Below are positions 1-64,000 of a DNA stretch of 64,000 nucleotides, piece after piece. Position 1 is the first letter of the stretch; the number at the start of each line of letters is the position of its first letter. The notes beneath the pieces are model-generated. The model saw nothing but the letters and a program-made list of their open reading frames with translations. It ran no database searches and was not told where the DNA came from. Made by a program: the position numbers and the translations under genes. Origin of the DNA: Ginsengibacter hankyongi (GTDB lineage Bacteria; Bacteroidota; Bacteroidia; Chitinophagales; Chitinophagaceae); the NCBI RefSeq assembly GCF_008710285.1, contig NZ_VYQF01000007.1:1-64000 (forward strand). The letters run 5' to 3'.

Positions 1-39
1 AAGAAAAATGAAAATTATCCTGTAAACCTATTGCAGAAT

Positions 40-561
40 TTATCTTTTAACCTGTAAACTTTTTTTAGGACGAGTCAATTCCTTGTCAATATACATTCTA
101 TACCTTTCACGAATCGAAGCAATTGCAACATTTGAAAACCCAATTGATAAAGCAGGTCCAATAATTAACATTGCTAATGACCAAAATAAAAAACTCGTCG
201 AGCCTGTCTGAATAAATTTATACAAATACGCTATTCCAAAAATAATTGTCACAAAGAATAAAAAGTATAACGCCATACTCGGTTTGGCTTTCGTTTTAAT
301 CTGAGTTGTCTCATTTCCCAATTCAACAACTTGTCCAATAAGTGTTGAACTATATTTTACACCTCTTGTATATGCCGGCGATATTGTGTCTATAGCAAAA
401 GTGTCACTATTCAAAAAACGACCTTTCATGTCATTGCTACTTAAAAATGTAACCTTTCTTTTTAAAACCTCTTCTATTTTAGCAAGAACAGTTTCTTTCG
501 ATTGATTATACGAGTAAGTCAAAGTGTCTGGATAAAAAAATGTCTTGAAATATCTTAGCAT
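40..561 (-). CDS. hypothetical membrane protein, 173 aa
   Basis: I do not recognise this family. The protein has a soluble N-terminal part of about 90 residues followed by two closely spaced hydrophobic segments (roughly residues 95-115 and 122-145) and a short basic tail ending in K/R-rich sequence, so it is probably an inner-membrane protein with both soluble parts on the same side. There is no signal peptide and no catalytic motif that I can see. The ATG start at the right-hand end is the first in frame. It reads in the same direction as the next gene (806-1387) but is separated from it by about 240 bp of inverted-repeat sequence, so the two are probably not one operon. The lack of functional connection to its neighbour is typical of cassette-like accessory genes. 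Confidence 0.6.
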   Translation of the reverse strand: MLRYFKTFFYPDTLTYSYNQSKETVLAKIEEVLKRKVTFLSSNDMKGRFLNSDTFAIDTISPAYTRGVKYSSTLIGQVVELGNETTQIKTKAKPSMALYFLFFVTIIFGIAYLYKFIQTGSTSFLFWSLAMLIIGPALSIGFSNVAIASIRERYRMYIDKELTRPKKSLQVKR

Positions 562-581
562 AGAGATGTCAATATTGTAGA

Positions 582-810
582 AGGTGCTTATTGCAGCTAA
601 CGTTCCCAGCTTTGCGGTCGGCGGGGCAATTGTTTTTACGTCGCCCCTGGCGACGAGTGCTGAACTGTGATACTAAAGATAAAATTTTAATCAAAAGCTT
701 AATAGATAAATGTCAGCCCGTACAAAAGCTAAATAAAATTACAGGTGATGACCGACGCTTTGCGTCGCCCCCCGCTGCCGCAAAACTGCATGTAAGGTGC
801 AGTTATTAGT
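582..810. repeat. imperfect inverted repeat with two internal hairpins, cassette-boundary-like
   Basis: The arm at 608-626 (AGCTTTGCGGTCGGCGGGG) is matched, imperfectly and inverted, by the arm at about 769-788. Inside lie two perfect small hairpins: 639-655 (CGTCGCC, loop CCT, GGCGACG) and 753-767 (CGACGC, loop TTT, GCGTCG). Outer ends both carry AAGGTGC (582-588 and 794-800). The G+C-rich arms stand out from the AT-rich surroundings. The structure resembles the large folded recombination sites between integron-type cassettes, but the canonical 7-bp core sites of integron attC are not exact here, so this is only a structural analogy. A 72-codon open frame through it is taken as chance. Confidence 0.45.
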
Positions 811-1387
811 ATCTCCATCTATTGATGTTTCCCAATTTATGCCAAGTGTCCCCATTTTTTTTAAATAAGGTCAACATCCCGCCTTCAAAACTATTAGAAA
901 TTGTCACAACTGCATATTCTTTAGAATTGTCAAATACAGGTCTTGACATGTAATAAAATTTACGGCTAACAAAGTCAGAGTTAAAATCATTGACGAACTT
1001 TCTGTAGTAGCGTATTTGTTTTTTGTCTGTCAACTTGAATTTCTTTAATACGTAATTGAAATCTACTGTTTCTTTGTAGCCTTCTGTCAAGATTGAAGTT
1101 GGAAGTTCTATGTCCAACCAAATGGATGTGTCAACAAGTTTGCTGTTTTGAATTATCTCAATTAAATATTTTGTGTAAATGGTTTGTTGGAAAACTTCTG
1201 AAAGGTAGTTTTTATATTCAGTTGTGTCGCCTATGTAAAGACGTGAATTGTTAAGCGGTACATTTTTTACAAATTGTCCGATTGATTTACTTGCTGTGTC
1301 AAGCAGGTTTTGAACTGATTTATCTTGTCCGAATGTTGAGGCAGCAATTACTATTAGTGTCAATAAAATGAGTGTGTGTCGGAACAT
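806..1387 (-). CDS. hypothetical secreted protein, 193 aa
   Basis: Unrecognised family. The first 20 residues form a typical signal peptide (hydrophobic LILLTLIVIAAS, cleavage expected after FGQ at residue 21), so the product should be exported to the periplasm or outer surface. The mature part is mixed alpha/beta with many charged and aromatic residues, ending in a tryptophan/arginine-rich beta-like tail. No cysteine pairs, lipobox or catalytic motif is visible. The gene is bounded on both sides by a 14-bp near-identical sequence in inverted orientation (792-805 and 1438-1451), which suggests it was acquired or is movable as a unit. Function cannot be assigned. Confidence 0.6.
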   Translation of the reverse strand: MFRHTLILLTLIVIAASTFGQDKSVQNLLDTASKSIGQFVKNVPLNNSRLYIGDTTEYKNYLSEVFQQTIYTKYLIEIIQNSKLVDTSIWLDIELPTSILTEGYKETVDFNYVLKKFKLTDKKQIRYYRKFVNDFNSDFVSRKFYYMSRPVFDNSKEYAVVTISNSFEGGMLTLFKKNGDTWHKLGNINRWRY

Positions 1388-1427
1388 AAATTTTATGTCA
1401 AGATGTAAAGGTGAAGGGAATTACACA

Positions 1428-1466
1428 AGCTGAAATATAATTGCACCTTACGTTTGTATTTCAGCT
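1428..1466. repeat. perfect 10-bp inverted repeat upstream of the secreted hypothetical
   Basis: AGCTGAAATA at 1428-1437 is exactly reverse-complementary to TATTTCAGCT at 1457-1466, with a 19-nt loop. The loop contains TAATTGCACCTTAC (1438-1451), which matches the reverse complement of 792-805 at 13 of 14 positions. It could be a cassette boundary or an operator for the gene at 806-1387. Confidence 0.5.
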
Positions 1467-1734
1467 AAAATACGCTACTTCTTTTAGAAAACAATTTTTC
1501 TTAAGTCCTGCTTTTTAAACGTTTATAATAAAATACGCGGTTCCCCATGGGTAGCTTAAATACAACTATGTTAACTTTAAATTATCCAACGGGCTAATAA
1601 TTTTTACGAGATTTTTATTGCTGGTGTGCAGGTAGTGTAAAGTAGTTTTCAAATCATTATGGCAACCGAAACAATAAAGCTTCAGTTTCGTGTGCCACAA
1701 ACCTGGGCGTAGCAAAAACCTTTTTCGTTTATAA

Positions 1735-1754
1735 TAACGGTTACCTGGTATACG
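1735..1754 (+). repeat. 20-bp direct repeat, left copy
   Basis: TAACGGTTACCTGGTATACG here is repeated with one mismatch at 2133-2152. The two copies lie on either side of the 21-bp tandem array, about 400 bp apart, so they delimit a repeat-containing unit. Confidence 0.6.
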
Positions 1755-1789
1755 AATATACGAAAACCGTCCGCCCCACACTGGCAGAT

Positions 1790-1999
1790 GAACGCATAAA
1801 ACTCATTACTGAACGCATAGAATTTTCTTCAAAGTATATAGCACGTACTGTTAAGCGCATAAAAGGTTTACTGGAACGCATAAGAGCTACACTGGAACTT
1901 ATAAGAGCTTCACTGGAACGCATAGCATCTCCACTGGAGCGAATAACATCCTCACTGGAACGAATAATATTTACACTGGAACGAGCAAAATTTTTACCG
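1790..1999. repeat. tandem array of ten 21-bp repeats
   Basis: Units start at 1790, 1811, 1832, 1853, 1874, 1895, 1916, 1937, 1958 and 1979, each 21 bp, with a consensus close to GAACGCATAAnAnnTncACTG. The central units (1874-1957) are best conserved; the outer ones and 1832-1852 are degenerate. Because 21 is a multiple of three the minus strand is open and encodes a heptad-like MRSSxAL repeat, but there is no supporting start context or stable protein pattern, so I treat the array as non-coding. It is not a CRISPR array because there are no unique spacers. It lies between two 20-bp direct repeats. Confidence 0.75.
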
Positions 2000-2132
2000 G
2001 GATAAAAAAAATTTCAACAGCAAATAACAATGGGCATGCGAAAAGAAAAGGTACTGCTTTAGTTTATTCTGTTCACTAACAATAGTTTAAATAGTTGCTT
2101 CTTACTTAATGTTATAAGAAAATTTTTGTGGG

Positions 2133-2152
2133 TAACGGTTACCGGGTATACG
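2133..2152 (+). repeat. 20-bp direct repeat, right copy
   Basis: TAACGGTTACCGGGTATACG, 19 of 20 identical to 1735-1754. It ends 90 bp before the start codon of the gene at 2243, so it also lies in the probable promoter region of that gene. Confidence 0.6.
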
Positions 2153-2242
2153 CAGGTAAAACATTTTTCATCCATGTAAAATAAAAATAGCAATTGTCCG
2201 TTTTTTGTCACATAATTAATTTTTCAACAAAACCAACTTCTT

Positions 2243-3193
2243 ATGAAGACAAGTAAAAACAACTACAGTGCCCCACAGGAAATCCTTTACTCCGTTTGTA
2301 ATGCTGCCTGGTATTTGTGCAGCCAGTATCTTACCCGTTTTACCGCTCTTAACGCATTTTACACGGAAGCTTTTGTAGCTAATGCCCTGCAGGCCGTGCA
2401 GGATGCTAAAGCGCTTCCTGATAGCCGCCAAACCCTGGCCGCCCGCAAAGAAGCACGCATAAACCTTAGCAATGCTACCCGGCAGGTGCAGGCCAACTGG
2501 CAATTGCTTAAGGTGTACATTACAAAGGCATTTGCTGCAGACATGGTGGCGACCAAGCTGGAAGCGGCCGGTGGCTCCTTGTATGCCAAAGCCTCTGTTG
2601 ATAACTGGAGCGCTGTGCGCAGCCTTATTGATACTGCCAATGGTTTTATTGCTAATAACCTGGCAGACCTTGCGGCTAACGAAAACATGCCCGCGACTTT
2701 TCCGGCACTGTTTAAAACTGATGGTGATAATTGTATTGAGCTTTCAGTAATCTACGCCCAGGCAAATATGGAAAAGGAGGCAGCAACCAGAGCCAGAATA
2801 GATGCTAATAACGCCATCTATGCAGGCGTTATGGAAATGCTTAAGGATGGTCAGCAAATATTTAAGGATGACCTTGCTACAAAAAAACAGTTTACATTTA
2901 GTTATCTTGTATTAATGTACCAGGCAGGGGGCTCCGCAAGTCTTAAGGGGTATATTATAAATAGTGATAACTTGCCTATTGAGGGAGTTACTATCGCGTC
3001 GCAGGATGGAAAATATTTTGCCACTACCGATGCAAAGGGTTACTATCGCATTACCCGCATTGCCGAAGGTACATACCAATTTAGTATAACATGCCCCGGC
3101 TACAACCCGTTAGTTCAAACAATTTCTTTTGCTGCTGGCACAGCCAGCAAAGGCGATTTTGAAATGACGAACGAAATGACGAAAGCAGCATAA
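2243..3193 (+). CDS. helical protein with C-terminal carboxypeptidase-regulatory-like domain, 316 aa
   Basis: Residues 1-230 are predicted alpha-helical, rich in alanine, asparagine and glutamine, with no signal peptide or membrane segment. Residues from about 233 to 312 form a carboxypeptidase-regulatory-like (CarboxypepD_reg) beta-sandwich; the typical pattern is visible in LKGYIINSDNLPIEGVTI, TTDAKGYYRITRIAEGTY and PGYNPLVQTI. In Bacteroidota this domain usually sits on exported outer-membrane proteins, so a form without export signal is unusual. It is followed by a good intrinsic terminator and preceded by the tandem-repeat region, so it is probably transcribed alone. The helical part is not a family I recognise; a structural or cell-surface role would be a guess. 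Confidence 0.7.
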   Translation: MKTSKNNYSAPQEILYSVCNAAWYLCSQYLTRFTALNAFYTEAFVANALQAVQDAKALPDSRQTLAARKEARINLSNATRQVQANWQLLKVYITKAFAADMVATKLEAAGGSLYAKASVDNWSAVRSLIDTANGFIANNLADLAANENMPATFPALFKTDGDNCIELSVIYAQANMEKEAATRARIDANNAIYAGVMEMLKDGQQIFKDDLATKKQFTFSYLVLMYQAGGSASLKGYIINSDNLPIEGVTIASQDGKYFATTDAKGYYRITRIAEGTYQFSITCPGYNPLVQTISFAAGTASKGDFEMTNEMTKAA

Positions 3194-3217
3194 AATATTA
3201 ACAAACCACCGGCTACG

Positions 3218-3243
3218 GGCCGCCTGAAAAGGTGGCCTTTTTT
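3218..3243 (+). terminator. intrinsic terminator after the CarboxypepD_reg protein
   Basis: GGCCGCC (3218-3224) can pair with GGTGGCC (3231-3237) around the loop TGAAAA with one G-T wobble, and is followed at once by six T residues. It lies 25 bp after the stop codon at 3193. Confidence 0.75.
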
Positions 3244-3440
3244 GTGGATAGGTTAACCGTTATGTCCATTACTTTACCGGCGGGTACCAGCTGCAAAGAG
3301 CGCTACCTCAAAATTTTTTTATATCTATTGAGAGAAATACCGAACTTTAAAAAATTATTTCTGCCCTGAACAAACGATTGACGACAGAGATTTTATCTCG
3401 CAGAAATATTTATTAGCTTACTGAATAACCAGCACTCAAA

Positions 3441-5762
3441 ATGAGATCAAAATTATTTTTTGTAACTGCATTGTTTTTTATAACAGTATGTACGTGGGTT
3501 TCGTGCATGAATAGCGACGATAGTAATGATCCCGCCTTACCGGATGTGGTGAGCTATAACTTTCACATTCGCCCTATTTTATCGGATAAATGTTTTAAAT
3601 GCCATGGACCGGACGTGAGTAAACAGCAAGCCGGGCTTCGGTTGGATTATGCAAAGTATGCTTATGCGCCACTTACAAAAATGAAGGGCGCGTTTGCTAT
3701 TGTTCCGGGAAAGCCTGACGAATCGGAATTGTATAAACGCATCTCATCAACCGATTCTTCTTATATGATGCCGGATCCTGAAGCCCATCTTGGCGCATTA
3801 ACTCCTTATCAAATAAAATTATTCAGGAAATGGATTGAACAAGGTGCCAAATACGAAACGCATTGGGCCTTTGTACAACCTAAAAAAAGTGCTTTGCCAA
3901 ATGTGCAGGATAAGGCGTGGCCGAAGAATGAAATAGATTATTTCATTCTTGCCAAACAGGAAGAGATGGGACTAAAACATAATCCCGAAGCAGATAAAGA
4001 AAGGTTGTTGAAGCGGGTTTCACTTGACCTTACCGGTTTGCCACCAACAGAACAAATGATGAATCAGTTTATGGCGGACAAGGATCCAAAAGCATATGAA
4101 AAAATGGTGGATGAGTTATTGAACACGCCCCAATACGGCGAAAAGATGGCGGTGCATTGGCTGGATATTGGCCGCTATGCCGATAGCTATGGTTACCAGG
4201 ATGATAATATAAGAACGCAATGGCCATGGCGCGACTGGGTAATTCATGCATTTAATGAAAACATGCCCTACAACCAGTTTATAACCTGGCAAATCGCCGG
4301 AGACATGCTGCCCAATGCGAACAAGGAAGAAATTTTAGCAACGGCTTTTTTCCGCAACCATAAGTATACGGAAGAAGGTGGGATTATACCGGAAGAATAT
4401 CGTGTTGAATATAATATTGATAAAACAAAAACTTTTGGCAGGGGTATAATAGGACTCACGGTTGAGTGCGCCCAATGCCACGATCATAAATATGATCCCA
4501 TATCCCAAAAGGACTATTACCAGTTATACGCTTTTTTTAATAACAGTAAGGAAGAAGGATTTGAAGGCGATGTGGGAGTTTCAAAACCGGCAAAGAAACC
4601 AATACTCAATATCGATAAAGAAGATCTTCAAAACGTGCTTTCATTTATCAATTATAAAGATATGTCCAAATTAATGGTTTCGGTTATGGGTGACCGTGAT
4701 ACACTTAGAAAAACGTTTATCCTTAACCGTGGTGTGTATGATCATCCCACCTATGAGGTATTGCCATCTGCACCGAAAGCTGTTTTATTTTATGATACAG
4801 TTAATCTTCCACGTAACCGCCTTGGTCTTGCAGAGTGGACCGTTAGTAAAAAGAATCCGCTTACTGCCCGTGTTTTTGTAAATCAAATGTGGCAGGAAAT
4901 TTTTGGAAGGGGATTGGTAAAAACTTCCGGTGACTTTGGTATGCAGGGTGAACTACCTTCTCACCCTGAATTGCTGGATTGGCTTGCTGTTGATTTTATG
5001 GATCATGGATGGGATATAAAAAGGTTGATGAAACAAATTGTAACATCAGCCACTTATCGCCAATCAGGAAATATTGTTGACGACAATAATAAAAAAGATC
5101 CTGAAAATGTTTACCTGTCGCGTTCACCGCGATTGAGGGTGCAGGCCGAATTTGTGAAGGATATTATTTTGGCCAGCAGCGGCTTATTAGTAAAAACAAT
5201 TGGCGGACCTAGTGTAAAACCTTACCAGCCCAAAGGTCTTTGGGAAAGCGCAACATCGGGCAGGGGAGTGCTGGCAACATATAAGCAGGATAAAGGTGAC
5301 AACCTTTACCGCAGGGGAATGTACACGTTTATAAAACTAACGGTGCCACCGCCCAACATGGCCATCTTTGATGCAAGCAACCGCGACCTTTGCGAAGTGC
5401 ATAGGTCAATAACCAGTACGCCTTTACAGGCGTTAATGATGATGAACGATCCTACAGTTCTTGAAGCATCAAGAGTGCTTGCTCAAAAACTACTCGAACA
5501 AAAAAGTTCAACGGATGAAAAAATTACCAGGGCATTTCGCCGGATCATTTGCCGCATGCCGGATAAAAAGGAATTGGATATTCTTAAAAATTATTTTGGA
5601 GAACAGTTGCAGCAATTCAAACAAAAAAAATTAAATGCCCCGGCCACTATTAAAGTGGGCGAATATCCTTATGATGATAAAGCTGATGTAAATTCAACAG
5701 CAGCATTAATGAAAGTTATCGTTACAATTTATAACATGGAAGAAGCCATAACAAAATCCTGA
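3441..5762 (+). CDS. planctomycete-type cytochrome c lipoprotein (PSCyt1-PSCyt2-PSD1 domains), 773 aa
   Basis: The N-terminus is a lipoprotein signal (hydrophobic stretch to TWVSC, lipidated cysteine expected at residue 22), so it is anchored outside the cytoplasm. A heme-c motif CFKCH at residues 51-55 begins the PSCyt1 domain; the DUF1549 (PSCyt2) region follows at about 160-370 and contains a second CAQCH motif near residue 342 with the familiar DHKYDPISQKDYYQLY context; the DUF1553 (PSD1) region occupies about 460-740, with NPLTARVFVNQMW and STPLQALMMMNDP. This architecture is a hallmark of Planctomycetes and is also found in some Bacteroidota. Biochemical function is not established; extracytoplasmic electron transfer is implied by the heme sites. 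The stop is 2 bp before the next start, so it is translationally linked to the DUF1501 gene. Confidence 0.9.
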   Translation: MRSKLFFVTALFFITVCTWVSCMNSDDSNDPALPDVVSYNFHIRPILSDKCFKCHGPDVSKQQAGLRLDYAKYAYAPLTKMKGAFAIVPGKPDESELYKRISSTDSSYMMPDPEAHLGALTPYQIKLFRKWIEQGAKYETHWAFVQPKKSALPNVQDKAWPKNEIDYFILAKQEEMGLKHNPEADKERLLKRVSLDLTGLPPTEQMMNQFMADKDPKAYEKMVDELLNTPQYGEKMAVHWLDIGRYADSYGYQDDNIRTQWPWRDWVIHAFNENMPYNQFITWQIAGDMLPNANKEEILATAFFRNHKYTEEGGIIPEEYRVEYNIDKTKTFGRGIIGLTVECAQCHDHKYDPISQKDYYQLYAFFNNSKEEGFEGDVGVSKPAKKPILNIDKEDLQNVLSFINYKDMSKLMVSVMGDRDTLRKTFILNRGVYDHPTYEVLPSAPKAVLFYDTVNLPRNRLGLAEWTVSKKNPLTARVFVNQMWQEIFGRGLVKTSGDFGMQGELPSHPELLDWLAVDFMDHGWDIKRLMKQIVTSATYRQSGNIVDDNNKKDPENVYLSRSPRLRVQAEFVKDIILASSGLLVKTIGGPSVKPYQPKGLWESATSGRGVLATYKQDKGDNLYRRGMYTFIKLTVPPPNMAIFDASNRDLCEVHRSITSTPLQALMMMNDPTVLEASRVLAQKLLEQKSSTDEKITRAFRRIICRMPDKKELDILKNYFGEQLQQFKQKKLNAPATIKVGEYPYDDKADVNSTAALMKVIVTIYNMEEAITKS

Positions 5763-5764
5763 TT

Positions 5765-7213
5765 ATGAACAAAGAATTTTTAGAACACAATCTTGGTATT
5801 AACCGCCGTAAATTTCTTTCAAGGCTCAGCCTGGGCATTGGAAGTGTTGCATTAGGATCATTGCTTATCCCGGACCTTTTTGGAAGTAAGAGTGATGAAG
5901 AGATGTTGGTGACCGGCCTTCCGCAATTTGCGCCTAAGGCAAAGAGGATTATTTATTTATTTCAAAATGGTGCGCCATCGCAACTGGACCTTTTTGATTA
6001 TAAACCAAAATTGCAGGAAATGTTCGGGCAGGATCTTCCTGCGTCTATCCGTATGGGTCAGAGGCTCACCGGGATGACGGCTGATCAGAAAAAATTTCCA
6101 CTGGCAGGCACTACTTTTAAATTCAATCAATATGGGCAAACGGGTGCCTGGATGAGTGAATTGTTGCCGCATACTTCAAAAATTGCTGATGATTTATGCA
6201 TCATCAAAAGCATGTACACCGAAGCGATCAATCATGATCCGGCGCTTACTTTTTTCCAAACCGGTGCGCAGGTGGGTAACCGTCCGAGTATGGGCTCATG
6301 GCTCAGTTACGGTCTTGGTAGTGAAAATAAAAACCTTCCGGCCTTTTGTGTTTTATTATCAAAAGGAAAAGGAAACGGGCAAGGTGTTTATTCAAAATTA
6401 TGGAGCAATGGTTTCCTGGATTCTGTTTACCAGGGCGTACAATTTAGCAGTGGCGAAAATCCGGTATTGTATCTCAATAATCATGAAGGCATCGATAAAA
6501 ATGATCGCAGGAAAATGCTGGATGTATTAGCCGGGTTAAATGAAGAATCTTTTAAACAAACAAACGACCCGGAAGTTCATGCTAAAATACAACAGTATGA
6601 ACTGGCTTATAGAATGCAAACTGCGGTTCCGGAAGTTACAGACCTTAGTAAAGAGCCTGAAGATACTATCAAACTTTATGGACCCGATTGCCTTGTTCCC
6701 GGAACCTATGCGGCTAATTGCTTATTGGCAAGAAAATTATCGGAAAATGGAGTTCGTTTTGTGCAACTATATCACCAGGGCTGGGATGGTCATAATAATC
6801 TACCGGCAGAAATTCGCGGGCAATGTATGGATACAGACCAGGCTTCTGCTGCGCTCATTACAGATTTAAAACAAAGAGGTTTATTGGATGAAACATTAGT
6901 AATATGGGGAGGAGAATTTGGACGGACCAATTATTGCCAGGGTGTTCTTAAAAAAGATAACTATGGCCGCGATCATCATCCCCGTTGCTTTACAATATGG
7001 ATGGCGGGCGGCGGCGTAAAGCCGGGTGTATATGGCGAGACAGATGAATTTGGATACAACGTTACCCAAAATGGCGTGCATGTACACGACTTCCATGCAA
7101 CCGTTTTAAATCTTATGGGAATTGATCATGAAAAATTAGTATTTAAACATTTGGGAAGAAGATATCGCTTAACAGACGTGGCCGGCACAGTGGTTAAGGG
7201 TATCATCGCTTAA
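5765..7213 (+). CDS. DUF1501 domain-containing protein, Tat-exported, 482 aa
   Basis: The N-terminus has a twin-arginine signal (NRRKFLSRLSLG at residues 13-24, then a hydrophobic stretch), so the folded protein is probably exported. The rest is a DUF1501 domain, a distant member of the alkaline phosphatase/sulfatase fold: IIYLFQNGAPSQLDLFDYKP near the start, VIWGGEFGRTNYCQG in the middle and GRDHHPRCFTIWMAGGGVK near the end, with many His/Asp residues that could bind metal. DUF1501 genes almost always follow PSCyt1/PSD1 genes in planctomycete clusters, as here with a 2-bp gap. No enzymatic activity has been firmly assigned; the pair is thought to act together outside the cytoplasm. Confidence 0.9.
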   Translation: MNKEFLEHNLGINRRKFLSRLSLGIGSVALGSLLIPDLFGSKSDEEMLVTGLPQFAPKAKRIIYLFQNGAPSQLDLFDYKPKLQEMFGQDLPASIRMGQRLTGMTADQKKFPLAGTTFKFNQYGQTGAWMSELLPHTSKIADDLCIIKSMYTEAINHDPALTFFQTGAQVGNRPSMGSWLSYGLGSENKNLPAFCVLLSKGKGNGQGVYSKLWSNGFLDSVYQGVQFSSGENPVLYLNNHEGIDKNDRRKMLDVLAGLNEESFKQTNDPEVHAKIQQYELAYRMQTAVPEVTDLSKEPEDTIKLYGPDCLVPGTYAANCLLARKLSENGVRFVQLYHQGWDGHNNLPAEIRGQCMDTDQASAALITDLKQRGLLDETLVIWGGEFGRTNYCQGVLKKDNYGRDHHPRCFTIWMAGGGVKPGVYGETDEFGYNVTQNGVHVHDFHATVLNLMGIDHEKLVFKHLGRRYRLTDVAGTVVKGIIA

Positions 7214-7273
7214 TATTTATTGAACGGATTGCATGATGAAACTAATAAACTTATTAACTAATTAACTAAGAAA

Positions 7274-8302
7274 ATGCAACGCAGAAATTTTATAAGAAAT
7301 ACATCATTAAGCATGGCTGCGTTAATGATTAAGCCGCCAATACCAATGAAAGAAGATACAATTCTTGGGCAAGGCAATAAGCGTTATAAATTAGATAACC
7401 ACTGGAGCCAGGCGGATGTTGCAAAATATCCTGTGAATGATTGCCATGAAATGATACAGGATAGTAAAGGGCGAATATTATTGCTTACCAATGAAACGCA
7501 TAACAATGTGCTCATTTACGATAAGAAAGGAAAAATATTAGACACGTGGGGACACGAGTATCCCGGAGCACACGGGCTCACTTTATTTGATGAGAATGGA
7601 ACTGAAGTTTTATTCATTTGTGATAATGCCCGTCACCAGGTAATTAAAACCACTATTGATGGAAGAGTGTTGATGACATTGGATTATCCTAAAGAGACTG
7701 GTCAATACACCAAGCCGGAAGAATATATTCCAACAGAAACTGCGATTACGCCTAACGGTGATATATATGTTGCTGATGGATATGGAAAAGATTTTATCAT
7801 TCATTATGATGCGTCCGGCCGTTATCTTGGCTACTTCGGCGGAAGAGGACCTGAAGAAAAGCACCTCTTGAATGCGCACGGTATTTGCCTGGATTTCAGG
7901 GATGGCAACCAACCCAATTTAATTATTACGTCACGGCAGCAAAATGCATTTAAACGTTATACTCTAAGTGGCGAATTCATCAATACCATTTCGCTGCCGG
8001 GTGCATGGGTATGCAGGCCTGTTATAAAAGGTGATTATTTATATTCTGCTGTATTGCAAACAAATTCAAGACAGGGACAGCACTCAGGCTGGGTAACCAT
8101 TTTAGATAAAAATTATAAAGTAGTTTCCAATCTTGCCGGTTCAGTTCCCAATTATGTAGATGGCAAACTGGATGAAATGTATCAAACCATAAAATGTTTT
8201 TCTTATCCGCATGATGTATGCATCGATGATGAAGAAAATTTATACATTGCTCAATGGAATTCAGGGAAAGTATATCCTTATAAATTATCTCCCGTTATTT
8301 GA
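7274..8302 (+). CDS. NHL-type six-bladed beta-propeller protein, exported, 342 aa
   Basis: It begins MQRRNFIRNTSLSMAALMI, a Tat-like signal. The remainder shows repeated NHL/propeller strands, for example HEMIQDSKGRILLLTNETHN, ETAITPNGDIYVADGYGKD, NAHGICLDFRDGNQPNLIIT and PHDVCIDDEENLYIAQW, typical of extracellular six-bladed propellers related to peptidyl-hydroxyglycine lyase and SMP-30-like folds. In clusters of this kind such propellers are thought to bind ligand or scaffold partners; no catalytic residues can be named with confidence. Its stop codon overlaps the start of the next gene (TGATG), indicating translational coupling. Confidence 0.85.
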   Translation: MQRRNFIRNTSLSMAALMIKPPIPMKEDTILGQGNKRYKLDNHWSQADVAKYPVNDCHEMIQDSKGRILLLTNETHNNVLIYDKKGKILDTWGHEYPGAHGLTLFDENGTEVLFICDNARHQVIKTTIDGRVLMTLDYPKETGQYTKPEEYIPTETAITPNGDIYVADGYGKDFIIHYDASGRYLGYFGGRGPEEKHLLNAHGICLDFRDGNQPNLIITSRQQNAFKRYTLSGEFINTISLPGAWVCRPVIKGDYLYSAVLQTNSRQGQHSGWVTILDKNYKVVSNLAGSVPNYVDGKLDEMYQTIKCFSYPHDVCIDDEENLYIAQWNSGKVYPYKLSPVI

Positions 8303-9093
8303 TGAAGAAATTATTTTTAGCAGCTCTTACATTTTTATTTTTTCATTGCAGCTATTCGCAACAAGAATTTCAATTGGCGCCGCCAGTAGTAAAATATAAT
8401 TCAGTATTTTTTATTCAGTCTGCAACAGTTTCATTGCAATTTTTACAGCCGGGTACTCAAATATTTTATTCATTAAATGGTAAGGAACCTGCGAAAAATG
8501 ACCTCGTTTATCAATCACCCATTGTTATAAAAAAATCTCTCACAACTTTAAAAGCAAAAGTATTTGGTAATGGCTATGTTCCTTCAGAAACTGTGCAGGC
8601 AACTTTTATAAAAGATGGCTTGAAAATAAAATCAATTGAACCATCACCCGCAAATGAAAAATTTCCCGGTAACGGGGCGAAAACTCTTTTCGATAATGAA
8701 GGCGGAATAGCGGATATGCATAATAAAAATTTCCTGGGTTATCAAAAGGATTCAGTAGAAATAAATGTTTTATTGGAAAAGAAGCAGCCAATACATTCCC
8801 TATTACTGGATTTCCTTCGGGATGAAGGAAGCTGGATATTTTTACCGCAATCAATACAGGTTTATTATTTTAATGAAAATAAAAATTCTTATGAACTTAT
8901 CGGGAAGAAGAAAATTCTCCCGGATACAATTATTAACGGAAGCGCCTGTGTTTTTGAAATAATAAAGCCCGGTAAAAAAATCACTGCGAATAAAATAAAA
9001 ATCATTTTGCAACCTTTACAATCTATCCCCGAAGGCCATCCAGGAAAGGGAAAGCAGGCCTGGCTATTCATTGATGAAATTAAAATCTATTAA
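8302..9093 (+). CDS. secreted chitobiase-C-like/discoidin-like domain protein, 263 aa
   Basis: The ATG at 8302 overlaps the preceding stop (TGATG). Residues 1-20 are a signal peptide ending in SYSQ. Residues about 28-110 match the chitobiase/hexosaminidase C-terminal beta-sandwich, with QIFYSLNGKEPAKNDLVYQ and TLKAKVFGNGYVPSETV. Residues about 125-262 look like a galactose-binding, discoidin-like module (GIADMHNKNFLGYQ, LLLDFLRDEGSWIFLPQSIQ, KQAWLFIDEIKIY). The same two-module combination forms the C-terminus of the next gene. Both modules are non-catalytic; carbohydrate or protein binding at the cell surface is inferred. An in-frame TTG one codon earlier is less likely. Confidence 0.75.
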   Translation: MKKLFLAALTFLFFHCSYSQQEFQLAPPVVKYNSVFFIQSATVSLQFLQPGTQIFYSLNGKEPAKNDLVYQSPIVIKKSLTTLKAKVFGNGYVPSETVQATFIKDGLKIKSIEPSPANEKFPGNGAKTLFDNEGGIADMHNKNFLGYQKDSVEINVLLEKKQPIHSLLLDFLRDEGSWIFLPQSIQVYYFNENKNSYELIGKKKILPDTIINGSACVFEIIKPGKKITANKIKIILQPLQSIPEGHPGKGKQAWLFIDEIKIY

Positions 9094-9097
9094 GCGC

Positions 9098-11245
9098 ATG
9101 CAACGTTGGAAAAATATAATTTTTAATGTCACACTTGCGCTCAATATTTTATTGTTCTTCCTTTTTATATTCGACAGCAGGTTGCATGTGCCCCCGTGGC
9201 TGCAGGTGGTTGGTCGAATGCATACCATGTTTTTACATTTTCCTATTGTTATGCTGGCGCTATGTATTTTCTGGGAATTGTTTTCAGGATATAAAAAGTC
9301 GTACGTAGGCGTAAAAGCAGAAATAGGCGATGAATTATTGTTGGCCGCAGCTATCACTTCTGTTATTACTGCCCTAATGGGTTTGTTCCTTTCGCGGGAA
9401 GACGGTTATACAGCCGACTTGCTGGTATGGCATAAGTGGGGCGGTGTGTTTATTTCATTTCTTTCTTTGGGCTGGTATGTTTTCAGGGTAAAAGTTCGCC
9501 AGATAAAACCTGCATTATTAACTACCGCACTTGCCGCGATGGTTATGATCATTGTAACAGGGCATCTTGGCGCTGGTATTACCCATGGGCAGGATTTTCT
9601 TCTTGCACCGGTTATCGCCGAAAAACAAAAACCTGTTGTATTATTTGAAGATGCTGAAGTCTACACAAATATGGTACAACCTATCCTCGAAGCAAAATGT
9701 ATAAGCTGCCATAATTCTGAAAAGGCAAAAGGGCAGCTTATTATGGAAACAAAAGAAATGCTATTAAAAGGCGGAAAGGATGGTAAATTATGGGATTCCA
9801 CTCAAAATGATTTTGGGTTGCTGATGCAAAGAATTCATTTACCACCGCAAAGTAAAAAGCATATGCCGCCGCAAGGCAAACCTCAATTAACTGAAGAAGA
9901 AGCCCAGATTTTATATTATTGGATAAAAAGCGGAGCCAGCTTCACTACAAAAGTAGCAGCGCTTCCTCAAAAGGATACTTTGCGTTTATTGGCATCACCG
10001 TTATTTCAAACGATAGAAACAGATGATTATACTTTTGCACCCGCCGATGAAAAAAAGATAAATGCATTAAATAATAATTACCGTGTTGTGAAACCTTTGG
10101 CAATTGGTTCACCTGCTTTGGGTGTGGAATTTTTTAGCATAGAAAAATTTAAGGCTGATCAATTAAAAGAATTATTGAATGTTAAAGATCAGATTGTTTC
10201 GCTTAACCTTGATAAAATGCCGGTGGCAGATGAAGACCTTAAAACCATCAACCAGTTTGCGAACCTGCGGAAATTGAATTTGTCCTTTACCAATATAACC
10301 GGCGCAACATTAGGGGAATTGACGAAACTGAAAGAATTAAAATTACTTTCCTTATCAGGAACGAAAATAAAAGCGTCTAACCTTGCTCCGTTAGTAAAGC
10401 TTCCAAAGCTTACCCACCTGTTTATATGGAGTACGGCCATAGCTCCGGAAGAAATAAACAAACTTCAACGGGAATTTAAAACTGCTACAATTGAAACAGG
10501 ATTTCGCGGTGATACAGTAGTAATAAAATTAAATCCACCTGTTATACAAAATGAAGAACAGGTGATATCACAACCTGTGCCGCTTCAATTAAAACATTAT
10601 GTAAAAGGAGTTACCATTCGTTATACAACGGATGGCAGCGACCCCGATAGCATCCATTCTCCCGTGTATGATGAGAACGTTATGCTCGATAAAAAGGAAA
10701 TCATAAAAGCAAAAGCATTTAAGCCGGGATGGATCAGCAGTGATATTGTTGAAAAAATATTTTACAAAGCAGGAGTTGTACCGGATTCTGTTCAACTCGT
10801 AAATGCTCCTGACCCGCAATACAAAGGAGAGGGAGGGCTAACAGTGCACGACGGCAAAATAGGGAGCCTTAATTTCCGTGATGGAATGTGGTTGGGTTAC
10901 AGGGTTCAGCCTATGGAAGCTTTATTTTATTTTAATAAAGAAGTGAAGGTTTCATCGGTTACCATCAGTAGTATTGTTGATATAAATAGTTATTTAATGC
11001 CTCCGCAGGAAATAGAAGTTTGGGGAGGAAAAGACAAAGCATCACTGCATTTGTTAAAGCGAATGCAACCTGAACAGCCATTAAAGGAAAAACCTGCTTA
11101 TTTAACAGGCTATGATGTAAATTTTAATTCTTCTGAAATAAAAATCTTAAAACTCATTTTAAAGCCATTACCTAAACTACCGGTGTGGCATAGGGCTAAA
11201 GGAGATAAAGCATGGATATTTGTTGATGAAGTGTTTTTAAATTGA
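9098..11245 (+). CDS. membrane cytochrome: DUF2231-like + PSCyt1 heme c + leucine-rich repeats + chitobiase-C/discoidin-like, about 715 aa
   Basis: I place the start at the ATG at 9098, 4 bp after the previous stop; an in-frame ATG at 9074 would add eight residues. About five membrane helices fill the first 170 residues, with conserved histidines in MHTMFLHFP, WHKWGG and GHLGAGITHG, resembling a DUF2231-type b-heme membrane domain. A PSCyt1 domain follows with CISCH at about 201-205 and MPPQGKPQLTEEEAQILYYW. Leucine-rich repeats run from about 355 to 460 (NLRKLNLSFTNITG, LKELKLLSLSGTKI, LPKLTHLFIWST). The C-terminus has a chitobiase-C-like module (VTIRYTTDGSDPD) and a discoidin-like module (KAWIFVDEVFLN). 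It probably passes electrons between an external heme c and the membrane for the whole cluster. Confidence 0.85.
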   Translation: MQRWKNIIFNVTLALNILLFFLFIFDSRLHVPPWLQVVGRMHTMFLHFPIVMLALCIFWELFSGYKKSYVGVKAEIGDELLLAAAITSVITALMGLFLSREDGYTADLLVWHKWGGVFISFLSLGWYVFRVKVRQIKPALLTTALAAMVMIIVTGHLGAGITHGQDFLLAPVIAEKQKPVVLFEDAEVYTNMVQPILEAKCISCHNSEKAKGQLIMETKEMLLKGGKDGKLWDSTQNDFGLLMQRIHLPPQSKKHMPPQGKPQLTEEEAQILYYWIKSGASFTTKVAALPQKDTLRLLASPLFQTIETDDYTFAPADEKKINALNNNYRVVKPLAIGSPALGVEFFSIEKFKADQLKELLNVKDQIVSLNLDKMPVADEDLKTINQFANLRKLNLSFTNITGATLGELTKLKELKLLSLSGTKIKASNLAPLVKLPKLTHLFIWSTAIAPEEINKLQREFKTATIETGFRGDTVVIKLNPPVIQNEEQVISQPVPLQLKHYVKGVTIRYTTDGSDPDSIHSPVYDENVMLDKKEIIKAKAFKPGWISSDIVEKIFYKAGVVPDSVQLVNAPDPQYKGEGGLTVHDGKIGSLNFRDGMWLGYRVQPMEALFYFNKEVKVSSVTISSIVDINSYLMPPQEIEVWGGKDKASLHLLKRMQPEQPLKEKPAYLTGYDVNFNSSEIKILKLILKPLPKLPVWHRAKGDKAWIFVDEVFLN

Positions 11246-11273
11246 ACTTTTAAAGAATCTTAAAGAACGATCG

Positions 11274-12134
11274 CTAAAATAGCTCCACACTCCATGTTCT
11301 TTTCCATGCCTCACCTGCAGCGAGTTGGTTAATTCCTTCTTTATTTTCTAACTGGTAATCATGGTGAACATTATCTGCTATTCCACACCACGGCTCCAGG
11401 CAAACAAAGGGTGCATCTTTGGCGGCCCAGATGCCGAAATATGGAAATCCTCTAAATGAAAATGTCAGACTATGTTCATCTTTTTCGGACGACAATTTTA
11501 TTTGATTACTGGCGATGTGTTTTAAAACGATTGCATCATTATAGAACAACGAAGGAGTAAGATTTAATTTATTTTTATTTAACGCGATCGCTTCAGTGTT
11601 GTCTTTTGTTAATCCATCATTCAAAAGAAAACGGTTTAAAACGCTATCATTATCAAACTCTAAAGTATAATCCGTGTATTGCAGGTTATCTTGTAAAGGC
11701 ACTTTAAAAGCCGGATGCCCGCCAACTGAAAAGTACATATCACTGTTGTTGACATTTTGAATGATATAACTGCAATAAAGTGCATGCTGTTTTATTTCAT
11801 ATTGAATTTGGAAAATAAACTGAAAGGGATATACAGCAAGTGTTTCATCAGAACTATGCAATGTGAAAGTTGCAGAAGTTTCAGATGTTTGTTCAACTTC
11901 AAAAATTTTATCTCTCGCAAAACCATGTCGTGGTAGAAAATATTCTTTACGATCAAAAATATATTTGCCGTCTTTTAATTCACCAACTATCGGGAATAAT
12001 ATGGGAGAGTGTTTGCCCCAGTATTGTGCGTCCGCCTGCCATAAATATTCGAGTCCGTTTAATTGTATGCTTTGCAGTTCGGCGCCTTTATCAGTAATAA
12101 TAACTACAAGTTGTTCATTTGCTATTTGTATCAT
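11274..12134 (-). CDS. aldose 1-epimerase family protein (LacX-like), 286 aa
   Basis: Aldose-epimerase fold of the LacX/YeaD-like subgroup, about the usual length of 285-295 residues. Landmarks are the N-terminal GAELQSIQLNGLEYLWQAD, the motif FSVGGHPAFKVPL with the expected catalytic histidine, and CLEPWCGIAD with the expected catalytic glutamate. These enzymes interconvert the alpha and beta anomers of free sugars; the exact sugar cannot be told. No signal peptide, so cytoplasmic. It converges with the cytochrome cluster (29 bp between stops), so it is not part of that operon. The ATG at the right-hand end matches the usual start of the family. Confidence 0.88.
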   Translation of the reverse strand: MIQIANEQLVVIITDKGAELQSIQLNGLEYLWQADAQYWGKHSPILFPIVGELKDGKYIFDRKEYFLPRHGFARDKIFEVEQTSETSATFTLHSSDETLAVYPFQFIFQIQYEIKQHALYCSYIIQNVNNSDMYFSVGGHPAFKVPLQDNLQYTDYTLEFDNDSVLNRFLLNDGLTKDNTEAIALNKNKLNLTPSLFYNDAIVLKHIASNQIKLSSEKDEHSLTFSFRGFPYFGIWAAKDAPFVCLEPWCGIADNVHHDYQLENKEGINQLAAGEAWKRTWSVELF

Positions 12135-12311
12135 GCGTCAAAAATACATGCATTTGCTTTTCACTTTTCAAACTGGCGCTCAAAATTATAGAATGGCTTT
12201 TTTTATTACCAGGTCAGTTTATCGGTAGTTTCAAAAAAATAATTTTATAAAAGTTACGTTACTTAATTGGAGGCTGTAATCAGCCCTGTTATAATTAATA
12301 AAAACTTTTGT

Positions 12312-12488
12312 ATGGAAGAACTTATTTATGGAAACGAATATCGCTGCTATTGGCGGGATGAATATCTTGGCTTAGCAACTTATACTGATGATCAATCGAT
12401 CGGTGATTGTTTCCTTCGACTTGAAGTTAATAAAAGCGGCCGCCTTGAAGAAATATTCATAGTGCCTGACAGGTGGAGTTTATCTTAA
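12312..12488 (+). CDS. small hypothetical protein, 58 aa
   Basis: A short frame starting at the ATG at 12312 (MEELIYGNEYRCYW). It is acidic, with alternating strands consistent with a small beta-barrel or hairpin fold, and contains two cysteines. I do not recognise a family. An in-frame TTG at 12267 lies next to a hairpin (GGCTG-TAAT-CAGCC, 12272-12285) and is a poor start. It stands between divergent and convergent neighbours and would be transcribed alone. Real but unassigned, or possibly chance. Confidence 0.45.
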   Translation: MEELIYGNEYRCYWRDEYLGLATYTDDQSIGDCFLRLEVNKSGRLEEIFIVPDRWSLS

Positions 12489-12533
12489 ACTTTAATATTT
12501 TATTTGAAACTAACGTTTAGGATTACACTAAGT

Positions 12534-13322
12534 TTATGTATAAAGCGTGGCTTTAAATCTTTTTGCCAGCAGGCCTGTAGCCGCAGCCACATCTATATCT
12601 GCAACAATTACCCCTTCTTTTCCATAAGCCTGGTGCTTAAGGCATTTTCCATCGGGAGCTATTAATGAAGTAGCCGATTCCTGGAAACGCATTCCATAAT
12701 TTACGCTGGCAAAGTAAATAGTATTTTCCATCGCTCTCATCATCATTGCTTTTTCATAATAAGGATTGTCTTTGTTGCCCCATTCTGAAAGTTGAGGGCC
12801 GCTGGCATTGCTGGCGGTACACTGCGGATGGAATACAATTTTTGCATCATTCATCGCTGCCCATCTTACGGATTCAGGATAGCGGAAGCCTTCGTGGCAG
12901 ATGGTGATTCCAAATTTTACGCCGTTTACTTCAAAAATATTTCTTTCCGTTCCCGGAATCCAAATATTATCTTCCGTGGGGTCTAACTGGTTTTTTGTTT
13001 GATGGCCCAATACTTCACCTTCGCTTGAGATAACGAAGGCTACATTTAAAAGGCCATGCGCATTATACCAATTCATCGGTAGAATAACGGTAATTGAATT
13101 GTTGGCCGCCATCGTGCAAACTTTATCCAATGCTGATCGCATTTTTTCCGGCGAAGATTTCTCAACCTGAAATTCTTCGGCGGGATAACCGGGAATGTAA
13201 GATTCAGGAAAACAGATTATTTCAGCCTGTTCGTTTACTGCATCTTTTATTAGCTTTTCGATTTGCAATAAACCATCAGCAATAGATTTTGGAAATGGAG
13301 GAGATGCTAACGCTATTTTCAT
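12534..13322 (-). CDS. carbon-nitrogen hydrolase (nitrilase superfamily), 262 aa
   Basis: Complete nitrilase-fold enzyme with the Glu-Lys-Cys catalytic triad visible: E40 in ICFPESYIPGYP, K110 in HQTKNQLDP and C142 in GITICHEGFRYPE. Such enzymes hydrolyse nitriles or amides, for example omega-amides or N-carbamyl compounds; the substrate is not predictable here. No signal peptide, so cytoplasmic. The neighbouring Dabb-family gene lies 34 bp upstream on the same strand and is probably cotranscribed. Length is normal for the family. Confidence 0.9.
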   Translation of the reverse strand: MKIALASPPFPKSIADGLLQIEKLIKDAVNEQAEIICFPESYIPGYPAEEFQVEKSSPEKMRSALDKVCTMAANNSITVILPMNWYNAHGLLNVAFVISSEGEVLGHQTKNQLDPTEDNIWIPGTERNIFEVNGVKFGITICHEGFRYPESVRWAAMNDAKIVFHPQCTASNASGPQLSEWGNKDNPYYEKAMMMRAMENTIYFASVNYGMRFQESATSLIAPDGKCLKHQAYGKEGVIVADIDVAAATGLLAKRFKATLYT

Positions 13323-13356
13323 AAAACTTAAAAATGATGAACGAAGTTCTTACAAT

Positions 13357-13740
13357 TTATTTGTTCACCCAATAATCAACAACTGTAACGTCATCAGCAA
13401 TGGGAAGGGAGAGTTTAAAAAGCCTGGCATACTCCGGATTTTTGGAATAACCTTTCATGTCATCTTTTGATGCAAATGTTGTGACATATACATGCTTAAC
13501 TAAAGCAGTGTCCCTTGCTGAAACATTTACTCCTAATTCAAAATCTTTAACCAAAGAACTTTTTGACAGCGCTGTGTAGGTATCATCCAACGCTTTGATA
13601 CTGTCACCGGAAGAATCAGTCTTAAAAGTAATGATAACAATGTGCCTTAAAAGATGTAATGGGGAACCAGTTTGTGCACTTAAATTATTGGCAAATACAA
13701 TAGATGCAAATAAGGAAAAAATATAAGCTGTTTTTTTCAT
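13357..13740 (-). CDS. exported Dabb (stress-responsive A/B barrel) protein, 127 aa
   Basis: Residues 1-22 form a signal peptide (IFSLFASIVFANNLSAQ). The mature part is a dimeric alpha/beta-barrel domain of the Dabb family, seen in LLRHIVIITFKTD, a central helix with ALDDTYTALSKSS, and VYVTTFASKDDMKGY then ADDVTVVDYWV at the end. The family is linked to stress responses and, in some members, cyclase or chlorite-dismutase-like folds; no heme or catalytic residues can be assigned. It probably shares a transcript with the nitrilase-type gene after it. Confidence 0.82.
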   Translation of the reverse strand: MKKTAYIFSLFASIVFANNLSAQTGSPLHLLRHIVIITFKTDSSGDSIKALDDTYTALSKSSLVKDFELGVNVSARDTALVKHVYVTTFASKDDMKGYSKNPEYARLFKLSLPIADDVTVVDYWVNK

Positions 13741-14185
13741 ATCGGAAGTTTAGAAATGTTAAGCTACTAATATTTTACGAATTCCACCCCGTTAGGAACC
13801 CGGCATGAAAGCGCGGATATTTTACCATAGTTAACTTCAGGAAAATCCTTTTAATTGGAAAAAATGCAGTTGATACCTAACGTTAAAGATTATACGAAAT
13901 ACATGCATGATTAAATATGTTTCCTGGTTTGGGGACATAATGCACACTTTTTTGTGAAAGCTTACCCGCTTTTAGTGCGCCATGCTAGAAAAAAGCTTAC
14001 CATAATATTGGTATGTAGAATTTATACACGGTGTGTAATAAAATAACCAAAAAGTGGCAATCCCTAAGGCAGATCTATACTTGACTATACATGGCATGAT
14101 TTTGTGAAATACCTTAAAAGGACTGTTATTTATAATGGCATTCTTTAAATGCTAAAAATTTGTTGGACCCTAAAATGAATAAAAA
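13741..14185. other. intergenic region between divergent genes
   Basis: No open frame of note. It holds a 29-nt sequence at 13877-13905 that matches 12510-12538 at 22 of 29 positions in the same orientation, so the two copies bracket the nitrilase/Dabb pair. Promoters for the divergent genes at 13740 and 14186 must lie here, but no exact TAnnTTTG box was found. Confidence 0.4.
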
Positions 14186-14374
14186 ATGGCGCAGTTACAT
14201 GTACAACCCAAGCGAAATAATTATTGGTGGCTATGGCTACTCATAATTTTAATAATAGTTGCAGGAGCCGTGTATTGGTATCTGAACTACTATCGAAAAG
14301 AGGCAAACTCCGTGTATGATAAAACTGCTTCGACGACCTTGTTCAAAATGCCGGTTGATCAGCAGGATACTTAG
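14186..14374 (+). CDS. small single-pass membrane protein, 62 aa
   Basis: A short N-terminal cytoplasmic-like segment with basic residues is followed by a membrane helix rich in tryptophan (WWLWLLIILIIVAGAVYWYL, about residues 14-33) and a 29-residue polar tail. I do not know the family. The position upstream of a PRC-barrel gene and a YihY-family gene, all in the same direction, suggests a small envelope- or stress-related set. The ATG used is the first in frame and gives the usual positive-inside topology. Confidence 0.6.
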   Translation: MAQLHVQPKRNNYWWLWLLIILIIVAGAVYWYLNYYRKEANSVYDKTASTTLFKMPVDQQDT

Positions 14375-14493
14375 GCCTTGATTAATATAGTTTGCGGAAT
14401 TGACTCTAGTAATAAATGACTGGTCTACCAGTATAAGAATGTTTTGTAATAACAATGAAACTTTAAAAGAATAAAAAATAAAAATTATAAGTC

Positions 14494-15048
14494 ATGGTTA
14501 AAGATGAATATGTTCCTAACAGGAATCATTATATAGCTAACAGGAATTTGAAGAAGCTTCATGGCAGCGGTTTTGAGGTTGCGCATGATGAGCCTGATAT
14601 CAGGGGGTGGAAAGTTGTTAACATGGAAAATATCGAAATAGGAAAAGTGGATGATTTATTGTTCGATGCGGATTCGCGTAAAGTGAGATATCTCACCATT
14701 AAATTAAATGGAAAACCGCTCAATCTTCTGTCAAGAGATTTGCTTGTTCCTATTGGTCTTGCTGAATTGGATAAAAAGGATGATTTTGTTTTACTGCCCG
14801 ATGTTACTGCCGGGCAACTCGCAGCACTTCCCGATTACAAAAAAGGAAAGGTAACTGTGGAAACGGAAAGGGCGATAAGGACTGTTTTCGCTGGCATTGC
14901 TAATGCACCTGGTAAATATGGTGATGATAGCGAATATGCTATTAATAGCCAGGAATGTTACAGTGATAATTATTCTAATGCCGACAGCATGTACCTGGCA
15001 CGCCCGACAACAGGTACCGAAGATATTAACCCGGGCGAACTTGATTAA
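14494..15048 (+). CDS. PRC-barrel domain protein, 184 aa
   Basis: A PRC-barrel beta-domain lies at about residues 30-105 (DIRGWKVVNMENIEIGKVDD, RYLTIKLNG, LLVPIGLAELD). The C-terminal half is polar and probably disordered, ending in a proline/glycine-rich tail. No signal or membrane segment. PRC-barrels occur in photosynthetic reaction centres and RimM, but in Bacteroidota such proteins are stress-associated and their ligand is unknown. It lies 38 bp before the YihY-family gene and is likely cotranscribed with it. Confidence 0.85.
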   Translation: MVKDEYVPNRNHYIANRNLKKLHGSGFEVAHDEPDIRGWKVVNMENIEIGKVDDLLFDADSRKVRYLTIKLNGKPLNLLSRDLLVPIGLAELDKKDDFVLLPDVTAGQLAALPDYKKGKVTVETERAIRTVFAGIANAPGKYGDDSEYAINSQECYSDNYSNADSMYLARPTTGTEDINPGELD

Positions 15049-15085
15049 TAAATTACTCCGCGCCCTTCTCTTTCACCGGTGAACT

Positions 15086-16024
15086 ATGACTAGAAAAATT
15101 ACTTTGAAAGGAACTTGGGAAGTATTAAAGAATTGCTTCTCAGGATTTTCGGATGATAAACTTTTAAAGCTAAGTGCTTCGCTTGCTTATTATACCGTGT
15201 TTTCGCTTGGCCCCCTTTTGATTGTTATGCTCTTTTTGTCAGGTATTTTTTTTGGGCGCAATGCAGTCGAAGGCACTATTTATGGCCAAATGGAAAGTTT
15301 TGTTGGGCATGACGCCGCCTTGCAACTGCAACAGATTATTAAGAATGCAGCCATTAGTAATAAAAGCAATTTTGCGGCGGTTATTGGCATAATAACATTA
15401 CTTATAGGAGCAACTTCAATGTTTGCCGAGATACAGGATTCGATAAATATGATATGGGGATTGAAGCCCAAACCTAAAGCGGGGTGGATCTTGTTCTTAA
15501 AAAACAGGTTGCTTTCATTTGGTGTAATTGCAAGTCTCGGATTTTTATTATTGGTGTCACTAGTGATAACAGCAATTATCGAAAGTATAAGCAACAGGAT
15601 TAAAGTACATTTTTCGTCTGTATCAGTGGTTCTTTTTTACATCATCAATCTTATAATCACTTTTGGAGTAGTAACCGCATTGTTTGGAGTAATTTTCAAG
15701 GTGCTTCCGGACGCGAGGATAAAATGGAAAGAGGTAATAGCAGGTTCTGTTGCTACCGCTTTACTTTTCATGATCGGTAAATTTGCAATTTCTTTTTATA
15801 TAAGCAAAACCAGCATCGGCTCTACTTACGGAACCGCCGGATCATTAGTTGTGCTGCTGGTATGGATATATTATTCATCGGTAATATTATATTTCGGCGC
15901 TGAGTTTACTAAGGCCTGGGCTTTAAAATACGGACACGCTATTCATCCAAATGAATATACCGTTACCACGCAAAAAATTGAAATTGAAAAAGGAAAGCAA
16001 AGTGTGCAGCAAGTACAAAAATAA
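15086..16024 (+). CDS. YihY/virulence factor BrkB family membrane protein, 312 aa
   Basis: An integral membrane protein with about six hydrophobic segments and the family's recognisable features: LSASLAYYTVFSLGPLLIVM near residue 30, a long linker, GVIFKVLPDARIKWKEVIAGSVATALLF near residue 200 and YGTAGSLVVLLVWIYYSSVILYFGAEF near residue 255. Early annotation as ribonuclease BN was wrong for this family; the role is unknown, with transport or envelope functions suggested. The tail is charged and cytoplasmic. It is the last gene of a three-gene run that begins at 14186. Confidence 0.9.
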   Translation: MTRKITLKGTWEVLKNCFSGFSDDKLLKLSASLAYYTVFSLGPLLIVMLFLSGIFFGRNAVEGTIYGQMESFVGHDAALQLQQIIKNAAISNKSNFAAVIGIITLLIGATSMFAEIQDSINMIWGLKPKPKAGWILFLKNRLLSFGVIASLGFLLLVSLVITAIIESISNRIKVHFSSVSVVLFYIINLIITFGVVTALFGVIFKVLPDARIKWKEVIAGSVATALLFMIGKFAISFYISKTSIGSTYGTAGSLVVLLVWIYYSSVILYFGAEFTKAWALKYGHAIHPNEYTVTTQKIEIEKGKQSVQQVQK

Positions 16025-16089
16025 AGCGATACAACGGTATACCTTAAACGAAAAAATACTGTGAGCAGAGGCAGTTTATTTTAATTCGC

Positions 16090-16251
16090 CTATTTAAAAT
16101 TCGGGCATAATATAACAGCTAGTTTCTTCATGATAGTTCCAATGTCTTTAATAAAAAGTTTTAGATGCTGCCTTATTTGTTCCATTTGCTCGGTATCCGC
16201 TCGTGTACCTGCAGTTGTTAGAGCCGTAGGATATTTTAAATTACACAAGAA
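16090..16251 (-). pseudogene. possible gene remnant, about 53 codons
   Basis: A stretch without stop codons on the minus strand with protein-like composition (…TAGTRADTEQMEQIRQH… then LAVILCPNFK and a stop at 16090-16092) but no ATG near its start and an in-frame stop just upstream at 16252-16254. It looks like the C-terminal end of a lost gene. I could not identify the family, and a chance open frame remains possible. Confidence 0.2.
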
Positions 16252-16764
16252 TTAATATTCTCTTTTGGATGATTTGGAGTTATCCACACTGGTCTAATAA
16301 ATATTTTCCTGCAGGGAATATACTTATCCGTTTCTTTGTGTTCAATTAAAAAAGAGCGAAACAAACATAAATCTAACTTGTCGGTGTAGGCTGGAACTTT
16401 CCGCCACCATTTTGTGATAAACGCCTTTTTTATAACTTTTGTTTTTACCTGGATATCGGATTTAAGTTATGGCTGTATGTTTATACGGCCTTCTGTTTTT
16501 GCCCCTGGTTTAGAATTTATTGAAATTGGTTTATTATCGGCAAAACCGCTTCACCTTTTATGGGTAAAATTACACATCAACTAAATCAGAACCGGGCAGT
16601 TATAACGAGTTTATATCTCTTATCAGTTGACCAGCATTTCAATAAGCTAGATGCAATTTGATTGTAAACATTGACCTGGCATCCCTCATTTTCATTAATA
16701 TTGCTGTTTAAGGTATGTATAGTAACTTGATTGAGAAAAAATTAAACAGGTCATATCCTCAACA
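16252..16764. other. intergenic region upstream of the DinB-like gene
   Basis: About 510 bp with no convincing gene. A single perfect DnaA-box-like TTATCCACA is at 16280-16288, but there is no cluster of boxes, AT-rich unwinding element or dnaA/dnaN neighbour, so it is not called an origin. The sequence looks like degenerated coding or spacer DNA next to the acquired-looking CO dehydrogenase block. Confidence 0.3.
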
Positions 16765-17259
16765 ATGATAAAAATTTATAGACCGGGAGCAATCGGCGGG
16801 CTGCTTGATCTATATCAACAGGCAATTACTGACCTCATTAAAGAAATTGAAGATATTCCTGACCATGCTTTAACTATAGTCACAGACCCTAATACAACTG
16901 ATGAAAATTGTAAATCCGTCCAGTCAATTTTATCTCATGTTGTACATTCAGGTTATGGGTATGCTACAAACATTCATAACCTCAAGGGGAATAACATAGC
17001 ACGGCCGCCCAAGACATTTCATACAACTGTTGAAGAATATCTGAAAGATCTTACTAACGTATTCGCCTATACGGAAAACATCTTTACGAAAATTAATGAC
17101 AATGAATTGGAACAATTAGATAATTCACTAAAGATAAAAACAGGGTGGGGGCAAGGGTACGATATAGAGCAGATGATGGAGCATGCCATAGTGCATATTC
17201 TCAGGCACAAAAGGCAGATTGAGAGAATTAAACGGACCGTATCCAGAAAATATCCATAA
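16765..17259 (+). CDS. DinB-like (four-helix bundle) protein, 164 aa
   Basis: A four-helix DinB/YfiT-type protein. Histidines that usually bind the metal are in SILSHVVHSGYGYA (H58, H61) and EQMMEHAIVHILRHKRQIERI (H140, H144, H148), the latter being the typical last helix of the family. Members act in thiol transfer or stress responses; the substrate here is unknown. No signal peptide. The gene lies 30 bp from the converging end of the CO dehydrogenase operon. A broken copy of the same gene is at 27400-27695 on the other side of that operon, in the same orientation. Confidence 0.8.
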   Translation: MIKIYRPGAIGGLLDLYQQAITDLIKEIEDIPDHALTIVTDPNTTDENCKSVQSILSHVVHSGYGYATNIHNLKGNNIARPPKTFHTTVEEYLKDLTNVFAYTENIFTKINDNELEQLDNSLKIKTGWGQGYDIEQMMEHAIVHILRHKRQIERIKRTVSRKYP

Positions 17260-17289
17260 TAGGTTCAAAATTTGTAATGATCCAGTAAC

Positions 17290-17904
17290 TTATGCAATCG
17301 TTTTTTGCTGGAGTAAGTCTTCATAATCTTTTTTGGTATCTATATCAACTATTCCCTTTGGGAAGGCCACAGTCGCTACAAGGTCTTTATGCTGTTTAAT
17401 CAATTTGCCGGCACCGGCATCGCCTCTTAATTCCATCAATTCATTGAAAAAACTTTTGTGAAATAAAGCAGGCGTACCCAACGTATTATTATAACTACTT
17501 GCCACAATAGGCATCGCTTTTTTTTGCTGTTTGCTTAACAAGCTTTCAAGCAGCGATTTGTTTATATGAGGCTGATCGCATACCATGAAAATAATCCCGT
17601 CAACATCAGCGCTTATTTTCTCCGCAGCAGCTACACCACTGTGCAGTGATAAAGACATTCCCTCCTTCCATCTCTCATTTTCCACTACTTCAACATTCAT
17701 CCCTTCGAGTTCTTTTTTCACTACATACTTATCGTAGCCTGTCACAACAATCACCGGTCGCATAGTTGTTTCTAATGCTACCTCCACTGCGTGCTGCAGC
17801 AAACTTTTGCCCTGGTAATTCAGCAACTGTTTCGGGCTGCCCAAACGGCTACTCCTTCCGGCAGCAAGCACTACAATGGCACAATGTTTAACTGTATATT
17901 GCAT
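17290..17904 (-). CDS. mocA: nucleotidyltransferase, molybdenum-cofactor cytidylyltransferase-like (MocA)
   Basis: A MobA/MocA-type nucleotidyltransferase of about 204 residues. The nucleotide-binding signature LAAGRSSRLGSPKQLL is at the N-terminus, followed by GKSLLQHAVEVAL, the metal-binding VDGIIFMVCDQPH region and RGDAGAGKLIKQH near the end. MocA attaches CMP to molybdopterin to make the cytosine-dinucleotide cofactor (MCD) that enzymes of the xanthine-oxidase family, including CO dehydrogenase, require. The ATG at 17904 lies 5 nt after the stop of the XdhC gene; an upstream TTG at 17913 is less likely. It is the last gene of the cox operon, where a cofactor-finishing enzyme is expected. 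Confidence 0.85.
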   Translation of the reverse strand: MQYTVKHCAIVVLAAGRSSRLGSPKQLLNYQGKSLLQHAVEVALETTMRPVIVVTGYDKYVVKKELEGMNVEVVENERWKEGMSLSLHSGVAAAEKISADVDGIIFMVCDQPHINKSLLESLLSKQQKKAMPIVASSYNNTLGTPALFHKSFFNELMELRGDAGAGKLIKQHKDLVATVAFPKGIVDIDTKKDYEDLLQQKTIA

Positions 17905-17909
17905 GCTGC

Positions 17910-19073
17910 TCAATATAATTTTTTCGTTTCAATGAACGTATCAGTTCTTGAATGAATACCATCCTGCTTGTTGCGTAGTGATCCGCCGTCCTTACCGGCA
18001 AGCACTGCTTTAATTTCTACGATGATACTGAGTGCAATTTCTTCCGCCGTTTCTGCTCCAATTTCCAAACCTGCAGGTCCGTAAATTGTGTTCAGTTGCT
18101 CATCAGTTAAAGCGATTCCATCATCACGCAACTCGTCCAGCATTCTGTTGAGTTTCTTTTTTGGACCAAGCATTCCAATGTACTTCACCTGGCGTAGCAG
18201 CAATGCTTTCAGCATAGCCAGATCGTAATTGTAATTGTGGGTCATCATTACAAATACAGTTTGCTGATCAAAAGGTATTTGATCTAATACTTTTTCCGGT
18301 TTGCTCACCAATACCTGGCATGCACCCACAAACCGTTCCCGTTTTGCATGTGTGCTTCGGCCATCTACCACTCTCACCTCCCAACCAATGGTATCTGCAA
18401 TTTGCATCATAGGGATAGCGTCATTACCTGCTCCTACTACTACCAGCGAAACGGGGGGCTGCAGGAACTCAATGAAAGCGGTAAGCGAAATATTTTTGAC
18501 TACATAATTTTTAAATGAGGATGCCTGCAGTTGCATTGCATGATGAACATTTTCCATAATATAACTATGTAATTCAGGATATGGAATGGCGCCCGAAATG
18601 TTTCCATTCTCTTCCATGAGCAGGCAGGTGCCGGGCTGTTCATTTTTTTTGTCTTCCAAAGAAAACAATGTTACCAGCACTGATTTCTGCCGGAGCGCTA
18701 CTGCCTTGCGCAATAACTGAATAGGATTGTTGTTATTGTTTGGGTTGATGGGTTCAAACAATACCTGGATGACACCTGCACAACCCAACTGTACACCGAT
18801 GGTTGCATCATCTTCATCGCTGGTATCGTAAGTAACCAGTTTCGATTGTTGTTGAGATAAAACCAGCATTGCCTTACGCAAAGCGTCCCCCTCCAAACAG
18901 CCACCGCTGATAGCGCCTGTAAGTTCTCCATCATCCGTCACCAGCATTCGTGCACCAGGCCGGCGATAAGATGAACCGTTCAAATGCACCACGGCTGCCA
19001 GTGCCGATTTTTTTCCGGCAAGTACAGCGGCATCGTATGCTTTTATTATTTCACGAAGTTCTTTCATAACCAT
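17910..19073 (-). CDS. XdhC/CoxI family molybdenum-enzyme maturation protein, 387 aa
   Basis: A two-part XdhC protein. The N-terminal XdhC_CoxI domain shows SALAAVVHLNGSSYRRPGAR and GAISGGCLEGDALRKAM; the C-terminal Rossmann domain starts at about residue 210 with VSLVVVGAGNDAIPM and continues to YIGMLGPKKKLNRML and IYGPAGLEIGAETAEEIALSI. XdhC binds molybdenum cofactor, helps its sulfuration and delivers it to the apoenzyme. Cytoplasmic. It follows another XdhC-type gene (CoxF-like) by 20 bp and overlaps the mocA region closely, so the two act in the same operon, each perhaps at a different maturation step. Confidence 0.88.
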   Translation of the reverse strand: MVMKELREIIKAYDAAVLAGKKSALAAVVHLNGSSYRRPGARMLVTDDGELTGAISGGCLEGDALRKAMLVLSQQQSKLVTYDTSDEDDATIGVQLGCAGVIQVLFEPINPNNNNNPIQLLRKAVALRQKSVLVTLFSLEDKKNEQPGTCLLMEENGNISGAIPYPELHSYIMENVHHAMQLQASSFKNYVVKNISLTAFIEFLQPPVSLVVVGAGNDAIPMMQIADTIGWEVRVVDGRSTHAKRERFVGACQVLVSKPEKVLDQIPFDQQTVFVMMTHNYNYDLAMLKALLLRQVKYIGMLGPKKKLNRMLDELRDDGIALTDEQLNTIYGPAGLEIGAETAEEIALSIIVEIKAVLAGKDGGSLRNKQDGIHSRTDTFIETKKLY

Positions 19074-19093
19074 TAGCCCTTTTAAAGCAAGGT

Positions 19094-20086
19094 TTAATTT
19101 GCAATAGCTTTGTTCATATATTTTTCAGGGTCCTGTTCAAATTTAACTTTGCATCCGTCGCAGCAGAAATAAACTTTTTCGCCATGGTATTCAATAATAT
19201 GTTTAGGATTATTAATATCCACTGGCACACCGCAAACAGGGTTGATGTAATACTTTGGTGATATTCCTGTTTCAGCTTTCGATTCATCAAACTTTTCAAA
19301 TGAAATCATCACAGGCGAACTGTTTTGAACTTGTATCAATTCGGCCAATATACTTATGGCAACCTCATCAGGGCTCTTAGCATTAATATCAATGCCCGCC
19401 GGAGATTTGATAAGATCAATAGCAGTCTTATCAAAACCTGCATCAGCAAGATAATTCGTTATGGAAGCCATTTTCTTTCTGCTGGCAACAAAGCCAACGT
19501 AAGCACTTTCTTTTTTTAATGCTTCCACTAAAGCTTTTTCATCCTGCTCTCCCTGGGTAGCTACTACAATAAAAGTGGCAGGTGTTGTTCTCACATTGGC
19601 CAGGCTGATTTGCGTAACCAGCTCATCTACCTTCTCAAAAGTCTGAAGATTTGCATCCTGCGCTACTGCTGTAATGCGATAGCCTATAGCGCCTGCAAGT
19701 TTTACCAAAGCCTTTGCGATAGACGATTTGCCAATTATCACCAGATGTGGTACCGGCAGTACAGGCTCAACGAAGACCTCAACCGTTCCTTCACTCTGGC
19801 ATGTCATTTTGTATTCCATAACTCCTTCCTGTTTTGATGATACAATCGAATTTCCAATTTTTACAAGCCTGGCTTTGCCCCTCTTCATGGCGTCTTCTGC
19901 TTCTTTAATGATAATGCCTTTCACGCAGCCGCCGCCAACCCAGCCCAAAATTTCCCCGAATTTATTGATTACGGCCTTGTCGCCCACTTTACCGCTGCTG
20001 GGAGCTTCGCGCCTTACAACAATAGCAATAGCAAAGGGCTCGTTCTTTTCTTTCAGTTTGTTTATATTATCAAAAAAATGTATCAT
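19094..20086 (-). CDS. coxF: CoxF-like XdhC family protein fused to a YHS metal-binding domain, 330 aa
   Basis: Residues 1-260 form an XdhC_CoxI plus Rossmann protein (AIAIVVRREAPSSGKVGDKA, GWVGGGCVKGIIIKEAEDA, HLVIIGKSSIAKALVKLAGA, YVGFVASRKKMASI, SPAGIDINAKSPDEVAISIL). Residues about 279-325 form a YHS/TRASH domain with cysteines C285 (INPVCGVPV) and C308, C309, C312 (VYFCCDGCKVKFEQDPEKY). In Oligotropha, CoxF and CoxE are implicated in inserting copper into the Mo-S-Cu site of CO dehydrogenase; YHS domains bind heavy metals. The combination suggests a copper-carrying maturation factor, which is inference. The start overlaps the coxE stop by 4 nt. The symbol is given by position and family; CoxI is an alternative. 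Confidence 0.82.
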   Translation of the reverse strand: MIHFFDNINKLKEKNEPFAIAIVVRREAPSSGKVGDKAVINKFGEILGWVGGGCVKGIIIKEAEDAMKRGKARLVKIGNSIVSSKQEGVMEYKMTCQSEGTVEVFVEPVLPVPHLVIIGKSSIAKALVKLAGAIGYRITAVAQDANLQTFEKVDELVTQISLANVRTTPATFIVVATQGEQDEKALVEALKKESAYVGFVASRKKMASITNYLADAGFDKTAIDLIKSPAGIDINAKSPDEVAISILAELIQVQNSSPVMISFEKFDESKAETGISPKYYINPVCGVPVDINNPKHIIEYHGEKVYFCCDGCKVKFEQDPEKYMNKAIAN

Positions 20087-21222
20087 GCATTTGCCAAAAT
20101 ATTTTCAAGTTCCAATAAACTTTCCAGGTTATGGGCAAAACGGAAATCATCTATCGAGGGAAGCGCTGCCTTCATGCCTCTTGCCTCGGGCGCATAACCC
20201 TTCATTCCTTTTAATGGGTTTAACCAGATTATTCGTTTTGCTCTTCTCTGTAATTTAATCATTTCCTGGCTAAGTAGCTCAGGGTCGCTGGTGTCTAATC
20301 CATCGCTTAAGATGAGAATGACAGGCGATCCGTTCAGTAACAATTTGCCATACTTGTCGTTGAACTCATGCAGGCACTCACCAATGCGTGTTCCACTGCT
20401 CCAGTTATCAGCCTGTTCACTAATAGCAGTTAACACAAAATCGACCCGGTTCTGTTGCAACGCTTTGCTGATCCTGATTAGTGAAGTGCTGAAAACAAAT
20501 GCTTCCATCTGCCGGAAATTTTCACGCAGTGCACAGATAAACCGAAGCAGGAAATAACTGTACCTATCCATGGAGCCACTCACGTCCAGCAATACAATCA
20601 GCCGTTGTTTTTTAGGCCTCTGTGCCCTTCTGAATAATTCAATCGGTTCGCCTCCGTAGCCAACACTTCTCCTGATGGTACGCCGCAGGTTGATCTGTCC
20701 TTTACTGCGGCTCTCCCTCATGCGCCTGCGTAACCGTATTGCCATTTGCTTAAACATCTTTCTTGCAATATCTTCAAGTAATGCTGAATCTGTTTCGTTT
20801 AGCTTCGAAAAATCTGTTCTCTTTAATCGTTCGGTTTCAGTTGCTCCTGAAACATTCTTTCCTTCCTCTTCCGAGGCTTCAGTTTTTCCGCGGCCGAGCA
20901 TCACCAGTGATGCACTGTTCTTTTTTTTAAAAGATCCCTTCACTAAAGTTTTGTTCTTAATTTCCTGCAGGTCTGTTGGATTCGTATCCCAGTAGAGCAG
21001 AAATAATTTCTCATACACTTTTCGTTCTTCCGGCGAATTACAGAAAATTGCTTTCAATGCATACTTAAAACTATCCCTGTTGCTGATCAGTCCTTCTTTT
21101 GCGCAACGAAGTGCATCCTGAGTCTCCTGTATGCCGACATTGAGCCCATGGCTCCTGGCAAATTGCACAAAACCAACTACACTTTCAGCAATGCTCCTTG
21201 TTTGAAATGCCTGTTGTTTCAT
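20083..21222 (-). CDS. coxE: CoxE-like von Willebrand factor A (VWA) protein, 379 aa
   Basis: A cytoplasmic VWA-domain protein of the CoxE family. The metal-ion-dependent adhesion site DVSGS is at residues 213-217 (LIVLLDVSGSMDRYSYFLL), with the matching threonine/aspartate region in SSGTRIGECLHEF and VILILSDGLDTSD. The N-terminal half is a charged helical region with arginine-rich segment RLRRRMRESRSK. In CO-oxidising bacteria CoxE works with the AAA+ ATPase CoxD to convert the inactive Mo enzyme to its sulfur- and copper-bound form. It is preceded by coxD with a 36-bp gap and followed by the coxF-like gene with a 4-bp overlap. Confidence 0.9.
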   Translation of the reverse strand: MKQQAFQTRSIAESVVGFVQFARSHGLNVGIQETQDALRCAKEGLISNRDSFKYALKAIFCNSPEERKVYEKLFLLYWDTNPTDLQEIKNKTLVKGSFKKKNSASLVMLGRGKTEASEEEGKNVSGATETERLKRTDFSKLNETDSALLEDIARKMFKQMAIRLRRRMRESRSKGQINLRRTIRRSVGYGGEPIELFRRAQRPKKQRLIVLLDVSGSMDRYSYFLLRFICALRENFRQMEAFVFSTSLIRISKALQQNRVDFVLTAISEQADNWSSGTRIGECLHEFNDKYGKLLLNGSPVILILSDGLDTSDPELLSQEMIKLQRRAKRIIWLNPLKGMKGYAPEARGMKAALPSIDDFRFAHNLESLLELENILANA

Positions 21223-21258
21223 ATAAAGTTCAATTACTCCTAATCACGATAATTGTGT

Positions 21259-22152
21259 TTAAAGAGTGTCGATAAATTCAGCTTTTGCCTGGTTAATATC
21301 CTCTACCGATTTCAACACACTTCCTAATGTCTGCTCAAACGCTTTGGCATTTACTTCCCGGTAGCCAAGTGCCAGCAGGCTTTCGGCCCAGTCAATGGTT
21401 TCACTTACGCCGGGCGTTTTGGCCAATTTGCGCTGCCTGAAGGCCTGTACATGGGCTACCACCTGCTCCAGTAAATGTTGCTCAATACCCGGTAAGCGTT
21501 TTTTAACTATCGCCATTTCTTTTTCAAGATCAGGGTAATCGATCCAGTGATACAGGCAGCGGCGTTTGAGTGCATCGCTTAACTCACGGGTACGGTTAGA
21601 TGTAAGAATTACAAATGGTTTATATTTTGCTTTGATAGTGCCCAACTCGGGAATACTGATCTGGAATACAGATAATAGTTCCAGCAAAAAAGCTTCAAAT
21701 TCTTCATCACTCCTGTCGAGTTCATCTATCAGCAAAACAGGAGACTGTTCTTCTTCCATGATGCTTTGAAGCAATGGGCGCTTAAGTAAGTACTCATTGC
21801 TGAAGATGTGATGTTCCTTTTCTTCAACAGAAAGATTGGTGCCTTCCTGCAACTTAATACCGAGCAATTGCTTTTGATAATTCCATTCATAAACTGCTGC
21901 GTTTATATCCAATCCTTCGTAGCACTGCAGGCGAATGAGTTTGGTTTCCAACAATTGAGACAGCGCCAATGCAATTTCGGTTTTTCCCACACCAGGTGGT
22001 CCTTCCAGCAGCAATGGCTTTTGAAGTTTTAGCAAGAGGAATAATGCAGTAGCAAATTCTTCATCCGCTACGTATTGATGTTTTTCCAATGCTACTATTA
22101 TCTCCGACGGACTATTGATTGCTTGCACAGGCTTACGATTTTTTACCACCAA
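21259..22152 (-). CDS. coxD: CoxD-like MoxR-family AAA+ ATPase, 297 aa
   Basis: AAA+ ATPase of the MoxR/CoxD group. Walker A is GPPGVGKT at residues 51-58 and Walker B LLIDELD at about 140-146; a sensor/arginine region is in VILTSNRTRELSDALKRRCLYHWIDYP. CoxD is needed to sulfurate the molybdenum of the CO dehydrogenase active site. No ATG is available before Walker A: the frame is open back to a stop at 22165-22167, and the usable starts are TTG at 22152 or GTG at 22149, both overlapping the end of coxG by about 17-20 bp. Translation is therefore probably coupled to coxG. Confidence 0.9.
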   Translation of the reverse strand: MVVKNRKPVQAINSPSEIIVALEKHQYVADEEFATALFLLLKLQKPLLLEGPPGVGKTEIALALSQLLETKLIRLQCYEGLDINAAVYEWNYQKQLLGIKLQEGTNLSVEEKEHHIFSNEYLLKRPLLQSIMEEEQSPVLLIDELDRSDEEFEAFLLELLSVFQISIPELGTIKAKYKPFVILTSNRTRELSDALKRRCLYHWIDYPDLEKEMAIVKKRLPGIEQHLLEQVVAHVQAFRQRKLAKTPGVSETIDWAESLLALGYREVNAKAFEQTLGSVLKSVEDINQAKAEFIDTL

Positions 22153-22663
22153 ATATTCCTTTAATCACACTTCCTACCATAGAGCCGGCACTTAGGGAAC
22201 TGTCCACTTCCTGCCCGGAAAGCTGTGCTTTGAAGTTGCTTACAAACTGGTCGAACACATGGTTGCTTACATCATTGATGAGCCTGCTACCAAACTGCGC
22301 CAGCATTCCTGCGATGCTTACTTCCATAGAAACATTCACGTCTGTACCGTTATCTTTTTGTGTAAGGTTTCCTGTCATCACCATTTCGGCACTACCTTTC
22401 CCTTTACTATCGGTGCCGGTTCCTTTCAATGTCATTTTATGCGCAACCGGATCTCTTTCTGTGAACGTAATAAGCCCGCCATAGCTGGCCTTTACCGGGC
22501 CAAATTTTAATTCCACACCTCCCTTGTAATTATTGTCATCTACTTTTTCAGTCAATGACGCACCGGGCACACAAACCACTACCTTTTCCGGATTGGTGAG
22601 GTTCGCCCACACATCTTCAATGCTGTTCTCAACATGAAATGATTTTGTTATTGTTGTATTCAT
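22133..22663 (-). CDS. coxG: CoxG-like carbon monoxide dehydrogenase subunit G (SRPBCC fold), 176 aa
   Basis: A START/SRPBCC-fold protein of the CoxG family: FHVENSIEDVWANLTNPEKV at the start, CVPGASLTEKVDDNNYKGGVELKFGPV in the middle and an amphipathic helical region (GRLINDVSNHVFDQFVSN-like) before a glycine-rich C-terminus with GGKK. In other CO-oxidising bacteria CoxG recruits the enzyme to the cytoplasmic membrane and helps pass electrons to the respiratory chain. Here it sits between the structural genes and coxD, 158 bp after coxL, rather than after coxF as in Oligotropha. Cytoplasmic, no signal peptide. Confidence 0.88.
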   Translation of the reverse strand: MNTTITKSFHVENSIEDVWANLTNPEKVVVCVPGASLTEKVDDNNYKGGVELKFGPVKASYGGLITFTERDPVAHKMTLKGTGTDSKGKGSAEMVMTGNLTQKDNGTDVNVSMEVSIAGMLAQFGSRLINDVSNHVFDQFVSNFKAQLSGQEVDSSLSAGSMVGSVIKGIFGGKKS

Positions 22664-22779
22664 AATTTATCAATTTGTTCCGCAAAGCGTTTTGATTTAA
22701 TAAACGAGGATAATTGAGTAACACAACGATATTAATTTGTTTACTACCGCTGGTCAGCAAAATAATCTATTAGAAAGAG

Positions 22780-22808
22780 GAGGCCACACTCACGCGGCCT
22801 CACTCTTT
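22780..22808. terminator. hairpin between coxL and coxG
   Basis: GAGGCC (22780-22785) pairs with GGCCTC (22796-22801) around a 10-nt loop; the stem can be extended with flanking GAG/CTC. T-runs lie on both sides, the longer on the plus-strand side (eight T at 22806-22813) and CTCTTTCT on the minus-strand side. For the minus-strand cox transcript it would be a partial terminator or an mRNA-stability element placed right after coxMSL, which would keep accessory genes at a lower level. Confidence 0.45.
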
Positions 22809-22821
22809 TTTTTAAAGTATT

Positions 22822-25194
22822 TTATTTGCCGTATGCTCCTTTTTCCTTCAATGCCTTCCACACTTTGAATGGTGTGATCGGAATATCAAGATGCGTAATT
22901 CCGAATGGCGATAGAGCATCTATTATTGCGTTGGCAATTGCCGGTGGAGAACCAACCGTCGGGGATTCCCCCACACCTTTGGCACCTATTGGGTGGTGTG
23001 GCGAAGGAGTTACCACATGTCCCGTTTCCCATTTAGGTGATTCTACTGCTGTTGGCACCAGGTAATCCATTAAGGTACCGTTAAGGATATTGCCTGCCTC
23101 ATCATAAATCAATTCTTCGTACATGGCAGGAGCAATGCCCTGTGTAAGTCCACCATGCACCTGTCCCTGCACAATCATAGGGTTGATGATATGGCCGCAG
23201 TCATCGATGGCGACAAAGCGGCGAACATGGATGCCACCTGTTTCTTTATCTATATCTACGACACAGATATAAGCACCTGAAGGGAAAGTAAGGTTTGGAG
23301 GATCGTAATAGTGTGTTGCTTCAAAGCCAGCTTCCATTCCCTGGGGGAAATTGGTATAAGCTGCGAACACCAATTCCTGTATGGTCTTTACCTTTTCCGG
23401 TGCACCTTTTACAAAAAATTTACCGGGCTCCCATTCCAGGTCATCTTCGCTGACCTCCAGTAAATAGGCAGCAATTTTTCTCGCTTTATCACGAAGTTTT
23501 CTTGCAGCCACGGCTGCTGCCGCTCCTGCTGTTGGTGTACTCCGGCTTGCATAGGTACCCAAGCCATAGGGAGCCGTATCGGTATCACCCTCTTCCACCT
23601 GGATGTTTTCAGCTGGTATACCTAACTCTTCGGCAATAATCTGGGCATATGTTGTTTCATGACCCTGACCCTGCGATTTTGTTCCAAAACGTGCAATGGC
23701 TTTGCCCGTTGGGTGTACACGGATCTCGGCACTGTCAAACATTTTAATTCCAAGAATATCGAAATCTTTGGAGGGGCCTGCTCCAACTATTTCTGTAAAC
23801 GTTGAAATGCCTATTCCCATTAATTCGCCCTTTGCCCGTTTTTCGACCTGCTCTTTTCGAAGATCGGCATAACCCACTACATCCATTGCCTTTTGCAACC
23901 CGGCATGGTAATCTCCACTATCATAAATCCACCCGGTAGGTGAATGCCACGGGAAGTCTTCCTTTTTAATAAAATTGTCCATGCGCAATTGTGCAGGATC
24001 TTTACCTATCTCCAAAGCATAACGGTCGGTCATGCGCTCAATGGCATGCACTGCTTCAGTAACACGGAATGAACAGCGATAGGCAACACCTCCCGGTGGT
24101 TTGTTGGTATATACTGCATCTGCTTCCACAAAGGCAGTTCCATAATCATAAGAGCCGGTAGCTATGGAGAACAGGCCGGCTGGATATTTGGAAGGGTTGG
24201 CCGCAGCATCTGTGTATCCATGATCTGCTAAAACCTTAAATCTTGTTGCCAGGATTTTCCCCTCCTTTGTGCCAGCCATTTCAGCGGTGATGTGATAATC
24301 GCGGGCAAATGAATCAGCCTGCAGGTTTTCACTCCTGTCTTCAATCCATTTTACAGGTTTGCCCACAAGAAATGAAACAGCAATAGCAATAACATAACCA
24401 GGATAAACTGGTACTTTGCCACCAAAACCGCCACCAATATCCGGAGAAACAACCCTTATTTTTTCCTCTGTTAACCCAACATGGCCGGCCACCAATGCAA
24501 ACACCGTTCGCAGAACGTGAGGCGCCTGTGTTGTCATATACATAGTAAGGTGGTTATTTATCTTGTCATAATCCGCAACACAACCGCATGTTTCGATAGA
24601 AGAAACATGTATACGGGGAATGTGCATCTGTTCCTTAACCACCACAGCCGCCTCAGAAAAAACCTTTTCTGTTTTTGCTTTATCACCCGCTTCCCAATGC
24701 CAGATGTGGTTATCGGTCTTACCGGGCTTATCTGTACGGAGCACGGGTGATGAAGGATCCATTGCTTTAAAAGGATCTACCAGTGCCTGCATAGGTTCGT
24801 ATTCAACTTTTACTGCTTCGCGGCCATCGCGTGCTGCGTACCGGCTGGTTGCTATTACTGCCGCTACTTCCTGGGCCTGGTACATTACTGTATCGGTAGG
24901 CAATACCATTTGTGTGTCTGACATGATAGTAGGCATCCAATGGAGATTGTATTTTTCCAAGTCCTTACCGGTTATTACTGCAACTACGCCCGGCACTTTC
25001 ATTGCCTCCGAGATATCTATGTTTTTTATTTTGGCATAGGCATATGGGCTGCGGGTAATATCCATGTACAGCATTCCATCCAACTTGATATCATCTACAT
25101 AATGGCCTCTACCCTGAATAAACCGGATATCTTCCTTTCTTTTCATGGAATGGCCCATACCGCTGATCGCTTTTGATGTTTTACATTGTATCAT
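22822..25194 (-). CDS. coxL: aerobic carbon monoxide dehydrogenase large (Mo) subunit, form I, 790 aa
   Basis: The catalytic, molybdopterin-binding subunit of CO dehydrogenase (CO + H2O to CO2 + 2 electrons). The active-site loop is AYRCSFR at residues 371-377, with C374 as the expected ligand of the copper in the Mo-S-Cu centre; this loop is the accepted signature of form I CoxL, distinct from AYRGAGR of form II-like enzymes. The conserved glutamate near the molybdenum is E743 in KGVGESPTVGSPPAIANAI. Other family landmarks are IRFIQGRGHYVDDI at the N-terminus, VVSPDIGGGFGGKVP and FGTKSQGQGHETTYAQIIAEE. Length fits the family (about 800). It has no signal peptide and works in the cytoplasm with CoxM and CoxS, whose genes lie directly upstream (33 bp from coxS). 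Confidence 0.95.
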   Translation of the reverse strand: MIQCKTSKAISGMGHSMKRKEDIRFIQGRGHYVDDIKLDGMLYMDITRSPYAYAKIKNIDISEAMKVPGVVAVITGKDLEKYNLHWMPTIMSDTQMVLPTDTVMYQAQEVAAVIATSRYAARDGREAVKVEYEPMQALVDPFKAMDPSSPVLRTDKPGKTDNHIWHWEAGDKAKTEKVFSEAAVVVKEQMHIPRIHVSSIETCGCVADYDKINNHLTMYMTTQAPHVLRTVFALVAGHVGLTEEKIRVVSPDIGGGFGGKVPVYPGYVIAIAVSFLVGKPVKWIEDRSENLQADSFARDYHITAEMAGTKEGKILATRFKVLADHGYTDAAANPSKYPAGLFSIATGSYDYGTAFVEADAVYTNKPPGGVAYRCSFRVTEAVHAIERMTDRYALEIGKDPAQLRMDNFIKKEDFPWHSPTGWIYDSGDYHAGLQKAMDVVGYADLRKEQVEKRAKGELMGIGISTFTEIVGAGPSKDFDILGIKMFDSAEIRVHPTGKAIARFGTKSQGQGHETTYAQIIAEELGIPAENIQVEEGDTDTAPYGLGTYASRSTPTAGAAAAVAARKLRDKARKIAAYLLEVSEDDLEWEPGKFFVKGAPEKVKTIQELVFAAYTNFPQGMEAGFEATHYYDPPNLTFPSGAYICVVDIDKETGGIHVRRFVAIDDCGHIINPMIVQGQVHGGLTQGIAPAMYEELIYDEAGNILNGTLMDYLVPTAVESPKWETGHVVTPSPHHPIGAKGVGESPTVGSPPAIANAIIDALSPFGITHLDIPITPFKVWKALKEKGAYGK

Positions 25195-25227
25195 AATGAT
25201 CTTAATTGAAATTTTGATAAATAAGAT

Positions 25228-25728
25228 TTAAACAAATTGAGGTTCTGTAGAGGCTGGTTCCACGCCACGGTTTTTTGCACTTGCATACTCAATAGCCTTT
25301 ACGATATTATTGTATCCGGTACACCGGCAGAGATTTCCTGAAATACCCCACCGGATTTCTTCTTCCGTTGGATTGGGGTTATTCTCCAGCAATTCTATCG
25401 AACGCATGATCATGCCCGGAGTGCAAAATCCACAATGGAGACCATGGTTATCTTTGAATCCTTCCTGTAATGGATGCAGGTGACCATCTGCTCCGGCAAC
25501 ACTTTCAATAGTCCTGACCGATTTCCCGTTTGCCTGTACAGCGAGGATTGTACAGGATTTTACCGATTTGCCATCTAATAAAATAGTACATGCGCCACAA
25601 GTGGTGGTATCGCAGCCTATATGCGTTCCCGTTAGATTCAGATTTTCGCGTATCAGGTGTACCAGCAGGGTGCGGGGTTCCACATCCAAGGTATGTTGTA
25701 CTTCGTTTACTTTTAAAGTTATTTCCAT
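25228..25728 (-). CDS. coxS: carbon monoxide dehydrogenase small (2Fe-2S) subunit, 166 aa
   Basis: The iron-sulfur subunit. A ferredoxin-type cluster is bound by C39, C44, C47 and C59 ([20 protein letters not shown] then SC), and the second cluster by C99, C102, C134 and C136 ([12 protein letters not shown] and [13 protein letters not shown]). Length equals that of well-studied CoxS (about 166). It moves electrons from the molybdenum site to the FAD of CoxM. Gene order M-S-L is that of form I CO dehydrogenases; form II-like enzymes usually have S-L-M. Spacing is 49 bp to coxM and 33 bp to coxL. Confidence 0.95.
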
Positions 25729-25776
25729 TTTTCCCGATTTTAAAATGTTTAATTGATTAATATTTTAATGGCTGCT

Positions 25777-26646
25777 TTATTTTGATATCCTTTCAACAGC
25801 TTTATGAATCATCCGCTTCACCAGCACAGCTACCATCGCACGTTTGTATTCTTCGCTACCACGCAAATCAGAGGAAGGACTGCAATCTTCAGATGCGTAT
25901 TTGGCCGCTTCGGCAATGGTTTCATCTGTAATGGATTTACCCACCAATGCCTTTTCACTTCGCGATGCACGTAATGGTACAGGATTCACATTGGTAAGGC
26001 CAAAACCTGCTGCAGTGCAAACACCTTTGCTGTCAAGCGTTAGCTGTACAGCTACACCGGCTGTGGCATAGTCACCTACTTTTCTTTCCAGTTTGTGATA
26101 GGCGCTTCCGGTTCCGGCAGGAGGTTCAGGAATTTGAATTTCTGTAAGAATTTCTCCATGCTCTAAAGCGGTCATATAAAACCCATGGAAAAATTCATCG
26201 ATGGCAATGCTTCTTTCCCCATTAGAACCGGTTGCTACAATGGTAGCATTTAAAGCGAGCATTACAGCCGGATGATCGTTGGCTGCATCACCGTGGGCGA
26301 GGTTGCCTCCAACGGTACCCCTGTTGCGAACCTGAGGGTCTGCGATCAATTTTGTAACGTCCGCAAAAATGGGGAAATATTTTTTCAGCAGGTCGGAGTG
26401 CTCAATTTCAGCTTCCCGGGTAAGGGCGCCGATTTTTATTACACCACCTTCTTCTTTAATGTGCGCAAGATTCGGGATGCCATTAATATCAATGAGCCAT
26501 TCAGGATTGGCAAAGCGCAACTTCATCATGGGTATCAGGCTATGGCCACCCGAAAGAACTTTGGCGTCTTCTCCATATTTATCTAACATCGAAATGGCTT
26601 CGGCTAGGGTGCCTGGGGATGCGTACTGAAAGGACTGAGCAATCAT
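25777..26646 (-). CDS. coxM: carbon monoxide dehydrogenase medium (FAD) subunit, 289 aa
   Basis: The flavoprotein subunit. The two FAD-binding motifs are at the family's usual positions: AGGHSL-like SGGHSL at 32-37 and TVGGN at 111-115 (RNRGTVGGNLAHGDAAND). The C-terminal CO_deh_flav_C domain is seen in GSAYHKLERKVGDYATAGVA and FGLTNVNPVPLRASRSEKAL. It passes electrons from the CoxS clusters to the quinone pool. It is the first gene of the M-S-L set; the 122-bp gap upstream would contain the operon promoter unless the 165-aa membrane protein gene at 26769 is also included. Confidence 0.95.
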   Translation of the reverse strand: MIAQSFQYASPGTLAEAISMLDKYGEDAKVLSGGHSLIPMMKLRFANPEWLIDINGIPNLAHIKEEGGVIKIGALTREAEIEHSDLLKKYFPIFADVTKLIADPQVRNRGTVGGNLAHGDAANDHPAVMLALNATIVATGSNGERSIAIDEFFHGFYMTALEHGEILTEIQIPEPPAGTGSAYHKLERKVGDYATAGVAVQLTLDSKGVCTAAGFGLTNVNPVPLRASRSEKALVGKSITDETIAEAAKYASEDCSPSSDLRGSEEYKRAMVAVLVKRMIHKAVERISK

Positions 26647-26768
26647 AGTTGTTGTTTTTATTTATTGAAAATGAAATTCCGCAGACAAAAAGGAGCATTT
26701 CAAGGTTATGTTATTTCATTTCACAAAATAAACGCACAAAAAACGTTTAAAACGATGATCTTAATCAG

Positions 26769-27266
26769 CTAATTCCTGCTTTTGATCATTGGAAATTGAA
26801 CAATTCTATTTCCGGATTTCTTAATGAAAAAATTCCTGAGTTTCCCAATAAAAAAGAGTAAGCTGCCATTCAGCCAAACACCGCAAAAGATAAGTGCCAC
26901 TCCGCTGTAATATAAAGCAAGCCCACCGCCAAGAGCTACGCTGTATAAAAGGCAGGTTGATCCTGTAAAAGCCAGCAGTAATGCATATCTTGTTCGGTTA
27001 TCCCGATAATTGAAAAGCATGCAAACCAGAACAATTCCACAAAAAAGCGCTGAAAGTATTAAGGTGGTTAAAGAAGAATGAGTATGTGTGTCCATGAAAG
27101 TTCCGGCCTGGTCACAAAGAACGAACGTGCTTGAAAAGGCCATGAAACAAAGAGGGCACTTAGGTAACAGTGCGAGAAGGATCCCCGCAAAAAAACTATA
27201 TTTCTTCTTATTACCCGGGGGATATGGTTTATTAAACTTTGCGCAATGTTTTTTCTCAAATAACAT
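26769..27266 (-). CDS. four-helix membrane protein with CPLC motif, upstream of coxM, 165 aa
   Basis: A small integral membrane protein with four hydrophobic segments (about residues 25-48, 68-88, 95-113 and 117-140) and a basic C-terminus. Cysteines cluster at the membrane face in LLPKCPLCFMAF, followed by another in FVLC, a pattern seen in small heavy-metal-related membrane proteins such as the MerC/MerT group, but I cannot assign a family. It shares the orientation of the cox operon and ends 122 bp before coxM. Metal (copper) handling for CO dehydrogenase would fit, but this is inference only; a stand-alone unknown membrane protein is equally possible. Confidence 0.6.
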   Translation of the reverse strand: MLFEKKHCAKFNKPYPPGNKKKYSFFAGILLALLPKCPLCFMAFSSTFVLCDQAGTFMDTHTHSSLTTLILSALFCGIVLVCMLFNYRDNRTRYALLLAFTGSTCLLYSVALGGGLALYYSGVALIFCGVWLNGSLLFFIGKLRNFFIKKSGNRIVQFPMIKSRN

Positions 27267-27399
27267 AGCCGTATCGTAGAAAAAATTATTCTATGAATTT
27301 ACACAAATTAAAGCGTATAATTATTTATTTTTTGAAACTATTTAAATAAAATAGGTTGAAAGTTTTCTCTAATCAAAAGCCTGTTTTATTTTGAGGACA

Positions 27400-27695
27400 T
27401 GTGTGTAAATCCGAAGCAAAAGCCGGAAAGCCTTCGGCTTATATTAGCGATAATGTCCGTCCCTGTTCTTTTAAAAATGGAAAAGAAACCCTTAAAGCAT
27501 ATTAGGAAGGCGTTACTAACGTAATAGCATACACTGAAAATATTTTTACAGAAATTAAAGACGATGAATCGGAACAAAGAGCCATTCATTTAGGATAAAG
27601 CACGTGGGGCAATATTGGAATATAGAACAGATGATAAGACACACATTGCACATATCTTTGTTACAAATTATAAATTGAAAGAGTTAAAGATCAGG
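27400..27695 (+). pseudogene. decayed copy of the DinB-like gene at 16765-17259
   Basis: Plus-strand translation gives segments that align with the C-terminal two thirds of the intact gene: EGVTNVIAYTENIFTEIKDD against KDLTNVFAYTENIFTKINDN, and then, after a frame change, WNIEQMIRHTLHI against YDIEQMMEHAIVH. At least two in-frame stops (TAG near 27502 and TAA near 27595) and one or more frameshifts interrupt it, and the first third is missing. The DNA of the best-matching part is roughly three-quarters identical by eye. It cannot encode a working protein. Confidence 0.75.
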
Positions 27696-27732
27696 AGGGA
27701 CTTAATTAGGTTTAAAAATATTGATTAATAAT

Positions 27733-28686
27733 ATGAAAATAGTTGTATTGGATGGATATACCCTCAATCCCGGGGATTTGAGCTGGCAATCTCTGCAACA
27801 GTTGGGTGAAACGGTGATTTATGATCGTTCAGCAAAAGATGAGACGGCTGACCGTATTGCAGATGCGAATATTGTGTTAACCAATAAGGTGTTACTAACG
27901 GATGAGATTATTGATAAGGCCGTTAACCTGAGATATATTGGCGTAATGGCGACAGGATATAATGTAGTTGATACAGTTGCTGCCGCCAAACGCAATATAA
28001 GGGTAACTAATGTGCCTGCCTATAGTACGGCGTCCGTGGCGCAACTTACTTTCGCCATTATACTGGAATTGTTTACTCACGTCTCAAGCTATGCGCAAAG
28101 CGTAAGCAACGGAGATTGGGTTCGCAGTAAAGATTTCAGTTATCAAAAGCACACTATGATAGAGTTGCAGGACAAAACTTTAGGTATTATAGGTCTCGGT
28201 AGAATAGGACAGGCGGCTGCTGCAATAGCACTGGCTTTTAATATGCGGGTAATTGCTTCCCATAAACATCCGGAAAGAGATAAAATGAACGGAGTTCGCT
28301 TTGTTGATGAAGAAGCCTGTTTCAGCGAGGCGGATATTGTAACCCTGCACTGCCCGCTCAATGAGCAAAATAAATATTTTGTAAACCAGCGGTTATTAAG
28401 GATGATGAAGCCTTCCGCTTTTTTAATCAATACGAGCCGGGGTGATCTTATTAATGAAAAGGATCTTGCACAGGCACTCAATACAGAACAAATTGCCGGA
28501 GCAGGATTGGATGTACTATCCGCCGAGCCGCCTGCTGCCAATAACCCATTGCTCCATGCAAAAAATTGCCTGGTAACTCCGCATATCGGCTGGGCCACCT
28601 ACGAAGCACGTTCGCGGCTGATGTATGAAGTGGTGCAAAATGTACAGGCATTTATAAAGGGAGTTCCGGTAAATGTTGTTTCCTGA
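27733..28686 (+). CDS. D-2-hydroxyacid dehydrogenase (NAD-dependent), 317 aa
   Basis: Typical D-isomer 2-hydroxyacid dehydrogenase. The NAD-binding motif GLGRIG is in LGIIGLGRIGQAAAAIAL; catalytic residues are R in LINTSRGDLIN, E in LDVLSAEPP and H in LVTPHIGWAT. The closest well-known groups are glycerate and hydroxypyruvate-type reductases; exact substrate is not determinable. I start at the ATG at 27733, which gives the family's MKIVVLDGYTLNPGDLSW beginning; an in-frame TTG four codons earlier is unlikely. The gene stands alone, just after the DinB remnant. Confidence 0.9.
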   Translation: MKIVVLDGYTLNPGDLSWQSLQQLGETVIYDRSAKDETADRIADANIVLTNKVLLTDEIIDKAVNLRYIGVMATGYNVVDTVAAAKRNIRVTNVPAYSTASVAQLTFAIILELFTHVSSYAQSVSNGDWVRSKDFSYQKHTMIELQDKTLGIIGLGRIGQAAAAIALAFNMRVIASHKHPERDKMNGVRFVDEEACFSEADIVTLHCPLNEQNKYFVNQRLLRMMKPSAFLINTSRGDLINEKDLAQALNTEQIAGAGLDVLSAEPPAANNPLLHAKNCLVTPHIGWATYEARSRLMYEVVQNVQAFIKGVPVNVVS

Positions 28687-28791
28687 TTTAGTTGTTAGTA
28701 AGCGGAGAATACACTCAATATTTCTTTTGCGATAGTAAATGAAGTGAACGACTTTACGCTTTGTCAGGGTCATTACAGACCAAGGGTAAAA

Positions 28792-29946
28792 TCAAACTCT
28801 TAAGAATATCTTCTTTTTATACATAAAATATAAAAAGGCCCATTTTACCAATACAAAACAAATGGCCATAACAACAGCACCATAAGGATTGCCAATGAGT
28901 TGGCCCAGCCATTTAAAAAAACCATTGGTGGAATATTCCCAATTTATAAACCTGCCCGACATATAAATTAATATAGAATTCATCCCAACCACTCTAAAGA
29001 AAAATGCCCAGTTCCTGTAACCTAATACATCTATTAAATAAAATAATGCCAGCAGGAGCAAACTGATGCCACCAACATTTAGCACAAATGAGCTCGTCCA
29101 AAGATTTTTATTGATAGGAAAATCAAAATTCCAAAGAAGTGCAAGGCCTATAAAAACGATACCGGCAATAGCCATACTCAATGCTTTCTTACTACCGTTA
29201 GTATCCTTATTTTTTAAATAGCTGCCGGTAAGTATTCCCAGCAATCCTGTGCCTATCGCAGGTATTGTTGACATTAAACCCTCGGGGTCATGAATGGTAA
29301 GATAAAGCCTGCCGGATAAAATACTCCGGTCAATATATGAAGCGAAATTTCCCTGCATAGTAAGGTCGCCCATTGGATAACCCGGCGCCGAAGTAAATTT
29401 TAATAACAGCCAATAGCCAATGAGTAAAGCGCAGAACCAGATTATCTGTGCTGTTTGTTTTGAATAAATGTAAATGATATTGGCAAACATATAGGCCAAA
29501 CCTATTCGTCCCAATACGCTGCCAAAACGTATTTCTGAAAGTGGCCTCAATTCCAGGCCATTATTATAAATAATTCCCAGCAAAACCAATATCAGGCCTC
29601 TTTTAACTACTCTCCATAAAACTTCGTTTTTAGTCTTTCCTTTTTGTAAGTCCCTTCCTACCGAATAAGGTGTGGCAACACCCGCAATGAAAAGAAATAA
29701 TGGAAATATTAAATCATAAAAATGAAAACCATTCCATTCAGGATGAGTAAACTGGTTGGAAAGAACCATCCAGAACGGAGCATTGGTGGCTTTTGCCATT
29801 GAATGAAAAACTTCTTCGGCGCCCATTATCCAGAACATATCAAATCCGCGAAGGGCATCCAAGGAATAAAGCCGCTGGCTGATGAAATTATTTGGAGCTG
29901 CAATAATATTTTCTTTTAGTGGCAGTTCAGTTGAGGATATAGTCAT
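28792..29946 (-). CDS. DUF5009/HGSNAT-like membrane acyltransferase family protein, 384 aa
   Basis: A polytopic membrane protein with about ten helices. The N-terminal signature RLYSLDALRGFDMFWIMG and FYDLIFPLFLFIAGVATPYS is characteristic of the DUF5009 family, related to heparan-alpha-glucosaminide N-acetyltransferase and other membrane acyltransferases that modify glycans. Late helices include LGYRNWAFFFRVVGMNSILIYM. In Bacteroidota these genes often accompany glycan-degradation loci. Here it lies 12 kb from the glycoside-hydrolase cluster. No specific acceptor can be named. Confidence 0.88.
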   Translation of the reverse strand: MTISSTELPLKENIIAAPNNFISQRLYSLDALRGFDMFWIMGAEEVFHSMAKATNAPFWMVLSNQFTHPEWNGFHFYDLIFPLFLFIAGVATPYSVGRDLQKGKTKNEVLWRVVKRGLILVLLGIIYNNGLELRPLSEIRFGSVLGRIGLAYMFANIIYIYSKQTAQIIWFCALLIGYWLLLKFTSAPGYPMGDLTMQGNFASYIDRSILSGRLYLTIHDPEGLMSTIPAIGTGLLGILTGSYLKNKDTNGSKKALSMAIAGIVFIGLALLWNFDFPINKNLWTSSFVLNVGGISLLLLALFYLIDVLGYRNWAFFFRVVGMNSILIYMSGRFINWEYSTNGFFKWLGQLIGNPYGAVVMAICFVLVKWAFLYFMYKKKIFLRV

Positions 29947-30232
29947 ACAATCGGTTTAGGGAATTCAAGTTATAAAAAATCATCAACATTACTAACATAA
30001 TTTGATGCAAACTGCGGTAATGCCTTTTACAAAAGCAATATAACTTCGTTTGCTTGTTACTGTTAGTAAAAGATTTATTGTCAATAACATGATTATTTAA
30101 CTTGGCATTGCCAGGTTAATCACCCTTTTACTTTCCAGCATTCTGCATGCTACATTAATAAAGACCAGATTTTTAACTGGATTGCGTTTTGTCGTCTAAG
30201 CGTTATATCAGAAACAGCAACGCGAAAAAAAA

Positions 30233-31258
30233 TTACCTCATTACAAAGGGATAACTGTTGTAATGCTTCAATGCAAGCCCTGTTCCTTTTACCACGCTGG
30301 TAAGGGGGTCGTCAGCAATATGAACAGGAAGTTTAATTTTGGCGGCAAGCCTTTTATCCAAACCCCTGAGCAAAGCGCCTCCGCCGGTTAAGTAGATGCC
30401 ACGACGATAAATATCAGAAGCCAGCTCAGGCGGTGTTGTTTCTAAAGCCTTTAATATTCCCTCTTCAATTTTAAAAATAGATTTGTCCATTGCTTCAGCC
30501 GTTTCCTGGTAGCTTACCATTATTTCTTTGGGAATGCCTGTTACCAGGTCTCTTCCGTGCACCGCCATATCCTGGGGAGGATTATCAATTTCTTTCATGG
30601 CTGCGCCAATTTGAATTTTTATCTGTTCAGCAGTCCGCTCACCTATGAGCAGGCTATGGTAGCGCCTGATGGCTTCCATAATATCCGCAGTAAATTCGTC
30701 ACCCGCAATACGGATAGACTGATCGCACACAATCCCTGCTAATGCTACTACCGATATGCCCGTGGTTCCGCCGCCGATATCGATAATCATATTACCTACA
30801 GGCTCTTCCACATCAATACCTATGCCCAGTGCTGCTGCCATGGGTTCATGAATAAGGTAAACTTCTTTAGCGCCTGCCTGTTCGGCACTGTCTCTTACCG
30901 CCCGTTTTTCCACTTCAGTAATGCTGCTGGGAATACAAATCATCATTCGCCAGCCTGGGGCAAACATTGGTTTTTTAGGGTAGATTTTCTTAATCATTTC
31001 CCTTATCATCAATTCGGCCGCGTTAAAATCTGCAATTACGCCATCCTTTAGCGGGCGAATAGTCTTGATGCTTTCATGCGTTTTTTCATGCATCATCAAT
31101 GCTTTTTTGCCTACCGCCACTACGTTTTTCGGATTATTCCTGTCTAATGCAATAATGGAGGGTTCATTTACCACTACCTCATCATTATGCATAATGAGAA
31201 TATTTGCTGTGCCAAGATCTATGGCAATTTCTTGTGTAAAAAAATTAAAAAGACTCAT
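30233..31258 (-). CDS. mreB: rod shape-determining protein MreB, 341 aa
   Basis: Actin-like MreB: IAIDLGTANILIMHNDEVVVNEPS at the N-terminus (phosphate 1), MIIDIGGGTTGISVVALAGI (phosphate 2) and YLTGGGALLRGLDKRLA (adenosine motif). The length is normal. MreB forms membrane-associated filaments that direct peptidoglycan synthesis along the cell body. It is not followed by mreC/mreD, as would be usual for the main copy, so this may be a second, solitary mreB. The divergent neighbour is the S10 peptidase gene. Confidence 0.92.
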   Translation of the reverse strand: MSLFNFFTQEIAIDLGTANILIMHNDEVVVNEPSIIALDRNNPKNVVAVGKKALMMHEKTHESIKTIRPLKDGVIADFNAAELMIREMIKKIYPKKPMFAPGWRMMICIPSSITEVEKRAVRDSAEQAGAKEVYLIHEPMAAALGIGIDVEEPVGNMIIDIGGGTTGISVVALAGIVCDQSIRIAGDEFTADIMEAIRRYHSLLIGERTAEQIKIQIGAAMKEIDNPPQDMAVHGRDLVTGIPKEIMVSYQETAEAMDKSIFKIEEGILKALETTPPELASDIYRRGIYLTGGGALLRGLDKRLAAKIKLPVHIADDPLTSVVKGTGLALKHYNSYPFVMR

Positions 31259-31470
31259 GTTTTAATTGGGTGTTGAATTAGCAATACTGTAAAGATGTGG
31301 CAATTATTTTAATTTATAATTGTCTTTTACCCCAGGTTTATTGGAAGGTCAGATTTTTTAAGCACTGTGCGGTCTTCCCGCGGTTGCCTGTACGTAGCCT
31401 GCGAATGGCGATCTTTTGTCATTAAATCTTTCACAAATAGTAAATGAAAAAAAGTAAACGCTACATTAAT

Positions 31471-31478
31471 TATATTTG
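31471..31478 (+). promoter_or_regulatory. possible -7 promoter box for the S10 peptidase gene
   Basis: TATATTTG is an exact match to the Bacteroidota -7 consensus TAnnTTTG, 77 bp upstream of the start codon at 31556. No TTTG -33 element is visible at the usual spacing, so this is a weak call. Confidence 0.3.
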
Positions 31479-31555
31479 AACCTTTTTTCAAATGCGATAA
31501 CCTTTCGGGAATTCCGAGCAGGATTTCCGGCATACTATAATTAAAAAGAAGCCAT

Positions 31556-33112
31556 ATGAAAGTTCAAATATTTTTTCTTTCCGGTATTTTATTATTAGCG
31601 CTGCCCGTTATAACTATTGCGCAAGCTGGAAAAGAGATTACGACAGTAAAAGTGGATATGCATCGGGATAGTGTGTCTAATTATAAAGTGCCGCAGAAAT
31701 CTACCACCTATGGAACTGTAACGGTAGAGGGTAAACGCATTAATTACGAAGCAGTGGCAGGCACGCTGGTGCTCAAAAATAAAGAAGACAGCCCTACCGT
31801 CAGCATGTCTTATATTGCTTATTTTAAAAATGATGATAAAGGTTCCGATCAGCGGCCAATAACCTTTATTTACAATGGAGGCCCCGGAAGTTCTACCATT
31901 TGGCTGCATATGGGCGCATGGGGACCTCAGCGTGTTTATCTTACTGACACAAGTCGCACCAAAGCACCATACAAAACTGTTAATAACGATTACAGTCTAT
32001 TGGATGCAAGCGACCTTGTTTTTATCGATGCACCCGGCACCGGCTTTGGTAAATTAATTACTAAAAAAATGGGTGGGGCAGGTGATCCAAAGGATTTCTA
32101 TGGCATTGATGAAGATGGTGATGCCTTTGCTTCATTCATCAACAAATTTATTTCTGATTACGGCAGGTGGAATTCGCCTAAATACCTTTTTGGCGAAAGT
32201 TATGGCACTTTCCGTTCTGCGGTGGTAGCCAACTTGTTACAGGGACGTTATCGCATCAGTCTTAATGGGGTGATACTTCTTTCCCAATTATTAACGTACG
32301 AGAATATGTCCGATGAAGCCAAGGCGCATCCCGGGAACGACTTACCTTATATACTGGCCCTTCCATCATTTGCAGCTACTGCATGGTATCACCATAAGTT
32401 GCCCAACCAGCCTGCTCAATTGGAGCCATTCCTGAAGGAGGTGGAGCATTTTGCGATGAATGAATATACGCTTGCTCTTAACAAAGGTGCTCTGCTTGAT
32501 AGCACTTCATTTAATGAAATTGCAGATAAGCTGCATGACTTTACCGGCCTACCGTTAACGTATATACGTAAAGCGAATCTCCGGGTAAACGGACCTCAGT
32601 TTGAACAAACCTTACTTGGAACAGATAATGAAATTACCGGCCGGCTGGATGCCAGGTTTTCCGGCGATGCGGTGGATCCATTGAGCGAATATGCGCAGTA
32701 TGATCCCATGGACTCTTATATCGATGGAGCCTTTGCAGCTACCTTTAATAATTATGTGCGTAGCCAGCTTAAATTCGGTGATGGCATGGATTATAAAGTA
32801 TATGGTGATGTAGGTCCCTGGGATTTCAGGCGAAGAAAGGGCTCGGGAACTTACGCCAATGTAATGCCTGACCTTGCAAATGCAATGATCTACAATCCCG
32901 GGTTGAAAGTGATGCTGAACATGGGCTATTTTGATTTAGGCACTCCTTATTTTGAAAGTGAGTACGAAATGCATCACCTGCCCATGCCCATTTCGCTCCA
33001 AAAAAATATTGAATATGATTTATATTTTTCGGGACACATGGTTTACCTGCATCCTGAATCGTTGAAGCAATTGCATGATAATGTTGCCAGGTTTATTAGT
33101 ACTACTCATTAA
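31556..33112 (+). CDS. S10 family serine carboxypeptidase-like protein, exported, 518 aa
   Basis: Residues 1-22 are a signal peptide (LLALPVITIAQA). The alpha/beta-hydrolase fold of peptidase family S10 is clear: oxyanion-hole region IYNGGPGSSTIWLHMGAWGP, nucleophile S215 in FGESYGTFRS, and Asp/His candidates in NMGYFDLGTPYFESEYEM and YFSGHMVYLHP. Such enzymes remove C-terminal residues from peptides, probably in the periplasm. The gene is transcribed away from mreB and alone. Confidence 0.88.
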   Translation: MKVQIFFLSGILLLALPVITIAQAGKEITTVKVDMHRDSVSNYKVPQKSTTYGTVTVEGKRINYEAVAGTLVLKNKEDSPTVSMSYIAYFKNDDKGSDQRPITFIYNGGPGSSTIWLHMGAWGPQRVYLTDTSRTKAPYKTVNNDYSLLDASDLVFIDAPGTGFGKLITKKMGGAGDPKDFYGIDEDGDAFASFINKFISDYGRWNSPKYLFGESYGTFRSAVVANLLQGRYRISLNGVILLSQLLTYENMSDEAKAHPGNDLPYILALPSFAATAWYHHKLPNQPAQLEPFLKEVEHFAMNEYTLALNKGALLDSTSFNEIADKLHDFTGLPLTYIRKANLRVNGPQFEQTLLGTDNEITGRLDARFSGDAVDPLSEYAQYDPMDSYIDGAFAATFNNYVRSQLKFGDGMDYKVYGDVGPWDFRRRKGSGTYANVMPDLANAMIYNPGLKVMLNMGYFDLGTPYFESEYEMHHLPMPISLQKNIEYDLYFSGHMVYLHPESLKQLHDNVARFISTTH

Positions 33113-33244
33113 TTTTTTCTGAGGTTCTTCAGTAAACAACGAAGCCCGCTCGAAAAATATACATCGATAGTATTCTGTAATATGTCGAAATAATTTACTT
33201 GTTTGTATTATCCATATTAGATTAGTATTACCAAACTTTTTTAT

Positions 33245-34426
33245 ATGGAATACGACAACGACCGGCCTGTAAAACCTGTTTATAAGACTGAGATATTTTA
33301 CTGGATACTTATTTTTCTTTTTTATCCACTGATAAATTTCTTTACTTTTTTTTATCGGGATATTATTTTTCTGCTAATTGTTCTTTTAATTAGCTTGTTT
33401 ACGTTTCCTTTTTACCTCGTTTATGCCAAAGCCGTTATTCCATGGATTGTTTCCAAAAAAGGTTTGGTTTGGCTAAGTGTTGCGGCTTTTGGATTTTATT
33501 TTATTATACTTGCTTTTCTATGGTTTATTTATTCTTTTGTTCACCTGGATGAGAACCCATTAAAGCTTCTTCAATCATTCCAGGCTTATTTCAATTTTTC
33601 TTCGGCTACGGTAGTACGTGAGAGCCTGTGGATTTTTGTGAACCTAACTTTTGCAACAAGTATAGCATATCTTAAAAAGCATTTTGATGAGGATAATCTT
33701 ATAGCAGCACTTCAAAAAGATAATGCGAATTTTAAATTGAAATACTTGCGCTCGCAGTTAAATCCTCATTTTCTTTTTAATACTTTAAACAGTATTTATT
33801 CTCTTAGCCTGCAGAAATCGGATAAAGCGCCGGAAGTGGTAGTGAAACTTTCTGACCTGATGCGGTATATGATTTATGATTGTGACGAAGAAAAAATTCC
33901 TTTAGATAAGGAAATAGAATTTATCGGGAATTATATTGAGATTGAAAAAATAAGATACAACCCGGATGTTCGCTTTACGGTTGAAGGCGAGATAGAAGGA
34001 ATAATGATTGAGCCTTTTTTATTCATCTCATTTATTGAAAATGGATTTAAACACGCATTCAATAATTCTTACAATGATGCCTTTATTTATGTAACCATAA
34101 AAGCAGGCCCCGGGCAAATTGTTTTAAACGTTATCAACAATACCAACATCGACCTGGAAACGCAGTCAAAAAAAATATTTGGCACAGGAATCAGGAAGAG
34201 CAAGAGTTTGCTGGAGCTGGTGTATCCCGATTCTTATGCACTCGATATTATTCAAACTGACAAAGAAGAACAAAGGAAAAGCGATTTAAGAATTACAAAT
34301 GCAAAAAAGCGGCTGGAAGTATTGTATCCCGATTCTCACACCCTTGATGTAATTTTAAGTAAAAATGCTTACACGGTATCATTAATAATAAAATTAGATC
34401 CGCTTGATAAAATGCATCATAGTTGA
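33245..34426 (+). CDS. LytS-type sensor histidine kinase with internal duplication, 393 aa
   Basis: Four hydrophobic segments fill the first 145 residues, typical of small LytS-like sensors. The His_kinase domain starts with LKYLRSQLNPHFLFNTLNSI (phospho-acceptor H175), and the N-box is ISFIENGFKHAF at about 260. The nucleotide-binding G-box is abnormal: GTGIRKSKSLLELVYPDSYALDII is followed 34 codons later by a second similar segment KKRLEVLYPDSHTLDVI. At DNA level TGTATCCCGATTCT occurs at 34221-34234 and again at 34323-34336. The usual GIGLxN sequence is missing, so ATP binding may be changed. It pairs with the LytTR regulator that overlaps its 3' end. Confidence 0.85.
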   Translation: MEYDNDRPVKPVYKTEIFYWILIFLFYPLINFFTFFYRDIIFLLIVLLISLFTFPFYLVYAKAVIPWIVSKKGLVWLSVAAFGFYFIILAFLWFIYSFVHLDENPLKLLQSFQAYFNFSSATVVRESLWIFVNLTFATSIAYLKKHFDEDNLIAALQKDNANFKLKYLRSQLNPHFLFNTLNSIYSLSLQKSDKAPEVVVKLSDLMRYMIYDCDEEKIPLDKEIEFIGNYIEIEKIRYNPDVRFTVEGEIEGIMIEPFLFISFIENGFKHAFNNSYNDAFIYVTIKAGPGQIVLNVINNTNIDLETQSKKIFGTGIRKSKSLLELVYPDSYALDIIQTDKEEQRKSDLRITNAKKRLEVLYPDSHTLDVILSKNAYTVSLIIKLDPLDKMHHS

Positions 34427-35105
34427 AGATGAAACGCTTGCTCAACACGTTCTTCAAAGCCATTTGCAAAAGGTTGAAAGGCTAGAGCTGGTGGCTACTT
34501 GTAATAATGCACTTGAAGCCAAAGAAGTTTTGAATAAGCGGGAAGTTGACCTGATGTTTCTTGATATTCAACTGCCCGGAATGACCGGTCTAAATTTCTT
34601 ACGCTCTTTGTCGAACCCTCCATTGGTTGTGCTTACAACGGCTTATGCGGAATATGCAGTAGAAAGCTATGAATATAACATAATAGATTATTTATTGAAG
34701 CCTGTTTCGTTTGAGCGTTTTTGCAAAACAATTAATAAAATTGTTGATGGTAGGTTGTTTACGCAGGATACAAAAGAGAAAGATAATTTGTCTGCCGACC
34801 ACATTTTTGTAAAGAGTAACAGTAAATTTTTTAAAGTAAATTTTTCTGAGATCATTTATGTCGAGGGGATGAAAGATTATCTTAAAATTCAAACGGCGGG
34901 TTATAGTCTTGTAACGCTTCAAACAATGAATGAGATGGAGAAAATATTACCGATTACCCAATTTATACGGGTGCATAAATCATATATTATTGCAGTAGCA
35001 TTTATTAAAAGTATTTATGGAAACAGTATTGAAATGGAAAATAAAACAATTCCCATAGGCGTTAATTATAAAGAGAAAGTGATGCATCTTATTAATAAAA
35101 GATAG
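34404..35105 (+). CDS. LytTR-family response regulator, 233 aa
   Basis: Receiver domain at residues 1-118 with acidic pocket VEDE near residue 8, phospho-acceptor D54 (LMFLDIQLPGMTG) and K99 (DYLLKPVSF). The C-terminal LytTR DNA-binding domain covers about 135-230 (IFVKSNSKFFKVNFSEIIYVEGMKDYLKI; FIRVHKSYIIAV). The start is TTG at 34404, giving the family's normal beginning MIKCIIVEDE; no ATG fits. It overlaps the kinase gene by 23 bp, so the two are translationally coupled and form a two-component pair. Confidence 0.9.
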   Translation: MIKCIIVEDETLAQHVLQSHLQKVERLELVATCNNALEAKEVLNKREVDLMFLDIQLPGMTGLNFLRSLSNPPLVVLTTAYAEYAVESYEYNIIDYLLKPVSFERFCKTINKIVDGRLFTQDTKEKDNLSADHIFVKSNSKFFKVNFSEIIYVEGMKDYLKIQTAGYSLVTLQTMNEMEKILPITQFIRVHKSYIIAVAFIKSIYGNSIEMENKTIPIGVNYKEKVMHLINKR

Positions 35106-35260
35106 TTTAATAACGAGTAAGTATATTCGAATATGATTTCTCTTTGTAAATAATTTCAGGATATAAAAATATCTTAAAAAGGCCCACAACTGGCACAGAA
35201 AGAAATAATTTATTGACCTTTGGTATAAAACTTGCCTTTAGTGGCAGCAACTCCGAACCT

Positions 35261-35716
35261 ATGAAACGAATATTTGTATACGTTACTGTTATTTGCTTAT
35301 CACTTTTTGTAAGCCTTACTTCTTTCCCCCGCAACAAAAGTTCGAACCCGGTTCAGGATATATTGAATCAAACCAATCAATTCAGGAGATCTCAAGGTTT
35401 AAATAATTTAATTATTATGAAGGGACTGAATGCCATAGCAAGAAAACATAGCGAAGACATGGCAAGTGGCCGAATAGGGTTTGGGCATGAAGGTTTTGAC
35501 AAAAGGAATGCGATGGCAAATAAAGTTATCAAACACATGCATGATTTTGCGGAGAATGTAGCTTATGGTCCCACAACCGGTACAGCGGTTGTAAATCTTT
35601 GGAAAAACTCGCCGGGCCATCGCCGCAATATGCTGGGCCACTATAAATACATAGGTATTGGTATTGCAAAAGACAGGCAGGGCCGCATTTATTATACACA
35701 GGTTTTTGCAGGTTAA
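35261..35716 (+). CDS. CAP (SCP-like) domain protein, exported, 151 aa
   Basis: The ATG at 35261 gives a signal peptide (FVYVTVICLSLFVSLTS); an in-frame TTG at 35213 would place non-signal sequence in front and is rejected. The mature part is a CAP domain of minimal size: NQTNQFRRSQGLNNLIIMKG, ARKHSEDMASGRIGFGHEGF, FAENVAYGP and WKNSPGHRRNMLGHYKYIGI, with the expected His/Glu cavity residues. Bacterial CAP proteins are secreted and of unknown activity. It follows the two-component genes and may be one of their targets. Confidence 0.85.
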   Translation: MKRIFVYVTVICLSLFVSLTSFPRNKSSNPVQDILNQTNQFRRSQGLNNLIIMKGLNAIARKHSEDMASGRIGFGHEGFDKRNAMANKVIKHMHDFAENVAYGPTTGTAVVNLWKNSPGHRRNMLGHYKYIGIGIAKDRQGRIYYTQVFAG

Positions 35717-35870
35717 AATTTATTTTGAACCCGGTATGCTAAATAAAGTAAAACTGTTTACCCGTATCTTTAGAAAGGATTTCTGCAATGTGTTACATGG
35801 TCCGATATCGACAAAAAGTTTTGTGGATTAAATAAGATTTCAATTCCTTATAACAATAACAACAGTTATC

Positions 35871-36794
35871 ATGATAGAGTTTGATCGCAGGACATTCCTG
35901 AAAGCAACTTCGCTGTTAATGGCAACACCATTTGTCCCAACTTTTATTGGTATGAAAAAGACAAAACGTCTTTTAGCATTTTCAACACTTGGCTGTCCCG
36001 ACTGGGACTTTCAAAAAATTACAGACTTTGCGGCGGAACATGATTACAACGGCATTGAATTACGCGGCTTATTACGCCAGATGGATCTTGCCAAATGCCC
36101 TGAATTCAGTACTTCGCAAAATATAGCGGCTACACTTTCAGTTATGAAAGATAAAAACCTGGCTTTTGTTGATTTAGGTTCTTCTGCTAATCTGCATATT
36201 GCTGATGGTGCCGAAAGAAAGAAAAATCTAGATGAGGCAAAAAGCTTCATTGACCTGGCTCAAAAAATTGAATGCCCGTTTGTAAGAGTATTTCCCAACA
36301 AACTTCCGAAAGATAAAACCAAGAGTGAGGCGATGGATCTTATCACATCCGGATTACTTGGATTAGGGCAGTATGCAAAAGGGAGCAAAGTAAAAGTATT
36401 AATGGAAACCCATGGTGATGTCGTTTGGACAGAAGATATCTTGAAAATTATGCAATCAGCGTTTAATGATAATACAGGCTTAGTATGGGATATCACCAAT
36501 ATGTGGTCCATTACAAAAGAACCACCTGTTGAAGTATATCAAAAATTGAAAAAATATATTTGCCATACACATATTAAAGATTTGAAGATGATAGATGGCA
36601 AAGAACATTATATGTTGCTGGGGCAGGGAGAGGTTCCGATATTTACGGCTATAGATGTTTTGCAAAACGGAGGTTACAAGGGCTATTACAGTTTTGAATG
36701 GGAAAAATTATGGCATCCTGAAATTGAAGAACCGGAAGTGGCATTTGCTGATTACTCCAAAGTAATGTTGGAGCATTTTAATAAGGGCGTTTGA
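35871..36794 (+). CDS. sugar phosphate isomerase/epimerase family (TIM barrel), exported-like, 307 aa
   Basis: The N-terminus FDRRTFLKATSLLMATPFVPTF resembles a twin-arginine signal, so export is likely. The rest is an AP-endonuclease-2/xylose-isomerase-like TIM barrel: YNGIELRGLLRQMDL, VRVFPNKLP, VLMETHGDVVW, LVWDITNMWS, ICHTHIKDLKMIDG and YYSFEWEKLWHPE, with metal-binding Glu/Asp/His in the expected strands. Bacteroidota often place such exported TIM barrels next to GMC oxidoreductases in pathways acting on 3-keto-sugars; the GMC gene follows here 45 bp later. Confidence 0.85.
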   Translation: MIEFDRRTFLKATSLLMATPFVPTFIGMKKTKRLLAFSTLGCPDWDFQKITDFAAEHDYNGIELRGLLRQMDLAKCPEFSTSQNIAATLSVMKDKNLAFVDLGSSANLHIADGAERKKNLDEAKSFIDLAQKIECPFVRVFPNKLPKDKTKSEAMDLITSGLLGLGQYAKGSKVKVLMETHGDVVWTEDILKIMQSAFNDNTGLVWDITNMWSITKEPPVEVYQKLKKYICHTHIKDLKMIDGKEHYMLLGQGEVPIFTAIDVLQNGGYKGYYSFEWEKLWHPEIEEPEVAFADYSKVMLEHFNKGV

Positions 36795-36839
36795 TAGTAT
36801 TGAAACCTATTCAAAGAAAATTAGTTGAGGAGTTATTTT

Positions 36840-38510
36840 ATGCCAGATTCCACGTATATAAATAATAAAGCAAAAGCAAAAAATACCTACGATGCAATTG
36901 TTGTTGGCTCAGGTATCAGTGGTGGATGGGCCGCCAAAGAACTTTGTGAAAAAGGGTTAAAGGTTTTGTTGCTCGATCGTGGCCGTAACGTGGTACATGG
37001 GGATTATCCAACTGCTACAAAAAATCCATGGGAATTTACTCATCGTTTACACCTAACGCAGGAGGATAAACGAAAAAACTTTGTGCAAAGCAGACATTAT
37101 TCTTTCCGCGAGGATAACAAACATTTTTATGTGGATGATCAGCAAAATCCGTATGATGAAATAAAACGCTTCGATTGGATAAGAGGGGATGTTGTTGGCG
37201 GGCGTTCTTTGTTATGGGCTAGGGCGTGTTATCGCTGGAGCGATATTGATTTTGAGGCAAACTTAAAAGATGGTCATGGTATTGATTGGCCCATACGCTA
37301 TAAAGATATAGAATCCTGGTACGATTATATTGAAACTTTTATAGGAGTGAGCGGACATGCAGATGGGATACCCCAGTTGCCGGACGGAAAATATTTGCCT
37401 CCTTTCGAAATGAATTGTGTTGAGAAAGATTTTAAGCAAAAGGTTGAGTCAAAATTTCCTGGACGGAAAGTGATAATGGGACGCACGGCTAATCTTACCA
37501 AACCAGTGCAGGGAAGGGGACAATGCCAGGCTCGCGATCTATGTCACCGTGGTTGCCCTTACGGCGCTTATTTTAGCACTAACGCCAGCACCATACCCGC
37601 AGCTTATGCAACAGGGAACCTAACGGTCAGGCCACACTCGATTGTAAATAAAATTATTTATGACGAACAAAGGAAACGAGCTACAGGTGTAGAAATTATT
37701 GACACAGAGACTAAGCATGAAGAAACGTTTTATGCACGCCTGCTATTCCTCAATGCTTCTACTGTTGCCACTGCGTTTATTTTATTACATTCCACGTCTA
37801 ACCGCTTTCCTAACGGACTGGGAAATGGGAGCGACCAGGTAGGTCGCAACCTCATGGATCATCATAAAGGAATTGAAATAACTGCCGATGTGGACGGATT
37901 TGAAAGTAGCTACTATTACGGAAGAAGGCCAACAAGTCTTTATATTCCGCGTTTCAGAAATATTACCGAAAAAAGCAAAGATTTTATACGCGGTTACTAT
38001 TTCGGGGCAAGTGCCTACAGGCCGCCGCAACAAAAAGATGCACCCATTGGTGCGGCATTAAAGGAAGTACTCACGGAACCCGGTGCCTGGAAAATGGGGA
38101 TGTGGACAGCCGGTGAATGCCTGCCTTATGCTGACAACAGAGTTACGTTAAACAATAATAAAAAAGATCAATGGGGGAGGCCGCTAATTGCAGTTGATTG
38201 TGAATTTAAAGAGAATGAAAATGCCATGCATAGGGATATTGCAGGAACGGGAAAGGAAATAATGGAAGCGGCGGGATTTAAAAATATTATTGTTGAAGAC
38301 AATATGTCTTTTCCGGGTAATAGTAATCATGAAATGGGTACAGCCCGCATGGGCCTCGGCCCGAAGACTTCGGTTTTAAATAAATTCAATCAAATGCATG
38401 AGGTACCCAATGTATTTATTACAGATGGTTCCTGTATGGTTTCCAGTGCCTGTCTCAATCCTTCGTTAACTATATGGCCCTTACAGCAAGGGCTTGTGAC
38501 TATGCTGTAA
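36840..38510 (+). CDS. GMC family FAD-dependent oxidoreductase, 556 aa
   Basis: GMC oxidoreductase with the FAD-binding motif VVGSGISGG near residue 20, DVVGGRSLLWARACYRW near 125, and the C-terminal catalytic pair, H in NSNHEMGTARMG and N in LNPSLTIWPLQQ. A cysteine-rich segment GQCQARDLCHRGCPYGAYFS lies near residue 225 and is typical of the bacterial sugar/alcohol dehydrogenase subgroup. I start at the ATG at 36840; a TTG at 36825 would add five residues. No signal peptide is obvious. A gluconate-2-dehydrogenase subunit-3-like partner, often present in 3-keto-sugar pathways, is not found next to it. Confidence 0.9.
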   Translation: MPDSTYINNKAKAKNTYDAIVVGSGISGGWAAKELCEKGLKVLLLDRGRNVVHGDYPTATKNPWEFTHRLHLTQEDKRKNFVQSRHYSFREDNKHFYVDDQQNPYDEIKRFDWIRGDVVGGRSLLWARACYRWSDIDFEANLKDGHGIDWPIRYKDIESWYDYIETFIGVSGHADGIPQLPDGKYLPPFEMNCVEKDFKQKVESKFPGRKVIMGRTANLTKPVQGRGQCQARDLCHRGCPYGAYFSTNASTIPAAYATGNLTVRPHSIVNKIIYDEQRKRATGVEIIDTETKHEETFYARLLFLNASTVATAFILLHSTSNRFPNGLGNGSDQVGRNLMDHHKGIEITADVDGFESSYYYGRRPTSLYIPRFRNITEKSKDFIRGYYFGASAYRPPQQKDAPIGAALKEVLTEPGAWKMGMWTAGECLPYADNRVTLNNNKKDQWGRPLIAVDCEFKENENAMHRDIAGTGKEIMEAAGFKNIIVEDNMSFPGNSNHEMGTARMGLGPKTSVLNKFNQMHEVPNVFITDGSCMVSSACLNPSLTIWPLQQGLVTML

Positions 38511-38577
38511 AAGAAATGAAGAAAACGAATATTTGATTAGGAGCGAAATAAACTATTGAGTAAATGTATTTTGATTC

Positions 38578-38943
38578 TTAAGCGATCCTGGTTTTTAAAC
38601 TCCCATATATTGTCAGGGTTTCGGGTTTCAAATTATTTTTTAAGCTATTAAATGATGAAGTAAATTTTTGAATATTTTTTTTGTTTTCAATCACATCAAT
38701 AACTTCATCGCCGGCAGAATGACTTTGAATGGTTGCAGTTTCATTTAACACTTTCATTTTTATTTCTGCATTCCATGAAAAAAAACCATTATTAGTGTAG
38801 GCGGTAAATCCGGTGCCGTTAATATCACCAAAAACCCATCCTAACTGTTTTGTTGCTTCAATCGCCAGGGCGAGAAATTGTTCCGCAGTTAAATCATCAA
38901 GCGGTAACTGTTGAATTTGCTTTTGTTTAAATTCCATTTTCAT
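38578..38943 (-). CDS. hypothetical protein, 121 aa
   Basis: Unassigned. Predicted alpha/beta with an N-terminal helix (LTAEQFLALAIEATKQLGW), a central beta-sheet (GFTAYTNNGFFSWNAEIKMKVL, ATIQSHSA) and a C-terminal helix-strand. No signal or membrane segment. The pattern resembles the small soluble domain attached to some rhomboid-family proteins of Bacteroidota, but I cannot confirm this. It converges with the GMC gene. Confidence 0.6.
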   Translation of the reverse strand: MKMEFKQKQIQQLPLDDLTAEQFLALAIEATKQLGWVFGDINGTGFTAYTNNGFFSWNAEIKMKVLNETATIQSHSAGDEVIDVIENKKNIQKFTSSFNSLKNNLKPETLTIYGSLKTRIA

Positions 38944-39668
38944 TGTAGTACTTTTTTTGCAGTTTAGTGGTTCTTTTAAAATGTTATTAGCATCTAAGTA
39001 AAGGGTGGATTATTACCTCCTTTATTTAGGTACAAATAAGATATAAAGGATTGCGGCCAATAATTACAACTGTTTGGGAAAGTCGTCTGGAGACAATGTA
39101 ATTATGTAAGCTTAGAGATTTTCAAAAGATGAGAGGAAATGTACAAGAAGATTAATTCGTGGGCATAAAAGTAGAGAACTTTTTTGTTATTTGCAACTTA
39201 AATTAAAAAAATAAATATCCGTGTACGCAGAAATTTTTTTATTTAAGGTATAAAAGCATTGAAGATAATAAATTCATTTTGAGACAGGGTATTTTCATAA
39301 ATAACCAGGGCGAATGAATCGGTAAAAAAAATGAATAATTTATTTCCGTGATCTCTGCCTGGTGAATGTAGGTTCTACTTGCTTAAGCTTATACGTAACA
39401 CCCGTCCCGGATTTGTATGCCTGTAACAAGGTACCAACCTTCCCATGTATTTCATAAAAATAAAAAGTTGTAGCATCCCAATTGTCTCCATCGGTTTTCC
39501 TTTCTACATATATAACTTACCCGGTTTCGAAGATTCTGATTGGTATAGACCTGAAAAACCATCAATGCTCCTTTGTAAAAGAGTATATACGTCGTCTTAT
39601 GCAGTCATGGGAATTCCTTCTTTTAACGTTGAGATGACAACCAATCTTGCAATGCTGTAATGAAAAAA
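38944..39668. other. intergenic region before the GntR gene
   Basis: About 720 bp without a convincing gene; the only open frame (39445-39660) has no family resemblance and poor composition. No hairpin-plus-T-run, tRNA or long repeat was seen. The promoter of the carbohydrate locus is at its right-hand end. Confidence 0.4.
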
Positions 39669-39706
39669 TTTGCCTGTTTTCAGAATTTGTAATATGTTTG
39701 AACATA
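39669..39706 (+). promoter_or_regulatory. Bacteroidota-type promoter and overlapping palindrome at the GntR gene
   Basis: TTTG at 39669-39672, a 20-bp spacer, and TATGTTTG at 39693-39700 fit the -33/-7 consensus TTTG-N19-TAnnTTTG well. A perfect inverted repeat TATGTT-TG-AACATA (39693-39706) covers the -7 box and is a candidate operator for the GntR product. Transcription would start almost at the ATG at 39706, implying a very short or absent leader if that start codon is used. Confidence 0.45.
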
Positions 39707-40446
39707 TGAACAAAATACCTTTATTGGACCATGATAGCAAAGTACCTCTTCACCTGCAGGCTGAAGAACAATTGAGAAAACTGATAAGGGAAAACCATTT
39801 CAAAGAAGGAGATCTTTTTCCAAAGGAAACAGATCTTGCGAGGCGCTGGGGTATATCGCGAAATACGCTGAGGCAGGGTATCAGCAATCTGGTTAAAGAT
39901 GGGATATTGGAAAGAAAGAAGAGAATGGGTACTACTGTGAAAAAGAAAAAGATATCAACTGATCTTAGTAACTGGTTCAGTTTTACACATGAGATGGAAG
40001 ATAAGGGCATTCCTTTTAAAGACCTGGAAAGTAAGATTGCTTTTGTAAAGTCAAACCAGGAAGTGTCAAAACGGTTGCAGATTCAACCGGGTACATCAGT
40101 AGTTTGCCTCGAACGTACCAGGAGCACCAGCCGAAATCCAATGGTGTATTTTGAGTCTTTTTTCCATCCAAGAATTGGCTTAACCGGTAAAGAAAATTTT
40201 AAGCGCCCCCTTTATGAAATGCTGGATGAAATCTTTCATATCGTACCGGTTTACTCGCAGGAAGAAATCAGGGCTGTTGCGGCAAATGAAAAAATTATAG
40301 ATCTTCTGAAAATTAAAAAAGGAGCACCAGTTCTCGAACGCAAACGAGTTGTGTTAGATTCCGGAAGAAGGCCCATCGAGTTTAATATCTGCTATTACAG
40401 AAGTGACTGGTTTACCTACAATATAGAAATTAAACGTCCGGGATAA
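39706..40446 (+). CDS. GntR-family transcriptional regulator with UTRA domain, 246 aa
   Basis: HutC-type GntR regulator. The winged helix-turn-helix covers residues about 8-75 (VPLHLQAEEQLRKLIREN, FPKETDLARRWGISRNTLRQ), and the UTRA ligand-binding domain about 85-245 (VVCLERTRSTSRNPMVYFES, GAPVLERKRVVLDSGRRPIE). UTRA domains commonly sense sugar phosphates or related effectors. The ATG at 39706 gives the family's usual start; an ATG at 39694 adds four residues. It is the first gene of the carbohydrate locus and its stop lies next to the start of the ROK/isomerase fusion, so it probably controls that locus and itself. Confidence 0.88.
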   Translation: MNKIPLLDHDSKVPLHLQAEEQLRKLIRENHFKEGDLFPKETDLARRWGISRNTLRQGISNLVKDGILERKKRMGTTVKKKKISTDLSNWFSFTHEMEDKGIPFKDLESKIAFVKSNQEVSKRLQIQPGTSVVCLERTRSTSRNPMVYFESFFHPRIGLTGKENFKRPLYEMLDEIFHIVPVYSQEEIRAVAANEKIIDLLKIKKGAPVLERKRVVLDSGRRPIEFNICYYRSDWFTYNIEIKRPG

Positions 40447-43125
40447 ATGATGCAGCCGGGGAAATATATAGGACTTGACGTGGGCGGCAGTCATGTTACT
40501 GCAAGTCTAATTGATACATGCATAACCCCAGATCAACCTTTGCATTTGCTACGGAAAGATATTAATGCTTTTGGCAAGGCATTCAATATTATCACTGACA
40601 TTGGCAGTTGTATCAATGAAATATTGATTGGCGATATAAAGATTGACGCGGTGGGGATTGCATTTCCCGGACCATTTAATTATGAAAAAGGGGTTTGTGC
40701 CATTGCTAATGTTGGAGGAAAATTTGAACAGACTTTCGGTCTTCATGTAAAGCAGGCGTTGAAAGATATCACTGGCTTAAACGATACTATATTTCGTTTT
40801 TCAAATGATGCACACTGCTTTGCCACTGGAGCGTTTTATCGCCATCAATTGAGCAGTAAGAGAACTGTTTTTCTTACGCTGGGAACCGGTTTTGGCTCCG
40901 CATTTATGAAGAACGAAGTTTTATTGTATAACGATCCGGCATTACCTGCGTCAGGCACATTTTATGACCAGGATTTTTTATTGACAAAAGCAGATGATTA
41001 TTTTTCAACACGCTGGTTTTTGAACGAATACCGGTATCTCACTGGTAAAGAAATTTCATCTGTCAAAGAACTGGTTAATACAGATCCTGAAATTGCGACT
41101 TCTATTTTTTGGGAATTTGGATCAAACCTCGGTTATTTTCTTTTGCCATGGTTACAGCAATTTGAATGCGACGAATTGGTAATAGGTGGAAATATTTCTA
41201 AAGCGAATGAGTTTTTTGTATCATCGTTAAAAAAACGGTTAGGAATAATCAGTGAGCACATAAATATTGTTTTTTGCGACGACACCGAAGATTGTATATT
41301 AACAGGCGCTGCTATTCTTGCTGCAGAACGTAACGAAGCACAAGTTGCTCTAAATAAAAGAAAAACCACCCAGCATTTATTACCAGTAACTTCTATTTTG
41401 GCAAATCATTCCTCTTACAATATTTTCCCTTCGTTTCACTCTGATTACGAAGTGAACAAAGGCTTTAATTCATTGGCAGACAAAATCAGTATAGAAAGAA
41501 TAGTTACAATCGATGGATACGGAGGGGTATTATGGGGAACCTTCCGCCAACAATTGCATAAAGCCTTATCAGCAAAGAAGAAAAGTGTTTTTTGGTATGA
41601 CATCAATGCCTGTTTGAAATCGCCAGGCGAAATTGAAAAAATGATTGAAGAGAATCTTAATGGAGATGATCCTGTATTTGGCAAAAAATATAAGGGAAGT
41701 CTTGCGGATTTTTTTGACAATAAAAAGCTGGAGCTGCTTCATCCGGATCCGGATGCTGAGATATCGATTGTATATGGTACCGGTGCTACGTTAAGCAATT
41801 GGCAGGGATTATTGGTTTACGCCGATGTACCTAAAAATGAAATTCAATACCGAATGAGGGCGGGCAGTATTAATAATATTGGGAGCAGTAAAGTGAGTTC
41901 TAACACGCAAATGTATAAGCGATTTTATTTTGTTGACTGGCCGGTACTAAATAAACACAAAGAACAACTACTTAATAAAATACATTGCATCGTTGATGAA
42001 CAACGCATCGACGAAATAACATGGATGGATGGCAATGATTTTAGAAATACCCTCAATGAAATATTACAACAGCCTTTTCGTGCCAGGCCCTGGTTTGAAG
42101 CCGGAGTTTGGGGAGGCGACTGGATGAAGAAGAATATAACTGGTTTGAATAAAGAAGAAATAAATTATGCATGGTCGTTTGAATTAATTACTCCTGAAAA
42201 TGGAATTGTTATTGAGGGGAATAAAAATTTGCTTGAGATTTCATTCGACTTCCTTTTATTTTTTGATAATAACAAACTGCTGGGCAGAGCTGCAATGCGA
42301 TTTGGAACAGAGTTTCCCATTCGATTTGATTTTTTAGATACTTATGATGGTGGTAATCTTTCTATCCAATGTCATCCACGAACAAATTATATCCGGGAAA
42401 AATTTGGAGAAAATTTCACGCAGGATGAAACGTATTACATACTCGATTGCGAACCGGATGCAAAAGTTTATTTAGGGTTTCAAAATGATATTGATCCGTG
42501 TGCATTCAAAACTGCTTTATTGGATGCGCAAAATACGGGTGTCGAAATGCAGGCGGAAAAATATGTACAAAAGCACGCTGCGCATAAACATGATCTTTTT
42601 CTTATTCCCAACGGAACGATCCATGCTTCCGGTAAAAACAACATGGTGCTAGAGATCAGTAGTACGCCCTACATCTATACTTTTAAAATGTACGATTGGC
42701 TGCGGCTGGACCTGAACGGCCAGGCCCGTCCTATCAATATTGATCACGCCTTCAACAATCTTTACTTCGACCGGAAAGGTTCATATGTGCAGGACAAATT
42801 AATATCGCACCCTGTTGTTGAACAAGAGTGGAAGGGTGGCAGAAAAATAAAATTGCCAACACATGAAGAACATTTCTATACTGTTGACCGATACGAATTT
42901 ACCGGGGAGGTTCAAATCAATACTAATAATCAATGCCATGTATGTATGTTGGTTGAAGGAGATAGGGTAGAAGTTACAGTTAATAAAAAGACGACTCCTT
43001 TCCATTATGCTGAAACCTTTGTTATTCCGGCCTCGATTGAAAACTATTCTGTGCACTATCGCGGAAATGCCAAAGCATTCCTTGTTGTTGCTTACGTAAA
43101 GGAAGAATGTTGTTTTAAAATTTAA
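40447..43125 (+). CDS. ROK-type sugar kinase / class I mannose-6-phosphate isomerase fusion, 892 aa
   Basis: Residues 1-300 form a ROK-family kinase (YIGLDVGGSHVTASL phosphate-binding start, NDAHCFATGAF with the catalytic Asp, LGTGFGSAF, DELVIGGNISKAN) but lack the CxCGxxGC zinc motif of standard ROK kinases. Residues 300-540 form a middle domain (IDGYGGVLWGTFRQQLHKAL) like that found in long Bacteroidota phosphomannose isomerases, resembling a degenerate nucleoside-kinase fold. Residues 540-892 form a class I mannose-6-phosphate isomerase, with WFEAGVWGGDWMKK, zinc ligands in SIQCHPRTNY and FLIPNGTIHASGK. It would turn mannose into mannose 6-phosphate and then fructose 6-phosphate. Start ATG directly follows the GntR stop. 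Confidence 0.85.
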   Translation: MMQPGKYIGLDVGGSHVTASLIDTCITPDQPLHLLRKDINAFGKAFNIITDIGSCINEILIGDIKIDAVGIAFPGPFNYEKGVCAIANVGGKFEQTFGLHVKQALKDITGLNDTIFRFSNDAHCFATGAFYRHQLSSKRTVFLTLGTGFGSAFMKNEVLLYNDPALPASGTFYDQDFLLTKADDYFSTRWFLNEYRYLTGKEISSVKELVNTDPEIATSIFWEFGSNLGYFLLPWLQQFECDELVIGGNISKANEFFVSSLKKRLGIISEHINIVFCDDTEDCILTGAAILAAERNEAQVALNKRKTTQHLLPVTSILANHSSYNIFPSFHSDYEVNKGFNSLADKISIERIVTIDGYGGVLWGTFRQQLHKALSAKKKSVFWYDINACLKSPGEIEKMIEENLNGDDPVFGKKYKGSLADFFDNKKLELLHPDPDAEISIVYGTGATLSNWQGLLVYADVPKNEIQYRMRAGSINNIGSSKVSSNTQMYKRFYFVDWPVLNKHKEQLLNKIHCIVDEQRIDEITWMDGNDFRNTLNEILQQPFRARPWFEAGVWGGDWMKKNITGLNKEEINYAWSFELITPENGIVIEGNKNLLEISFDFLLFFDNNKLLGRAAMRFGTEFPIRFDFLDTYDGGNLSIQCHPRTNYIREKFGENFTQDETYYILDCEPDAKVYLGFQNDIDPCAFKTALLDAQNTGVEMQAEKYVQKHAAHKHDLFLIPNGTIHASGKNNMVLEISSTPYIYTFKMYDWLRLDLNGQARPINIDHAFNNLYFDRKGSYVQDKLISHPVVEQEWKGGRKIKLPTHEEHFYTVDRYEFTGEVQINTNNQCHVCMLVEGDRVEVTVNKKTTPFHYAETFVIPASIENYSVHYRGNAKAFLVVAYVKEECCFKI

Positions 43126-43133
43126 ACAAAAAA

Positions 43134-44531
43134 ATGCAAAAGGACAATTCTATTCAATTGGGGCAGTTGGCATTGATAGTTATAACAGCTACGCTGGGTG
43201 GTTTTTTATTTGGCTTTGATACTGCGGTTATTTCCGGCACCATAAGTTTTGTGAAGGTGCAATTTAATATGGGTTCGCTGATGGAAGGCTGGTATGTGAG
43301 TTCTGCCTTGTTGGGTTGTATTGCAGGTGTGGCGGTAAGTGGCAAGTTGGGAAATATCTTAGGCCGTAAAAAAGTAATGTTGATAGCTGCTTTTTTATTT
43401 GCTATTTCTGCATTTGGTTGTGCATTTACCCAGGGTTCTTTTATGCTTATTTGTTTTCGTCTAATCGGGGGGTTAGGTATTGGAATGGCTTCAGTAATCT
43501 GTCCCATGTACATCGCAGAAATTGCACCGTCACAATTAAGAGGAAAATTGGTAACCTATTATCAGCTCGCCATTACCATCGGTATCCTCGTAGCTTATTT
43601 TTCAAATTCTACAATCCAGGCCGGAGCTGCAGTTTCAACAACCGGTGGCGGATGGATGCATTTAATTTTTTCGGAGGAAGCATGGAGAGGAATGTTTGTA
43701 GTTGGTATTATACCGGCACTTGTTTTTTTAATAATGGTATTCTTGATTCCTGAGAGTCCGCGTTGGCTGGCATTGAAAAAAAGAACTTCGGAAGCTGAAA
43801 ATGTTTTATTTAAAATATCAGGCGCCGAACACGCAAAGTCAGAATTAAAAGTAATACAGGATTCACTTGAGAATACATCAAATAAAAAGCTCAAAGATCT
43901 ATTCAAAGGAAACATGCGGAGACCTTTGTTTATCGGGATAATCTTAGCAGCGCTATCACAATTCAGCGGCATCAATGCAATAATATATTACGGTCCTACC
44001 ATTCTTGAAAAAGCAGGCTTTCAATTGGGCGATGCGTTAGGAGGACAAGTAACCATTGGTATGGTAAATATGTTGTTCACGTTTGTTGCTATTTATTTTA
44101 TTGATAAAGTTGGAAGAAAGCCCCTGTTGTTGTGGGGCATAGGGGGCGCTATATTATCACTCATATTGGCATCGATATTATTTTCTGCAAATATTTCGAA
44201 TGGCTGGGTTGTATTGGTTCCTGTTATTCTCTTTATCGCCTGTTTTTCATTTTCTTTTGGACCCGTTACCTGGGTAATTATTTCGGAGATATTTCCAACA
44301 AACTATCGAAGCGAAGCCGTGGCAGTCTCAACGATGAGCCTATGGATAGCTAACTGGATCGTGGGACAATTTTTTCCTTTATTGCTTCATGGTGCGGGGG
44401 CTTCGGTAACATTTTTGGTATTTGCACTTTTCAGCGCTTATGCTTTTTATTTAACATGGAAAAAAATTCCGGAAACTAAGGGAAAAAGCCTGGAAGAAAT
44501 TGAAAAATTCTGGCGGTTGGAAAACACATAA
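43134..44531 (+). CDS. MFS sugar porter family transporter, 465 aa
   Basis: Twelve-helix major facilitator of the sugar-porter (XylE/GLUT-like) family. Signatures are GGFLFGFDTAVISG in helix 1, GRKKVMLIAA after helix 2, ESPRWLALKK before the central loop, QFSGINAIIYYGPTILEKAG in helix 7, DKVGRKPLLLWG, and PETKGKSLEEIE at the end. It probably imports a hexose by proton symport. It starts 8 bp after the ROK/isomerase fusion and precedes GH38, so mannose is the most likely cargo, by inference. Confidence 0.92.
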   Translation: MQKDNSIQLGQLALIVITATLGGFLFGFDTAVISGTISFVKVQFNMGSLMEGWYVSSALLGCIAGVAVSGKLGNILGRKKVMLIAAFLFAISAFGCAFTQGSFMLICFRLIGGLGIGMASVICPMYIAEIAPSQLRGKLVTYYQLAITIGILVAYFSNSTIQAGAAVSTTGGGWMHLIFSEEAWRGMFVVGIIPALVFLIMVFLIPESPRWLALKKRTSEAENVLFKISGAEHAKSELKVIQDSLENTSNKKLKDLFKGNMRRPLFIGIILAALSQFSGINAIIYYGPTILEKAGFQLGDALGGQVTIGMVNMLFTFVAIYFIDKVGRKPLLLWGIGGAILSLILASILFSANISNGWVVLVPVILFIACFSFSFGPVTWVIISEIFPTNYRSEAVAVSTMSLWIANWIVGQFFPLLLHGAGASVTFLVFALFSAYAFYLTWKKIPETKGKSLEEIEKFWRLENT

Positions 44532-44568
44532 GCTTTAAATAATTCTAAACATTTTAATTTATAAATGT

Positions 44569-47500
44569 ATGCAACCGGATAACTTTTATCAAAGATTGAA
44601 AATTATCATGTCAGTTTTTGCTTTGATATTTTTTTCGCAAAATATAACGGCTCAGAAAGTAGTTCCCTTCTTTGGAAAAATAAACTGGATCAGCGGTTAC
44701 GCCAAAGAAATCAGTGGTGAAAATATTAGCTATTTTTCTGCCTTCCCTGATTATGCAACTACGGCTTTATTAACACGGACCACGGACGGAAAAAAGGTTA
44801 TTGAATGGGAGACTGCACCTGTTCCAAAAAATGCTAAAGGCAAATACGTATATTTTAGTTGGGTGGCAGGACACTCTTCAGGCACCAGCGGCGGCAACCG
44901 CAATTTTGATTTGTATGTTAATGATAAAAAGGTTTTGACATTTACTACATTTCCCAATCATCAAAAGCCCAATTGGGAATTTGTTGCACCGGATAGTTCT
45001 GCATTGGTATTTGAACAAACAAAAAGGGACGGCGCAAACGATGCCCATGGGTTTAATTATTTAAGGCTTCCTCTAAGTAGCGTCAAACCTGGTTTCCCTG
45101 TTACAATAAAAGTAATTGGTGAGGCACAAAACAGTAACGACTGGTATATGGCCTTCAAATTTTCATTTGAAGAAAAGGCCGACATACATCCTATGCCATT
45201 CCTGTTAAAAAACGGTAAGCAGCCTATTGCATTAACTGCTTTACATTTTGAAAAAAATGAAACGCTGCGGGTTAAGGTTAATCATAAAGAAGTATATTCA
45301 TTTATCGAAAAAGATGGAATCAATAATTTTGATATTCCGGTAAATGCTGTTGCACATGAAGACAGTGTGTTTGTTAATATTTCTGTTGGCAAAAAAACAC
45401 TGGTTGACCAATTTGTGTACCTGAAACCGGTTGTTTACAGGGAACTGGATTTCATTCATAATTCACATACCGATATAGGCTACTCGAATGTTCAGCCTGA
45501 AATAGTAAAGATCCATAACAAGAATATTGATGATGCATTGCGCATGATAGATAAAACAAAAGACTATCCTGTGGAAGCAAAATTTAAGTGGAATGTCGAA
45601 TCTCTTTGGGCTGTTGAAAATTATTTACAACAGGCATCACCTGCTCAAAAAGAAAAATTTATTAAGGCTGTAAAAGAAGGGAGCATTGGCTTGTCTGGGT
45701 TATATGCGAATATTCTAACGGGTATGAGTGAGCCTGAAGAAACGTTTCATTACACTGACTATGCTGACAAACTGAGAAAAGAATTTGGTTTTACGATCAA
45801 CAGTGCGATGATCTCTGATGTTCCAGGTTATGCTTGGACAACAGTGACTGCTCTTGCCAAAGGAGGCGTAAAATATTTTTCAAGCGGACCTAATTTCCTT
45901 GGAGAGAGCCATCCCTATTTGGGAGACCGGGTTGGATACTTTTTAAAAGCATGGGGGGATAAACCCGTATGGTGGACTTCTCCGTCAGGCGATGAAAAAA
46001 TTCTATTCTGGACTGCAGGAAAAGGATATTCATCATGGCATGGAACCGGCCCGGGGGGCGTATTTGACAGGGGTCCTAAGAAAATAGCTACCTACTTGGA
46101 TGAATTGGCTGCGGAAAAATATCCTTACGATATAGTGCAGTGGAGGTATAATATTGTTTCTGATAATGGGCCAATTGATACCACCATTTCAGATTTTGTA
46201 AAGCAATGGAATGAAAAATATGCCTCGCCAAAAATCATCTTAAACACAACACAAGAACTTTTTGAAAAATTCGAAAAAAAATATGGGAGCAGCATTCCTG
46301 TGGTAAAAGGCGATATAACGCCCTATTGGGAAGATGGCGCTCTTTCTACCGCTTATGAAGAAGATAAAAACAGGATAAACAGTTTGCGGCTGCAACAGCT
46401 CGCAACATTATATGCGATGCTTAAGCCAAAGGAATATAAAAAGGATAAATTTTATGAAGCGTGGAGAAATATCATAATGTTCCATGAACATACCTGGGGT
46501 GCCTATAACAGCACTTCGGAGCCGGACCTTCCATTTGTTGCCGAACAATGGCGTATAAAAAAACAATTTATGTTGGATGCTGATAAAGAGATTGACACTT
46601 TAGAAAAAAAATTGTTTCAGCCGATAAGTAATATTCAATCAAGAAAAATTGCGGTATTCAATACATCTTCATGGAGCCGTACCGGGCCTGTAATAATTCC
46701 GGCAGACGTTACAGGGAAGTCTGTAAAAAATGCTTCAGGCGAAAAAATGCCGTTACAAAAATTAAGTGATGGTACTTCTGTTTTTATTGCGGGTAACGTG
46801 CCACCGTTAGGGACTTCCGTTTTTGAAATTACCGATGAAGAAGTTCCTGCGGCGGATGAAAATTTCATAGTTACAGACAGTTCTTTATCTAACGGTCACG
46901 TATGGTTGCGTTGGGATAAGACTAACGGGAGCATAACAACTTTAGAAGATAGAACCAATTTCAATTTTGCGGGAAGTTTTGATAACCAGGGATTGAACAG
47001 CTACTGGTATGTGCCGGGTTACAATCCTGCCGATGCTGAAACGAATGGGAAAGTGCAGGTAAAAGTTTTAGAAAGCGGGCCGATGCTTACAACTATCGCT
47101 ATCACTTCTGATGCGCCCGGCGCTAATAAATTGGAAAGAAGAATATCCTTATATGCAGAAAGCAATGAAGCAGAAATTGAAAATATTATAGACAAGAAAG
47201 CTATCAGAAAAAAAGAAGCCGTTCATTTTGGATTTCCTTTTAATTCATCACTTATTAACACAACGGTAGACGCAGGTTATGGTACTATGAAATACCTGGC
47301 AGATCAGTTACCGGGATCGAACATGGACTTTTTATATGGCAGAAGATGGTTAGACGCTTCAAAGGCCCACAAAGGTTTGCAATTAATAGTACTCGAAACA
47401 CCTTTATTGGAACCTGATAGTATGATTGATGAAAGGTTATTGGTAAATCAAAGTCTTAAGAAGTGGAAAAAAGACGGCAAGCCAACATCAACATGGTTTA

Positions 47501-47922
47501 GTTATGCCATGAACAATTACTGGTATACCAATTATAAAGCTGACCAGGGAGGGGTTGCTCATTTCAGGTATGCGTTAAGACCTCATGGGATGATCAATTC
47601 TTCAGAGATGGAAAGGTATGCTGAAGCATTTACACAACCATTAATAGCGATTCCGGTTAACAATGAAGAAGCACTTCCTTCGGAATTATTTGCATTAACA
47701 AGTAATCGTATTGTCGTTAGCAGCATCACTCCTTGTGATGATGGCAATTACCTGGTGAGGATTTATAACCCCGAAGCTGCGGCAGAAAAAACAGGATTTA
47801 TATGGAAAGATATTAAACCGTTAGACCTTATGAATGTTGATACCGGATTACAAATTCCCATTAATGAAAATATTACCGTAGAAGGTATGGGTGTGGCGGA
47901 TATAGAATTTAAAATGCACTAG
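44569..47922 (+). CDS. GH38 alpha-mannosidase, exported, 1117 aa
   Basis: The N-terminal 29 residues form a signal peptide ending in NITAQ. An N-terminal beta-rich domain of about 280 residues precedes the GH38 catalytic domain, which begins with FIHNSHTDIGYSNVQPEIV; its zinc ligands are the His and Asp near residues 301-303 and the nucleophile is probably the Asp of ISDVPGYAW near 416. Zinc-binding GH38 helical and C-terminal beta domains follow (FHEHTWGAYN; WLRWDKTNGSITTLEDRTN; HFGFPFNSS). GH38 enzymes remove alpha-linked mannose. It is the first glycoside hydrolase of the locus. Confidence 0.88.
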   Translation: MQPDNFYQRLKIIMSVFALIFFSQNITAQKVVPFFGKINWISGYAKEISGENISYFSAFPDYATTALLTRTTDGKKVIEWETAPVPKNAKGKYVYFSWVAGHSSGTSGGNRNFDLYVNDKKVLTFTTFPNHQKPNWEFVAPDSSALVFEQTKRDGANDAHGFNYLRLPLSSVKPGFPVTIKVIGEAQNSNDWYMAFKFSFEEKADIHPMPFLLKNGKQPIALTALHFEKNETLRVKVNHKEVYSFIEKDGINNFDIPVNAVAHEDSVFVNISVGKKTLVDQFVYLKPVVYRELDFIHNSHTDIGYSNVQPEIVKIHNKNIDDALRMIDKTKDYPVEAKFKWNVESLWAVENYLQQASPAQKEKFIKAVKEGSIGLSGLYANILTGMSEPEETFHYTDYADKLRKEFGFTINSAMISDVPGYAWTTVTALAKGGVKYFSSGPNFLGESHPYLGDRVGYFLKAWGDKPVWWTSPSGDEKILFWTAGKGYSSWHGTGPGGVFDRGPKKIATYLDELAAEKYPYDIVQWRYNIVSDNGPIDTTISDFVKQWNEKYASPKIILNTTQELFEKFEKKYGSSIPVVKGDITPYWEDGALSTAYEEDKNRINSLRLQQLATLYAMLKPKEYKKDKFYEAWRNIIMFHEHTWGAYNSTSEPDLPFVAEQWRIKKQFMLDADKEIDTLEKKLFQPISNIQSRKIAVFNTSSWSRTGPVIIPADVTGKSVKNASGEKMPLQKLSDGTSVFIAGNVPPLGTSVFEITDEEVPAADENFIVTDSSLSNGHVWLRWDKTNGSITTLEDRTNFNFAGSFDNQGLNSYWYVPGYNPADAETNGKVQVKVLESGPMLTTIAITSDAPGANKLERRISLYAESNEAEIENIIDKKAIRKKEAVHFGFPFNSSLINTTVDAGYGTMKYLADQLPGSNMDFLYGRRWLDASKAHKGLQLIVLETPLLEPDSMIDERLLVNQSLKKWKKDGKPTSTWFSYAMNNYWYTNYKADQGGVAHFRYALRPHGMINSSEMERYAEAFTQPLIAIPVNNEEALPSELFALTSNRIVVSSITPCDDGNYLVRIYNPEAAAEKTGFIWKDIKPLDLMNVDTGLQIPINENITVEGMGVADIEFKMH

Positions 47923-48000
47923 AAGAATATATAAGGTGATACAGAAATATTTTGTGACTGTACGCAAGGGATTCAAAAAATAAATAAATAAGAAACGATT

Positions 48001-50085
48001 ATGCTGAAAATATTTTTTACGATTGCAATATCAGGTATCATTCTTCCGGCCTTTGCCGGCGATATCTCTATTTATGTATCGCCCAATGGCATAGGTAACG
48101 GTTCCGCACAAACGCCAACAACTTTGCAAAAGGCAATAGCAATGCTTCCCGGTTTAAAAAAATCAAACCCAAAAGGAACGATTACTATTTTCCTTAATAA
48201 TGGTGATTATAACCTGGAGCAACCGATTCAAATCAATTCTGAAAATGGAGGCACCAGTGATTTGCAAATTGTCTTTAAGGCCTTGTCCAATGCACATCCT
48301 GTTGTAAGTGGCGGAAAAAAAATTACTTTGAAGGGAACCAATGTTTTATCCGCTGTCGTTCAGAATGCTAATAATATAAAACCATATGATTTGTATATCA
48401 ATGGCGAAAGAGCTGTACGGGCGAGAACACCAAACATTGATCATTATTTCACACTGAGAAAAGTAATAGATATTCCGGACAGTCAGAACAAATTTCGCTT
48501 CAGGCAAGAATTTCAAATTCCATTAGCTGATTTTAATATACTCGCATCATTACCCAAAAGTGACTTGGAAAAAGTGTGGTTCAACATGTATCACAAATGG
48601 GATAATACTATGCGAACGATTGATTCATTAAACGCTGTTGATACATCATTTTATTCAACCGGTACTATAAATGGCGATTGGGCATTGATTGGAAAACCGG
48701 CTATGTTTTATTTTGAAAATTATACTGCTGCATTAGATACTGCGAACGAATGGCTATTGCAGAATGATACAATCAAATATATTCCACAAGAAAATGTGAA
48801 CGAAGTGCAAGCGGTCGTCTCGGTCCTGGAAAAATTATTAGTAATACAAGGCGATTCAACGCATCCCGTAGAAAATATTTTGTTTGATGGCATTGCATTT
48901 AAATACTGCAATTATGTTTTTAATGGATATGAAGCTTACCAGGCCGCCCAGAAAATTGATGCAGCTATAACGATTGATGATGCGCAAAATATCCGTTTCA
49001 ACAATTGTGAAATTGCACACACCGGGCAATATGCTATTTGGCTAAGGAAAGGAGTGCAACATTGTGAAATTACGAATAGCTACCTGCATGATTTGGGTGC
49101 CGGTGGTATCAGGATTGGAGAAACGGTTATTCGTGAAAATAAGGCTCAATGGACTTCTTATAATAAGGTGGACAATTGCATTATTCATTCCGGCGGATTG
49201 GATTTTCCTTCCGCCGTTGGAATTTTTATAGCCCAGTCAGGGAATAATATTATTTCTCATAATGATGTGGGTGATTTCAGGTACACCGGCATTTCGGTAG
49301 GATGGATATGGGGATATGCGTTTAGCCCTGCCGTTAGTAACAAAATAATCTATAATCATATTCATCATATAGGATGGGGCGTGTTAAGTGATATGGCCGC
49401 TGTTTACACGTTGGGCATCTCCAACGGAACGGAGGTACGCCATAACCGGGTAAACGATATATATTCTTATGACTATGGCGGATGGGGTCTTTATACCGAT
49501 GAAGGTTCATCGAATATTTTGTTGGAAGATAACCTCATATATCATACTAAGACAGGAGGCTTTCATCAGCATTATGGAGAAAATAATATTATCAGGAATA
49601 ACATTTTCGCTTTTAATAAAAAATTCCAGGCACAGTTTTCCAGGGTTGAACAACATCACAGCCTTGATTTTAAAAATAATATTATACTCACGGATAACGG
49701 GTACTTGTTACAAGGCGCATGGCAAACCGGCAATGTCACTCTTGATAGTAATTGCTATTGGAACATGAATAATGATAAGGTTATTTTTATACAATCTACC
49801 GGGTCTTATGGTGCTAACCCGCAAAACTATTTAACGCTTAAAGAATGGCAGCAAAAGAGTGGAAAGGATTTGCATAGTATCATGCAGGACCCCGGTTTTA
49901 TCTATGCAAGTGGTTATGATTTTAGATTTAAAAATCACTCAACAATAAATAAGATCGGCTTTAAACCATTTGATGTTGAAGCTGCCGGAGTCACAGGTAA
50001 TAAGCAATGGAAAGAATTAGCGAAATTACCTAAAGAGGTTATTGAAGCATTTGATTCATCAGTTGATAGAAACATGTTACAATAG
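48001..50085 (+). CDS. secreted right-handed beta-helix protein (pectate-lyase-like fold), 694 aa
   Basis: A signal peptide ends at FAG near residue 20. The start ISIYVSPNGIGNGSAQTPTTL is typical of the pectin-lyase-fold superfamily, and repeated coils such as NIRFNNCEIAHTGQYAIWL, NKIIYNHIHHIGWGVL, NILLEDNLIYHTKTGGF and NIIRNNIFAFN make up a parallel beta-helix from about 230 to 570. It could be a polysaccharide lyase, a GH of a beta-helix family, or a binding protein; catalytic residues cannot be assigned. It lies 78 bp after GH38. Confidence 0.8.
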   Translation: MLKIFFTIAISGIILPAFAGDISIYVSPNGIGNGSAQTPTTLQKAIAMLPGLKKSNPKGTITIFLNNGDYNLEQPIQINSENGGTSDLQIVFKALSNAHPVVSGGKKITLKGTNVLSAVVQNANNIKPYDLYINGERAVRARTPNIDHYFTLRKVIDIPDSQNKFRFRQEFQIPLADFNILASLPKSDLEKVWFNMYHKWDNTMRTIDSLNAVDTSFYSTGTINGDWALIGKPAMFYFENYTAALDTANEWLLQNDTIKYIPQENVNEVQAVVSVLEKLLVIQGDSTHPVENILFDGIAFKYCNYVFNGYEAYQAAQKIDAAITIDDAQNIRFNNCEIAHTGQYAIWLRKGVQHCEITNSYLHDLGAGGIRIGETVIRENKAQWTSYNKVDNCIIHSGGLDFPSAVGIFIAQSGNNIISHNDVGDFRYTGISVGWIWGYAFSPAVSNKIIYNHIHHIGWGVLSDMAAVYTLGISNGTEVRHNRVNDIYSYDYGGWGLYTDEGSSNILLEDNLIYHTKTGGFHQHYGENNIIRNNIFAFNKKFQAQFSRVEQHHSLDFKNNIILTDNGYLLQGAWQTGNVTLDSNCYWNMNNDKVIFIQSTGSYGANPQNYLTLKEWQQKSGKDLHSIMQDPGFIYASGYDFRFKNHSTINKIGFKPFDVEAAGVTGNKQWKELAKLPKEVIEAFDSSVDRNMLQ

Positions 50086-50356
50086 AGGTAGCCGTTTCAG
50101 AAAATGGAAAAGATTTTACGAAGGCCGGTACGATTAAACAAAGAAGGTGATCAGCAAATAGCAGTTGGTAACTAACTGATTTTACAAACAAGTATATAAA
50201 TAAAAGGATGCTGAATAGAATTGCCTATGATACAGGAATATTTAAGCTGATTATATTCAGGCTAAACGAGCCTATTGGTAAAATGATAACAGCGCCATTG
50301 ACAATTTAAAAGAGAGAAAGAGAAAAAACAAACAGTAATTTTTAATAAAGATCGTA

Positions 50357-52987
50357 ATGCAAAAAGTTGTTATTTTTTTTCTATTAAGCTTCCTGTTTTT
50401 GAATTGCTATGCGCAGCACGAAGCAGATAAATTTATTTCTACCCATGAAGCAGCCCGACAGTATGAAGAAAAGTATCCACAGCCGCTGGTGTTAGTTTTT
50501 CCTGAAATAAAAGAACAGCCGATTAAATGGGATGATTCGCTGAGCTTAAAATGGTTAAAAAATAATTACGCCGTCACTCCATATATTTTACGTGCCCAGC
50601 CGGGCGAATATTTTGTATTCCAGTTAGGAGCATGGGCCGTAGATCAGGATGTAAAAAATGTCCGGGTGCATTTTTCGGATTTAAATGGAGATGGTAGCAA
50701 GATAATCAGTACGGAAAAAATCACGTGTTTCAATACAGGAGGAATCAATTACCGTGGCAACCCATTTACTAAGACTATTAATATACCTGCAAAAAAGCTA
50801 CAGGCATTATGGGTAGGAATCGACGTTCCTGAAACAGCCGAGGGTGAATATAACGGAACTATATCTGTTACCGCTGATGGTGTTATGTCAAAAAAGATAA
50901 AAATTAAATTGGAAGTTGACGGAATGATAATGGCGAACCATGGGTTCGATGAGGGCAAGAGTTTATCAAGGTTGGCATGGCTGAATTCAACCGCAGGAAT
51001 AGATAATAACATTACCAAAGGATATATTCCCGTAAGCAGGTCAGGCAATACCATTCATATTTTGGGCCGCTCAATGATGATTGGCGCAAATGGTTTACCG
51101 GAAAAGATCACGTCTTATTTTTCACCATCCAATCAATCCGTTTCCGCAAAAGGAAAAGATATTATCGATGCGCCATTTCATTTCATTGTTGAAAAAGAAA
51201 ACGGTGAGATCATTCATTTAAGTCCCGGCAAGATTCAATTCATGAGACAAACTCCTTCGGCTATAAACTGGAAGGTTATTAATACGGCTGCTGAATGTGA
51301 TATCGTTTGTGCGGGTACGTTAGAGTATGATGGTTTCGCAAATTTTCACCTGCAACTAAACGCAAAAGAAAACATCTCTATCAAAGATATCCGGTTGGAA
51401 GTTTCGATGGATAAAGAAAAGGCAACTTACATGATGGGCTTAAACAAGGAAGGTGGCTTGAGACCCAAAGAGTGGCAATGGAAGTGGGATAGTACCAGGA
51501 ACCAGGATGCTTTGTGGACAGGCGCTGTAAACGGCGGGCTGCGAATAAAATGGAAGGCTGAAAATTATGTGCTGCCGTTAGTAAATATTTATTACAGTTT
51601 TGGGCCCCTTCATCTCCCGCCCTCCTGGAGCAATGATGGCAAAGGAGGTGTACATGTTTTTGAGAAGGATAACACCGCTATGATCAGTGCTTATTCTGGC
51701 GCACGGGAAATGACGAAAAATGAACAATTGAATTATGACTTTGAATTACTGATTACGCCTTTCAAAACCATGCATAAAGAAATTCAATTTGCAGATCGCT
51801 ATTACCATTCTGACAAAGATGAAAGTGGTTCTTTCACCAGGGAGGCGGATAGTTTGGGTGCGAATATTATCAATGTTCACCACAAGAAAGACATCTATCC
51901 TTATATCAATTATCCGTATGCAGATGTTAATGTGAAAGATCTGAAGGGTTTTATCGATAAGGCGCACAAAGATGATAAACGGGTGAAAGTGTATTATACC
52001 ACCAGGGAGTTAACAACCAATCTTCCTGAACTCTGGGCCTTTGAAAGTCTGGGTGGTGAAGTGATTTATCCCGGCCCTGGTAATGATGCGAAAACATTGA
52101 TTCATCCTAACGGGCCAGACCAATGGCTGAAAGATAACCTAAGAAAGAATTATATTCCGGCATGGGTGGCTAATTTTACCACCGGTAAATATGCAGGCAC
52201 ACGGGATTTGTCGGTTATCACTACCCCAAACAGTCGCCTGAATAACTTTTACATAGCAGGACTTGACTGGATGACGAAGCATTTGAAAATCGACGGTATC
52301 TACGTTGATGATTGTTCCCTCGATAGAATTACGATTCGCAGAGCCAGGAAAATTTTGGATAATAATCGCCCGGCTGCTAGGATAGACATGCATAGTTGGA
52401 ATCACTTCAATCCGTATGCAGGGTACGGCAGCTGTTTAAATCTTTATATGGATTTGCTTCCTTATATTGACCAGTTATGGATTGGTGAAGGAAGAAATTA
52501 CAATACACCACCCGATTATTGGCTGGTAGAAATTGCAGGAATTCCTTTCGGACTGCCCAGCCAAATGCTGGAAGGAGGAGGAAATCCATGGAGGGGAATG
52601 ATATATGGTATTACCAACCGGGCTGGCTGGTCTGGCAATCCTCCCGATAATATCTGGAAATTCTGGGATCAATATCACATTCAGCAAAAAGAAATGATTG
52701 GTTATTGGGATACGGACTCGCCGATAAAATCTTCTAACGATTCCGTGAAGGTTACCGTTTATAGAGGAAACCAGCAATCCATTATCGCCCTTGCCAATTT
52801 TGGAAATACAGATCAGTTCACTTCCCTCAAAATAAATTTTAAACAATTAGGATTAGATGAGGCAAATGTTACCTTTCACATTCCTTCGATATTAAGATTC
52901 CAGGACGATCAACATTTAAATTCATTGGAACAAATTAATGTACCGGCAGGAAGGGGTTATTTGATTGTTGTAGAAAATAAAAAATAA
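50357..52987 (+). CDS. DUF6067/GH123-like glycoside hydrolase domain protein, exported, 876 aa
   Basis: Signal peptide of 19 residues (FFLLSFLFLNCYAQ). The central region about 180-400 looks like a beta-sandwich and the C-terminal half is a TIM-barrel: DADSLGANIINVHHKKDIYPY-like strand, DLKGFIDKAHKDDKRVKVYYT, KIDGIYVDDCSLDRITIRRA with an Asp-Asp pair at the active-site position, and DMHSWNHFNPYAGYGSCLNLYMD. Proteins of this type are called DUF6067 and are related to GH123 and similar families. Substrate unknown. It has a 271-bp gap before it that contains no gene. Confidence 0.7.
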   Translation: MQKVVIFFLLSFLFLNCYAQHEADKFISTHEAARQYEEKYPQPLVLVFPEIKEQPIKWDDSLSLKWLKNNYAVTPYILRAQPGEYFVFQLGAWAVDQDVKNVRVHFSDLNGDGSKIISTEKITCFNTGGINYRGNPFTKTINIPAKKLQALWVGIDVPETAEGEYNGTISVTADGVMSKKIKIKLEVDGMIMANHGFDEGKSLSRLAWLNSTAGIDNNITKGYIPVSRSGNTIHILGRSMMIGANGLPEKITSYFSPSNQSVSAKGKDIIDAPFHFIVEKENGEIIHLSPGKIQFMRQTPSAINWKVINTAAECDIVCAGTLEYDGFANFHLQLNAKENISIKDIRLEVSMDKEKATYMMGLNKEGGLRPKEWQWKWDSTRNQDALWTGAVNGGLRIKWKAENYVLPLVNIYYSFGPLHLPPSWSNDGKGGVHVFEKDNTAMISAYSGAREMTKNEQLNYDFELLITPFKTMHKEIQFADRYYHSDKDESGSFTREADSLGANIINVHHKKDIYPYINYPYADVNVKDLKGFIDKAHKDDKRVKVYYTTRELTTNLPELWAFESLGGEVIYPGPGNDAKTLIHPNGPDQWLKDNLRKNYIPAWVANFTTGKYAGTRDLSVITTPNSRLNNFYIAGLDWMTKHLKIDGIYVDDCSLDRITIRRARKILDNNRPAARIDMHSWNHFNPYAGYGSCLNLYMDLLPYIDQLWIGEGRNYNTPPDYWLVEIAGIPFGLPSQMLEGGGNPWRGMIYGITNRAGWSGNPPDNIWKFWDQYHIQQKEMIGYWDTDSPIKSSNDSVKVTVYRGNQQSIIALANFGNTDQFTSLKINFKQLGLDEANVTFHIPSILRFQDDQHLNSLEQINVPAGRGYLIVVENKK

Positions 52988-53022
52988 GTATGAATCGATT
53001 TCATATTAATTAAGCAGGTTTT

Positions 53023-54903
53023 ATGAAAATGGAATTAAAATGGTTGTGTGGGTTTAGTAAAATAATGGTTGAGGTAATTGTGATGCTGATAAGTGTTACG
53101 CCTGTTTTTTCTCAAAAAATAATCAACCTTGCTGATTATGGAGTGGTTTCCAATTCCTATCAAAATGCTTCTCCGGCAATTGTCCGTGCTATCAAAGTTG
53201 CTGGCGGCGCGGATAGTTGTATCATTCGCTTTCCCGGAGGGAGAGTAGACATCTGGCCCGACGGCGCTGAACGAAGGGAATATTATATTTCAAATGCTAC
53301 AGAAAATGATGCTTTATCTAAAGAGAAGACCATCGGGATGCTTTTCGAAAATTTATCCAATATCACATTGGAAGGAAACAATACTTTGTTGGTCTATCAT
53401 GGAAAAATGATGTTGATGGCAATAGACCGCTGCCATAATTTTAAAGTGAAAGATTTGCAATTTGATTTTGAAAGACCGACTATGTCGGAAATGAAAATAG
53501 TTTCAAAAACAAAAACGGAAGTAGTTGCCGACGTGACTCGTGATTCATGGTATGCAATTGAAAAGCAAAATAATCACAACAAACTAATATGGTATGGTGA
53601 AGGCTGGAAAACTAATAATCCTTTTGTAATAGGATATGTTCCTGAAAAGGAAATGATGTATTATACAAGTTGGAACCCTTTTGCTGAGAGCAATGCTATA
53701 GAAATATCTCCATTTAAAATAAGATTTTCAGGTGATTTCTCCGGCGCGAATTTTAATGAAGGAGATATACTCACTATCCGCGATCCTTACCGCGATGAAG
53801 TGGGTGTTTTTAACAATCGGTCGCACAATGTCACTTTTGAAAATCTTAAATTTTATTATATACATGGCCTTGGTATTGTAAGCCAGCTTTCAGAAAATAT
53901 CGATATCAACGAAGTAAGCGTGGCGCCACGTCCGGGTTCCGGCAGGGTGATAGCTGCTTTTGCTGACTGTTTCCATTTCTCGGGCTGCTATGGTTCCGTA
54001 ACAATTGAAGACTGCCTCGCTTCGGGTTCACATGATGATCCAATCAATGTGCATGGAACGTATCTTCGAATAACCAGCTCCGATAGTGACAAGGTACTAC
54101 TGCAATTCATGCATCCTCAAACATGGGGTTTCAATGCGTTTGACCGGGGCGATTCTATAGAATTTGTAAATCACCGGACGCTGATTCCATTTGCTATCGC
54201 GGTAGTGAAGTCTTCTAAAATGATTTCAAAAAAAGAAATTGAATTGCGATTGGACCGGCACGTACCTTTACAAATACAGCAAGGCGATTGTGTGGGAAAC
54301 CTTTCAAAAAGCCCTTCCGTTGTAGTTAAACATAACAGGTTCGAACACACGAATACACGTGGACTATTGATAACCTCTACCGAAAAGGTTTTAATAGAAG
54401 ACAACACTTTTTACAGAACAGGAATGCACGCCATCTTAGTTGCCGATGACTGCAATTCATGGTTTGAATCCGGTCGGGTACGAGACGTTTTGATTCGTAA
54501 TAATGTGTTTGAAGATTGTGGTTATAACCAGATGCCGGATAATTACATAATTTCCATTGCTCCTGAAAATCAGAAGCTGGTAAAAGGAAATTATGTGCAC
54601 CGTAACATCCGGATAGAAAATAATGTGTTTAATGTATACGATGCACCTTTGCTGAAAGCAAAAAGTACTGATGGTTTGGTATTTAGCAATAATGTGATTA
54701 ATCAAACACATTTTATGAATCCTGGCACTAAAAAATTATCGGTACAACTAACAGACTGTAAAAATGTGAGCATCCTGAAAAATAAATTTAATACAGATTG
54801 GCAACCTTTACTCAATATTGAAAATATGACAAGAGGGCAAGTAAAAGCAGATGTAAAGAACATTGAGTTAAAAGCAAAAATCAAAGCGAAGAATAATTAC
54901 TGA
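53023..54903 (+). CDS. GH110 alpha-1,3-galactosidase-like protein, exported, 626 aa
   Basis: A signal peptide (residues 1-31, ending VFSQ) precedes a beta-helix protein of the GH110 type: INLADYGVVSNSYQNASPAI at the start, FADCFHFSGCYGSVTIEDC, and SGSHDDPINVHGTYLRI, where the acidic residues form the probable active site. GH110 enzymes such as Bacteroides GlaA/GlaB release terminal alpha-1,3-linked galactose. Beta-helix coils follow to the C-terminus. Assignment to GH110 rests on these motifs and the overall fold; another beta-helix GH remains possible. Confidence 0.78.
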   Translation: MKMELKWLCGFSKIMVEVIVMLISVTPVFSQKIINLADYGVVSNSYQNASPAIVRAIKVAGGADSCIIRFPGGRVDIWPDGAERREYYISNATENDALSKEKTIGMLFENLSNITLEGNNTLLVYHGKMMLMAIDRCHNFKVKDLQFDFERPTMSEMKIVSKTKTEVVADVTRDSWYAIEKQNNHNKLIWYGEGWKTNNPFVIGYVPEKEMMYYTSWNPFAESNAIEISPFKIRFSGDFSGANFNEGDILTIRDPYRDEVGVFNNRSHNVTFENLKFYYIHGLGIVSQLSENIDINEVSVAPRPGSGRVIAAFADCFHFSGCYGSVTIEDCLASGSHDDPINVHGTYLRITSSDSDKVLLQFMHPQTWGFNAFDRGDSIEFVNHRTLIPFAIAVVKSSKMISKKEIELRLDRHVPLQIQQGDCVGNLSKSPSVVVKHNRFEHTNTRGLLITSTEKVLIEDNTFYRTGMHAILVADDCNSWFESGRVRDVLIRNNVFEDCGYNQMPDNYIISIAPENQKLVKGNYVHRNIRIENNVFNVYDAPLLKAKSTDGLVFSNNVINQTHFMNPGTKKLSVQLTDCKNVSILKNKFNTDWQPLLNIENMTRGQVKADVKNIELKAKIKAKNNY

Positions 54904-54973
54904 TCTGTTCCTTGCGGTTGGATTTTCGTTTAAAGCAACAGAATTTTATAAAATTTAAACAATATTACCTAAC

Positions 54974-57121
54974 ATGATCTTTTCAAAATTGAAATATTTA
55001 CTGCTTACTTTTTTTGTTTTATTAGCTACAGTTGTAGTTGCGCAAAGCAATTTAAAATGGAATACAGTAGCGCCCGGAGTTTGGCGTGCTACCGCGGGTA
55101 AGCCCGATAAATTTAATTTCTATACGGTGATCGGTGTGCATCCTAAAATTGAAGCATTAGCTGCTATGACCTCGGTGCATTTTCCCTTACCTGAAAATGA
55201 AATAAAGGCGACGGTAATAGATGGTAAAACTTACCTGCGGTTTCCTTTGGATTCAGCAGAAAAGATTTTTGGTTTGGGTTTGAATTTCAAAACCGTTGAG
55301 CAACGCGGTCGCATTATGCGCCTGCATGTTGACCATTATGGGGGACAGGATAATGGTCGCACACATGCGCCGGTACCGTTTTACGTTTCATCAAAAGGTT
55401 ATGGGGTATTGATAAATGCTGCGAGGTATATTGATGTGTGGGTAGGCACGGCGGTGGAACGTGATAGCAAACATCCGCCTGCTGTTCGGGATAGAAACAC
55501 AGATAAAAACTGGCAGGCTAATCCCTACTCAGATAACATTGAAATGCTGGTGCCGGCGGAGGGCGCCGAGATCATTGTTTTTGGCGGACCGGACATGTTA
55601 GACGCAGTGCGCAGGTATAACTTATATAACGGGGGTGGTTGCCTGCCACCAAGATGGGGTTTGGGATTTTGGCATCGTACCCCAACCTTGTACAGTGATA
55701 AAGATGTGATGAATGAAGTGAAACAATATGCAGAACATAAATTTCCTTTAAGTGTAATTGGGCTGGAACCTGGCTGGCAAAGCAAATCATACCCATGCAC
55801 CTATGAATGGGATAAGAACCGGTTTCCACAACCGGCGGCATTTATCGATAGCTTACAACAAAAGGGCATCCATATTAACCTGTGGATTAACCCATACATT
55901 TCTCCCGATGGAGAATTATACAAAAAGATTTTTCCTTACACAGCATCCTTTACGGTATGGGCAGGGTTAGTGCCTGATTACTCTATGCCGCAGGTACAGA
56001 AAATTATCGGGGATCATTTCTATAAACATTTACTAAGTAAAGGAGTAAGCGGGTTTAAAATGGACGAGAACGATGGATTTGATGAATGGCTGTGGCCGGA
56101 TGTTGCCAGGTTTCCTTCCGGTAATTCAGCGGAGCAAATACGGCAAACTTATGGCTTGATGATGCAGAAGATGACCACTGATTTATACCGGAAGCAAAAT
56201 ATACGAACGTATGGATTGGTGAGAGCGTCAAACGCGGGCGCATCATCTTTTCCTTATGTTATTTACAACGATTATTATAGTCACCCTGATTTTATTACTG
56301 CGCTAATCAACAGTTCTTTTATAGGAGTATTGTGGACTCCCGAAGTACGAAGTTCGCCTACTGCAGAAGAATGGCTACGACGCATGCAGACGGTTTGCTT
56401 TTCTCCACTTGCTATGATCAATGCATGGGCGGATGGTACGAAGCCATGGTCTTTTCCGTCCGTAGAAAAGCAAGTGCAGGAAATTGCAGATCTGAGGATG
56501 CGGTTGATACCGTATTTCTATACAAGCTTTGCTGACTATGCATTTTATGGTACTCCACCTATCAAAGCCATGAATCTTATACCTGGATTTAATGCGCCGG
56601 TAACAACGTCTGGCGGGGCATTGAATTCAACAGAAAACCCTTACGCAAAAGCGGTCAAACAAGAAATAAAAGATCAGTTTATGGTGGGCGATAATTTGCT
56701 TGTAGCTCCTTTATTTACGGGGCAAAAAAGCAGGAGAGTCATTTTACCGGAAGGCAAATGGTTCGATTTCTATACTGGAAAATATGCCGGGGAAGGAGAA
56801 GTAATTACTATCACCCCCGGGTTGGATATTATCCCTGTTTATGTTCGTGATGGTGGTATCATTCCCATGATGCCGGTGGTGACAACGATTAGTAAAGAAA
56901 AATTACCTGTTGAAATAAGATACTACGGTCATAAGGCAAGCAGCTATAATTTGTATGATGATGATGGAGAAAGTTACGATTATGAAAAAGGAAAATTTAC
57001 ACGCATTAAATTGTCGGTTACAAAAGATAAAAATGGAGAATTGAAAGGAGAAGTTATTATTCCTAAAGGAGCGAATGTATGGTCGTACAGTAATTTTTCC
57101 TGGAATTTTATGACGAAATGA
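54974..57121 (+). CDS. GH31 alpha-glycosidase, exported, 715 aa
   Basis: Signal peptide ends in VVVAQ at about residue 24. N-terminal beta-sandwich with FGLGLNFKTVEQRG, then a (beta/alpha)8 barrel: PPRWGLGFWHRTPTLYS, INLWINPYISPDGELYKK, and the nucleophile D364 in SGFKMDENDGFDEW. C-terminal beta domain with EGKWFDFYTGKYAGEGE and YYGHKASSYNLYDDDGESYD. The usual WSGDNxSxW acid/base segment is replaced by DYYSHPDFITALINSSFIG and LWTPEVRS, so it belongs to an unusual GH31 subgroup; alpha-galactosidase, alpha-xylosidase or alpha-glucosidase activity cannot be told apart here. Confidence 0.85.
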   Translation: MIFSKLKYLLLTFFVLLATVVVAQSNLKWNTVAPGVWRATAGKPDKFNFYTVIGVHPKIEALAAMTSVHFPLPENEIKATVIDGKTYLRFPLDSAEKIFGLGLNFKTVEQRGRIMRLHVDHYGGQDNGRTHAPVPFYVSSKGYGVLINAARYIDVWVGTAVERDSKHPPAVRDRNTDKNWQANPYSDNIEMLVPAEGAEIIVFGGPDMLDAVRRYNLYNGGGCLPPRWGLGFWHRTPTLYSDKDVMNEVKQYAEHKFPLSVIGLEPGWQSKSYPCTYEWDKNRFPQPAAFIDSLQQKGIHINLWINPYISPDGELYKKIFPYTASFTVWAGLVPDYSMPQVQKIIGDHFYKHLLSKGVSGFKMDENDGFDEWLWPDVARFPSGNSAEQIRQTYGLMMQKMTTDLYRKQNIRTYGLVRASNAGASSFPYVIYNDYYSHPDFITALINSSFIGVLWTPEVRSSPTAEEWLRRMQTVCFSPLAMINAWADGTKPWSFPSVEKQVQEIADLRMRLIPYFYTSFADYAFYGTPPIKAMNLIPGFNAPVTTSGGALNSTENPYAKAVKQEIKDQFMVGDNLLVAPLFTGQKSRRVILPEGKWFDFYTGKYAGEGEVITITPGLDIIPVYVRDGGIIPMMPVVTTISKEKLPVEIRYYGHKASSYNLYDDDGESYDYEKGKFTRIKLSVTKDKNGELKGEVIIPKGANVWSYSNFSWNFMTK

Positions 57122-57243
57122 AAACGACAAAAAGATATTTTCATTTTATAAAATAATATTAAAACGCCATAAGGTATCCTGGATTAAATATTCGCAATAC
57201 TTGCGAGGATAACGCAATAAATAAAATAATAAGTTTATAAATA

Positions 57244-58590
57244 ATGAAAAAAATAACTTTAGGTTTTGTATTCTTCGTGCTGTTGAGTTTCTACTGTTTT
57301 TCCCAGGTTATTGAACCAACACCACGCCAGGTTGAATGGGCAAATTCAGAAATAGGCGTGTTGATTCATTATGATATGCAGGTATATGAGCCCTCTTATG
57401 ATTGGCGTAAAGATTTCAATTATCATCCCAGCGTCAAAATTTTTAATCCTGATAAGTTGAACACAGATCAATGGATACAGGCAGCAAAAAATGCCGGCGC
57501 CACTTACGCTGTTTTAGTAGCAAAGCATTGTTCCGGCTTTAGCCTGTGGCCTACTAAAGCGCATGAATACAGTGTTAAGAACTGTCCCTGGGAAAACGGT
57601 AAGGGTGATATTGTTGCCGACTTTATTGCTTCTTGTAAAAAGTATGGTCTCAAGCCAGGCATTTATGCGAGTGCTTCAGCCAATGGCTATTTTCACGTGG
57701 ATAATCCCGGGCTCGTGGTAACAAAAGATCCTGAAACACAAAAAAAATATAACCAGGTTGTAATACAACAGCTAACAGAATTGTGGACCAACTATGGAAA
57801 GCTTTTTGAAATTTGGTTTGATGGAGGTGTGTTGCCTGCATCCAAGGGTGGACCGGATATAGTTCCATTACTCAAAAAACTGCAACCTGATGCAGTGGTA
57901 TTCCAAGGGCCTTATGGAATAAAAAACCTGGTGAGATGGGTTGGTAACGAGGAAGGCGTGGCTCCCTATCCCTGTTGGGCAACGGCAGATTCCACAACGC
58001 AGGCAGATGGAACCGTAATAATGAAGGGCTTAAACGGTGACCCTAATGGCGCTGTGTGGTGCCCCGGTGAAGCCGATGTTCCATTGCGTAGCACCTCTTC
58101 ATTCCAGGGTGGATGGTTTTGGAAGGAAGGACAGGATTCCGTTGTAAGTAGTCTTGCATTAATGAAAGAGCGCTATGTAAATAGCGTGGGGCGAAATGCC
58201 AATTTATTAATTGGGATGGTGATTGATAAGCATGGATTGGTCCCGGATCCGGATGTCCATCGCCTTGCAGAATTTGGACGTGCAGTAACAAAGGAGTTTT
58301 CAAAATCAATTGCCACGGTAACGGGTAATCGAAAAGTATTCTTTATTTCCTTAAAAGGTAAAACCAATATTAAGTATGCGATAATTGAGGAAAATATTAT
58401 TCACGGGGAACGAATAAGAGCATATACAATTGAGGCATTCAAAGATGGACATTGGTTTGAAATTGCCAAAGGTACCAGTGTGGGACATAAACGAATAGAA
58501 AAGACAGATGTAAAAAATGTTTCGAAAATACGGTTAACAATTACTGCTTCCGTTGGTGAACCTGAGATTAAAAATTTCAGTGTTTATTAA
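57244..58590 (+). CDS. GH29 alpha-L-fucosidase, exported, 448 aa
   Basis: A signal peptide of about 20 residues ends in FCFSQ. The catalytic domain has EIGVLIHYDMQVYEPS, AVLVAKHCSGFSLWPTKA and the nucleophile D193 in KLFEIWFDGGVLP; a conserved LNGDPNGAVWCPGEADVPLR segment follows. The C-terminal part is a beta-sandwich. GH29 enzymes remove terminal alpha-L-fucose with retention. Length fits the shorter GH29 subfamily (about 450). Together with GH95 at the end of the window it indicates fucose in the target glycan. Confidence 0.9.
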   Translation: MKKITLGFVFFVLLSFYCFSQVIEPTPRQVEWANSEIGVLIHYDMQVYEPSYDWRKDFNYHPSVKIFNPDKLNTDQWIQAAKNAGATYAVLVAKHCSGFSLWPTKAHEYSVKNCPWENGKGDIVADFIASCKKYGLKPGIYASASANGYFHVDNPGLVVTKDPETQKKYNQVVIQQLTELWTNYGKLFEIWFDGGVLPASKGGPDIVPLLKKLQPDAVVFQGPYGIKNLVRWVGNEEGVAPYPCWATADSTTQADGTVIMKGLNGDPNGAVWCPGEADVPLRSTSSFQGGWFWKEGQDSVVSSLALMKERYVNSVGRNANLLIGMVIDKHGLVPDPDVHRLAEFGRAVTKEFSKSIATVTGNRKVFFISLKGKTNIKYAIIEENIIHGERIRAYTIEAFKDGHWFEIAKGTSVGHKRIEKTDVKNVSKIRLTITASVGEPEIKNFSVY

Positions 58591-58629
58591 TAGATGTAAC
58601 AAATAATTTGAAAAATTGAATCTCGTAAA

Positions 58630-61311
58630 ATGAAAAGTAGTAAAGTGAAATTTTTATTGGTAATTATTGGGTTGATATCTATGTACCAAAAGGGAATGTG
58701 TCAGTCCGTTCTGCCTTATAAAAATCCTAAACTTCCCATTGAAGAAAGAGTAAAAGACCTTATTTCCAGGATGACTCCTGAAGAAAAATTCTGGCAGCTC
58801 TTTATGATACCAAGTGATTTAAGTGATGGGAAAGAAAAATATAAAAATGGCATCTTCGGGTTCCAGGTAAGTGCAAAAGGCAACAAAGATGCTGCCGGGC
58901 AATTACTCAACTACAGTGCAGCTTCGAATGCATTGGAAACAGCCAAACTCATCAACTCAATACAAAAATATTTTGTGGAAGACACCCGCCTGGGTATTCC
59001 GATTATTCCTTTCGATGAAGCGCTGCATGGTTTGGTAAGAGATGGCGCTACGGCCTTTCCGGAATCCATCGGGTTGGCAGCCACGTGGGACGTTCCCTTA
59101 ATGTATCGGGTAGCAACTGCCATTGCGCATGAAACCAAAAGCCGGGGCATTCGCCAAATATTATCGCCGGTGGTAAATATTGCCAGCGATGTTCGCTGGG
59201 GCCGCGTTGAAGAAACCTATGGTGAAGATCCGTTTCTTTCATCAGAGATGGGCGTAGCATTTGTTTCTCCTTTTGAAAAGACGGGAGTGGTTACCACGCC
59301 TAAACATTTTATTGACAACAGTGGTGATGGCGGCAGGGATAGCTACCCGATAGATATTGATGAGCGTTTGTTGGATGAAATTTATCTTCCTCCATTCAAA
59401 GCCTGTTTTGAAAGAGGCGGCAGTCGCAGTGTGATGACTTCTTATAATTCATTGAATGGAAGTCCGTGTACTGCTAATAATTGGTTATTGAATGAGAAGC
59501 TGAAAAAGGAATTGAATTTTCGGGGCTTTGTAATTTCAGATGCGTCCGCAGTTGGTGGTGCTAATGTATTACACTATACGGCAAAAGATTACCCCGATGC
59601 TTCCGCCAAAGCGATTAACAATGGACTGGATGTTATTTTTCAAACAGCCTATGAGCATTATAAATTATTTATACCTCCGTTTTTGGATGGAAGGATTGAT
59701 CCAAAAACTATTGATAGCGCAGTAGCCAGGGTGTTGCGGGTAAAATTTGAATTGGGGCTTTTCGAAAATCCATATGTCAATGAAGAAGAAGCAAATAAGT
59801 GGAATGGTAATCCTGCACATAGAGTGCTGGCTAAAGAAGCAGCGCTTAAGTCGATGGTATTATTGAAAAACGATGACTATGTTTTGCCTTTAAAGAAATC
59901 ATTAAAGTCTATTGCAGTTATCGGTACAGATGCAATAGAGGCAAGGCTTGGCGGGTACAGCGGCCCGGGAAATAATAAGGTGAATATTCTTGACGGTATC
60001 AAAAATAAATTGGGGAAATCAGTTAATGTAATCTATGCGTCGGGTTGCGGAAGAATCTCACCGGAATGGTTGATGATTCCTCCAAATAATTTATATACTA
60101 ACGTAAACGGTAAAACGCAAAATGGGTTGCAGGGCGAATATTTTAATAATATTCAGCTAACTGGTGAGCCTGTCATTACAAGAGTGGATCGTCAGATAGA
60201 TTTTGGCTGGACATTGTATTCGCCGGATCCAAAAATTAATTTTGATTTTTATTCAGTGAAATGGACTGGTAAATTGAAAGCACCTGCAACCGGAAATTTT
60301 AAAATTGGTATTGAAGGCAATGATGGATATCGTTTGTATTTGAATGGTAAATTGATTATTGATAACTGGAAGAGTCAAACTTTTACAACCAAACTGGTGA
60401 ACTATCATTTCGAAAAAGATAAAGAGTACGATATACGAATAGATTTTTTTGAATCGCAAGGTTATGCAAGATTCAAATTAATTTGGAATGTAGGCGTACC
60501 AAATGATTGGGAACAAAAAATTAGTGCCGCCGTAAACGCTGCAAAGAAAGCTGATGTGGCGGTGATTGTTGCAGGTATTCATGAAGGTGAATCACAGGAT
60601 AGGGCTTATTTGAATTTGCCGGGTCACCAGGAGGAAATGATCAACCGGGTTGCGGCAACGGGTAAGCCCGTTGTGGTAGTTTTAATTGGCGGAAGTGCCA
60701 TCACCATGACGAATTGGATTAAAAATGTTCCTTCCATACTCGATGCCTGGTATCCCGGTGAGGACGGTGGCGATGCAGTAGCTGATGTTTTGTTTGGTGA
60801 CTTTAATCCTGCAGGTCGCTTACCCATTACTTTTCCTGTGTTTGAAGGGCAACTGCCTTTAGTATATAATCACAAACCAACTGGCCGTACAGATGATTAT
60901 GCCGATCTTAACGGTCAACCCCTTTTCCCTTTTGGCTTTGGACTAAGCTATTCAAATTTTGAATACAGCAATTTGCGATTTGATAAAAAACAGTTTTCAA
61001 AAGATGATTCCACGATGGTGTATTGTACAGTTAAAAATACGGGTAGCCGTGATGGTGAGGAAGTAATGCAGTTATACATCCATCCGTTACTTTCTTCGGC
61101 AGCGCAACCGGTAAAATTATTGAAGGGTTTTCAACGTATATTTCTAAAAGCAGGTGAAGAGAAAAAAGTTGGTTTCAATATTACACCGGAGTTGCTGAAA
61201 GTGCTTGATATAAATATGAGATGGACAGTAGAACCAGGAACCTTCAGGATAATGATTGGCGCTTCATCAAAAGATATTCGATTGAGAGATCTGATTGAGG
61301 TGGTTGAATAA
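58630..61311 (+). CDS. GH3 beta-glycosidase with inserted PA14 domain, exported, 893 aa
   Basis: Signal peptide about 25 residues long ending in MCQS. The GH3 N-terminal barrel (residues 40-390) has RLGIPIIPFDEALHGLVR, RWGRVEETYGEDPFLSSEMG and the nucleophile D304 in GFVISDASAVGG; the GH3 C-terminal sandwich follows, interrupted by a PA14 domain at about 500-620 (LQGEYFNNIQLTGEP, GNDGYRLYLNGKLIIDNW). A fibronectin-III-like domain ends the protein. GH3 enzymes remove beta-glucosyl, xylosyl or related residues; the PA14 domain is thought to bind carbohydrate near the active site. Confidence 0.92.
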   Translation: MKSSKVKFLLVIIGLISMYQKGMCQSVLPYKNPKLPIEERVKDLISRMTPEEKFWQLFMIPSDLSDGKEKYKNGIFGFQVSAKGNKDAAGQLLNYSAASNALETAKLINSIQKYFVEDTRLGIPIIPFDEALHGLVRDGATAFPESIGLAATWDVPLMYRVATAIAHETKSRGIRQILSPVVNIASDVRWGRVEETYGEDPFLSSEMGVAFVSPFEKTGVVTTPKHFIDNSGDGGRDSYPIDIDERLLDEIYLPPFKACFERGGSRSVMTSYNSLNGSPCTANNWLLNEKLKKELNFRGFVISDASAVGGANVLHYTAKDYPDASAKAINNGLDVIFQTAYEHYKLFIPPFLDGRIDPKTIDSAVARVLRVKFELGLFENPYVNEEEANKWNGNPAHRVLAKEAALKSMVLLKNDDYVLPLKKSLKSIAVIGTDAIEARLGGYSGPGNNKVNILDGIKNKLGKSVNVIYASGCGRISPEWLMIPPNNLYTNVNGKTQNGLQGEYFNNIQLTGEPVITRVDRQIDFGWTLYSPDPKINFDFYSVKWTGKLKAPATGNFKIGIEGNDGYRLYLNGKLIIDNWKSQTFTTKLVNYHFEKDKEYDIRIDFFESQGYARFKLIWNVGVPNDWEQKISAAVNAAKKADVAVIVAGIHEGESQDRAYLNLPGHQEEMINRVAATGKPVVVVLIGGSAITMTNWIKNVPSILDAWYPGEDGGDAVADVLFGDFNPAGRLPITFPVFEGQLPLVYNHKPTGRTDDYADLNGQPLFPFGFGLSYSNFEYSNLRFDKKQFSKDDSTMVYCTVKNTGSRDGEEVMQLYIHPLLSSAAQPVKLLKGFQRIFLKAGEEKKVGFNITPELLKVLDINMRWTVEPGTFRIMIGASSKDIRLRDLIEVVE

Positions 61312-61454
61312 TTCAATGACAATATCGCCGGCACATCTTAAAGTAATGTTTTAATAATTTTTGTAAATGACAGGTTATTTTATTTGCTCCATGCGTCAGG
61401 TTCATTTAATAAATAATCTAAATAAATTCACCTGCTAAACTTAATATTTATACA

Positions 61455-62540
61455 ATGCAAAATCAAAAAAAGCCCTTACGTATCCTTGTAGTTGGTTGCG
61501 GAAACATGGGATCTTCTCATGCTATGGCTTATCACACTATCGACGGATTTGAGATTTGCGGGCTCGTATCAAAGGGAAAGTCTAACGAGAAATTGAACGC
61601 CAGGCTGGGCAATAAGTATGAACTGTTCAGCGACATGGATGAAGCGATAAAAGGTACGCGGCCGGATGCCGTTTGTATTTCTACTTACCCCGACACTCAT
61701 GAAAGTTTTGCTATGAAAGCATTTGAAAATGGATGCCATGTATTCATAGAAAAGCCATTAGCGGATTCCGTTGAAGGCGCTGAACGAATCGCGGCAGCAG
61801 CTAAAAAAGCAAATAAGAAATTAGTGGTGGGCTATATTTTACGCCATCATCCTTCATGGAAACGCTTTGTTGAATTAACCGGCGAACTTGGGAAACCGTT
61901 AGTGATGCGGATGAACCTTAACCAGCAAAGTGATGGCGACATGTGGACATTGCATCGCAACCTGATGAATAGCCTAAGCCCGATTGTTGACTGTGGCGTA
62001 CACTACATTGATGTAATGTGCCAGATGACACGTTCGAAGCCGACACAGGTATATGCTATTGGAGCAAGGCTTACTGAAGAAATTCCTGCGGGAAATTATA
62101 ATTATGGACAGTTGCAAATACGTTTTGAAGACGGCTCCGTTGGATGGTATGAAGCGGGGTGGGGTCCCATGATCAGTGAAACAGCGTTCTTCGTGAAAGA
62201 TGTTATCGGACCCAAAGGTTCTGTATCCATTGTGGCTAAAGAAGCCGGAGGCTCCGGGAAATCTTCTTCCATTGAATCGCACACGAAAACAGAATCACTG
62301 CGCTTTCATCATGCCGATCTGGGTGAAAATGGAAAGTTTGCTAAAGAGGATACATGGATCAACCTTGAGGACGAACCTGATCACCAGGAACTTTGTAATC
62401 GCGAACAAAGGTATTTTCTGAAATCAATTATAGAAGATATCGATCTCAGTGCCCATGCCGAAGATGCAGTAAATAGCCTTCGAATAGCCTTTGCATGCGA
62501 TGAATCGGTAAGGACCGGGAAGGTGGTGTCATTACTTTAA
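61455..62540 (+). CDS. Gfo/Idh/MocA family oxidoreductase, 361 aa
   Basis: NAD(P)-dependent sugar dehydrogenase of the Gfo/Idh/MocA family. The Rossmann motif VVGCGNMGSSHAMAYH is at residues 12-28, the catalytic lysine in HVFIEKPLADS and a histidine in CGVHYIDVMCQM. No signal peptide, so cytoplasmic. It may oxidise a monosaccharide or inositol-like product released by the secreted hydrolases. It lies in the same direction, 143 bp after GH3 and 36 bp before GH95. Confidence 0.9.
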   Translation: MQNQKKPLRILVVGCGNMGSSHAMAYHTIDGFEICGLVSKGKSNEKLNARLGNKYELFSDMDEAIKGTRPDAVCISTYPDTHESFAMKAFENGCHVFIEKPLADSVEGAERIAAAAKKANKKLVVGYILRHHPSWKRFVELTGELGKPLVMRMNLNQQSDGDMWTLHRNLMNSLSPIVDCGVHYIDVMCQMTRSKPTQVYAIGARLTEEIPAGNYNYGQLQIRFEDGSVGWYEAGWGPMISETAFFVKDVIGPKGSVSIVAKEAGGSGKSSSIESHTKTESLRFHHADLGENGKFAKEDTWINLEDEPDHQELCNREQRYFLKSIIEDIDLSAHAEDAVNSLRIAFACDESVRTGKVVSLL

Positions 62541-62576
62541 TTCACAACTATAATATTACTGACACGCTTATACGAA

Positions 62577-64000
62577 ATGCCTAAATCTTTTTCAATGAAA
62601 CGTTTTTTCTTTCTGATTACATTCACTGTTATTTGTTTATTTACCGTTAATGCACAGCAAAACCTGCGGTTGTGGTACGATCATCCTGCAAACACATGGC
62701 AGGAGTGTGTCCCTTTAGGCAATGGCCGTCTTGGGGCAATGCCCGATGGTGGAGTGTTACATGAAAATATTGTATTGAATGATATAACGCTTTGGTCGGG
62801 CGGCCCACAGGACGCGGATAAAGAAGGCGCTGTAAAATATTTACCTGAAATAAGAAAATTATTGTTTGAAGGGAAAAATGACGAAGCAGAGGCAATGGTT
62901 AATAAAGCTTTTATCTGCAAAGGAGCCGGCTCAGGCAACGCCAACGGCGCCGATGTGCCGTACGGAAGTTACCAGGTATTGGGAAACCTTCACCTGGATT
63001 ATAATTACGGCATAGATACCACTACCCTAAACCCCAAAAACTATATAAGGGAATTATCATTGGACTCCGCTATAGCAACATGCAGTTATCATCTCAATGG
63101 AGCAATCTATACCCGTGAATATTTTACCAGCTTTGCCGGTAATGTAATTATCATTCGCCTTACTGCAAACCAACCTGGAAAAATAAGTGTTACGTTAGGG
63201 CTCGACCGGCCTGAAAAATACCAACCTACTGTGCATAATAATGAGCTGCAGATGGAGGGCCAGTTAAATAACGGAACAGATGGGGAAGGCATGCGTTATC
63301 TAACCAGGGTTAAAATGAAACGAGACGGTGGAAAATTAATTAGCGGTGATAGTACTTTGCAAGTTCAGAATGCTAATTCAGTAATTATTTATATTTCTTC
63401 GTCTACGAGTTTCCGTGGGGTTCCTTATAAACAAAAATCATTGTCCTTACTGAATACTGCTATCAGCAAAACGTACCAAACAGAAAAGGCGGCACACATA
63501 AAATTTTATCAAAATCTTTTTCATCGTGCATCGATTTCTTTAAATAATAAGAATGCGGAACAGGCAGCATTGCCCACCGATGAAAGGTTGATAGCATTTA
63601 CCAAAGACTCTTCTGATAATGACTTGCCGGTACTGTATTTTCAATACGGGCGCTATTTATTGATCAGCAGCACAAGGCCTGGATTGTTACCGCCTAATTT
63701 ACAGGGACTATGGGCCAACACTATACAAACACCGTGGAACGGAGATTATCATCTCGATATAAATATCCAGATGAATCATTGGCCGCTGAATGTTACCAAT
63801 TTACCCATGCTAAACGAACCATTTTATTCTTTGGTGAAAGGGCTGGTGAAAACGGGCGAAAAGACAGCTAAGGTATATTATGATGGCGACGGATGGGTAG
63901 CGCACGTAATCACCAATGTTTGGGGGTATACCTCCCCCGGTGAAAGTGCTTCCTGGGGCGCCACCAATTCAGGTTCCGGCTGGTTGTGTGAAATGCTTTG
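62577..64000 (+). CDS. GH95 family protein (alpha-L-fucosidase/galactosidase), N-terminal part, cut by window end
   Basis: A frame open from the ATG at 62577 to the last base. A second in-frame ATG at 62595 gives a more typical signal peptide (MKRFFFLITFTVICLFTVNAQ). The mature part begins LRLWYDHPANTWQECVPLGN and continues GRLGAMPDGGVLHENIVLND, then a beta-sandwich and the start of the helical barrel with STRPGLLPPNLQGLWANTI, DYHLDINIQMNHWPLNVTN and GASWGATNSGSGWLCEML-like ending, all characteristic of GH95. These enzymes remove alpha-1,2-fucose or alpha-galactose. About 475 codons are seen of the usual 780-820. Confidence 0.88.
   Translation, partial: MPKSFSMKRFFFLITFTVICLFTVNAQQNLRLWYDHPANTWQECVPLGNGRLGAMPDGGVLHENIVLNDITLWSGGPQDADKEGAVKYLPEIRKLLFEGKNDEAEAMVNKAFICKGAGSGNANGADVPYGSYQVLGNLHLDYNYGIDTTTLNPKNYIRELSLDSAIATCSYHLNGAIYTREYFTSFAGNVIIIRLTANQPGKISVTLGLDRPEKYQPTVHNNELQMEGQLNNGTDGEGMRYLTRVKMKRDGGKLISGDSTLQVQNANSVIIYISSSTSFRGVPYKQKSLSLLNTAISKTYQTEKAAHIKFYQNLFHRASISLNNKNAEQAALPTDERLIAFTKDSSDNDLPVLYFQYGRYLLISSTRPGLLPPNLQGLWANTIQTPWNGDYHLDINIQMNHWPLNVTNLPMLNEPFYSLVKGLVKTGEKTAKVYYDGDGWVAHVITNVWGYTSPGESASWGATNSGSGWLCEML

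Follow-up and report, generated by a model that had tools for sequence, protein, structure and literature searches.

Does the run of cox genes in this stretch of 64,000 nucleotides from Ginsengibacter hankyongi (the window) encode a true CO-oxidising enzyme, and what in the locus might supply that enzyme with copper? Form I CO dehydrogenase has a unique, buried Mo-S-Cu site. It is reported to remove atmospheric CO (PMC6794299). According to our analysis, the enzyme itself is of a known kind; what is new is a YHS tail on the maturation protein CoxF and a CPxC membrane protein encoded upstream of coxM.

Gene content and form I identity of the cox locus

The order coxM-S-L-G-D-E-F-xdhC-mocA that had been proposed for 17290-26646 was found as described, with all nine open reading frames on the minus strand, intact, and spaced by 158 to -20 bases. 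The cox locus extends beyond the previously noted 26646 to 27266, because 57 of the 69 cox loci of Bacteroidota type have a homolog of the open reading frame at 26769-27266. The features are as follows:

26769-27266, minus strand, gene of the PKCPxC membrane protein, 165 aa, 122 bases upstream of coxM
27147-27164, minus strand, PKCPLC motif of this protein, residues 35-40
25777-26646, minus strand, coxM, FAD-binding medium subunit, 289 aa (PF00941 174.3 bits, PF03450 93.9 bits)
25228-25728, minus strand, coxS, 2Fe-2S small subunit, 166 aa (PF01799 and PF00111)
22822-25194, minus strand, coxL, form I Mo-Cu catalytic subunit by its TIGR02416 score of 1219.8 bits, 790 aa
24064-24084, minus strand, AYRCSFR active-site loop, CoxL residues 371-377, aligned with OM5 385-391
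22664-22821, minus strand, coxL-coxG spacer with a strong hairpin (z -4.82, 0 of 200 shuffles equally stable)
22133-22663, minus strand, coxG, 176 aa (PF06240 COXG 80.3 bits)
21259-22152, minus strand, coxD, MoxR-type AAA+ ATPase, 297 aa (AAA_5 44.1 bits)
20083-21222, minus strand, coxE, VWA protein, 379 aa (PF05762 VWA_CoxE 193.8 bits)
19094-20086, minus strand, coxF, XdhC-type maturation factor with C-terminal YHS domain, 330 aa
19109-19246, minus strand, YHS domain of CoxF, residues 281-326 (51.9 bits)
17910-19073, minus strand, coxI / xdhC, second XdhC-family Moco factor, 387 aa
17290-17913, minus strand, mocA-like molybdenum cofactor cytidylyltransferase, 207 aa (PF12804 134.9 bits)

Pfam searches of the operon returned MoCo, 2Fe-2S, FAD, CoxG, AAA, VWA_CoxE, XdhC and MobA-like domains, and the nearest solved chains were the CO dehydrogenases 8uem, 1ffu and 1n5w. 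The best NCBIfam models for CoxS and CoxM (glyceraldehyde dehydrogenase subunits) and for CoxD (MadB) scored below their cut-offs, as did the mocA-like protein against TIGR03310 (146.6 bits, cut-off 186.45), so that the identities of CoxS, CoxM, CoxD and MocA rest on domains and synteny; CoxD resembles the MoxR ATPase encoded in the cox cluster of OM5 (Afipia carboxidovorans). CoxG is thought to carry the enzyme to the membrane (PMC4240915). CoxI contains XdhC_C (124.2 bits) and XdhC_CoxI (91.2 bits) and no tail or other domain by Pfam. The spacer hairpin is a possible attenuator or mRNA-stability element, and promoter-like sites were not enriched (16 against a shuffle mean of 21.0).

The earlier note had read CoxL as a true form I subunit and not a generic xanthine-oxidase relative, a reading on which TIGR02416 score, active-site motif and phylogeny agree. 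CoxL exceeds the curated TIGR02416 cut-off of 991.15 bits, whereas the form II-like Bacteroidota CoxL sequences that were fetched reached 638.1 to 780.6 bits. The claimed AYRCSFR loop is present, and Gln223, Cys374 and Glu743 align with Gln240, Cys388 and Glu763 of OM5 CoxL; the two proteins agree at 464 of 786 aligned positions (59% identity). The cofactor ligands likewise appear to be in place, as the checked CoxL residues are kept, the eight cysteines of CoxS are in register with OM5 CoxS, and CoxM contains SGGHS and TVGGN; we take all of these to be functional residues from their known family roles. The CoxL phylogeny that the note had suggested as a check comprised 65 sequences, of which 47 with AYxCSFR, including the window and A. 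carboxidovorans, split from 18 non-form-I sequences; this was a quick search under LG+G4, with SH-aLRT without bootstrap and with several long non-form-I branches. The window fell inside the form I clade (SH-aLRT 100) and not outside it, which the note had named as a refuting result; its nearest relatives were Chitinophagaceae homologs.

On this sequence evidence, the locus almost certainly encodes a form I CO-oxidising enzyme. That it represents a molybdenum hydroxylase of form II or another type, with a different substrate, is extremely improbable. Helpers such as coxD, coxE, coxG and XdhC-family genes are found next to form II-like CoxL too, but the AYRCSFR motif, a TIGR02416 score well above the cut-off and far from the form II-like range, and the position in the form I clade led us to reject this or a generic hydroxylase identity.

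A YHS domain at the C-terminus of CoxF

Apart from XdhC_C (100.8 bits) and XdhC_CoxI (59.2 bits), CoxF carries a C-terminal YHS domain (PF04945, gathering score 30.3 bits) that was absent from the earlier coxF call. The AlphaFold2 model (mean pLDDT 89.5) places this domain behind a loose linker. The two XdhC domains, the position beside coxD and coxE and the placement within the CoxF clade identify the protein as CoxF; the CoxF sequences lie apart from eight CoxI sequences, which form one clade at 99. By analogy to the YHS domain in PMC4626032, Cys285, Cys308 and Cys312 are likely metal ligands, and Asn282 is perhaps another. The three cysteines are found in 85, 83 and 87 of 98 CoxF sequences, respectively, 11-12 being gaps in these columns. 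The conserved Asp named as a probable YHS ligand (PMC4626032) is not part of Pfam's YHS threshold and is replaced by Asn282 in the window; this column holds 49 N and 35 D among the 98 sequences.

Among 114 form I clusters, 16 lacked an assessable CoxF, and the remaining 98 comprised 84 with YHS, one with a decayed YHS, two with HMA and 11 with neither. Pfam at E up to 0.01 detected YHS in 83 and HMA in two of 98 scanned CoxF proteins. Weak tails were those of L106 (21.1 bits) and L145 (29.1 bits, 33.1 in another scan, gathering score 30.3), the latter scored as decayed; L179 was scored as YHS by reading and not by pattern. The HMA (copper-chaperone) domain replaces YHS in the L159-L163 lineage, whose genomes belong to two families (f14, f40) of the same phylum and are perhaps Rhodothermia. 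Among the clusters with a tail-less CoxF, eight are alphaproteobacterial; the others are that of Nonomuraea, L235 and the one made up of L098, L099 and L101. The alignment A1 was built from 104 dereplicated CoxF pieces after removal of six (two L048 fragments, L098, the second of L112, L222 and L240).

The fusion was also counted by genome and by plasmid record. In a draw of 151 Chloroflexota genomes, centred on a Chloroflexi genome, all 28 that have form I carried it, as did, among the matches listed, one of the 123 without. In that one genome (G658), which has no form I CoxL above the cut-off, the fusion sits at the very start of a contig of 4.8 kb. Of the 28, 24 stretches (L179-L202), all with the CoxL motif, were fetched in addition to L106; G690 and G692 were each counted from two adjacent pieces, and the piece of G708 lies on a different contig from CoxL. 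A tail-reaching match in G713 with three internal stops was excluded, its locus having tail-less XdhC genes. XdhC proteins of 32 non-form-I loci showed no YHS fusion (0/32). Among plasmid records, the fusion was present in six of 19 with form I, leaving 13 without a tail, and in 0 of 201 others matching CoxF; the 19 (15 of them fetched) had CoxL identities of 56-69%, the next best being 41.7%.

In the CoxF tree, tailed sequences group at 94 (not starred) and HMA sequences form a single clade at 98, with three tail-state changes on this tree and seven on the CoxL tree. The tail thus looks like one main gain, and its association with form I therefore reflects few evolutionary events, which Fisher p-values do not take into account. 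Two independent HMA swaps were considered, given the separate positions of L159 and L163 in the CoxL phylogeny, but rejected because their CoxF cores form one clade at 98. L101 and the second XdhC of L105 and of L112 were likewise rejected as tail-less CoxF, being placed on the CoxI side.

Each of the nine form I loci fetched from Alphaproteobacteria combines a tail-less CoxF with an MHYT protein in the stretch, and elsewhere only a weak 33-bit MHYT match was seen (L148, annotated LytTR). The idea that MHYT proteins are a counterpart of the tail was set aside; they may be regulators, and the pattern is confounded by phylogeny.

A candidate copper route

Taken as a whole, the locus very probably represents a complete form I Mo-Cu CO dehydrogenase with its maturation set, operating by the general mechanism and giving a heterotroph extra energy. 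From what is known of these families, MocA would add CMP to molybdopterin, and CoxM, CoxS and CoxL would assemble as the FAD, 2Fe-2S and Mo-Cu components of the enzyme. The reaction CO + H2O -> CO2 + 2e- + 2H+ would proceed at the Cys374-bound Mo-S-Cu site, with electrons passing from 2Fe-2S to FAD, to quinone (CoxG helping) and to a terminal oxidase. Sulfuration of the active site would fall to CoxD, in line with the proposal made for A. carboxidovorans; CoxF and CoxE may deliver Cu(I) to the sulfurated molybdenum by means of the CoxF YHS tail, and the CPxC membrane protein may import or pass on copper.

The A. carboxidovorans copper proposal derives from mutants losing CoxE and CoxF together and from CoxF sequence motifs (PMC4240915). 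Mutants in coxE and in coxF are reported to form CO dehydrogenase without Cu, but accumulation of the two proteins is mutually dependent and the coxF mutant also lacks CoxE (PMC4240915), so that copper loss is not attributable to CoxF alone. The pHCG3 locus of this organism (L144) has coxMSL, coxD, coxE, coxF and coxG in common with the window, with the same CoxL active-site residues. It differs in gene order (coxM-S-L-D-E-F-G, with MHYT-protein genes alongside, whereas coxG precedes coxD in the window), in lacking the upstream CPxC gene, and in its CoxF, which has 280 aa and no tail; the tail is therefore non-essential to Mo-Cu CO dehydrogenases in general. Flavihumibacter stibioxidans (L035) and Niastella vici (L041) share the gene order of the window from the CPxC gene through coxI, with CoxL 89-91% identical and CoxF-YHS in both; mocA was also found in the former and not detected in the latter. 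Thermomicrobium roseum (L143) has form I with CoxF-YHS immediately after coxL, and neither coxD nor coxE was detected in the fetched 22 kb. This organism is reported to oxidise atmospheric CO (PMC6794299).

We favour the view that the CoxF tail acts in copper handling for CO dehydrogenase, and posit that this new observation represents an overlooked copper-delivery module. The YHS domain of the M. phlei adenylyl cyclase is reported to respond to Cu2+ (PMC4626032). YHS-like domains may also hold metals other than copper, and in the PDB the tail weakly matched a phenol hydroxylase (E 0.011). This match, the few tail-state changes with the single HMA clade, and the growth of A. carboxidovorans on CO with a tail-less CoxF would all suit a passenger, fused once in an early form I operon, kept by descent and operon transfer, and having a structural (zinc-type) role or none specific to copper insertion. 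We nevertheless consider this unlikely, as the three YHS cysteines are retained despite CoxF divergence, another metal-binding domain, HMA, occupies the YHS position in L159-L163, and the tail was nearly confined to form I in the Chloroflexota matches listed and unseen on the XdhC proteins of non-form-I loci.

HMA domains are known mostly as carriers. Their use as the replacement in L159-L163, and the fact that no regulatory partner was noticed within the operon, argue against CoxF-YHS sensing copper, and thereby controlling maturation or CoxE accumulation, rather than carrying it. Such a role has parallels in the YHS domain described as a probable copper sensor (PMC4626032) and in the mutual requirement of CoxE and CoxF for accumulation in A. 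carboxidovorans (PMC4240915), but we judge it quite improbable.

The second new component, the 165-aa CPxC membrane protein, was not in the earlier note. Its homologs gave 64 matches in 63 loci, the window included, of which 46 lie at most 600 bp upstream on the strand of coxM, and Cys37 and Cys40 are invariant in 54 of 54 aligned members. The gene is absent from L159-L163 and from six cox loci for which over 7 kb of upstream sequence is available, and a plasmid search with the protein gave no match. The mercury transport protein MerC is small, crosses the membrane in several helices and has a pair of cysteines. Weak Pfam matches were most often to MerC (PF03203), which was hit by 21 of the 54 members with a best E of 2e-5, and the window protein shares its small size, membrane character and Cys pair but is linked to cox genes; since its own score (16 bits, E 0.018) lies below the gathering cut-off of 27.6 bits, we class it as MerC-like only, not as MerC. 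A PDB fold search with its model (moderate, pLDDT 77.2) yielded no match at 0.001. We regard the protein as a possible copper carrier, though this is somewhat less likely than not. The broader idea that form I operons generally encode their own copper route, a YHS or HMA tail on CoxF that is fed by the CPxC protein in Bacteroidota, is plausible but stands slightly short of even.

Form I in Bacteroidota and predicted CO use by the host

The earlier description of form I as uncommon in this phylum stands as a frequency, since form I CoxL was found in eight of 392 phylum genomes and above the cut-off in five of 195 family genomes (the window's own genome counted in both), but not as a novelty. 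Bacteroidota are listed among the phyla with form I coxL by Cordero et al. 2019 (PMC6794299) and included in two 2026 surveys (PMC13203968, PMC13240472), and our form I scan has records from Flavihumibacter, Niastella, Robiginitalea, Robertkochia and many Saprospiraceae; given these, a strong claim of form I being new to the phylum was dropped. A second draw, centred on G730 and aimed at a different phylum, gave Bacteroidota again (7/326, six of the seven at the same coordinates as matches in the 392-genome set), so that Pseudomonadota and Actinomycetota were sampled through plasmid records only. Phage records searched with CoxL gave 15 matches, every one below 60% identity.

The Moco genes moaA, moeA, moaC, mobA-like and moeB-like are grouped on contig C9, and no match to RuBisCO was found in the genome; the organism should therefore, judging from its genes, use CO as an energy supplement. 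The patchy occurrence within the family, with no CoxL match in two same-genus genomes searched, and the base composition of the cox genes (GC 0.444 and GC3 0.414, where 20 other genes of the window have 0.397 and 0.360) might point to a recent import that is degenerate or silent here. The nine intact frames, the kept active-site residues, the Moco genes and the closest CoxL homologs in the tree being from Chitinophagaceae make this very unlikely, and we return to CO as an energy supplement of the host. The genetic capacity of Bacteroidota for CO use, already published at the phylum level, is hereby confirmed.

A metal-binding tail on CoxF, the proposed copper-supply protein, provides a direct and mutable test of copper insertion, to which the CPxC gene adds another small target, also new. 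When CO oxidisers are called from genomes, the tail might be used as a marker in addition to AYXCSFR. If the broader idea of an operon-encoded copper route is true, the tail would separate copper-dependent form I systems from their form II relatives, and the textbook organism A. carboxidovorans would be the exception, in which the tail was lost or never present.

A form I CO dehydrogenase, patchily distributed in its lineage

The cox locus comprises nine ORFs on one strand, bearing out the complete gene order claimed in the earlier note, with a short ORF just upstream of coxM:

17290-26646, minus strand: coxM-coxS-coxL-coxG-coxD-coxE-coxF-coxI-mocA
26769-27266, minus strand: CPxC membrane protein (165 aa, motif PKCPLC), upstream of coxM

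CoxL scores over 200 bits above the curated cut-off of TIGR02416 and carries AYRCSFR at residues 371-377, which confirms the form I identity that the earlier note read in part from this motif. It shares 59% identity with CoxL of Afipia (Oligotropha) carboxidovorans OM5, and its active-site residues Gln223, Cys374 and Glu743 align with Gln240, Cys388 and Glu763 of OM5. The closest solved structures are CO dehydrogenases. CoxS, CoxM, CoxD and MocA each score below the cut-off of their own best NCBIfam model and were named from Pfam domains and gene order. In a CoxL phylogeny, a check set beforehand (47 form I and 18 other sequences; LG+G4, quick search without bootstrap), a branch with SH-aLRT 100 separates all form I sequences, the window's among them, from the rest, and the window's CoxL clusters with Flavihumibacter, Niastella and other Bacteroidota. 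The enzyme itself is an ordinary form I CO dehydrogenase.

Counted as CoxL over the cut-off, form I was found in 5 of 195 genomes of the family and 8 of 392 of the phylum (the window's own included in both), and no CoxL match was found in either of the two same-genus genomes searched. Phylum draws centred on loci titled Chloroflexi (L106), Longimicrobiales (L110) and Thermoanaerobaculum (L111) gave 28 of 151, 15 of 81 and 3 of 119 genomes, respectively. The earlier description of these enzymes as uncommon in the phylum holds as a frequency, but not as a novelty: form I in this lineage is patchy but known, and the phylum record is not new because Bacteroidota already stand on published lists of carriers (PMC6794299, PMC13203968, PMC13240472). 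Most of the best 80 relatives of one scan were titled as Bacteroidota groups. The record title uncultured Thalassobius looks wrong for contig L091: its cox locus is of the Bacteroidota type, and a phylum draw centred on its genome gave the same matches, within the Bacteroidota phylum, as the draw for the window.

The window's genome (5.5 Mb, 33 contigs, 100% complete) yielded no RuBisCO match and carries moaA, moeA and moaC side by side with a mobA-like and a moeB-like gene, a gene content that fits an organism drawing energy, not carbon, from CO. Glycoside hydrolase genes (44569-47922 and 58630-61311; GH38-like, and GH3 with PA14 and Fn3-like domains) lie within a long same-strand block on the opposite side of the window from cox and suggest polysaccharide use. 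The coxL-coxG spacer (22664-22821, minus strand) holds a strong hairpin (z -4.82) that may set the mRNA ratio of enzyme to helpers. By eye, inverted repeats also occur in the spacers of L036, L040 and L046, and the spacers of L035 (Flavihumibacter stibioxidans), L039 and L041 (Niastella vici) are short.

The metal-binding tail of CoxF

Form I CO dehydrogenase requires Cu(I) in its active site. In the window, the maturation factor CoxF has the Pfam order XdhC_CoxI, XdhC_C, YHS. Its AlphaFold2 model has a mean pLDDT of 89.5 (residues 281-320 about 85-92, the last ten 71, the linker 261-280 about 60), and Foldseek matches its core to the XdhC-type structures 3on5 and 2we7/2we8 (E ~1e-17, TM-scores 0.40-0.52).

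The 147 form I loci collapse to 114 CoxL clusters at 97% identity, 98 of which have a CoxF uncut by a contig end and were assessable. The YHS pattern was matched in 83 of the 98; YHS was assigned by reading in L179 and is decayed in L145. Two clusters (L159-L162 and L163) carry HMA, a classic copper-chaperone domain, instead. Neither domain is present in 11: eight alphaproteobacterial clusters, Nonomuraea L146, the L098/L099/L101 cluster and L235, whose CoxF (12795-13712) has a short tail, rich in Ser, that terminates in CCRDSD. At E<=0.01, Pfam likewise assigned YHS to 83 and HMA to 2 of 98 proteins, taken from 104 dereplicated CoxF pieces. Some YHS matches, such as L106 with 21.1 and L145 with 29.1 bits, do not reach the gathering score (30.3 bits); the HMA domains score 45.3 and 40.7 bits versus 24.8. 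The tail cysteines Cys285, Cys308 and Cys312 are kept in 85, 83 and 87 of the 98 rows, respectively.

When the 151 genomes drawn around L106 were searched with a CoxF-YHS profile, the match extended into the tail for all 28 genomes whose CoxL passes the form I cut-off and for one of the other 123 (G658, at a contig edge). Among 220 plasmid records matching the window's CoxF, six had at least 80% coverage, and all are form I records (6 of 19, versus 0 of 201 others); the tail is absent in 13 of the 19. No CoxF-type XdhC was found in 32 non-form-I loci, nine of which have a CoxI-type XdhC, always without a metal-binding tail. The rows in these comparisons are related by descent: the HMA rows form one clade of the CoxF tree (98), seven alphaproteobacterial rows another (97), and three tail-state changes are needed on the CoxF tree and seven on the CoxL tree. 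The metal-binding tail is therefore tightly associated with form I, but through few evolutionary events, one of which is the exchange of one metal-binding domain for another. It is a form I-linked tail for which we found no prior description in the literature searched.

Most CoxF rows also share MxCxSxG (residues 94-100 in the window, within 19094-20086), with Met94 in 80, Cys96 in 98, Ser98 in 91 and Gly100 in 98 of 98. This appears to be the counterpart of the copper motif M107CPSHGTM proposed for A. carboxidovorans CoxF (PMC4240915). The cysteine may be general to XdhC proteins, since the window's CoxI, a second XdhC-family factor, has GCAG at a seemingly equivalent place.

The CPxC membrane protein and other neighbours of cox

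The ORF upstream of coxM had no Pfam match at 0.001. Searching the loci for its family gave 64 matches spread over 63 loci, a count that takes in the window and four duplicate stretches; the gene is present in 57 of the 69 loci listed as Bacteroidota-type. In six of the 12 negatives (L045, L047, L072, L088, L097, L104), either coxM was not found or its upstream sequence is short or missing; the other six lack the gene despite more than 7 kb upstream (L054, L067, L073, L077, L083, L096). It is also absent from L159-L163, assigned to the same phylum, and the search gave no match in the Chloroflexota, Gemmatimonadota-type, Acidobacteriota, plasmid and non-form-I loci that it covered.

In 46 of 64 matches the gene lies on the strand of coxM and at most 600 bp upstream. 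L055 and L066 have a ThiS-like and a sortilin/BNR-like ORF between it and cox, and in L107 it adjoins moeA and moaA on the opposite strand. Cys37 and Cys40 are invariant in all 54 aligned rows, and the commonest weak Pfam match is MerC (21 of 54, best E 2e-5; below the cut-off for the window's member). From the CPxC motif, the cox linkage and the distant likeness to MerC, we would guess at a role in copper handling. The protein may instead act in molybdenum cofactor assembly.

By eye, SAR324/delta-titled cox loci contain SufS-type cysteine desulfurase-like and IscU/SufU scaffold-like ORFs between an XdhC gene and a coxD:

L105, 15469-17223
L112, 15468-17222
L101, 15462-17146

This pair might supply sulfur to the Mo-S-Cu site. 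An aminotransferase class V ORF also lies close to cox in L107. In L098 (7063-9021), XdhC and desulfurase-like sequence share a single ORF, which may be an assembly artefact because the stretch contains a run of unread bases.

Proposed copper supply to the active site

In A. carboxidovorans, coxE and coxF mutants produce CO dehydrogenases without copper, CoxE is also lost in the coxF mutant, and CoxF was proposed as the copper supplier (PMC4240915). For the YHS domain of a Mycobacterium phlei adenylyl cyclase, a response to Cu2+ has been described, its probable ligands being one Asp and three Cys (PMC4626032). Within a limited literature set, we found no published link of a YHS domain with XdhC or carbon monoxide dehydrogenase, or of CoxF with heavy-metal-associated domains. 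The helper set, rather than the enzyme, is the interesting part of this locus, and with the CoxF tail and the conserved CPxC membrane gene, copper insertion into the Mo-S-Cu site becomes directly testable.
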